Source: Verrucomicrobiota bacterium (GTDB lineage Bacteria; Verrucomicrobiota; Verrucomicrobiia; Limisphaerales; SXTU01). Taken from it: 35,723 nucleotides of DNA. Both the position numbers and the translations under genes were made by a program. The number at the start of each line of letters is the position of its first letter. Position 1 is the first letter of the stretch. Below are positions 1 to 35,723 of the stretch, one piece after another. The notes under the pieces were generated by a model that saw nothing but the letters and a program-made list of their open reading frames with translations, ran no database searches and was not told the DNA's origin. The stretch lies in assembly GCA_016235545.1 (NCBI GenBank), contig JACRKB010000266.1, forward strand, positions 1 to 35,723, given 5' to 3'.

Positions 1-1
1 C

Positions 2-2806
2 GGCACGCCTCAGCCCCTCTCCCGCTGGTCCTTCGACCGCGACACCCGCGACCAGCTCGGCTCCCTCCACGGCGAACTCCTCGGCGGCGCGACGCTCCGC
101 AACGGCCGCCTCATCCTCGATGGCAAAGAAGCCCATCTCCGCACCGCGCCGCTAGGCCGCGAGCTGCGCGAGAAGACGCTCGAAGCCTGGGTCGCGCTCG
201 CCAATCTCGACCAGTCCGGCAGCGGCGTGCTCACCGTCGAGACCAGCAACGGCGCGGTCTTCGACGCCATCGTCTTCGGCGAGAAGTCGCCCCGGAAGTG
301 GGTCAATGGGAGCAACAACTTCCTTCGCTCGCGCACCCTCGACGGCGTGACCGAGACCGCCAAGCCCGGCGAGCTCATCCACCTTGCCGTCGCCTATCGC
401 GCGGACGGCACCATCGCCTTCTTCCGCAACGGCCAGCCTTACGACTCGGCGCACAGGCCCGACGCGCCGCTCGTCACTTTCCCCGCCGACGCCCACGTGC
501 TGCTCGGCCGACGCCATACCGGCGGCGGTCGGGCCTTTCTCGCGGGCGAGATTGACGAAGCCCGCCTCTACGACCGCGCACTGACTGACCTAGAAATCGC
601 CGCATCCTTCCGCGCCGGACCCGTCGGCGTCAGCCCCGAGGAAATCGCGAAGGCCATGACGACCGAGCAACTGGCGAAACACGCCGCCCTCACCGCCGAC
701 TTGACCAAAGCCCGCGCCGAGCTCGCCGCGAAATCCCAGTCAGCCGCCGAAGACGCCCTCGCCGCCGCGCTCAAGGACGCGCAAGGCAACGCCGCCAACC
801 CACTGCACGCGTGGGCGAAGTTGAGCAAGCTGGACGGCCCCGCCTTTGCCTCTGGCTGGGCGGAAGTGACGAAGAACTGGCGCGACGCCCTTGCCGCCGC
901 GCAGCAGCACAACGCGCAGTTCAAGACCGAGTGGGACTTTGCGAAAGGCGACGCCGCGCAGTGGTTCACCGAGGGCAACGCCTTCGCGTTGGGGAGCGCA
1001 GGCGGCCCGCCTGCTCCGATTGGCGGCCTCGCCAATCGGAATTCGAGAGTCACAAATCCAACCGGCGAGCCGCCGGTTGCAGCAGGCCAGCGGCCTGCGC
1101 TCCCCGGCGACTTCACCCTCGAACCCGAGGGCGACCGGGCGCTCAAAGGCCTCCTCCCCGCCGCCATTTCCTCGCACATCGTTTCCGAGAAGCACGGCGG
1201 CCTGTTCACCTCGCCGCGCTTCCGCATCACCACCGACAGCATCAGCGTGCGCGCCGCTGGCGGCAAAGGCGCGATGGTCCGCGTCATCGTGGACAACTAC
1301 CCGCTTGGCTCGAACCCGATTTTTCCGAAGGCCGAGCTGTCGCGCGACGAGCCGGGCTGGCTGCGCATGGACACCGCGTATCGCAAAGGCTCGTGGGCCT
1401 ACATTGAGTTCGGCACGTCGGACGACCTCACGCGCAAGCTCGGCAAGAACAGCGACGCTGCTGGCCGCTCGTGGTTCAGCGCCGAGCGCGTCGTCTTACA
1501 CGACAAGGACACGCCGCGCGAAGAGCCGCTCGCGCCCGCCGCACTCATGGAGCGCGGACGCCCACGTCCGCATCCGCACACCCAGCCTGCTGCGGACGTA
1601 GGCGTCCGCGCTCCAACAGATGCGCGCGCCCTCGCCGCTGTCTACTCCGAAACCCTTACCACCGCCGTGCAAGCGTGGCGCGAAGACAAGTTGACCGAAC
1701 CACAGCGCGCCTTTCTCGACTACTTCCTCCGCCGCAGCCTGCTGCCGACTTCGCTCAAGTCGTTGCCAAGGATCGCCCCTCTCGTCGCCGAGTATCGCCG
1801 CCTCGAAGGCGAAATCTCCGCGCCCCGCCGCGCGCCCGGCGTCATCGAAGGCACGGCCTTCGACTCGCCGCTTCTCACTCGCGGCGACCACACCAAGCCC
1901 GGCGAGCCGATTCCTCGTGGCTACCTCGAAGTCCTCCACCGCCCGACCACCAAGCCCCAGACGCCAGACGCCAGACCCAATCCCCTCGCCTCCCCCCGCC
2001 TCGCTCTCGCCGAAGCCCTCGCCTCCCCGCAAAACCCGCTCACCGCCCGCGTCATGGTGAACCGCGTCTGGCACCACCTCTTCGGACGCGGCCTCGTCCC
2101 GACCGTGGACAACTTCGGCCGGCTCGGCGACCAGCCCACGCATCCGGAGTTGCTCGACCACCTCGCCGCGCAGTTCATCGCCGAGGGCTGGTCCTTCAAG
2201 AAACTCATCCGCCAGCTCGTCACCACGCGCGCCTACCAGCTCGCCAGCGAACCCACCGCCGCCGCCCGCGAGCGCGACGCCGACAATGCCTATCTCTCGC
2301 ACTTCCGCGTCCGCCGCCTCGAAGCCGAAGCCATTCGCGACACGCTGCTCGCCGTGAGCGGACGGCTCGACGCCACGCAGTTCGGCCCGCCCGTCGGCAC
2401 CGGCGACCGCGCGCGCCGCAGCGTTTACATGGGCATCCGCCGCAACAGCCTCAGCCCGTTGCTAGAAATCTTCGATGCGCCCAAGCCCTTCACCACCCTC
2501 GGCCGCCGCGACGCCACCAACGTCCCCGCGCAATCACTCGCGTTCCTGAACGACACGTTCGTCATCGAGGCCGGGAAGTCGTGGGCCGAACTACTTCTTC
2601 GCCAGACGCCGCAGGCCGACGCGACCGCGCGCGTCCAGCTTCTCTTTCAAGCCGCCTTCGCCCGCGCCGCTTCCGACGACGAACTGGCGAAGTCCCGCGC
2701 CTATCTCAACGCGCTCGGCGCGAGTGCGGATGCCAACGACCTGCGCGTGTGGCAGGACTTCATCCAGTCGCTGTTCAACCTCAAGGAGTTCATCTATGTC
2801 CGTTGA
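2..2806 (+). CDS. LamG and DUF1553 (PSD1) domain protein, 5'-truncated by window edge
   Basis: The open frame runs from base 2, so the gene begins upstream of the window; 934 residues are visible. Residues about 8-205 form a LamG/concanavalin-like jelly roll that ends in the typical [12 protein letters not shown] motif. The C-terminal part, from about residue 650, is a DUF1553 (PSD1) domain with the hallmark [13 protein letters not shown] and a following DNFG motif. In planctomycetes and verrucomicrobia this domain normally follows DUF1549 and often a cytochrome c domain; those parts would lie before the window. The biochemical role is not established. LamG suggests binding of a carbohydrate or other extracellular ligand, and the stop codon overlaps the start of a DUF1501 gene, the usual partner. 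Two palindromic DNA elements (991-1105 and 1548-1615) are embedded in frame in the less conserved middle section and add Gly/Pro/Arg-rich sequence. Family assignment is firm; function is unknown. Confidence 0.9.
991..1105. repeat. Intragenic palindromic element 1 (multi-hairpin)
   Basis: Perfect 13-nt terminal inverted repeats (GGGGAGCGCAGGC at 991-1003, its complement at 1093-1105) enclose four consecutive hairpins: 998-1014 (8-bp stem), 1016-1039 (10-bp stem), 1060-1078 (8-bp stem) and 1082-1098 (7-bp stem). The first and last hairpins compete with the outer stem. The element lies in the LamG/DUF1553 reading frame without interrupting it and encodes a low-complexity Gly/Pro/Ala stretch. The base-pairing is seen directly; mobility is inferred. 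Confidence 0.8.
1548..1615. repeat. Intragenic palindromic element 2
   Basis: Two 25-nt arms (1548-1572 and 1591-1615) are complementary except at one position and are separated by 18 nt. The left arm is itself a hairpin (GCGGACG / CGTCCGC). Its ends share the GGAGCGC...GCGCTCC core with the element at 991-1105, but here the core is read in a different codon phase. It encodes an Arg/Pro/His-rich stretch in the same gene. Confidence 0.8.
2783..2788 (+). promoter_or_regulatory. Ribosome binding site AAGGAG for the DUF1501 gene
   Basis: AAGGAG lies 7 nt before the ATG at 2796, inside the end of the upstream gene. It fixes the start of the DUF1501 gene and is the only clear Shine-Dalgarno sequence I found before a start in this window. 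Confidence 0.75.
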
Positions 2807-4220
2807 CCACCGCTTCGGCCTCTCCCGCCGCGCCATGCTGCGCCGCACGTCGCTTGGCTTCGGCTCGCTCGCGCTGGCGGGCTTGATGAACAGCCGCGTG
2901 TTCGGTGCGGGCCTGCCGCCGGGACAGCCGCACTTCGCGCCGCGAGCCAAGCGCGTCATCTTCGCCTACATGAGCGGCGGCGTGTCGCATGTGGACTCGT
3001 TTGACCCCAAGCCCGCGCTCGCGCAGCGCCACGGCCAGCCCATGCCCGTGCCGGTGAAGCCCACGATGTTCAACAACAACGGCAACATCATGGCCAGCCC
3101 GTGGGAGGCCAAGCCGCGCGGCCAGAGCGGCGTGATGATGACGGACCTGTTCCCCAAGCTCGCCGCTCTCGCCGACGACCTCGCGGTCATTCGCAGCATG
3201 ACCACCAAGGTCAACGAGCACGCGCAGGGCAACTACGCGTTCCACACCGGCTTTCCCTTCATGGGCCATCCCAGCGCGGGCGCGTGGATGAGCTACGGCC
3301 TCGGCGTTGAGAACCAGAACCTCCCCGGGTTCGTCGTACTGCAAAGCGGCGGAGCGGCTCCGCCCCACGGCGGCGTGGGCCTCTTCAGCAACGGCTATCT
3401 GCCCGCGCAGCACCAGGCCAGCATCATCCGCGTGGACGAGCAGCCCGCGTTACCGAACATCCAGCCGCGCGAGAGCGACAGCTCCCAGCGGCAACGTCTC
3501 GACTTCATCCGCTCACTCGACACGCCCTTCGCGCAGGCGACCGGCGAGGCGGCCATCGAGGGCGCGATTCGCAACTACGAGGCCGCCTACCGCATGCAGT
3601 CCGCCGTGCCGGAGTTGTGCGACATCTCCGGCGAGAGCGAGGCCACCAAGCGCCTCTACGGCCTCGACTCACCGCACAAGCAGACCGCCAGCTACGGACG
3701 GCAATGCCTCGTGGCGCTGCGGCTCATCGAGCGCGGCGTGCGCTTCGCGGAACTGAGCTGCCTCAACGAAGGCATCGGCGCGGGCGGCGCAGGGAACCCG
3801 TGGGACCAGCATGGCAAAATCAAGGAAGGCCACGGCGCGATGGCGCATCAGGTGGACACCGGCCTCGCCGGCCTCATCACCGACCTGAAGGCGCGCGGCC
3901 TCCTCGATGACACGCTCATTATCTTCAGCGGCGAGTTTGGTCGCACGCCCTTCTCGCAGGGCAGCGACGGGCGCGACCACAACCCTTTCGGTTTCAGCCT
4001 CTGGCTGGCGGGCGGCGGCGTGCGCGGCGGGACGGCCTTTGGCGCGACGGACGAGCTGGGCTACTACGCCGTCGAAGACAAGTGCGAGATTTACGACCTC
4101 TACGCGACGGTGCTGCACCTGCTGGGCATGCACCACGAGCAACTCACCTACCGCTTCGGTGGCCGCGACTTCCGCCTGACGGATGTGCATGGGCACGTCA
4201 TCCGGGAGATTCTCGCGTAA
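2796..4220 (+). CDS. DUF1501 family protein with Tat signal
   Basis: A 474-residue protein of the DUF1501 family, which belongs to the alkaline phosphatase/sulfatase-like fold. The ATG at 2796 has an ideal AAGGAG upstream and places a twin-arginine motif (Arg11-Arg12 in LSRRAMLRR) followed by a hydrophobic stretch, so export by the Tat pathway is likely. After the signal comes [16 protein letters not shown], the usual N-terminal DUF1501 motif. The C-terminal part carries [11 protein letters not shown] and GRDHNP, the conserved probable metal-site region. The gene overlaps the end of the LamG/DUF1553 gene by 11 bp, so the two are almost certainly co-transcribed and translationally coupled. This pairing is very common in planctomycetes and verrucomicrobia, yet the substrate is unknown. 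Family assignment is firm; enzymatic activity is only inferred from the fold. Confidence 0.93.
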
Positions 4221-4336
4221 TTGCGGCGTCACAGCGTGAAGAGCGTCCGCAGAGCTTGCCGGACTTGGGCTTGAACACCCGACGTGAGGCGCTGGATCAT
4301 AAAAACCCATTGCACCCACGAAGTGGTTTGTTACCG

Positions 4337-4359
4337 TCGCGCCGCTTTTTTCGGCGCGA
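4337..4359 (+). other. Hairpin with T-rich loop in the gltB leader
   Basis: TCGCGCCG (4337-4344) pairs perfectly with CGGCGCGA (4352-4359) around a CTTTTTT loop. The T-run is in the loop and not after the stem, so this is not a standard intrinsic terminator on either strand. It lies 71 bp before the chosen gltB start and could be a leader structure. Nothing else is evident in the 210-bp gap at 4221-4430. Confidence 0.4.
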
Positions 4360-4430
4360 ACAGATTGAACCAGCCCTTCTGACAGCGAGGCAGCTTTCCA
4401 AGCCGGGACAATTTCCGGCCAGCAGTGACG

Positions 4431-7400
4431 ATGAACGACAACAAAATGAGCACACAGGCGCGGTGGCAGGGATTGCCGCCCAAGCAGGGACTTTACGACC
4501 CGCGGTTCGAGCACGACGCCTGCGGCGTCGGGTTCGTGGTGAACATGAAGGGCAAGAAGTCCCACGAGGTCGTCCAGCAGGGAATCCAGATTCTCGTCAA
4601 CCTCGACCATCGCGGCGCGTGTGGCTGCGAGCCGAACACCGGCGACGGCGCGGGCATCCTCATCCAGCTCCCGCATAAATTCTTCACCAAGGCCGCGAAG
4701 GAAAACGGTTTCACGCTCCCCGCTCCCGGTCGCTACGGCGTGGCGATGATTTACATGCCGAAGGAGGAGGCCGACCGGCATCACTGCGAACGCGTGTTCG
4801 AGCGCGTCGTCCGCGAGGAGGGCCACTCGGTCCTCGGCTGGCGCACGGTGCCCACGGACAATTCCACGCTTGGGCCCACGGCCGTCGCGACGGAGCCGGC
4901 GATTCGCCAGTGCTTCATCGAGCGTAATGTGCGGAAGGCGAAGGACGAGCTCGCGTTCGAGCGGAAGCTCTACGTCATCCGCAAGCGCGCGCTGACGGAG
5001 ATTCGCAACTCCGGCGAGCGCGGCACGCAGGAGTGGTATATGCCGAGCGTCTCCTGCCGGACCATCGTTTACAAAGGCATGCTGATGCCCGCGCAGGTGG
5101 ATGCGTATTATCCCGAGCTGCGCGACCCCGACATGGAGTCGGCGCTGGCGCTCGTCCACTCGCGCTTCTCGACGAACACTTTCCCAAGCTGGGAACGCTC
5201 GCACCCGTATCGCTACATCGCGCACAACGGCGAAATCAACACGCTGCGCGGCAACATCAACTGGATGCACGCGCGGCAGTCCATGTTCGAGAGCGACCTC
5301 TTCGGCAAGGACATCAAGAAGGTTTTCCCCATCATCAACCCGAACGGGTCCGACTCGGCGATGTTCGACAACTGCCTCGAACTGCTCGTGCTCGGCGGCC
5401 GCCCGCTCGCGCACGCGATGATGATGATGATTCCCGAGCCGTGGACGAATCACGAGTCCATGAGCGACGAGCGCAAGGCGTTCTACGAATACCACTCCTG
5501 CCTGATGGAGCCGTGGGATGGGCCAGCGTCCGTCGCGTTCACCGATGGCGTGCAAATCGGCGCGTGCCTCGACCGCAACGGCCTGCGCCCCTCGCGTTAC
5601 TACGTCACGAAGGACGACCTCGTCATCATGGCGTCGGAAGTCGGCGTGCTGGACATCGCGCCGGAGCGCGTGTTGCAGAAGGGTCGACTCCAGCCGGGCC
5701 GCATGTTCCTCGTGGACACTTCGCTCGGACGCATCGTCGCCGACGAGGAAATCAAGGAAGCCATCTGCAAGTCGCAGCCTTACCGCCAGTGGATTAACGA
5801 AAACATGGTGGAGCTGGACAAGCTGCCCGACGCGCCGCACTTGCCTGAGCCGGACCACGACACCGTGCTGCACCGGCAGCAGGCCTTCGGCTACACCTTC
5901 GAGGACTTGCGGATGCTCATGGTCCCGATGGCGCGCGACGGCGTCGAGGCCGTCGGCTCGATGGGCACGGACACTCCCATCGCGGTGCTCTCGCAGAAGC
6001 CGCAGTTGCTCTACAACTATTTCAAGCAGCTCTTCGCGCAGGTCACGAACCCGCCGATTGACTGCATCCGCGAGGAGATTGTCACGAGCGCCGAGACGAC
6101 CATCGGCTCCGAGCGCAACCTGCTCAACCCGCAGCCCGAGAGCTGCCGGCTCATCGAGTTGAAGCAGCCCATCCTCAGCAACGAGGAGTTCGCGAAGCTC
6201 AAGCATCTCAATCACCCGCACTTCAAGTCCGCCACGCTGCCGACGCTCTTCAAAGCTTCGGAAGGCACCGGCGGGCTGGAGAAGGCGATGGACGACTTGT
6301 GCGAAGCCGCGACGAAGGCCATCAAGGACGGCGCGAACATCATCATCCTCTCCGACCGCGGCGTGAACGCGGAGAACGCTCCCATCCCCGCGCTGCTCGC
6401 GGTGGCAGGCGTGCATCACCACCTCATCCGCGAAGGCACGCGCACGCGTGTCGGCCTTGTGCTCGAGTCCGGCGAACCGCGCGAGGTGCATCACTTCTCG
6501 CTGCTCATCGGCTACGGCTGCGGCGCCATCAACCCGTATCTCGCCTACGAGACGCTCGACTACATGATTCGGCAGGGCTTGCTGGTCGGCATTGACCACA
6601 AGACCGCCGTCAAGAACTTCACCAAGGCCGCCGTGAAGGGCGTCGTGAAGGTCGCCTCGAAGATGGGCATCAGCACCATCCAGAGCTATCGCGGCGCGCA
6701 AATCTTCGAGGCCATCGGCCTGAGCGACGCCGTCATTGACAAGTATTTCACCTGGACCGCCTCGCGCGTCGCCGGCATCAGCATCGAGGACATCGCCAAG
6801 GAAGTTCTCACCCGCCACGAGCACGCGTTCCCCGACCGCCCGACCAACGGCCACACGCTCGAAGTCGGCGGCCAGTATCAATGGCGCGCGGACGGCGAGT
6901 TGCACCTCTTCAACCCGCAGACCGTCCACAAGCTCCAGAAGGCCGTCCGCAACGCGGATTACAAGACCTTCAAGGAATACAGCGCGCTGGTGAACACCCA
7001 GCTCAAGGATATCTACACGCTGCGCGGCCTGCTGGAGTTCAAGCCCGCCACGGCGATTCCCATCGAGGAGGTCGAGTCAGTCGCGACCATCGTGAAGCGC
7101 TTCAAGACCGGCGCGATGAGCTACGGCTCCATCTCCAGCGAATCGCACGAGACGCTTGCCATCGCGATGAACCGCCTCGGCGGCAAGAGCAACACCGGCG
7201 AAGGCGGCGAAGACCCCGCACGCTACACTTGGACCAACGACAAGGGCGACTCGAAGAACAGCGCCATCAAGCAGGTCGCGTCTGGTCGCTTCGGTGTTAC
7301 GAGCCTCTACCTCACGCACGCGAACGAGCTTCAAATCAAGATGGCCCAGGGCGCGAAGCCCGGCGAAGGCGGCCAGCTTCCCGGCACCAAGGTGTATCCG

Positions 7401-9059
7401 TGGGTCGCGAAGGTGCGTCACTCAACGCCAGGTGTCGGCCTCATCTCCCCGCCTCCGCACCACGACATCTACTCCATCGAGGACCTCGCGGAGTTGATTC
7501 ACGACCTCAAGAATTCCAACCGCCGCGCGCGCATTAGCGTCAAGCTGGTCGCGGAAGTGGGCGTCGGCACCATCGCGGCCGGCGTCGCCAAGGCGCACGC
7601 GGATGTTGTCCTCATCTCCGGTTTCGACGGCGGCACGGGCGCGTCGCCTCAGACCTCCATCAAGCACGCGGGCATTCCGTGGGAGCTCGGCCTCGCCGAG
7701 ACGCACCAGACGCTCGTGTTGAACAACCTTCGCTCGCGCATCGCCGTCGAGGCGGACGGCCAGTTGAAGACCGGCCGCGACGTCATCATGGCCGCGCTGC
7801 TCGGTGCGGAGGAATTCGGCTTCGCCACCGGCCCGCTTGTGGCGATGGGCTGCATCATGATGCGCGTTTGCCATCTGAACACCTGCCCCGTCGGGGTCGC
7901 GACGCAGAACCCGAAGCTGCGCGGCCTCTTCCCCGGCAAGCCCGAGGACGTGGTCAACTTCATGACCTTCATCGCGCAGGAAGTTCGCGAGCTGATGGCC
8001 CAGCTTGGCTTCCGCACCATCGCCGAGATGGTGGGCCGCGTGGACCGGCTCGAAGCCCGCAAGGCCGCTGACCATTGGAAGGCGCGCGGCCTCGACCTCT
8101 CCAGCATCCTGCACGCGCCGGATGTGGCTGATGGCGTGGGCCGCTATTGCCAGATGGCCCAGGACCACGGCCTGGAGAAATCCATCGACATGACGCACCT
8201 GTTGGAGGCGTGCAAGCCAGCGATTGACCAGAAGCAAAAGGTCGTCGTGCAGCTTCCGATTCGGAACATCAACCGCGTCGTCGGCACGATTCTCGGCAAC
8301 GAAATCACCCGTCGCCACGGTGCGGCGGGCTTGCCCGAGGACACGGTGCAACTGCACTTCAAGGGTTCCGCCGGCCAGAGCCTCGGCGCGTTTGTGCCGC
8401 CCGGCGTGACCATCCGCCTCGAAGGCGACGCCAACGACTACTGCGGCAAGGGCCTCTCGGGCGGCAAGCTCATCATCTACCCGCCCGGCGGCTCCACCTT
8501 CCGCGCCGAGGAGAACATGATTATCGGCAACGTCGCCCTCTACGGCGCGACGAGCGGCGAGGCTTACTTCCGCGGCATGGCTGGCGAGCGCTTCGGCGTC
8601 CGCAACTCCGGCGTGAAGACCGTCGTCGAGTCCGTCGGCGACCACGGCTGCGAATACATGACCGGCGGCACGGTTATCGTGCTCGGCAAGACCGGCCGCA
8701 ACTTCGCGGCGGGCATGTCCGGCGGCGTCGCCTATGTGCTGGACGAGGACGGCACCTTTGCCCGCAACTGCAACAAGCAGATGGTCGGCTTGCAGAAGCT
8801 GGAGAACGCCGACGAAATCGCGGACGTGCGCGCGTTGATTGAGAAGCACGTCCTCTACACCGGCTCCGAGCGGGGCCGCAACGTGCTCGCGCTCTGGAAC
8901 GCAAACGTGCCGAAGTTCGTGAAGGTGATGCCCAAGGACTACGAGCGCGTGCTCCAGGCCATCAAGAAGGCCCAGGCCGCCGGCCTCACCGGCGACGACG
9001 CGCTCAACGCCGCCTTCGAAGAAAACTCCAAGGACGCCGCGCGCGTGGGTGGTGGTTGA
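4431..9059 (+). CDS. gltB: Glutamate synthase (NADPH) large subunit
   Basis: GOGAT large subunit, about 1542 residues, the normal family size. With GltD it converts glutamine plus 2-oxoglutarate to two glutamates in the cytoplasm. The N-terminal class II amidotransferase domain has its nucleophile at Cys31 (HDACGVGF) if translation starts at ATG 4431, implying removal of a roughly 30-residue propeptide as in other GltB proteins. Next come the central domain, the FMN-binding synthase domain ([16 protein letters not shown]) and a cysteine cluster spaced C-x5-C-x4-C ([12 protein letters not shown]) for the 3Fe-4S centre. A C-terminal Gly-rich GXGXG beta-helix domain ends the protein. Start alternatives are GTG 4425 and ATG 4446; none has a Shine-Dalgarno sequence. 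gltD follows after 58 bp. The long antisense frames across it are not genes. Confidence 0.97.
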
Positions 9060-9117
9060 TTAGCCGCCCCGAACATCGCAGCCGAGCCAACACCGAACCA
9101 TTTTCCTCAACCGACTC

Positions 9118-10596
9118 ATGGGCAAACCCACCGGATTCCTCGAATTCACCCGCGAACTTCCCGCCGACCGCTCGCCGCTGGCGCGCGTCGCTGACTGGCG
9201 TGAGTTCCACGACCACATGCCGGAGCCGAAACTCCGCGAGCAGGGCGGGCGCTGCATGGATTGCGGCGTGCCCTTCTGCCACACCGGCCAGCTCATCAGC
9301 GGCATGGCCAGCGGCTGCCCCATCAACAACCTCATTCCCGAGTGGAACGACCTTGTCTATCGCGGCCGTTGGCAGGAGGCGCTCGAACGTCTGCACAAGA
9401 CGAACAACTTCCCCGAGTTCACCGGTCGCGTCTGCCCCGCGCCCTGCGAAGGCTCCTGCGTGCTCGGCATCAATTCGCCGCCCGTCACCATCAAGAACAT
9501 CGAGTGCAGCATCATTGACCACGGCTGGGAAAACGGCTGGGTCAAACCCGAACCGCCTGCGAATCGCACTGGCAAGAAAGTCGCCGTCGTCGGCTCCGGT
9601 CCCGCCGGGCTCAGCGCTGCCGCGCAGCTCAACAAGGCCGGGCACCGCGTGCTCGTCTTCGAGCGCGCGGACCGTCCCGGTGGCCTGCTCATGTATGGCA
9701 TTCCCAACATGAAGCTGGAGAAGAACGAGGTCGTTCTGCGCCGCATCAAGCTGATGGAGCAGGAGGGCATCAAGTTTGTCTGCAACGTCGAGGTCGGCAA
9801 GGACGTGACCTCCAAGCAGCTCATGGACGAGTTCGACGCCGTTGTGCTCTGCACCGGCGCGACCAAGCCGCGCGACCTGCCCATCGAGGGCCGCTCACTC
9901 AATGGCGTCCACTTCGCGATGGAGTTTCTCCATAGCAACACCAAGGCGCTCCTCGACGGCAAGGACGCACCCATCAGCGCGGCGGGCAAGGACGTCATCG
10001 TCATCGGCGGCGGCGACACCGGCACGGACTGCGTGGGCACCGCGATGCGCCACGGCTGCAAGAGTCTTGTGCAGGTGGAAATTCTGCCGAAGCCCCCGCA
10101 AGACCGCGCCAAGGACAACCCGTGGCCGGAGTGGCCCAAGACCTACAAGCTCGACTACGGCCAGGAGGAGGCGAAGGCGAAGTTCGGCGACGACCCGCGC
10201 ATCTACCTCACCACCGCGACGAAGTTCGAGGACGACGGCAAGGGCAGCGTCAAGGCCGTCCACCTCGTGAACATCGAGTGGACCAAGAACGACAAGGGCC
10301 AGTTCGTCCCGAAGAATGTGCCGGGCACCGAGCGCGTCGTCCCGACGCAAGTCGTGTTGCTCGCGATGGGCTTCCTCGGCCCCGAACAGCCCCTCCTCGA
10401 AGCCCTCGGCGTCGAGCGCGACCCGCGCTCCAACGTAAAGGCCGAGCACGGCAAGTTTCAGACGAGCCTCCCGAACGGCTTCGCCGCCGGCGACTGCCGC
10501 CGCGGACAGAGCCTCGTCGTCTGGGCATTCAACGAAGGCCGTGGTGCCGCCCGCGAGTGCGACCGCTACCTGATGGGCAAGACCGAGCTGGCGTGA
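9118..10596 (+). CDS. gltD: Glutamate synthase (NADPH) small subunit
   Basis: A 492-residue GltD that passes electrons from NADPH through FAD to the iron-sulfur centres of GltB. The N-terminal region holds the cysteine clusters for the low-potential 4Fe-4S centres: Cys46, Cys49 and Cys54 in CMDCGVPFC, then GCPINN, then [10 protein letters not shown] dinucleotide fold for FAD follows ([12 protein letters not shown]), and a second one for NADPH ([11 protein letters not shown]). The C-terminal [13 protein letters not shown] region closes the FAD site. The start ATG at 9118 fits the family N-terminus; there is no Shine-Dalgarno sequence. It sits 58 bp after gltB, in the usual gltBD operon order. 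No insertion or missing key residue was seen. Confidence 0.97.
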
Positions 10597-10683
10597 AGTA
10601 GGACAGCGCGTCCCGCCTGTCCCTCTGATTGGAAAGCTCCGGCCCAAGCGGTCGGTGCCGCTGCGTTACTCTGACTCTCTTCA

Positions 10684-10780
10684 GCGCAGAGGCGCAGAGT
10701 GCGCAGAGATTCGCAAAGGGTTATCGGGTTTCCTGCGACTGAATTCGACCTTCTCCGCGCTCCTCTGCGTCCTCTGCGCC
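10684..10780. repeat. Imperfect palindrome of GCAGAG-type repeats
   Basis: The left arm at 10684-10708 contains three iterations of a GCAGAG word (GCGCAGAGG...GCGCAGAG); the right arm at about 10753-10780 contains its complement (CTCTGCGTCCTCTGCGCC). The arms are imperfect. It lies in the 285-bp gap between gltD and panB. Just after gltD, GGACAG and CTGTCC form another short inverted repeat near 10602-10623. Confidence 0.6.
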
Positions 10781-10839
10781 ATTGCGGTAAGATGACGTCT
10801 CCCTCTCACCGCACGCCAACGATCCAAGCTCAGCTGGAA

Positions 10840-10858
10840 GTCAGGCTGGAAGCCTGAC
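10840..10858. repeat. Short hairpin before panB
   Basis: GTCAGGCT (10840-10847) pairs with AGCCTGAC (10851-10858) around a GGA loop. It resembles the GCAGGCC-AGC-GGCCTGC hairpin inside element 1 at 1082-1098. It ends 23 bp before the chosen panB start. A role in panB expression is possible, but a repeat unit is the simpler reading. Confidence 0.5.
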
Positions 10859-10881
10859 CTGCTTTGGGGTTTGCTTCACCC

Positions 10882-11649
10882 GTGGACGCCGCCACCAAAG
10901 TCACGCCCGACACCATCCGCGCCATGAAGGCCGCGCGACGGCGCGTCGCCGCGCTGACCGCTTACGACTACCCGATGGCTCGGCTCCTCGATGAAGCGGG
11001 CATCCCCATCCTCCTCGTCGGCGATTCGCTGGGCATGGTCGTGCTCGGCTATCCGGACACCACGCACGTCACGCTCGCCGAGATGGAGCATCACATTCGC
11101 GCCGTCGCCCGCGCGCGGCCCAGCGCGTTGCTCGTCGGCGACCTGCCGTATCACACCTACCAGTCGCCCGCGCAGGTCGTCATCAGCGCGCAACGCCTCG
11201 TCGCCGCCGGTGCAGAAGCCGTGAAGGCCGAGGGCGGACGCGACATCCTCCCGCAGATTCGTGCCATCCAGGCCGCTGGCATTCCCTTCATGGGCCACCT
11301 CGGCATGTTGCCGCAGCACGTCCTGGAGGAAGGCGGCAAATACCGCATCAAGGGCAAGGACGACGCGGGCCGCGCCAAGCTGCTCGATGACGCCACCGCG
11401 CTTGCCGAGGCCGGCGTCTTTGCTGTCGTGCTTGAACTCGTCACCCCGCCCGTCGCCAAGGAAATCACCGCGCAGTTTCCATTCGCCACCATCGGCATCG
11501 GCTCCGGCCCGGACTGCGACGGCCAAATCCTCGTGACCCACGACCTCCTCGGCGCGTTCCCCTGGTTCACGCCGAAGTTCGTGCAACCCAAGCTCCGCGT
11601 CGGCGAGGACGTGCGCCGCGTCGTCCGCGAGTGGGTCGCCAGCCTGTGA
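10882..11649 (+). CDS. panB: 3-methyl-2-oxobutanoate hydroxymethyltransferase
   Basis: Ketopantoate hydroxymethyltransferase, first step of pantothenate and CoA synthesis: it adds a hydroxymethyl group from 5,10-methylene-THF to 3-methyl-2-oxobutanoate. The 255 residues from GTG 10882 match the family length. Visible motifs are ALTAYDYPMARLLDEAG near the N-terminus, LLVGDSLGMVVLGY with a metal-binding Asp, KAEGGRD with the substrate-side Glu, and MGHLGMLPQ. The start is uncertain. TTG 10864 is possible, while ATG 10924 would cut into the conserved N-terminus; GTG 10882 best fits the family, although no Shine-Dalgarno sequence precedes it. No other pantothenate gene is adjacent. A hairpin sits just upstream and a palindrome downstream. 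Confidence 0.93.
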   Translation: MDAATKVTPDTIRAMKAARRRVAALTAYDYPMARLLDEAGIPILLVGDSLGMVVLGYPDTTHVTLAEMEHHIRAVARARPSALLVGDLPYHTYQSPAQVVISAQRLVAAGAEAVKAEGGRDILPQIRAIQAAGIPFMGHLGMLPQHVLEEGGKYRIKGKDDAGRAKLLDDATALAEAGVFAVVLELVTPPVAKEITAQFPFATIGIGSGPDCDGQILVTHDLLGAFPWFTPKFVQPKLRVGEDVRRVVREWVASL

Positions 11650-11664
11650 ACCCAAGCGCAACAG

Positions 11665-11854
11665 AACGCAACGCAATGGCGCAAAGATGCAATGACGCAA
11701 AGGCGGAGAGGGTTCCGAATGTCCGCGAATTTCACGAATGGACGCGAATCATGATAAGACATCGGGCGAGAGTCGCGCGAAGTCCGCACTTCTTTCTCGT
11801 TCATTTGCGTAATTCGCGGGCAGCTTCGCTTCGCGCCTTTGAGCCTTTGCGTTA
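11665..11854. repeat. About 190-bp imperfect palindrome between panB and moaC
   Basis: Outer arms: AACGCAATGGCGCAAAG (11670-11686), with related words up to 11704, against the complement in 11832-11854 (CGCGCCTTTGAGCCTTTGCG). Inner arms: TCCGCGAATTTCACGAATGG near 11722-11741 against the complement of 11797-11820 (ending AATTCGCGGG). The element fills most of the panB-moaC gap. No gene or clear promoter is seen in it. Confidence 0.65.
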
Positions 11855-11875
11855 GATCACAACTCTGGAATTAGA

Positions 11876-12343
11876 ATGAAACGCCTCTCCCATCTCACCC
11901 GCACCGGCGAAGCCCGCATGGTGGACGTGTCCGCCAAGCCCATCGTCCTCCGCGAGGCCGTCGCATGCGGCGAAATCCGCCTCCAGCCGGACACGCTTGC
12001 GCTCATCGAGTCCAACGCCATCGCCAAGGGCAACGTCCTCGCCACCGCGCGACTCGCCGGCATCATGGCCGCAAAGAGGACCGGCGAGTTGATTCCGCTC
12101 TGCCACCCTCTGCCCATCACGCACTGCGAGGTCAGCTTCGCGATTCCCGCCCGCCGCGACCGGGTGATCATCACCGCCTCTGCGAAGATTGCCGGTCAAA
12201 CCGGCGTGGAAATGGAGGCGCTGACCGCCGTGGCTGTGGCCGCGCTGACCATCTACGACATGTGCAAGGCGGTGGACAAGCAGATGGTCATGAGCGACGT
12301 CCGGTTGCTGAAGAAGACGAAGCGAAATGTGATCGGTGAGTAG
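11876..12343 (+). CDS. moaC: Cyclic pyranopterin monophosphate synthase
   Basis: MoaC, 155 residues, the normal length. With MoaA it makes cyclic pyranopterin monophosphate from GTP in molybdenum cofactor synthesis. Family motifs are clear: ARMVDVSAKP at the N-terminus, GIMAAKRTGELIPLCHPLP with Cys76-His77, and the C-terminal VEMEALTAVAVAALTIYDMC followed by KAVDK with the catalytic Asp and Lys region. ATG 11876 gives the standard N-terminus. No other moa or moe gene is adjacent, so it appears to be a lone gene here. It is convergent with pnp, whose terminator lies in the 111-bp gap. Confidence 0.96.
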   Translation: MKRLSHLTRTGEARMVDVSAKPIVLREAVACGEIRLQPDTLALIESNAIAKGNVLATARLAGIMAAKRTGELIPLCHPLPITHCEVSFAIPARRDRVIITASAKIAGQTGVEMEALTAVAVAALTIYDMCKAVDKQMVMSDVRLLKKTKRNVIGE

Positions 12344-12400
12344 TCCGCAGATTCTTTCGCTTTTCCAGCTCACCTCACCACCGCTCATGGCCTCGGTGGC

Positions 12401-12434
12401 AACAAAAACGGCGGACTGTTGCCAGTCCGCCGTT
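12401..12434 (-). terminator. Intrinsic terminator of pnp
   Basis: An 11-bp perfect stem (12407-12417 with 12424-12434), 6-nt loop, followed on the minus strand by TTTTTGTT. It lies 20 bp after the pnp stop codon. On the plus strand no T-run follows the stem, so it is directional for pnp and not for moaC. Confidence 0.85.
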
Positions 12435-12454
12435 CGAGTGGGTTGAATTGAGTC

Positions 12455-15082
12455 TTAGGATTTCGGAGCCTCGTCGGCTGCAGGCGCGGTCGGAGCCGCT
12501 TCGCCACCGCCCTGTTCCTTCTCGCGCTCTTCCATCGCGGCCTTGCGGGAGAAGCGGACGCGTCCGCGCTCGTCGGTGCCGATGCACTTGACCAGGATGT
12601 CGTCGCCGACCTTCACGATGTCCTCGACCTGCTTCACGCGGAAGTTGGCAAGTTCGCTGACATGCACGAGGCCCTCGGACTCGGGCATGTATTCCACGAA
12701 GCAGCCAAAGTCCTTAATCGATACGACCTTGGCCCGATAGACCTTGCCGTCCTCGGCAGGGGTGGCGGGTTCCTTGCGGCCGGGCTTCTCACGGCGCTCG
12801 CCACCGCGTTCGCCACGACCACCGCGATCACCACGTTCGCCGCCGCGTTCACCGCGACCGCCGCGTTCGCCACGGCCACCGCGTTCGCTGCGCTCGCCGC
12901 CGCCGGCGCTTTCGCCGTTGGCTTCAGCGGGGGCGTCGGACGGAGCGTCGTCGCCTTCGCTGGCAACGGCTTCGCCACGGTCTTCCATCGCGGCCTTGCG
13001 GGAGAGGCGCACACGGCCCTTCTCGTCCACGCCGAGGCACTTGACGTGAATCTCGTCGCCCATCTTGACGACGTCCTCGGTGTTATTGACGCGCTTGTTG
13101 GAAAGCTCGCTGATGTGGACAAGGCCGTCCTTGCCGGGGAGGAATTCCACGAACGCGCCGAATTCCTTGATGGTGACGACGCGGCCCTTGTAGATTTTCC
13201 CAATCTCGGCCTCGGCGGTCATGCCCTCGATGGACTCGCGGGCGATCTTCATGCCGTCCTCGCTGATCGAGTAGATGTGCACGGTGCCGTCGTCCTCGAT
13301 GTTGATCTCGCAGCCGGACTCCTCGACGAGGCGCTTGATGTTCTTGCCGCCGGGTCCGATGAGCGCGCCGATCTTCTCGGGGTTGATCTTCACGGTCACG
13401 ATGCGCGGGGCATACTTGTTGAGCTCCTTGCGGGACTCGGGGATGACCGCGAGCATGGAGTCGAGGATGGTGAGCCGCGCGATGCGGGCCTTCTCCAATG
13501 ACTCGGCCAGAATCTTGTGCGGCAGGCCGCGGAGCTTCAGATCGAGCTGGAAGCCCGTGATGCCAGCGGTGGTGCCGGCGAACTTGCAGTCCATGTCGCC
13601 GAACGCGTCTTCCCAGCCGATGATGTCGGTGAGAAGGCGGTATTCGCTGATGACGTCGTTGTCATCGGTCTCGGAGCACAGGCCGACGCTGATGCCGGCG
13701 ACGGGGCGGGTGATGGGCACGCCGGCGTCCATGAGCGCCAGGGTGCCGGCGCAGACGGAGGCCATGGAGGTGGAACCGTTGGATTCCATGATCTCAGCCG
13801 TGACGCGGATGGCGTAGGGGAACTTGTCGAACGGAATCACCGGCTCGAGCGAACGCTCGGCGAGCGCGCCGTGACCGATCTCGCGGCGACCGGGGCCCAT
13901 GATGCGGCCCGTCTCACCGACGGAGAAGTTCGGGAAGTTGTAATGCAGGAGGAACTGCTTCTTGGTCTGGCCACCGGTCCAGGCGTCGAAGCTCTGCGCG
14001 TCCTCGGTGGTGCCGAGGGTGGCCAAAGCCATCGCCTGTGTCTCGCCACGGCAGAAGACAGCGGAACCGTGCGCGCGGGGGAGCATGCCGACTTCGCTGC
14101 TCAAGGCGCGAAGGTCATCGCAGCCGCGACCGTCGAGGCGCTTGCCCGTGGTCATGATCATCTCGCGGGCGGCTTCCTTCTGGATGTAGTAGAAGGCTTG
14201 GGAGATGGTGAACTTGGTCACCTTCTCCGCGCCGTATTTCTCGACGAGCTTTACGCCGATCTCGTCCTGGATGGCCTTGCACGCGGCTTCGCGGGCGAGC
14301 TTGCCGGGGGTGAGCAACGCGGTGGCGATGCGGGAGCCGGCGAGTTTCTTGGCATCCTTAAGGACTTCGTCGGGGACGAGGATGAGCGTGATGTCGCGCT
14401 TCTTCTTGCCAATCTTCGCGGCGAGCTCCTTCTGCGCGGTGATGAGCGGCTGGCAGGCTTCGTGGGCGAAGCGAAGCGCGTCGTTCAAGTCCGCCTCGGT
14501 GATCTCATCCGCACCGCCCTCGATCATCACCACGTCTTTTTCATTGCCGACATAGACGAGGTCGAGATCGCTCTGGGCCATTTGCGAATGCGTGGGGTTG
14601 GCGATGAACTCGCCACCGACGCGGCCGACGCGCACCGCGCCGAGCGGGCCAGCGAAAGGAATGTCGCTGACCATCAAGGCCGCGCTTGCGCCGAGGATAC
14701 TGAGGATGTCGGGATCGTTCTCGCCATCCGCGCTCAGGAGAAGGGACTGGACCTGGACTTCGTTAAACCACCCCTTGGGGAAGAGCGGCCGGATGGGCCG
14801 ATCCGTGAGGCGCATGGTGAGAATTTCCTTCTCTGTGGGGCGGCCTTCGCGCTTGAAGTAGCTGCCGGGGAACTTGCCGCAGGCAGCGGCCTTCTCACGG
14901 TAGTCCACGGTGAGGGGGAAGAACTCCTGCCCTTCCTTGGCCTTCACGGCGGCGACGGCGGCGGTGAGGATGATCGTCTCGCCGAACTGGACGATGACGG
15001 CTCCGTCTGCTTGCTTGGCGATTTTGCCGGACTCTATGGAAAGAGTTTGCCCTCCGACTTGGGCGGTTACTTTGGCTGACAT
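12455..15082 (-). CDS. pnp: Polyribonucleotide nucleotidyltransferase with two S1 domains
   Basis: PNPase degrades RNA 3'-to-5' with phosphate and acts in RNA turnover. ATG 15082 gives [11 protein letters not shown], the usual N-terminus; an in-frame GTG at 15133 adds 17 unlikely residues. The protein is 875 residues against about 700 in typical PNPases. Order: two RNase PH-like domains with the helical domain between them, a KH domain with IGPGGKNIK, and a first S1 domain (about 622-695). A roughly 65-residue linker of repeated RGG/RGERGG motifs follows (about 707-771), then a second S1 domain (about 774-847) and an acidic/Ala-Pro tail. The two S1 domains are about 60% identical by eye, and both end in SRKAAME followed by an Arg-rich end. 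A 25-nt identical DNA stretch occurs at 12528-12552 and 12981-13005, consistent with internal duplication. It lies downstream of rpsO, the conserved operon order. Confidence 0.97.
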
Positions 15083-15262
15083 GTTTCTTACTGGTGTTTC
15101 AGCCCGTTCACCGGGAGGAACTTCAGTGAGCACTCGGGCGGGCGGGTGCTGAATGAAATTTCCCCATGGTGACGGGCCGGTTTCTTAGCGGCGGGATGGA
15201 TGGTGTCGAAGCTGGGCGTCGCCGCAAAGGCCGCCCGGCCTCGAAAGTGAAAAGCCCCGCGA

Positions 15263-15526
15263 CTACTTGCGGAGCTTGAGCTTCTTGGTGATGGCCAGGT
15301 AACGGCTGTTGTCCGTTCCCTGAAGGTAATTGAGCAACCGGCGGCGCTGGCTGACCATGATGAGCAGCCCGCGACGCGAGCTGTGGTCCTTGTTGTTGCC
15401 CTGGAGATGGCCGGTCAGATGGGTGATGCGCTCGGTGAGAAGGGCGATTTGCACATCGGCGGAGCCGGTGTCCTTCGCGTGGAGCTGGTGGTCGGTGAGG
15501 ATTTTCTGCTTAATCTTTGCTTCCAT
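15263..15526 (-). CDS. rpsO: 30S ribosomal protein S15
   Basis: S15 is a primary 16S rRNA-binding protein of the small subunit platform. ATG 15526 gives 87 residues, close to the universal length; an upstream in-frame start at 15571 would add 15 residues with no family support. Motifs are ADVQIALLTERITHLTGHL and HSSRRGLLIMVSQRRRLLNY, the conserved rRNA-binding helices. A short purine stretch (GAAAG) just before the ATG could be a weak ribosome site. It is followed by pnp after 180 bp, the widespread rpsO-pnp arrangement. In the gap on the minus strand a small AGGCC/GGCCT hairpin followed by TTT lies near 15230; it may attenuate transcription, but this is weak. Confidence 0.97.
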   Translation of the reverse strand: MEAKIKQKILTDHQLHAKDTGSADVQIALLTERITHLTGHLQGNNKDHSSRRGLLIMVSQRRRLLNYLQGTDNSRYLAITKKLKLRK

Positions 15527-15650
15527 ACTTTCGTTTTTCGGTAATGAAGGCGGCAGCGTAGGAGGCTGCAAGGGCCGTGTAAAGCCGTATTTCCCGCCTG
15601 CGCGCGACGTGGGCGCATCTCAGTTTCTAGCAACGCAGCGGCTGGTCCGC

Positions 15651-15735
15651 TCCTGCTCGTAATCCTGATCCTAATCCTGCTCATCCTGCCCTTCCCCGCA
15701 CTGGAGCAGGATTAGGATCAGGATTACGAGCAGGA
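15651..15735. repeat. Perfect 32-bp inverted repeat (family A, copy 1)
   Basis: The arms 15651-15682 and 15704-15735 are perfectly complementary over 32 nt with a 21-nt loop. Within an arm the word AATCCTGATCC and a variant recur. It lies in the 318-bp gap (15527-15844) between the divergent rpsO and symporter genes. I see no gene and no convincing promoter in the rest of that gap. Related copies occur at 17354-17415 and 24513-24543. Confidence 0.85.
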
Positions 15736-15844
15736 GGAGCGGCCCAACTGTATTGCTCGCACCATTCCGCCTGCAAGAATCTGAGAAGCGCCCCTGCGCG
15801 GAGATTGAATTTGCCAGTGAGCTTGAGCACTGTCCGCGCCAGCC

Positions 15845-17326
15845 ATGTCGCCCGTAGCCATCCTGTCCTGCATCGCCGCCTATTTTTGCTTCCTTCTAGG
15901 GATCGCGTGGTTCACGAGCCGCAACGCGACCAACGACTCCTACTTCCTCGGGAACAAGGCGTCGCCGTGGTATGCGGTGGCGTTCGGGATGATTGGCGAT
16001 TCGCTCTCGGGTGTGACGTTCATCTCGGTGCCGGGCGCGGTGGGCAAGTCGGCGTTCTCCTACCTTCAGATCGTCCTTGGCTACGTGCTGGGCTACTCGG
16101 TGATAGCGTTCGTGCTGCTGCCGCTCTATTACCGGCTGAATCTCATCTCCATTTACAGCTACCTGCGGGGGCGGTTCGGATCGTGGGCGCAGCGCACTGG
16201 CTCCGCGTATTTCATCCTGTCGCGGACGCTGGGCGCGGCGGCGCGGCTCTTCCTGGCGGCGAGCGTGATCCAGATGTTTGTATTCGACGCGTGGGGCGTG
16301 CCCTTCTGGCTGTCGGTGGCGACGATCATCGTGCTGATGCTGGCTTACACCTACCGGGGCGGGATCAAGACGCTGGTGTGGACGGACACGTTCCAGTCCA
16401 CGTTCCTTCTGCTGGGTGTGGTGTTGTCCATCGTGGCGATCTCTCGCCAGCTTGATCTGGACTGGGGAGGGATGCTCAAGACCATCGGCGGGAGCCCGCA
16501 TTCGCAGGTGTTTTTCTGGGATGCGAAGGAGGGGACTTATTTCTGGAAGCAGTTTTTCGGCGGGGCGTTCATCGCCATCGTGATGACGGGGCTGGATCAG
16601 AACATGATGCAGAAGAACCTGAGCTGCCGGTCGCTGCGGGAGGCGCAGATCAACATGGTGAGCTTCAGCCTGGTGGTGGTGCTGGTGAACTTCTGCTTCC
16701 TGGCGATGGGCGCGCTGCTCTACGCCTACGCAGGCGCGAAGGGGGTGAAGCTGCCGGAGCGCACGGACCAGTTGTTCCCGATGATGGCGCTGCAACACCT
16801 AGGGACGTTTGCGGCGGTGGTGTTCATCCTGGGCCTGACGGCTGCGACGTTTTCCAGCGCGGACTCGGTGCTGACGACGCTGACGACGAGCTTCTGCATA
16901 GACATCCTCGGCTCGGAGGAGCGCAAGGATTGGGATGAGGCGGGCAGGACCGCGCTGCGGCACAAGGTCCATGTGGGATTCGCGTTTGTGCTGCTGCTGA
17001 CGATCCTGGCGTTTCAGGCAGTGGGCACACCGAGCGTGATCGGCGCGGTGCTGAAGCTGGCGAACTACACATACGGACCGTTGCTGGGGCTGTTCGCCTT
17101 TGGGCTGTTGTGCGACTGGCGCGTGCGCGACGGCTGGGTGCCGATGGTCTGCGCGGTGCCTCCGGTCGCATGCTACCTGCTGGACACGAATTCCCAGTCG
17201 TGGTTGAGCGGCTACGTCTTTGGCAATGAGCTGCTGATCTTGAACGGCGCGCTGACGGTGGTGGGCCTGCTGCTGATCCGCTTGCCGGAGACTGCGACCC
17301 GCGGCGGGCAGCCCGTGACGTCATGA
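15845..17326 (+). CDS. Sodium:solute symporter (SSS family)
   Basis: A 493-residue inner-membrane transporter of the sodium/solute symporter family, expected to use the sodium gradient to import an organic solute. It has about 13 hydrophobic helices, beginning with the first segment of the mature N-terminus (residues 4-22). Family marks are NDSYFLGNKASPWYAVAFGM with GDSLSGVTFISVPG in the second helix region, YTYRGGIKTLVWTDTFQ, and TFSSADSVLTTLTTSF, where Ser/Thr residues line the second sodium site. The substrate cannot be told from sequence; sialic acid, sugar and amino acid transporters all share this fold. ATG 15845 fits the N-terminus, but no Shine-Dalgarno sequence is present. It is a single gene, flanked on both sides by copies of one palindromic repeat. 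Confidence 0.92.
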   Translation: MSPVAILSCIAAYFCFLLGIAWFTSRNATNDSYFLGNKASPWYAVAFGMIGDSLSGVTFISVPGAVGKSAFSYLQIVLGYVLGYSVIAFVLLPLYYRLNLISIYSYLRGRFGSWAQRTGSAYFILSRTLGAAARLFLAASVIQMFVFDAWGVPFWLSVATIIVLMLAYTYRGGIKTLVWTDTFQSTFLLLGVVLSIVAISRQLDLDWGGMLKTIGGSPHSQVFFWDAKEGTYFWKQFFGGAFIAIVMTGLDQNMMQKNLSCRSLREAQINMVSFSLVVVLVNFCFLAMGALLYAYAGAKGVKLPERTDQLFPMMALQHLGTFAAVVFILGLTAATFSSADSVLTTLTTSFCIDILGSEERKDWDEAGRTALRHKVHVGFAFVLLLTILAFQAVGTPSVIGAVLKLANYTYGPLLGLFAFGLLCDWRVRDGWVPMVCAVPPVACYLLDTNSQSWLSGYVFGNELLILNGALTVVGLLLIRLPETATRGGQPVTS

Positions 17327-17353
17327 AGATGGTTCGCAATGCAGGCATTTTTT

Positions 17354-17415
17354 CCTGCTCGTAATACTGTCCCGTCCCGGCAGTGGAGCGGGACGAGGAT
17401 CAGGTTACGGGCAGG
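17354..17415. repeat. Imperfect inverted repeat (family A, copy 2)
   Basis: CCTGCTCGTAATACTGTCCC begins the left arm (17354-17378). The right arm (17390-17415) is its imperfect complement and reads as a diverged version of the 15704-15735 arm. It lies 27 bp after the symporter stop. A small hairpin before a T-run (17339-17352) could help termination but is weak. Confidence 0.7.
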
Positions 17416-17447
17416 AGGAGGAACGGAAGAACTGCGCGCTGTCAGGG

Positions 17448-17476
17448 TTGCCCTGATATGATTTTCGGTTTGTAAC
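17448..17476 (+). promoter_or_regulatory. Possible sigma-70-type promoter of the phosphorelay cluster
   Basis: TTGCCC (17448-17453) and TGTAAC (17471-17476) are separated by 17 nt, each matching 4 of 6 consensus bases. It lies about 80 bp before the first gene of the cluster. This is weak evidence from pattern alone. Confidence 0.25.
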
Positions 17477-17557
17477 CCGGAACGGCAGGGCGGACTATGC
17501 GCGGACGTTGGCGGGGCCAAATGGACATAGACGCTGGCCTGCCACCTCAAAAGACTC

Positions 17558-18652
17558 ATGCCCAAAATCTTAATCGTTGACGATGACGCGCAGCTTCGCT
17601 CGACCATCCAAATGGTCCTCAAGCTGAAGGGCTACGAGGTGATTGATGCCGACAACGGCGTCACCGCTCTCAAGCTGGCGCGCGCCGCCCTGCCCGACAT
17701 CATCATCAGCGACATCAACATGCCGCAGGCCGACGGCTTCGCCGCGCTGGCCGAACTGCGCAAGGATCCCGCCACCGCGCACATTCCCTTGATCCTGATG
17801 ACTGGCGAGTCCGAGCCTTCCGGCATGCGCAAGGGCATGGAGCTCGGCGCGGACGATTTCCTCACCAAGCCCTTCGCGATGAACGCGCTGCTCAAGGCAG
17901 TCGAGGCCCGCCTCAAGAAGCACGATGTCGTCAAGGAGACCGCCGAGAAAAAGCTCGCGGAGCTGCGCGCCAACCTGAGCCTAATGCTGCCCCACGAGCT
18001 GAACACGCCGCTGGTGGGCATACTCGGCTATGGCGAGATCATCAGCACTTGCGCGGACTCGCTCCAGCCCGGCGAACTGGCGGAGATGGGCAGGAACATC
18101 CTCGAGTCCGGCCAGCGCCTCCAGCGGCTCATCCAGAATTTCCTCATCTACTCCCAGCTTGAACTCCTCCGTGCCGACGACAAGGAAATCGCCTCGATGC
18201 GAGCCAAGCGCACCGATGATGTGAACGAGACGCTCACTCTCGTCGCGCACACAAAGGCCCAGTCGCTCAGCCGGCTGGCTGACCTGCGCACCGATATCTG
18301 CCACGGTGCCATCTGCTGCGCGGACGACCTCCTGAGCAAGATGGTGGAGGAAATCCTTGGCAACGCCTTCAAGTTTTCCAAACCCGGCACGCTCGTGAAG
18401 GTCAGCGCGATGCCCGAGGGCAGGTTGTTGAAGATCGTCATCAGCGACCAGGGCCGCGGAATGAAGCCCGAATACCTCCACAGCATCGCCGCCTACGTGC
18501 AGTTTGACCGCCGCCAGCACGAGCAGCAGGGCAGCGGCCTGGGATTAGTCATCGCCAAGCGGCTCATCGAGCTGCACGGCGGCACGCTCGCGCTGGAGAG
18601 CGCGGAGAACACTGGCACCACCGCCACCATCCGGCTGCCCATGCCCGCTTGA
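17558..18652 (+). CDS. Soluble REC-HisKA-HATPase hybrid histidine kinase
   Basis: A 364-residue cytoplasmic signalling protein. Residues 1-120 are a receiver domain with acidic triad Asp8-Asp10, phospho-acceptor Asp52 (ISDINMP), Thr82 and Lys104-Pro105. After a short helical linker comes a HisKA-type dimerisation helix with His146 in LMLPHELNTPL; the residue before His is Pro rather than the usual Ser. The ATPase domain has an N-box (EEILGNAFKFSK), the G1 box DQGRGM and the G2 box GSGLGLVIAKRLIE. No membrane segment or sensor domain is present, so input probably arrives as phosphate on the receiver. The next gene begins 18 bp downstream and encodes a REC-Hpt-REC protein, so the three genes probably form one operon and one phosphorelay. 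Its stimulus is unknown. Confidence 0.92.
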   Translation: MPKILIVDDDAQLRSTIQMVLKLKGYEVIDADNGVTALKLARAALPDIIISDINMPQADGFAALAELRKDPATAHIPLILMTGESEPSGMRKGMELGADDFLTKPFAMNALLKAVEARLKKHDVVKETAEKKLAELRANLSLMLPHELNTPLVGILGYGEIISTCADSLQPGELAEMGRNILESGQRLQRLIQNFLIYSQLELLRADDKEIASMRAKRTDDVNETLTLVAHTKAQSLSRLADLRTDICHGAICCADDLLSKMVEEILGNAFKFSKPGTLVKVSAMPEGRLLKIVISDQGRGMKPEYLHSIAAYVQFDRRQHEQQGSGLGLVIAKRLIELHGGTLALESAENTGTTATIRLPMPA

Positions 18653-18670
18653 ACCTCCCGGTTCGCATCC

Positions 18671-19930
18671 ATGTCCGCAGGCAACAAAATCCTCATTGTC
18701 GAAGATGACCCGATCATTGCGGACCTGTATCAGCGCAAGTTCGCCGCCGAGCACTTCACCGTCGAGCTGGCCGGCGATGGCATCACCGCGATGGAAGCCC
18801 TGCGGTCCCACCAGCCCGACGTGGTGCTGCTCGACCTCCAGCTCCCGCAGGTCAACGGCATCGAGGTGTTGAAGTTCATCCGCGCCACACCAGAGTTGCG
18901 CGCCCTGCCCGTCATCGTTTTCACCAACGCCTACCTTGGCAACATGGTGCAATCCGCCTGGAAGGCAGGCGCGAACCGCTGTCTCACCAAGGCCATCTGC
19001 ACACCCCGCCAGGTCGTGGATGTGGTGCGGCTCACCTTGATGGAAGCGCAGGCCAAAGCTGAAGCCGGTGCCGCAGAAGCCGCCGTGCCGCCCAGTCCCG
19101 ACCCTGTGATGGACAGCGCGCCGCCGCTGACCCCGGACGAGTCTGAACGCGATGCCGCCTTTCAGGGCGAAGTGCGCCGGCAGTTCATGCAAGCCTCGCC
19201 GCAGATGCTCGTGGACGTGCGTCAGCGCTTGCAGGCAGTCGTCAAAAGCGAGGCGGACGTCGCGTATCTCCGCTGGCTGGAGGAGCGCGCGCAACTGCTC
19301 CGCGAGATGTATCGCACTCTGCACTCTCTCACCGGCAAGGCGGGCCTTGCAGGGTTCAAGCAGGTGGCCCAGCTCTCCAGCGCGCTTGAGGCATTCCTGC
19401 GCGAACTCCACGAGGCACCGCAGAACGCGAACTCCTCCTCGCTCCGCACTTTCGCCCACGCGATGGATTTCCTCTCTCGGCTGCTCGAAATTGAGGGGCA
19501 GGGAGAGCACGACACCAGCACCACCCCGCTGGCGCTCATCGTGGATGATGAGGTCTTCTCGCGCCGCTCAATCATTTCTGGCCTGGAGAAGGCTGGCATC
19601 GCCTATGTGAGTTTGGACAACCCGCTCGAAGGCTTGGAGATGCTCCAACGCCAGCGCTTCGACCTCGTGTTCCTCGACATCGACATGCCCGAGATGGACG
19701 GCTTCACGCTCTGCCAGAGGCTCCGCCAGATCCCCGGCTACGCGCGCACGCCGGTCGTCTTTGTCACCGGCCTGAACGACTTTCAGATGCGGGCCCGTTC
19801 CTCGCTGGCGGGCGGCAGCGACATCATCGCCAAGCCCTTCCTGCCCATCGAACTTGCTGTGAAATCACTCACCCATATGTATAAGGCCCGCCTGCTGCCG
19901 ACCGATCGTGGCTCCGGCACGGCCCCCTGA
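18671..19930 (+). CDS. REC-Hpt-REC response regulator, paralog 1
   Basis: A 419-residue protein with two receivers and a histidine phosphotransfer domain, and no DNA-binding or enzymatic output. REC1 (about 6-122) has phospho-acceptor Asp55 in LLDLQLPQ and a conserved Thr in VIVFTNAYLG; the usual Lys-Pro is Lys-Ala (CLTKAICTP). An Ala/Pro linker follows. The Hpt domain (about 165-275) has His218 in LHSLTGKAGLAGF, which matches the Hpt motif of His followed by a Lys/Gly-rich turn. REC2 (about 285-405) has Asp336 in FLDIDMPEMDG and a normal KPF. It is paralogous along its length to the next gene. Role inferred: phosphate relay between the upstream kinase and the other receivers. Confidence 0.9.
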   Translation: MSAGNKILIVEDDPIIADLYQRKFAAEHFTVELAGDGITAMEALRSHQPDVVLLDLQLPQVNGIEVLKFIRATPELRALPVIVFTNAYLGNMVQSAWKAGANRCLTKAICTPRQVVDVVRLTLMEAQAKAEAGAAEAAVPPSPDPVMDSAPPLTPDESERDAAFQGEVRRQFMQASPQMLVDVRQRLQAVVKSEADVAYLRWLEERAQLLREMYRTLHSLTGKAGLAGFKQVAQLSSALEAFLRELHEAPQNANSSSLRTFAHAMDFLSRLLEIEGQGEHDTSTTPLALIVDDEVFSRRSIISGLEKAGIAYVSLDNPLEGLEMLQRQRFDLVFLDIDMPEMDGFTLCQRLRQIPGYARTPVVFVTGLNDFQMRARSSLAGGSDIIAKPFLPIELAVKSLTHMYKARLLPTDRGSGTAP

Positions 19931-20003
19931 ACCACTCCGTGGCGTTAGCCAGCCACGTCACCACGACAGATGCAATCCAACCCTTGAAGAACTGGTTGCC
20001 CCG

Positions 20004-21578
20004 ATGAAAAAAGTCCTCATTGTCGAAGACGACGCCATCATCGCCAACATCTACCAGCGCAAGCTCCAGATGGATGGCTTCCAAGTCCAGCACGCGGCCG
20101 ACGGCGAACTGGCCATGGAGATGATCAAGTGCAATCAGCCCGACATCATCCTGCTCGACCTCCAGCTCCCAAAGGCCAACGGCATCGAAGTCCTCAGGTT
20201 CATACGCGCCCGCGAGGAATCCAAGACCCTGCCCGTCGTCGTCTTCACCAACTCCTACCTCGGCACCATGGTGCAATCCGCGTGGAAAGCCGGGGCAAAC
20301 AAATGCCTCACCAAGGCCATTTGCACGCCCAAGCAAGTCTCCGACGTCCTCCGCGCCACCCTCGCCGGTGAAGATTCCGTCGGAGGCCCCCCGCCCGGCG
20401 AGGCCAGCACGATCAAGATGGTGGTGCCCGCAAAAGCCCCGGCCCCAGCCGCAGCCGCTGGCGGCACGATTAAGATGGCTCCCTTGGATTCCCCTCCTGC
20501 TGCCAAGGCCGAGGAGGCATCGAAGCTCTCCGGCCTGCTGAAGATGACTTCGCAGCCCAAGCCCGCCGCTCGCGCGCCACAGGTGCCAAAAAGCCTGTCC
20601 ACCGCCGCCGCAAGGCCCGGCGCTGGCGACATCCCCCTCAAGTTAGCGGGAGAAGGCGCACCCATCGCGATGCAGGTCGCACCCGCAGGCGGAGCCGTCG
20701 GCTTTGGAGGGATCAAGATGGAAGGCCTCAGCCTCCCTGGCGCACCCGCGATGCCAGCAAGCCCTGCCCAGGAATACATAGCCCCCAGCGAGCACACCCT
20801 CCTCGAGGTGGAGGCAAACTTTCAACACGAGCTGCGCCGCGGCTTCTCGGAAAACTTTCCGCAGTTCATCGGCTTCCTCCGCCAGCGTCTCCAGGCCTTC
20901 GTCAAGAACGAGAGCGACACCGCCAACCTCCGCTGGATGGAGGAGCGCAGCGCCATCCTCTTCGACATGTATCGCAAGACGCATTCCCTCACCAGCGGCG
21001 CGGGCGTGGCCGGGTGCCCCGTCATCGCCCGCCTCTCCTCGCCATTCGAGGCGCTCCTCACCGAGCTTTACGAAAACCCGAAGAGCATCAACCCCTCAGC
21101 CATCCGCACGCTCGCCCAGACCGTGGACTTCCTCGCGCATCTCTCCAACGATGTGGACGCCGCCGAGGCGATCAACCTCGGGGACGCCAGCGTGCTGGTG
21201 GTGGACGATGAAGCCCTCTCGCGCAAGGCCGTCATGCGCGGCCTGGAGAAAGCAGAGCTAAAGGCGATGGATGTGGCCGACTCCGCAGCGGCCTTCGAGC
21301 AGTGCAAGAAGCAGACCTTCGACCTCATCTTCCTGGACATCGACATGCCCGGCATGAACGGCTACGACCTCTGCAAACAAATCCGCTCGCAGCCCCAGCA
21401 CGCCAAAACCCCCGTCGTCTTCGTCACCGGACTCACCGACTTCGGCAGCCGCGCCAAGTCCACCATGAGCGGCGGCACCGACCTCATTGGAAAACCCTTC
21501 CCTATCATCGAACTGGCGGTCAAAGCCCTCACCTTCCTGATGAAGGCTCAGTTCAAGCCAGGAGCGAAGCCCGCCTGA
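20004..21578 (+). CDS. REC-Hpt-REC response regulator, paralog 2, with long Ala/Pro linker
   Basis: A 524-residue paralog of the preceding protein. ATG 20004 (MKKVLIVEDDAIIA) is the receiver-domain start; an in-frame start at 19908 would overlap the upstream gene and add 32 residues of no known domain. REC1 has Asp52 in LLDLQLPK and again Lys-Ala in place of Lys-Pro (CLTKAICTP). A linker of about 140 residues rich in Ala and Pro carries short recurring motifs, TIKMVVP, TIKMAPL, LLKM and GIKMEGL. The Hpt-like domain has His327 in KTHSLTSGAGVAG, and REC2 has Asp445 in FLDIDMPGMNGYD with GKPF. No output domain is present. It starts 73 bp after paralog 1. The recurring IKM motifs could be binding sites for a partner; that is inference. 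Confidence 0.9.
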   Translation: MKKVLIVEDDAIIANIYQRKLQMDGFQVQHAADGELAMEMIKCNQPDIILLDLQLPKANGIEVLRFIRAREESKTLPVVVFTNSYLGTMVQSAWKAGANKCLTKAICTPKQVSDVLRATLAGEDSVGGPPPGEASTIKMVVPAKAPAPAAAAGGTIKMAPLDSPPAAKAEEASKLSGLLKMTSQPKPAARAPQVPKSLSTAAARPGAGDIPLKLAGEGAPIAMQVAPAGGAVGFGGIKMEGLSLPGAPAMPASPAQEYIAPSEHTLLEVEANFQHELRRGFSENFPQFIGFLRQRLQAFVKNESDTANLRWMEERSAILFDMYRKTHSLTSGAGVAGCPVIARLSSPFEALLTELYENPKSINPSAIRTLAQTVDFLAHLSNDVDAAEAINLGDASVLVVDDEALSRKAVMRGLEKAELKAMDVADSAAAFEQCKKQTFDLIFLDIDMPGMNGYDLCKQIRSQPQHAKTPVVFVTGLTDFGSRAKSTMSGGTDLIGKPFPIIELAVKALTFLMKAQFKPGAKPA

Positions 21579-21595
21579 ACACGGGGGTTTGATAA

Positions 21596-21660
21596 GGAGA
21601 GCAGGAAGGCAGGAGGGAAAAAAGTGAGAGGCCACGTCTTCTCGATCACTCCTGCTCTCC
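21596..21660. repeat. Inverted repeat between paralog 2 and bioD
   Basis: GGAGAGCAGGA (21596-21606) pairs with its perfect complement (21650-21660) across about 43 nt. It lies between the convergent ends of the phosphorelay cluster and bioD and could form a bidirectional stop structure, but no T-run flanks it. Confidence 0.55.
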
Positions 21661-21675
21661 GAACAAGTCCTTCCT

Positions 21676-22389
21676 TCACCGCGTCACGAGCGCATCCACC
21701 AAGGATTTCAACGCAGACGCCACTCGGCGGCTGGGTTTCGACAAGTCCCGACCACCCACCCACGGCACCGGCACCACGACGACACCCGGCACACACTCCG
21801 ACAGCAAATACGCGTTGCTCCGAACAGCCGCATCCGCCCGCCCCTGCCCCATCAGCACCACCAGCGCCCGGGCGCGCAACCGCTTGGGCAACGCCTCCCA
21901 AACCAGCCTCGATTGATTCACCGCGCCAAGCCGGTCAGGCACCACGACGATTGGGACCGCGCCCAAGGCGGCAACCCAGTCGCGCGTGTCAAAATCCTCT
22001 CCCAACGGACTCAGCAACCCGCCAGCACCTTCCACCAGCACCACTTCAAACCGGCTTGCCACGGCCCTCACGTGTGCGACGACTTCCGCCAGTCTCACTC
22101 CCCTGCCCTCGCGCCGCGCCGCCATCACCGGCGCGAGCGCGGCGCGGAAATGCCACGGGTTGACCTCATCCAGCGAAAGCGCCCCGCCACTCGCCGCGTG
22201 CAGCGCCACCGCATCCTCCCGCCCGCCGGAGCAAACTGGCTTAAGCGCCACGGCGTTGACTCCCGCCGCGCGCAGCAGACGCGTCATCCACGTCGTGAGC
22301 ACCGTCTTGCCCACGCCCGTGTCGCTCCCGGACACGACGATTATTCGTGCGCGGACTCTGGATTCTGACTTCTGGATTCCGCTTTTCAA
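21676..22389 (-). CDS. bioD: Dethiobiotin synthetase
   Basis: BioD closes the ureido ring of dethiobiotin from 7,8-diaminopelargonate, CO2 and ATP. Motifs are GSDTGVGKT (P-loop), LKPVCSGGREDA and VEGAGGLLSPLG, all typical. The start is uncertain: no ATG lies close before the first beta strand. TTG 22389 gives 237 residues, the family size. The open frame continues to 22614, but those extra residues match nothing in BioD. No other biotin gene is in the window, although accD, a subunit of a biotin-dependent carboxylase, lies 1 kb away; that is probably coincidental. It is convergent with the phosphorelay cluster. Confidence 0.9.
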   Translation of the reverse strand: MKSGIQKSESRVRARIIVVSGSDTGVGKTVLTTWMTRLLRAAGVNAVALKPVCSGGREDAVALHAASGGALSLDEVNPWHFRAALAPVMAARREGRGVRLAEVVAHVRAVASRFEVVLVEGAGGLLSPLGEDFDTRDWVAALGAVPIVVVPDRLGAVNQSRLVWEALPKRLRARALVVLMGQGRADAAVRSNAYLLSECVPGVVVVPVPWVGGRDLSKPSRRVASALKSLVDALVTR

Positions 22390-22619
22390 AACTTCAGCTG
22401 TATGTGGAGGGCGCCTGCATGCAAGACGACTGGCCGAGCCAGGCTCATGGCCAGCCGACGCGGCAGGAGCAGGTGGAATCCAAATCGCATGACCGGAAGC
22501 TACGGAAATCGCCACCGCTGGCAAGCGCGCCGCCATCTCATTCCATCCAGCCGAATTCCTCGTGGACAACCCACCAGCAGCGCACCATGCTCCGAACCCA
22601 AGCGAACGCAACAAAACTC

Positions 22620-23393
22620 ATGGACCCGACCCTCATCCCGGCTGAACTGGAAGCCCTCAAGGCACAGGTGCAGGCCATGCATGACAACGAGCGCCGGCTC
22701 ATGGACACGGTCAAAGTCGTCGCCGGCCTGATGCTCGGCCTGGCCGCCATCCTCGTGCTCTTCGCATGGTTCGCCAGCCACAAGAACTACGAGCACGACA
22801 AGCTCGCCATCCAGAAGGCGCTGGAGACGACCAACGAATTGCGCTACGCCGCCTTCAACCGCGATCTGGACACCACACTCAACTCACGCCTCTCCGCCCG
22901 CGAACAGTCGCTGGATCGCAAGCTAGCCGAGCTGGCGCAATCCATCCGCACGCAGATGGCCACCTCCGGCGGCGTGTCCAGCAACTCGCTGGCGCAACAG
23001 AACGAGGACTTCAACCGGAAGATTCTCCTCATGGTGGATGTCATCGAGAACCGCAACGCGCACCCCTTCGGCCTCCTCTACTTCGACTATGCCATCCGCG
23101 CAGTCAACGTGAAGAACTTCCCTGCAGCCTCGGATTATTTTCTCGCAGCCAGCATCGCCTTCCTCCGTTCCCGCGACGACTCGAACCTGAACACCAGCCT
23201 CGCGCGCCTTTCCCAGCTGTGTTTTCCCAACCTGAAGATGGACGATTTCGCGATGAAGCCGCTGCTGGACGAGAAGTTCGCCCAGCTCGTGGACTCGCTC
23301 GACAAGGCAAACGTGAACGGCAGATACACCGTCGCCCTCGTTGACCTGCGCCGGGAATTCGTCGAGGCGAAGCGGCGGACGAAGGCGAAGTGA
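22620..23393 (+). CDS. Membrane-anchored coiled-coil protein of unknown function
   Basis: I do not recognise this 257-residue protein. ATG 22620 (MDPTLIPAELEALKAQVQAM) is the preferred start; ATG 22587 is also in frame. Residues 4-30 are predicted helical with heptad-like spacing. One membrane segment follows (about 35-58, VVAGLMLGLAAILVLFAWF). A long charged helical stretch with a probable coiled coil runs to about residue 120. The C-terminal half (about 130-250) has helical repeats with regular Leu/Phe spacing and a FPAASDYFLAASIAFL segment suggestive of a TPR-like fold. Its 3' end is only 3 bp from the 3' end of accD on the other strand, with no terminator visible in between. The frame opens well before 22587, but that part overlaps the 5' region of bioD and is probably not coding. 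Confidence 0.7.
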   Translation: MDPTLIPAELEALKAQVQAMHDNERRLMDTVKVVAGLMLGLAAILVLFAWFASHKNYEHDKLAIQKALETTNELRYAAFNRDLDTTLNSRLSAREQSLDRKLAELAQSIRTQMATSGGVSSNSLAQQNEDFNRKILLMVDVIENRNAHPFGLLYFDYAIRAVNVKNFPAASDYFLAASIAFLRSRDDSNLNTSLARLSQLCFPNLKMDDFAMKPLLDEKFAQLVDSLDKANVNGRYTVALVDLRREFVEAKRRTKAK

Positions 23394-23396
23394 GGG

Positions 23397-24344
23397 CTAC
23401 GCCGCCTGCCGCCGGCTCTGGCCGGCCATCAGGCACTCCAGGAATCCACAGAGAGCGCCCTTCATCTCCTGGCGCGGCACAATCGCGTCAATCAACCCCC
23501 GGTCGAGGAGAAATTCCGCCGTCTGGAATCCCGCCGGCAACTCGGCCTGCGTGGTGTCCTTGATGACGCGCGGGCCGGCACATCCGATCATGGCGCACGG
23601 CTCGGCAATGATGAGGTCGCCGAGGCTCGCGTAGCTGGCCATGACCCCGGCGGTTGTCGGGTGGGTCAGCACGCTGATGTAGGGGAGCCTGTTCCGCGCG
23701 TGGTAGGCGAGCGCCGCGCTGGTCTTGGCCATCTGCATGAGGCTGAACATCCCCTCATACATCCGTGCGCCGCCGCTGGTGGAGATGATGATGACCGGCA
23801 GCCCCCGTGCCGTGCCCGCCTCGATCATCCGCGTGAGCTTCTCCCCGACCACCGATCCCATCGAGCCTCCGAGAAAACTGAAATCCATCACGCCCAGCGC
23901 CACACGCTGCGTGCCGATGGTGCCCAGGCCGGTGATGACGGCGTCCTTGAGGCCTGTGCTCTTCTTGTAGGCATCGAGCTTCGAGGAGTAGGTGGCCACG
24001 CCGGTGAACTTGAGAACGTCCACCGCGGTCATGCCCGCGTCCATCTCCTCGAAGGAGCATGTCTCCACCAGTGAGTGGATGCGTTCGCGCGAGCCGATGC
24101 CGAAGTGGTGGCTGCACTTGGCGCAAACCTTCAGGTTCGCGTCCAGCTCCTTGTCGTAGAGCATCGTCGAGCACTTCGGGCACTTGGTCCACAAGCCCTC
24201 CGGGATGTCGCGCTTGCGGGACTTGCCGCTGGCCAGCTTGGGTTTCTTGAAGAAGGACGTCTCCGTGGAATGGTCCGGCGGCGTCACGGCGGCGGGGACC
24301 GCCTCCACGTCCTGCAATTTTCGCGTCAAAGAAGTGTTGGCCAT
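23397..24344 (-). CDS. accD: Acetyl-CoA carboxylase carboxyltransferase subunit beta
   Basis: AccD, 315 residues, forms the carboxyltransferase with AccA and moves CO2 from carboxybiotin to acetyl-CoA to give malonyl-CoA for fatty acid synthesis. The N-terminal zinc ribbon is complete: Cys55, Cys58, Cys74 and Cys77 (CPKC...CAKC). The crotonase-like core has FSFLGGSMGSVVGEK, STSGGARMYEG and GCAGPRVI. ATG 24344 gives about 20 extra residues before the usual family N-terminus; these contain no known motif and may be a natural extension. accA is not adjacent. The gene is convergent with the membrane protein gene at a 3-bp gap. Confidence 0.96.
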   Translation of the reverse strand: MANTSLTRKLQDVEAVPAAVTPPDHSTETSFFKKPKLASGKSRKRDIPEGLWTKCPKCSTMLYDKELDANLKVCAKCSHHFGIGSRERIHSLVETCSFEEMDAGMTAVDVLKFTGVATYSSKLDAYKKSTGLKDAVITGLGTIGTQRVALGVMDFSFLGGSMGSVVGEKLTRMIEAGTARGLPVIIISTSGGARMYEGMFSLMQMAKTSAALAYHARNRLPYISVLTHPTTAGVMASYASLGDLIIAEPCAMIGCAGPRVIKDTTQAELPAGFQTAEFLLDRGLIDAIVPRQEMKGALCGFLECLMAGQSRRQAA

Positions 24345-24512
24345 AGGCTCACGCCGGCCTGCTTGCAGGCGTCAGAAACATGGGCGCATTCTGGCAACTC
24401 ACCGGACGGCTTCAAAGATAATTATCCGCCTGCGATGCGGTGCGCGGCGGGTTCATCCCAGCTTTTTGGAGGGCAATGCTCGATGCGTTCATTCGTTGAG
24501 CGGCAACGGGGC

Positions 24513-24543
24513 GCTCCTCCTGCCCGTAATCCTGATCCTGCTC
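24513..24543. repeat. Half copy of inverted repeat (family A, copy 3)
   Basis: A 31-nt stretch (CTCCTCCTGCCCGTAATCCT and onward) matches one arm of the family at 15651-15735 and 17354-17415; no clear second arm is present. It lies in the 283-bp gap between accD and the aminotransferase. Nothing else coding is seen there; a short GGGCG/CGCCC hairpin follows the aminotransferase stop. Confidence 0.65.
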
Positions 24544-24627
24544 CGTTGATCGAAACGGATGGGAAGGAGATGGAGCGGAATTACCTCTCCGTTGCAAGCA
24601 AGTGAGATGCGCCCGGGCGCGACGCCC

Positions 24628-25791
24628 TCACTCCACCGCAGCCAATGCCGCCTTCACGTCGGTCTTGCGCCCGCACTCATTGAGCACCTGGCAGAAGGCT
24701 GAGAGAAACAGACGGACATTTTCACGCGTCGAGGTTTCGCCCATCAGGCCGACGCGCCAGATTTTCCCCTTGAGCGGCCCGAGTCCGGCACCCACCTCGA
24801 TGTTGAAGTCGTTCAGCAGCCGTTTGCGCACGCCGGCCTCGTCCACATCCTGCGGCACTCGGACGGCGTTGAGCTGCCAAAGCTGATGGCCTTCCTGGGA
24901 GACAATGTCCAGGCCAATGGCCCCGAGCGCGGACTTGAGCGCGAGATGGTTCTGCTTGTGCCGCCGCCAGCGGTTTTCGAGGCCCTCCTCCAGAACGAGG
25001 CGCAGCGCGGCGTGCAGCGCATAGTTCATCGAGATCGGCGCGGTGTGGTGATAAACGCGCTCCTGGCCCCAGTAGGATGCCAGCAGGTTCACGTCGAGAT
25101 ACCAGCTCTGCACCGTGGTGCGGCGGCGGCGGGCGACTTCCATCGCGCGCGCGTTGAGCGACACGGGCGCAAGGCCGGGCGGGCAGCTCAAGCACTTCTG
25201 TGTCCCGCTATAAACCGCGTCCACGTTCCACTCGTCAATCCGCACCGGGCAGCCGCCCAGCGAAGTCACCGTGTCCAGCAGCAGCAACGCGCCGGCGTCG
25301 TGCGTGAGCTTGGAAATCTCCTCCACCGGCGTCAGCGCGCCCGTGGAAGTCTCCGCGTGGACGATGGCGACGAGCTTGGGCTTGGAGACTTGGCGCAATG
25401 CCTCGGAGATTTGCTGCGGGGTGATGATGTTTCCCCAGCCGGACTCGACCTTCGTCACGCGCGCGCCGCAGCGCTCGGCCACGTCCACCATGCGCGTTCC
25501 GAACACGCCGTTGACGCCGACGATGACCTCGTCGCCTGGCTCCACGAGGTTCACGAAGCAAAACTCCATGCCCGCGCTGCCGGTGCCGCTGATGGGGAAA
25601 GTCATCTCGTTGCTCGTGAGGAACACGGCGCGGAGCATGGTCTTAAGCTCCTCCATCATCTTGACGAAGACCGGGTCGAGGTGGCCGACGACCGGCTGGC
25701 TCATGGCCGAGAGGACCTCGGCGGCTGTGTTGCTTGGGCCAGGCCCCATCAACAGACGGGGCGGCGCTTTGAAGGCAGGCGCGATTTGCAT
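24628..25791 (-). CDS. Class V aminotransferase, alanine-glyoxylate or serine-pyruvate type
   Basis: A 387-residue PLP enzyme of the AGXT/SPT group. ATG 25791 gives MQIAPAFKAPPRLLMGPGPS, the usual family start; an in-frame start at 25827 adds 12 residues with no support. Motifs are GPGPSNTAAEVL and QPVVGHLDPVF near the N-terminus, GTGSAGMEF, and VYSGTQKCLSCPPGLAP with the PLP-binding Lys199. The enzyme probably transfers an amino group from alanine or serine to glyoxylate or pyruvate in the cytoplasm; which substrates it prefers cannot be read from sequence. It is preceded by a palindrome and the giant protease gene, with no pathway neighbours. Phosphonate transaminases share the fold but differ in the N-terminal motif. 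Confidence 0.9.
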   Translation of the reverse strand: MQIAPAFKAPPRLLMGPGPSNTAAEVLSAMSQPVVGHLDPVFVKMMEELKTMLRAVFLTSNEMTFPISGTGSAGMEFCFVNLVEPGDEVIVGVNGVFGTRMVDVAERCGARVTKVESGWGNIITPQQISEALRQVSKPKLVAIVHAETSTGALTPVEEISKLTHDAGALLLLDTVTSLGGCPVRIDEWNVDAVYSGTQKCLSCPPGLAPVSLNARAMEVARRRRTTVQSWYLDVNLLASYWGQERVYHHTAPISMNYALHAALRLVLEEGLENRWRRHKQNHLALKSALGAIGLDIVSQEGHQLWQLNAVRVPQDVDEAGVRKRLLNDFNIEVGAGLGPLKGKIWRVGLMGETSTRENVRLFLSAFCQVLNECGRKTDVKAALAAVE

Positions 25792-25847
25792 GGGCCGAAT
25801 GTTATCGGCTGCGGCGGCAGCGGGCAATGGGTTTGGAGAGAAGTGGA

Positions 25848-25917
25848 AAGTGTTCAGTGTTCAGTCTTCAGTGAAGTGCCATTCCTTGAGCGACTGAACA
25901 CTGAATGCTGAACACTT
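25848..25917. repeat. Imperfect palindrome with GTTCAGT words
   Basis: The left arm 25848-25872 (AAGTGTTCAGTGTTCAGT...) and right arm 25893-25917 (...CTGAACACTT) are complementary with a few mismatches; each repeats the GTTCAGT word. The spacer is 20 nt. It fills most of the 158-bp gap between the aminotransferase start and the giant gene's end. Confidence 0.7.
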
Positions 25918-25949
25918 GCCCCCCGGCCTCCTCGGCGCCCACTGCGCTG

Positions 25950-28900
25950 TCACGGGACGACCTGGATGCGGTAGTAGAGGTTCCGGTTCGTGAGCGCACC
26001 GGAGTGGAGGAAGTTGATGACGCCGCCGGGAGGCGCGACGATGTTCGTCAGCACCAGCCAGTTCGTCGAGACAAGGGTGGTGGCGTATTGGACCTGATAG
26101 GTTTCACCGGGCACCACATCCAGGTCGAAGCCGAAGCTCGTCCCCCCGGTGATCAAGCCGCCGCCAGGTGTGCTCAGGATCTGGATCGGGCCGCTGCTCA
26201 GGAGCACGCCATTCGTGGGCTGCCGTGCCATGACCGTGTAGCCGATGTGCGACGCGCCGGGGTTGAGCACGCCGAAATACCAGTCGCCAACGAGGCTCGT
26301 CCGGCTGGCGTTCGTGCGCACCGTGACGATCTCCGGCTGGGTGCCGGGACGGAAATTCGTGCCGTCGTTCGCCGTGGCCAGCGGGAAGCCGTCCTTGCGC
26401 ACGATGAGGTCCCCCGCTCCGGTGAGGCTGCGCACCTCGAAGAGCAGCGCCTTCTGGCTCGACGGCACGTTGAGCTTGAAGAGCGTGTTCGGCGCGTTGC
26501 CGGGGCTGGTGACGCTGCTCTGCGCCTGGCCGTTCGCCGCAGTCACCACCGTGTAGGGCGTGGCGCTCGCGGCGGTGGCGCGCAGGGTGAAGGCCACCGG
26601 CGCGTTGTCCGCGTTCTGCACTCCGAGATACCATGTGCCGGGCGTGAGCGAGGCTGCGGCGGCGGTGTTGGTGATGAGGAAAATCTGCTCGATGCCAGAC
26701 CCGGGGTTGGCGCTGCGATAATCAAAGGTCTGCGGGGTCGGCAAACTCACCGAGCCGTTGGAGCGGCGCAGGTAAAGATTCACATCCCCATCGGCGGTCA
26801 CGATCTCGAACATCGCGGCGGAGGCGTTGGCCGGCACCTCGAACGAGTAGCCTGCAAGGTTCGCCGTGCGCGGCACGAAGCCGTTGACCAGCGAGCCGCT
26901 GGCCAGCGACGTGATGGGCGGCGCAAGCTCGGTGCGGTCGAAATCCACGCGCACCGTCACGTTGACCGGCGGGCCCGCGCTCATGGCCTGGATGGCGATG
27001 TAATACTCGCTGCCGGGCCGCAGCCGGGCGATGGCATCGGAGTTCGTGGTGACGACGAACGAGCCGGTGGCGGCTCCGGCGAACATCACGACGTTGCCGG
27101 GCGCGCCGGGCGTGGGGATGCTGGCGGGGTTGAAGGTGACCCGCACCGCCGCGCTGGAGGTGATGAGGTTCGTGGCCCCGCTTGCGGCGGAGGGCACGCG
27201 GACCTGGAAATATTGCGGCGTGGTCGAGAGCAGGACGATCGGGTTGTTCACGCTTGTCGGCAGCGAGAGCGCGGTGGTGTTGCTGGCGGCGTAGGAGAAA
27301 TTCAGGCTCCACGACAGCACCTGTGCCGCAGTGTTCGTGGCCCCGGCGCGCGTGTCGGCGATCTGCAGACGCCACGCGGTGTTGGTGACGACGAAGTTGG
27401 TCGGCGAGCCGGCGTTGTTCGTGTAGAAGGTGTTCGTGCCCCACGTGCGCTCGCCCACGAACGTGTTGAGCGTCTCCTCGGGCTGGTAGAAATTCTTCGC
27501 CCGGTAGCGGAAGACGGCTGCCTGGCGGTCCTGAATATTGCCCTCGCCGGGGCCTTCCACGGCCACATACAAATCCACGCCATCCGTGGCGATGGCCTTG
27601 CCGTAGTTCGTGGCCTTGAAACCGAGATTGTTGTAGTTCGTGATGTTGTTCGTCACCACTGAGAGGACCGCCATGTTTTGCAAATCAATCTCCAGCATCA
27701 CCGCGTGAACCGTCTCGTCACTGTTGATCACGGAACCCACGGCGTAGGCGCGGTCGAGAGACTCGATGGCGACCACGGAACTGAGCCAGCTCGTGCGGTT
27801 CAAGCCGAAGTTGGTGGTGAGCGAAAGCAACTGCGTGCCGGTGAGGCTCCACTGCTCGATGAGGTTCGAGCTGTTCAGGATGTTGCCGCCCGCGTAGGCC
27901 CGCCCCACGGCGATGATCTTGTCCCCATAGACGGCCACGGAATCGTATTGCCCGCTGTTGGTCGAGTTCGTCGCCCACAACTGCGTGCCGTTGGTCGTGG
28001 CCATGGACATGAGGAAGGGCTTGTTGTTGAAGGTCAGCGGCACCGTGCTGAGGTTGCTGTAGCCGGCGGCGATCACGTTTGTCCCATATGCCACGGCCAG
28101 CGAGGTCGCAGGCATGTTCGAGGAAATCGGGGCGGCAACGAACACAGCCGCGCCGGTGAATGGCCCTGCCATGGCTGCCGGCGGAACACTGCCGCCCGTG
28201 ACGGCCCCGGCCGCAACTGTCACCGCCACCGATGTGTCCGTCACCGCAGCGGAACCTGACACCGTGCTCCCGAGGAATGCCTGCGGGGCCGTTGCGTATC
28301 CCGACCCGGCGAAAGTGGGGCTGAAGCCGGTGATGTTGGTGTTCGCATCAAACGTCATCCCGATGACTGCCGGTGGCAGGTAGCCGCGCGTCCAGAGGGG
28401 CTGGCCGGTCATGGTGAACTTGGTCAGGAACGGGCGCACGTAGGTGTTGTGGGCAAGATCGAAAGCACCGCTGAAATACGCGTCACCCACGGCGTAGATG
28501 AAGTTCGTGGTCAGGCCGTTCGTGCCGGTCTCCGCGCTCGTGGTCACACCCACATACCGGTCCCGGCTGGGGAAGCCGAACATCTCCGTGTTGAAGACCG
28601 AGTTGGTGAGGCCACGGGAGATCAGCACCGGCGGCACGCCCATCGTGTGGTTCGTCGGGCCGTTGAACGGGAAAAACACTGCGAAGGCGTTCGTCGGCGT
28701 TTGCTGCTGATACGGCATCACCGTGCGGATGATGCGGTTGACGGAGTCGGCGACGAATAGGCCGCCGAAGTGATCCGCCGCGAGGCCGAGGGGAGTGTCG
28801 AACCGCGCAACGGTGCCGTATTCACTGTTCGCAGTGCCCACGCTCCCGGCGGTGCTTCCGGCGATGGTCGTGACGGAACCGAAGGGCGTGACCTTCCGGA

Positions 28901-31900
28901 TCGCGTTGTTCCCGCGGTCGGACACGTAGAGGTTTCCGGCCCCGTCGCGGGTGATGCCAGAGGGGGAGTTAAACCGGGCCGTGGTATTGTTGCCGTTCAC
29001 AAAACCGCTCGCACCAGCCGAGGAGCCAGCCAAGTTGACCCCGCCCCACGCGCCATTCGTGAAGAAGAGCCAGACGATCCGGTTGTTGAGCCGGTCCGCG
29101 ATGTAGATATTGGTGCCGGATAGCGCATTGCAGGAAGTGACAGCCGCTGGGAGCGCAGGAGGCGAAGTGACGGCAAACAGACTGCCGGAATTGAAGTTTG
29201 TGCCTCCCGCAAAATTCGTGGCAACGAAATCAGTTGTTTGATGCACGACCAGCGCGGAAGGCTGGAACGCGCCGAGCGTCGCGACCACTGCGGGCAACAG
29301 GGGGATGGTGGTAATCGTGCCGTTGGTGTCGATCTGGCGGATGGAGTTGTTGCCGGTGTCCGCGACGAACAGCACGACGTTGTTGGTGAGGTTGGTGGTG
29401 GTGCAAATGGAGATGCCCTCGGGGGCGTTCAAGCTGCCAGCAGCGACGTTGTTAAGCCCCGGCCCGACGGAAACATCGCCAAAGGTGCGAATCCATGTGC
29501 CATCTCCCCGGTAGTGCTTGATCAGATTGTTGCCGGTGTCGGCCACATAGATGTCGCCGTTCGTGTGCACCGCCACGCCGCGCGGGTTGTTCAGCGTGTT
29601 GTAGGCGGGGAACCCGTGAACCGCAGGGGTGAGCGTCAGCGGGACGTAGGTTCCGTTCGTGTCCGAGGTCACCGTGGCGGGGCTACTAAAGTCAGCAATC
29701 GAGAGCGCCTGGCTGAACTTCAGGATACGTCCGACCGATGCCCCGTCCACGTCTGCCACGAAGACGTTGTTGGAGTTGTCCAAGGCCACGGCGGTAGGCA
29801 GGGTCAAAGTGCGCGGGTTGGGAGCGGCGGGCAGCGGGGCCGTCAGTGGCGGCGTGCGGAATTCCGGACGATTAGCCGGAAGGTAGGTGAAGAAATCATC
29901 CACCGCGTATTCCACGCCGCTGCTGCGATAGACCGACAGGTAGTTGGTCCAACTGTTCGTGCCGAGCGAATTCGTCGGGTTGACGATGACGCGCATGAAG
30001 CGCGAGTTGCCGCTGAAGAGCAGGTTCGTCACGTAGTTCGTCGCCCGGCCCACGACCGTCGCCGGAGTGAAATCCATCAGCAGCCGGCCCTCGTATTCCA
30101 ACTGCACGCGGTCACGGACGCTGTTCGTGCCCCCCGCATGGGTGAGCGTCACCGAGCCGGCGGTGGAGCCAAGGTCCACGTCAAACACGGAACGGTTGGA
30201 GTTGCCGTTCCACGTGAACTGCGCGGGCGGGGTGTAGTTGCGCGTCTCGCCCACGGCGAACACGCCTTCCACGTTGGCGGCGACACCGCTGAAAAGCGTC
30301 TGCTCGGGTGTCCTGCTGGCGGCAGCGACGGTAGAGTCGCCGCCGCGATAGCCGCTGAAGGATCCGCTCCAGAAGTTGGTGATGGACCAGTTAGTGACAG
30401 GGAAATTGACGAACTGGGTCGAAACGGCGACGCCGCCAATAAAGTTCGTGACGAGGTTGGTGTAATAGAGGTTCGTGACGATGGGCGTGATGTAGGAGAC
30501 GATGAATGCATCGTTGGTGCCCCTGGTGTTCGCAACTCCCGTGCGATTGACGCTGCCCACCATGAAGAGCGAGTGACCCTGATGCGCGAGCGCGCTGGGG
30601 GATTCCTGCGGGGAACTCGGCAGGGGGATGGAGGTGTGGCCAAAGAGCAGGTTGGTCATGTTCGTCACCAGCGTCGGCGGCGAGACGACGGCGGAGAAGG
30701 GACCGGCGATGGACTTGATGGGCACCAGGCGTCCGAGGTTGGTGGATTTGGGCAGGCCAAGTGCGTTCGTGGTCTGCACATGTGTCACGAAGTTCGTGTT
30801 CTCGGTGAAGTTCGCGCGGAGGTTCGCCGTGGTGACGCCGTTGGTGCCGCCCCGGTCCTCGAAGAGCAGCACCTTGCGCCCGCTGGGGCTGATGAGGTGG
30901 ATGACGAGGTCCGAGATGCGCGGGTGAAGGATGGCCATGCCCACGTCCACCCCGGCGATGACCCGGTCCGCCGCCATGTTCATGAAGAGGTTGGTGGTGT
31001 AGTTGTCCAGCAGGGTGACCCCCACGTTGGTGAAGGTGATCTGGCTGTCCGCCACGGCGAGGTTCAAGCCGAGGGTGTAACGCACCGTGAGTGTGACCAG
31101 CCCGGCGGAGTTGTTGATGACGCGGAAATTCCACCGGCCCGGCAGCAAGGACGGAGTGCCGAGGGGGGCGGCTGCTCCACTGACCAGATTGCTCACACTG
31201 GTGGCGGCGATGCGCAGGTGCGGGAAGCTCCCCGAGTCCGTGCCGTCGAGGTCGAAGGTGCCGATGGAGTAGTTCGAGGAGGTCGGGATGAATCCCGGCA
31301 CGCCCGCAAGCAGATCAATGCCCGTGCCTGTCGCCGCCGGCCCCGGCACGCTGCCCAGGCCACCGATCACGTCCACGTCGAGGTTCGTCGCCGTGACAGG
31401 CACGTCGAGGAAGTCCACGAACGACTGCCCGGCCTGCAACGTGATGGTGCGGTAGGAGACGTTTGCGTTCGTGCTGTATTGGTTCGTGTAAGGCCTGATG
31501 TAAATCGAGGCGTAGTCCACGCGGCCCGTGAGCAGGGGTGAGTTGTCATAGACCTCGAAAATCCAAAGGCCAATGGCGTCCTGCCCGACGAGGTCCGTCA
31601 CGTCGCCGGGGCCGTCGGGCGGGTTGCGGAAGTCATCGTATCTGAGGTTGTGGGTCTGCAGGCCGGAGGGCGGCGGGAAGTTCGTCGTCGGCGTGATCGT
31701 GTGGTTGTTGAGCGTGATGGCGGTGCCGTTGAACGTGAGCGTGCCGACGAGGTCGCCGAGGCTCTCGTGTGTGTAGGTGAGGAAGTTGGAGATGCTCTGC
31801 ATCAGGATGTTCGTGGTGCAAACGCCATAAAGCACCACGCCTCCGGGCGCCTCCGGGGTGCCGTCCTGAATGTCTATCGGCGCCGGAATCAGGGTGATGG

Positions 31901-34900
31901 TCACGCCGCCGTTGGTGTCGTTGGTGCTGTAAGGGGCCAATGACGCGGCGGCGAAGAAGCCGTAGGTGCCGCCCTGCTGGTCCTCGGATTTGACGCCGAC
32001 GTAGAAGACCTCGCCAAGCGACGAGTTGGTCAGGCTGATCAGCTCGTTGCCGCCGCGGTTGGTGGAGCGAAGCAGGTTGGCGTGAGACAGAACGGCGGAA
32101 TCCAAGTTTGTCATGTTGAACGCGCTCGGCACCGAGAGGGCGGTTCCGCTGCGCGCGACGAACAGGTCCACGTCCGCCTCGGCGTTGCGGGAACGGGCGA
32201 GGTTGGGCGGCAGGAAGGTGGCGAAGCTGACGAACGGGCCGCCGTTGGTGAGAGGCAGATTGACCACGTTGGTCGTGGTGTTGGTGCTGACTCCGGCCAC
32301 GATGTTGGTGACCACATTCGTGACCGTGCTGACCGCGTAGTTCTGATTTGTGAAAACGTAGAAGTTCCACTGGTTGGTCACGCCGTTGGTGTTGGCATTG
32401 CCCAGGCCGGTGACGGTCCACAGCGGCGAGTTCGCGCCGACGCGCTCGTTCAGGCGCGGGATGCCGTTGGTGATGATGGAGGTCGCGCGGTTTGTGTAGC
32501 CAGAGAAGGCCACGCCGGGAGTCGGGCGCACTGTGACGCTGCGGGCGGGGTCATCCGTGGAGATGACGAGCGAGTAATCCTGCGCGACCTGATTGGTGTT
32601 GGCCGAGACGGCGTTGACGTTGATCTTCCGACCGATGACATAGACTCGGAAGGTGGTGGCGGCGGTCGGCGGGCTGTTGGTCAGCGGGATGTAGGTGTTC
32701 TCGACATTGTTCACCAAGTCGCGCGCGCTGGGCGTGGGAGGCACGGTGGGCTGGGTGACGAGGGCACCAGGCGCAAAGTTGTTGCCCTCATATTGCGCGC
32801 CATTGGCGACGATGTTCGTCACGTAGAGGTCGACGTCGATGACCAGCTTTGTGGAGGAGACGGGGTTGCCGGCGGGGTCAGTCCACGCGAGGGTGATTTT
32901 CAGGAGGTTCGTCTGCGAAACTGCTGAAGGCACCTGCACGTCGTAGGCGTGAAACTGGCCGGTGGCGAGGTGGTTGGTGACGAGGCCGCTCTCCTCGACG
33001 ATGACGATGGGCCGGGTGACTGCGGCGTTGTTGCTGACATAGCCAAACGCGGTAATCGTGGGCAGCGTGTTGCTGAGGGAGGGGATGCCCCAGCCCTGGT
33101 GAGAGACGGTGCTGCTGACGGCGAAGTCGTAGGCGGTGTTGAGCGTGTGCGCGCGGTTGATGAGGAGCGCCTTGTTGAGCGAGGGCTTGTTGGTCTTGGC
33201 ATAGTTGACTCCGAAGAATTCCTCCATGAGCGCGAGCAGGCCGGACACCTTGCCCGCCGCGATGCTGGTGCCGCGCTCATAACGCCATGTGCTGCCCAAG
33301 TCGGCATCGCTCTCTGTCAAGCTGGTGAAGGTGGAGGCGCGCAGCGAGACGACGTAGTCGCCGGGCGCGATGAGGTCGGGCTTGAAGCGGCCCGACGGCC
33401 CCTCGATGCCAACGCCCACGTTGCCGCGACCGGAGATGTCGGACACCTGGCTGGCGCTGTCGGAGTGCGCGGAGGCGAGCGGGTCGTTGGTGGTGCCGGG
33501 GACCAGGCGGAACTGCTCGGACGCGCCGACGGAGATGACGTTCTTGGCGTTGCCCGGGGAGTTGATGCTGTCCGCCGTGCCGCCGGTGCCGCCGGAGTTC
33601 GCGCCGCCGGAGTTGCCCACGGAGAAGACGTGGGTCATGGGCTGGTCGTGGGGGCGGAAGGCCAGCGAGTCACGCACTGCCTCGTCGAAGAGCGCGGAGT
33701 TGATGTCGTAGTTGAAGACGGGATAGCCCCAGCTGTTGTTGACAACGAAGATGTTGGTGGCGAGGGCGGCGTTGGTGATGAGCCAGATGTTGGCGTAGTT
33801 CGTGTAGTCGGTGCTGAAGAGGGAGAGGGGATAAACCCGCGCGCCGGGGGCGATGCCGCGATAGGTCGCGCCGTTGATCGAGCCGTTCACTGCCGCACCG
33901 TCAGCAGCGTCGTTCGCCGCGATGACGCCGGCGATGAAGGTGCCGTGGCCGGGGTTGACGAGGTTCGTGTCGTTGATGGGGCTGTAGGCATTGGTGAAGG
34001 TGCGCCCGGTGAGCTGGCCGTGAGCGAGGTCAATGCCGGAGTCAATGAGGCCGACGAAGACGCCGTTGCCGGTCAGGCCCAGCCAGTTTCCGGCGGGGGC
34101 ATTCGCGGTCGTGGTCGTGGAGACATCGAGGCGCACGCGGGAAAGGTCGTTCATCAGCACGGGCGAGTGATACGCCTCGATGTTCTGCACGGCTGTCATC
34201 TGCGCGAGCGCCACGAGGCTGTCCGCGCGGGGCGCGATGGTGACGACGTGGCCGAAGGGGAAGGGCTGCTCGGACTTCACCTCCGCACCAAGGGCGCGCA
34301 GGTCGGCCCTGGCCTTCTCCTGAGTGCCTGCGAAGAGGACGAGGTTCAGCCAGCGACCCGCAGGCAGGGCCTCGCGTCGCACTGCGAGCGGGAGGAGCGT
34401 CATGTCCAGTTTGTAGTAAGGCTCGAATGGCAGGACGCTCTGCACGCGCTGGGAGACGCGGAGCTGCTGCGCGAGGATCGCGCTGCCGCGCACGAGGTAG
34501 GCGTTGTTCGGCACGTAGCTGACGATCTCCGCGCCCGCGCCGCGCAGCACGTCGCGGAAGCCCTGGTCAATCGCCCCGCGCGCCTGCACGAGCCAGCTTC
34601 CGGGCTCCTCGCCCGCGCGCAGGTGCGCCGGCATTTTCAATTCCAGCGGCTCCCGCGTCTCGACGAGCGCGTTGCGCAGCAAGACTGCGGTCTCGCTGCG
34701 GAAAAACTCGGCCTCGGGTTTCTGCGAGTTGCGGAGGCGGAACGGGAAGCGCGGGTCGCGGCTGAGGGAGAGCAGTTCCGGCGCGGCGGGGGAAGCGGGC
34801 ACGGCGGCATCGCGCGGCGCGGTGCGTCCGGTGAGGACATACGGGAGGCGGGTGAAACGCTCCCAAACAGTGGGGCCGGCGGCGTTGGTCGCGCCGTCGC

Positions 34901-35000
34901 GGGGCTGATCGCGCGGGCGGAGGCGCTCGCCCTGCTGCCAGCAGAGCGCGGCTGCCACGAGGAGCAGCAGGCTGATCAGAAACCAGTTTCGACTTTTCAT
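25950..35000 (-). CDS. Giant secreted subtilase (S8) with P-domain, NHL and PPC modules
   Basis: A 3016-residue protein, probably an exported protease. Residues 1-20 are a signal peptide (hydrophobic LISLLLLVAAAL). A propeptide-like region follows (about 110-300) with two related inhibitor-type units. The catalytic domain has Asp320 (GLIDSGID), His352 (GHGTFIAGV), a likely oxyanion Asn463 (SVGNSGG) and Ser579 (GTSIAAG), so it looks active; family Kp43-like. Beyond it lie a beta-barrel (about 667-813), proprotein-convertase P-like domains (about 1037-1175 and 1313-1403), an NHL beta-propeller (about 1740-2095; repeats such as GDIYVADTGNNLI), a second propeller-like region (about 2120-2480), two PPC-type domains (about 2700-2927), and a C-terminal module typical of verrucomicrobial exoproteins (YQVQYATTLVSTNW). 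The tail is Asn/Thr rich. Role inferred: extracellular or surface protein breakdown. No Shine-Dalgarno sequence; long antisense frames on the plus strand are shadows. Confidence 0.93.
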   Translation of the reverse strand: MKSRNWFLISLLLLVAAALCWQQGERLRPRDQPRDGATNAAGPTVWERFTRLPYVLTGRTAPRDAAVPASPAAPELLSLSRDPRFPFRLRNSQKPEAEFFRSETAVLLRNALVETREPLELKMPAHLRAGEEPGSWLVQARGAIDQGFRDVLRGAGAEIVSYVPNNAYLVRGSAILAQQLRVSQRVQSVLPFEPYYKLDMTLLPLAVRREALPAGRWLNLVLFAGTQEKARADLRALGAEVKSEQPFPFGHVVTIAPRADSLVALAQMTAVQNIEAYHSPVLMNDLSRVRLDVSTTTTANAPAGNWLGLTGNGVFVGLIDSGIDLAHGQLTGRTFTNAYSPINDTNLVNPGHGTFIAGVIAANDAADGAAVNGSINGATYRGIAPGARVYPLSLFSTDYTNYANIWLITNAALATNIFVVNNSWGYPVFNYDINSALFDEAVRDSLAFRPHDQPMTHVFSVGNSGGANSGGTGGTADSINSPGNAKNVISVGASEQFRLVPGTTNDPLASAHSDSASQVSDISGRGNVGVGIEGPSGRFKPDLIAPGDYVVSLRASTFTSLTESDADLGSTWRYERGTSIAAGKVSGLLALMEEFFGVNYAKTNKPSLNKALLINRAHTLNTAYDFAVSSTVSHQGWGIPSLSNTLPTITAFGYVSNNAAVTRPIVIVEESGLVTNHLATGQFHAYDVQVPSAVSQTNLLKITLAWTDPAGNPVSSTKLVIDVDLYVTNIVANGAQYEGNNFAPGALVTQPTVPPTPSARDLVNNVENTYIPLTNSPPTAATTFRVYVIGRKINVNAVSANTNQVAQDYSLVISTDDPARSVTVRPTPGVAFSGYTNRATSIITNGIPRLNERVGANSPLWTVTGLGNANTNGVTNQWNFYVFTNQNYAVSTVTNVVTNIVAGVSTNTTTNVVNLPLTNGGPFVSFATFLPPNLARSRNAEADVDLFVARSGTALSVPSAFNMTNLDSAVLSHANLLRSTNRGGNELISLTNSSLGEVFYVGVKSEDQQGGTYGFFAAASLAPYSTNDTNGGVTITLIPAPIDIQDGTPEAPGGVVLYGVCTTNILMQSISNFLTYTHESLGDLVGTLTFNGTAITLNNHTITPTTNFPPPSGLQTHNLRYDDFRNPPDGPGDVTDLVGQDAIGLWIFEVYDNSPLLTGRVDYASIYIRPYTNQYSTNANVSYRTITLQAGQSFVDFLDVPVTATNLDVDVIGGLGSVPGPAATGTGIDLLAGVPGFIPTSSNYSIGTFDLDGTDSGSFPHLRIAATSVSNLVSGAAAPLGTPSLLPGRWNFRVINNSAGLVTLTVRYTLGLNLAVADSQITFTNVGVTLLDNYTTNLFMNMAADRVIAGVDVGMAILHPRISDLVIHLISPSGRKVLLFEDRGGTNGVTTANLRANFTENTNFVTHVQTTNALGLPKSTNLGRLVPIKSIAGPFSAVVSPPTLVTNMTNLLFGHTSIPLPSSPQESPSALAHQGHSLFMVGSVNRTGVANTRGTNDAFIVSYITPIVTNLYYTNLVTNFIGGVAVSTQFVNFPVTNWSITNFWSGSFSGYRGGDSTVAAASRTPEQTLFSGVAANVEGVFAVGETRNYTPPAQFTWNGNSNRSVFDVDLGSTAGSVTLTHAGGTNSVRDRVQLEYEGRLLMDFTPATVVGRATNYVTNLLFSGNSRFMRVIVNPTNSLGTNSWTNYLSVYRSSGVEYAVDDFFTYLPANRPEFRTPPLTAPLPAAPNPRTLTLPTAVALDNSNNVFVADVDGASVGRILKFSQALSIADFSSPATVTSDTNGTYVPLTLTPAVHGFPAYNTLNNPRGVAVHTNGDIYVADTGNNLIKHYRGDGTWIRTFGDVSVGPGLNNVAAGSLNAPEGISICTTTNLTNNVVLFVADTGNNSIRQIDTNGTITTIPLLPAVVATLGAFQPSALVVHQTTDFVATNFAGGTNFNSGSLFAVTSPPALPAAVTSCNALSGTNIYIADRLNNRIVWLFFTNGAWGGVNLAGSSAGASGFVNGNNTTARFNSPSGITRDGAGNLYVSDRGNNAIRKVTPFGSVTTIAGSTAGSVGTANSEYGTVARFDTPLGLAADHFGGLFVADSVNRIIRTVMPYQQQTPTNAFAVFFPFNGPTNHTMGVPPVLISRGLTNSVFNTEMFGFPSRDRYVGVTTSAETGTNGLTTNFIYAVGDAYFSGAFDLAHNTYVRPFLTKFTMTGQPLWTRGYLPPAVIGMTFDANTNITGFSPTFAGSGYATAPQAFLGSTVSGSAAVTDTSVAVTVAAGAVTGGSVPPAAMAGPFTGAAVFVAAPISSNMPATSLAVAYGTNVIAAGYSNLSTVPLTFNNKPFLMSMATTNGTQLWATNSTNSGQYDSVAVYGDKIIAVGRAYAGGNILNSSNLIEQWSLTGTQLLSLTTNFGLNRTSWLSSVVAIESLDRAYAVGSVINSDETVHAVMLEIDLQNMAVLSVVTNNITNYNNLGFKATNYGKAIATDGVDLYVAVEGPGEGNIQDRQAAVFRYRAKNFYQPEETLNTFVGERTWGTNTFYTNNAGSPTNFVVTNTAWRLQIADTRAGATNTAAQVLSWSLNFSYAASNTTALSLPTSVNNPIVLLSTTPQYFQVRVPSAASGATNLITSSAAVRVTFNPASIPTPGAPGNVVMFAGAATGSFVVTTNSDAIARLRPGSEYYIAIQAMSAGPPVNVTVRVDFDRTELAPPITSLASGSLVNGFVPRTANLAGYSFEVPANASAAMFEIVTADGDVNLYLRRSNGSVSLPTPQTFDYRSANPGSGIEQIFLITNTAAAASLTPGTWYLGVQNADNAPVAFTLRATAASATPYTVVTAANGQAQSSVTSPGNAPNTLFKLNVPSSQKALLFEVRSLTGAGDLIVRKDGFPLATANDGTNFRPGTQPEIVTVRTNASRTSLVGDWYFGVLNPGASHIGYTVMARQPTNGVLLSSGPIQILSTPGGGLITGGTSFGFDLDVVPGETYQVQYATTLVSTNWLVLTNIVAPPGGVINFLHSGALTNRNLYYRIQVVP

Positions 35001-35723
35001 ACGCAGTTGCGCGACGGTGCCGCCACTCTACGACCCGTGCGGGAATGGGGACAATACGGTCTATTGCTGAACGTGAGCGACGCGGAGGCCCTCCGTCGGG
35101 CACGGGGCTGTTCTTGCACCGCAGAGACGGGACGGGGGCAGAGAGCCTGATGCCATTTCGGAATGGGATTCGGCGGACTGGCTGGGCGACCGCGACGCGC
35201 GCTGGCTCCCTCTCCCTTCCTCGGAGAAGGGGAGAGGGCTGGGGTGAGGGGTTCCGCGAAGGCAAAAGGCAAAAGGCAGAAGGCAAAAGGGGGGCAGACG
35301 CGGCTCGGCACTTTTTCCTTTTTCCTTTTTCCTTTTTCCTTAGCCCACCCCTCATCCGGCCTGCGGCCACCTTCTCCCCTCCTCCGAGGAAGGGAGAAGG
35401 CGCGCGTCGTGCCAGCCTGTTTGCAGTCCACCGACTGGCATTGGGAATTGGCATGAGAGGAATTGTCCCGCAGATTCTGGACGGCTCCAGATGGGAAATC
35501 AAAAATGCATAGAGCTTGAGTTCGAACGCCGAAGCCAGGCGTCCGCTGATGGCACAGAAAGCGGCCTTCAGCCCGCAGCAAGGTGCGCGGGGCAGCGGAG
35601 GTGCGGACGCGCCTGTCATGTCCGGCCTTCTGCGGCGTGAACGTCGCGCTCCGTTGCTGCGCCCGCTTATCGTTGTTCGTTGTCACAAGTTCGGTCAGTG
35701 GAGGCTCACAAATCCGCCGGGGA
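35001..35723. other. Intergenic region upstream of the giant protease gene
   Basis: No convincing gene in 723 bp. Open frames on the minus strand (to 35619 and 35686) cross the palindrome at 35208-35400 and encode low-complexity peptides typical of translated repeats. From 35401 to the end there is unassigned sequence, including a loose inverted pair (CAGGCGTCCGC near 35537 and GCGGACGCGCCTG near 35603) that may be another repeat unit. The protease promoter should be here, but I could not place one. No tRNA was seen. Confidence 0.6.
35208..35400. repeat. Composite palindrome with complementary heptamer arrays
   Basis: Outer arms: 35208-35252 (CCCTCTCCCTTCCTCGGAGA...) and 35345-35400, imperfect complements of each other. 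Inside, four GGCAAAA units (35261-35288, one variant) face four TTTTTCC units (35312-35339); the complement of TTTTTCC is GGAAAAA, so each unit pair matches 6 of 7 bases. The whole could fold into one long hairpin with a spacer near 35290-35311. Confidence 0.8.

Follow-up and report, generated by a model that had tools for sequence, protein, structure and literature searches.

How could a signalling locus work that encodes a histidine kinase with no membrane sensor and two phosphotransfer proteins with no output domain? The question is raised by three consecutive genes of the window, i.e. the whole stretch of 35,723 nucleotides that was analysed, which comes from a member of the Verrucomicrobiota. 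The answer towards which we lean, if only slightly, is that they specify a soluble multistep phosphorelay module.

Domain anatomy of the three proteins

The features of the locus are collected in Table 1. The earlier note had described one REC-HisKA-HATPase kinase followed by two REC-Hpt-REC proteins, with five receivers, two Hpt domains and one kinase core in all. Pfam and alignments bear out the coordinates and the anatomy, the counts are right, and the Hpt histidines lie where they had been placed, at His218 and His327 (RHR2 numbered from the ATG at 20004). RHR is used here as shorthand for a REC-Hpt-REC protein, i.e. a single chain in which a P1-like Hpt lies between two receivers and which has no kinase.

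Table 1. Position of the three genes and of their main elements in the window.
Feature	Position	Strand	Description
REC-HK	17558..18652	+	soluble REC-HisKA-HATPase_c kinase, 364 aa; Pfam and 37-member alignment
REC-HK receiver	about 17567-17905	+	residues 4-116
REC-HK phospho-acceptor His146 codon	17993-17995	+	HELNTP motif
RHR1	18671..19930	+	REC - P1-like Hpt - REC, 419 aa
RHR1 P1-like Hpt	19154..19519	+	His218 at 19322-19324, HSLTG motif
RHR2	20004..21578	+	REC - linker - P1-like Hpt - REC, 524 aa from ATG 20004
RHR2 P1-like Hpt	20814..21179	+	His327 at 20982-20984, HSLTS motif

The REC, HisKA and HATPase_c domains of REC-HK all exceed their Pfam cut-offs. In the 37-member alignment His146 is conserved in 35 sequences, D52 in 36, and Asn269 and K104 in all 37. 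With HisKA and HATPase_c domains, the phospho-His, the N box and the G boxes, the protein is a HisKA-type (class I) kinase, which would autophosphorylate at His146.

Each RHR protein has two receiver stretches above the Pfam cut-off (PF00072), with the Asp pair, the phospho-Asp, the Thr/Ser and the Lys. In an alignment of 43 sequences, from which one frame-broken row was left out, Asp55 of the first receiver (REC1) is found in 42 members and the Hpt histidine in 41, and Asp336, Thr366 and Lys388 of the second receiver (REC2) are found in all 43 (RHR1 numbering); conservation in the family is highest in REC2. A confident AlphaFold2 model of RHR1, built with 41 aligned members (pLDDT 88.6, pTM 0.84), folds as receiver, four-helix bundle and receiver. 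The layout is thus seen by alignment and model in RHR1 and its relatives, and by alignment alone in RHR2, in which an Ala/Pro/Gly-rich linker (about residues 125-270) follows the first receiver. RHR2 has an alternative start, an in-frame GTG at 19908 that overlaps the end of RHR1; it is less likely, since a start at ATG 20004 agrees with the RHR1-RHR2 gap in the related locus L042.

As the earlier note had also stated, none of the proteins looks like a membrane sensor (the highest 19-residue Kyte-Doolittle means are 1.19, 1.15 and 1.39, none of which looks membrane-spanning), and Pfam detects no DNA-binding or enzymatic output domain in the three. From NCBIfam came nothing more specific than generic two-component names, at scores far below the cut-offs. 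PleD heads the list of whole-chain fold matches, yet a REC-REC-GGDEF protein of the PleD type was rejected, as Pfam finds no GGDEF domain in RHR.

The Hpt domain deserves separate attention. In RHR1 it scores 30.7 bits against a Pfam cut-off of 24.6; in full-length RHR2 Pfam does not report it at E 1e-3. When the middle regions were scanned alone, PF01627 was matched at E <= 0.1 in 42 of 42 members, RHR2 included. The best profile matches among the sequences of solved structures are CheA P1 domains (1tqg, 1.7e-9; 2ld6, 2.2e-9; 1i5n, 1.7e-5), the others being mostly designed or synthetic bundles. CheA P1 is also the natural Hpt fold nearest to a model of the Hpt alone (TM about 0.71-0.76, Z 12.7-15.3), as compared to TM 0.46-0.53 for HptB and plant HPt. 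Foldseek returned no match to this model at E <= 0.001. Designed four-helix bundles rank level with CheA P1 against the model, so that the assignment is decided by the sequence profile and could not be decided by the fold on its own. By profile and model, the Hpt of RHR is CheA-P1-like in both sequence and predicted fold. The phospho-His of the family and Glu240 align on the His and Glu of CheA, the Lys of the CheA/Hpt motif is substituted (by Thr in 34 of 42 members), and the phospho-His is replaced by Arg in 2 of 42. RHR was rejected as a CheA: the P1-type Hpt is present, but Pfam finds no H-kinase_dim, HATPase or CheW-like domain.

Apart from the RHR proteins, the Hpt profile matches a single Hpt in the source genome, namely that of the CheA on contig C142; the Hpts of hybrid kinases and the CheA on C146 are unmatched at E 1e-3. 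The C142 gene is part of a chemosensory cluster (L158, G000:C142, 4834-12260) with a CheA that has two Hpt domains, CheW and an MCP, followed by CheB-like and CheR-like genes as judged from their starts. On contigs from elsewhere the profile found 8 matches among 1174 ORFs of 72 contigs. All of these have a C-terminal receiver, with the Hpt either close to the N-terminus or within a long chain, and none of the 8 has the REC-P1-REC order.

Gene arrangement, duplication and co-occurrence

The window shares the complete three-gene order with loci L039, L040, L042, L043 and L045. By their cluster genes, L039 (RFVF01000029.1) and L040 (CAMCFN010000094.1) fall in the genus of the window. L041 (G002:C32) has the same order with a broken RHR1 frame, which is due either to decay or to an assembly error; in L181 the contig stops within RHR1, so that the kinase and the first part of RHR1 are left, and L044 carries an RHR1-like gene without kinase or RHR2. 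Comparison of the window with L042, L039, L040 and L045 indicates purifying selection on each of the three genes (dN 0.06-0.19, dS 0.5-1.1). Since dN is well below dS in each gene and the order is kept in relatives, the cluster is not a product of chance.

The flanks vary. A sodium:solute symporter gene (Pfam) lies to the left in the window, and likewise in L042 and L181 as judged from the start of the protein; an esterase-like gene is found there in L039, L040, L041 and L045, its domain being confirmed in L039 alone. To the right of the window cluster is an opposite-strand gene with an AAA_26 domain (Pfam), which we take to be BioD-like. These variable neighbours are no part of the system. 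A promoter and terminator scan gave no signal clearly above shuffled sequence. Farther along the window, at 25950-35000 on the minus strand, an open frame (3016 aa) encodes a subtilase (S8) domain, a P-domain and NHL repeats; its product resembles a giant secreted protease.

RHR-type proteins occur across the order, in 37 of 58 relatives. In a phylum-wide draw the Hpt profile was matched at E 1e-3 in 42 of 387 genomes, and the six that beat 1e-20 were the source genome, G051 and four others of the same class. Outside the three-gene cluster, core RHR loci were defined by a profile score of at least 125 bits. Among the 25 of these with at least 900 bp available upstream, RHR directly follows a hybrid kinase related to protein L118_7 in 23 (L136, in which the RHR frame runs back into the kinase, was scored by hand; L017 and the first copy in L152, untestable upstream, and the fusion L141 were omitted). 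The two testable loci without such a kinase are L125 and L036. The Pfam domains of L118_7 are REC, HisKA, HATPase, REC, REC and Hpt, the order of the last two being set by eye. The source genome keeps this hybrid kinase with a single RHR at C28 (L118). It also encodes a fourth, very divergent RHR-like protein (L119, G000:C232, 7413-8480, minus strand).

In the tree RHR1 and RHR2 fall into adjacent groups (split support 90/81) within a 15-row set (support 100/96) that is apart from the C28 type. This topology marks a duplication in an ancestor of the lineage of the window's genus. An independent, parallel instance of one kinase with two RHR genes is found in G013, where positions 4503-11845 of locus L152 (G013:C362, minus strand) encode RHR, a hybrid kinase, RHR and an NtrC-type sigma-54 regulator, in this order.

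Full-length relatives of REC-HK (36-54% identity) are found in most RHR-bearing genomes, on contigs other than that of RHR. In other words, REC-HK is an order-wide gene that is unlinked from RHR outside the lineage of the window. A second REC-HK of the window's genus (C266) forms a separate branch. In 30 REC-HK neighbourhoods inspected by eye, sucD-like and membrane-protein genes were common to at least 7 loci, and no common signalling gene was seen.

It is conspicuous that the two genes nevertheless occur together. REC-HK is present in 32 of 37 RHR-bearing and in 1 of 21 RHR-lacking genomes (Fisher 5e-10), in a set of incomplete genomes scored by rules of our own: above 200 bits for REC-HK, and a profile E <= 3e-13 in a non-CheA frame for RHR. 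G015 and G046 were accordingly scored as lacking RHR, their matches falling in CheA frames, as was G057 in spite of a short fragment with an internal stop (G057:C10:485-789), a possible relic of RHR loss. Among the 38 genomes that are at least 90% complete the counts are 19 of 22 with RHR and 0 of 16 without, and the association survives the removal of G005 and G019. A Pagel-type test gave LR 35.6 (p 3.4e-7) on a tree of a single gene, PNPase, with frames picked by similarity, a midpoint root and a flat root prior; the tree covers 54 of 58 genomes, G008 (sequence too short) and G009, G040 and G052 (no usable PNPase) being left out. The presence of the two genes differs jointly between the sister groups G031/G026, G056/G018, G012/G027, G007/G001+G003 and G041/G044. 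The exceptions are G021, G038, G040, G042 and G043, which carry RHR without REC-HK, and G053, which carries REC-HK without RHR.

Since REC-HK tracks RHR across the order though unlinked from it, the kinase and RHR probably form one His-Asp-His-Asp relay, with RHR giving the last three stations. The co-occurrence is the best evidence for a common pathway, in which we infer the direction of transfer. Together with the conserved phospho-sites it supports the phosphorelay reading of the earlier note, and the physical linkage of REC-HK and RHR in the cluster loci is in its favour. Against it, RHR elsewhere adjoins a hybrid kinase, and its main donor may be other than REC-HK. The exceptional genomes just listed, the substituted Lys of the Hpt motif and the two members with Arg at the phospho-His position count against it too.

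The donor might also be a chemosensory CheA, whose ATPase would phosphorylate RHR in trans. RHR would then be a Che output or buffer and REC-HK a modulator, like CheS3. Among solved structures the RHR Hpt is best matched by CheA P1 domains, which are also the main non-RHR matches in genomes, and the source genome has the Che cluster at C142 with its two-Hpt CheA, CheW and MCP. CheW occurs in 28 of 37 genomes with RHR as compared to 5 of 21 without, and a receiver-bearing HisKA-type kinase has a precedent in a Che pathway, according to the accessible part of PMC3868531. On the other hand, 9 of the 37 RHR genomes have no CheW match, the association of CheW with RHR in the control test (LR 14.4, p 0.006) is weaker than that of REC-HK, and CheA was not seen next to RHR at any core or cluster locus. 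We regard a CheA-fed route as improbable.

Search for an output and the proposed relay

No output gene adjoins the three-gene cluster in the cluster loci looked at, in keeping with the earlier note. Around RHR and REC-HK, receiver-bearing neighbours were flagged by phmmer and scanned in part with Pfam. Among those scanned, a DNA-binding regulator directly adjoins RHR in L152 alone. Others are more distant, about 3.8 kb away in L147 and, of the LuxR type, about 5.7 kb away in L119; one more is found in L157, a locus taken for a generic receiver match. Such regulators are also found near REC-HK, head to head with it in L175 and in L187, and at a distance of about 3.3 kb in L173. In L154 a protein with a cyclase domain is encoded about 4 kb further on.

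An output regulator beside the cluster in relatives would, according to the earlier note, tell against its reading, and L152, from a more distant relative, supplies one such case. It would fit a transcriptional branch in which an NtrC-type sigma-54 activator, encoded elsewhere, receives the phosphoryl group of RHR. In G013, RHR, hybrid kinase, RHR and NtrC stand in line, the last RHR ending 217 bp ahead of the regulator, and in G013 and G024 REC-HK is head to head with another NtrC-type gene. As a general output the regulator of L152 was rejected, because its orthologs do not track RHR, and L152 thus does not establish a relocation in the window. The orthologs occur in 22 of 37 genomes with RHR, as compared to 6 of 21 that lack it; within the genus of the window just G000 (partially) and G006 reach 500 bits. 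The second NtrC-type gene does not track RHR either and has its own kinase nearby. We regard a transcriptional branch of this kind as improbable.

The lack of an output domain or a linked output gene would also fit a phosphate sink, in which RHR would draw off phosphoryl groups from various kinases, REC-HK among them, and so set timing, with no dedicated output. Two paralogs adjoin one kinase, and receivers that act as phosphate sinks are on record in the accessible portions of PMC3868531 and PMC10542144. For this purpose one receiver would suffice, whereas three conserved stations and a REC2 that is the most conserved part favour the passing on of a signal; we consider a sink rather unlikely.

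Motility or polarity had been suggested as well. RHR would in that case act on surface motility or cell polarity by protein contact, like FrzZ and RomR in Myxococcus. Divergent RHR paralogs adjoin prepilin or PilM genes in L140, L141, L146 and L155, and three divergent RHR proteins (L138, L139, L144) have very long charged helical tails. PilT is found in 58 of 58 relatives and was dismissed as a marker, being ubiquitous and hence uninformative. None of the 27 core and cluster loci has a gene with a pilin-like motif, as compared to 4 of the 20 divergent ones and 3 of the 30 around REC-HK; i.e. the window type is not enriched, and no enrichment at RHR loci is shown against REC-HK loci. The suggestion thus finds no support at core loci and weak hints in divergent paralogs alone, and we think it very improbable.

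The RHR-like proteins with helical tails, recognised by eye, reach total lengths of 1042 aa or more (L138), 2557 aa (L139) and 1389 aa (L144). Two different families, in L140 and L141, have proteins with two tandem Hpt-REC units and a hydrophobic stretch near the N-terminus, encoded next to prepilin-like genes.

We return to the relay from REC-HK through RHR. As we infer it, from its input through each directed transfer to its output, REC-HK would autophosphorylate at His146 and the phosphoryl group would pass to REC1 of RHR (Asp55 in RHR1), from there to the histidine of the CheA-P1-like Hpt (His218 or His327) and finally to REC2 (Asp336 in RHR1). Phosphorylated REC2 would be the output surface, contacting an unlinked target. 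Since the kinase has no sensor apart from its own N-terminal receiver, the input would come through this receiver from another kinase or a partner protein; candidates are the C28 hybrid kinase and RHR pair of the same genome, or a CheA. The earlier idea that phosphate flow is integrated from elsewhere is therefore plausible, a receiver being the sole recognisable input module of the kinase. In the genus lineage the kinase and RHR genes, unlinked elsewhere, would have been joined, with a duplication of RHR into two branches.

A wider reading is possible, which we put forward tentatively. The order may carry a portable Asp-His-Asp connector, i.e. a CheA-type P1 with a receiver on either side, through which ordinary HisKA kinases could supply a phosphotransfer step of the CheA style. 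It would have been copied, re-paired with a hybrid kinase or REC-HK, and joined to very long helical tails or set next to pilus genes, working by protein contact with no output domain.

If the proposed relay is true, it is a natural case of a four-step relay partitioned anew, and one that bridges chemosensory-type and ordinary kinases, in many families of a phylum that has been little studied; its kinase partner is revealed by co-loss and not by neighbourhood. The locus moreover offers a simple biochemical system, with one kinase and two connectors, and its lineage is a place to seek the output.

Relation to known systems

The two-component parts are ordinary; the REC-Hpt-REC order is rare. 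In the open-access literature, as far as titles and the starts of abstracts go, we found no description of a kinase-less REC-Hpt-REC protein, and we found there no work that brings together Hpt domains, receiver domains and phosphorelays in Verrucomicrobia.

CheA P1 is what the RHR Hpt matches best in sequence and fold, and the two share the aligned phospho-His and Glu (Glu240). Unlike CheA, RHR has no dimerisation, ATPase or CheW-like domains, the motif Lys is replaced, and the P1 lies between two receivers.

FrzZ has two receivers and no Hpt. FrzZ and RomR of Myxococcus xanthus are response regulators of the reversal pathway (PMC3441718, accessible text) and are likened to RHR here by their role. 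According to the same text FrzZ is the output of Frz, and RomR, with an N-terminal receiver, acts with MglA and MglB. Unlike in the proposed RHR route, FrzZ is there phosphorylated by the CheA FrzE.

CheS3, of the Che3 pathway of Rhodospirillum centenum, resembles REC-HK in that an N-terminal receiver regulates the kinase and in having a P1-type partner in the pathway. As described in the accessible part of PMC3868531, it has two receivers, a PAS domain and an HWE kinase domain, whereas REC-HK has one receiver and HisKA.

A further parallel is with the hybrid-kinase relays of the BarA, TorS and ArcB type (HK-RR-HPt and a separate RR). A census of domain orders lists 50 types, including RRHPt, RR1RR2HPt and HKRR1HPtRR2; its accessible part has no kinase-less RR-HPt-RR, and the string RR1HPtRR2 appears there within HKRR1HPtRR2 alone (PMC4558063). 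The hybrid-kinase relays have the same four His-Asp-His-Asp stations and the same domain types as the relay proposed here, but in the latter a soluble kinase encoded separately would provide station 1, and a single protein lacking an output domain would provide stations 2-4.
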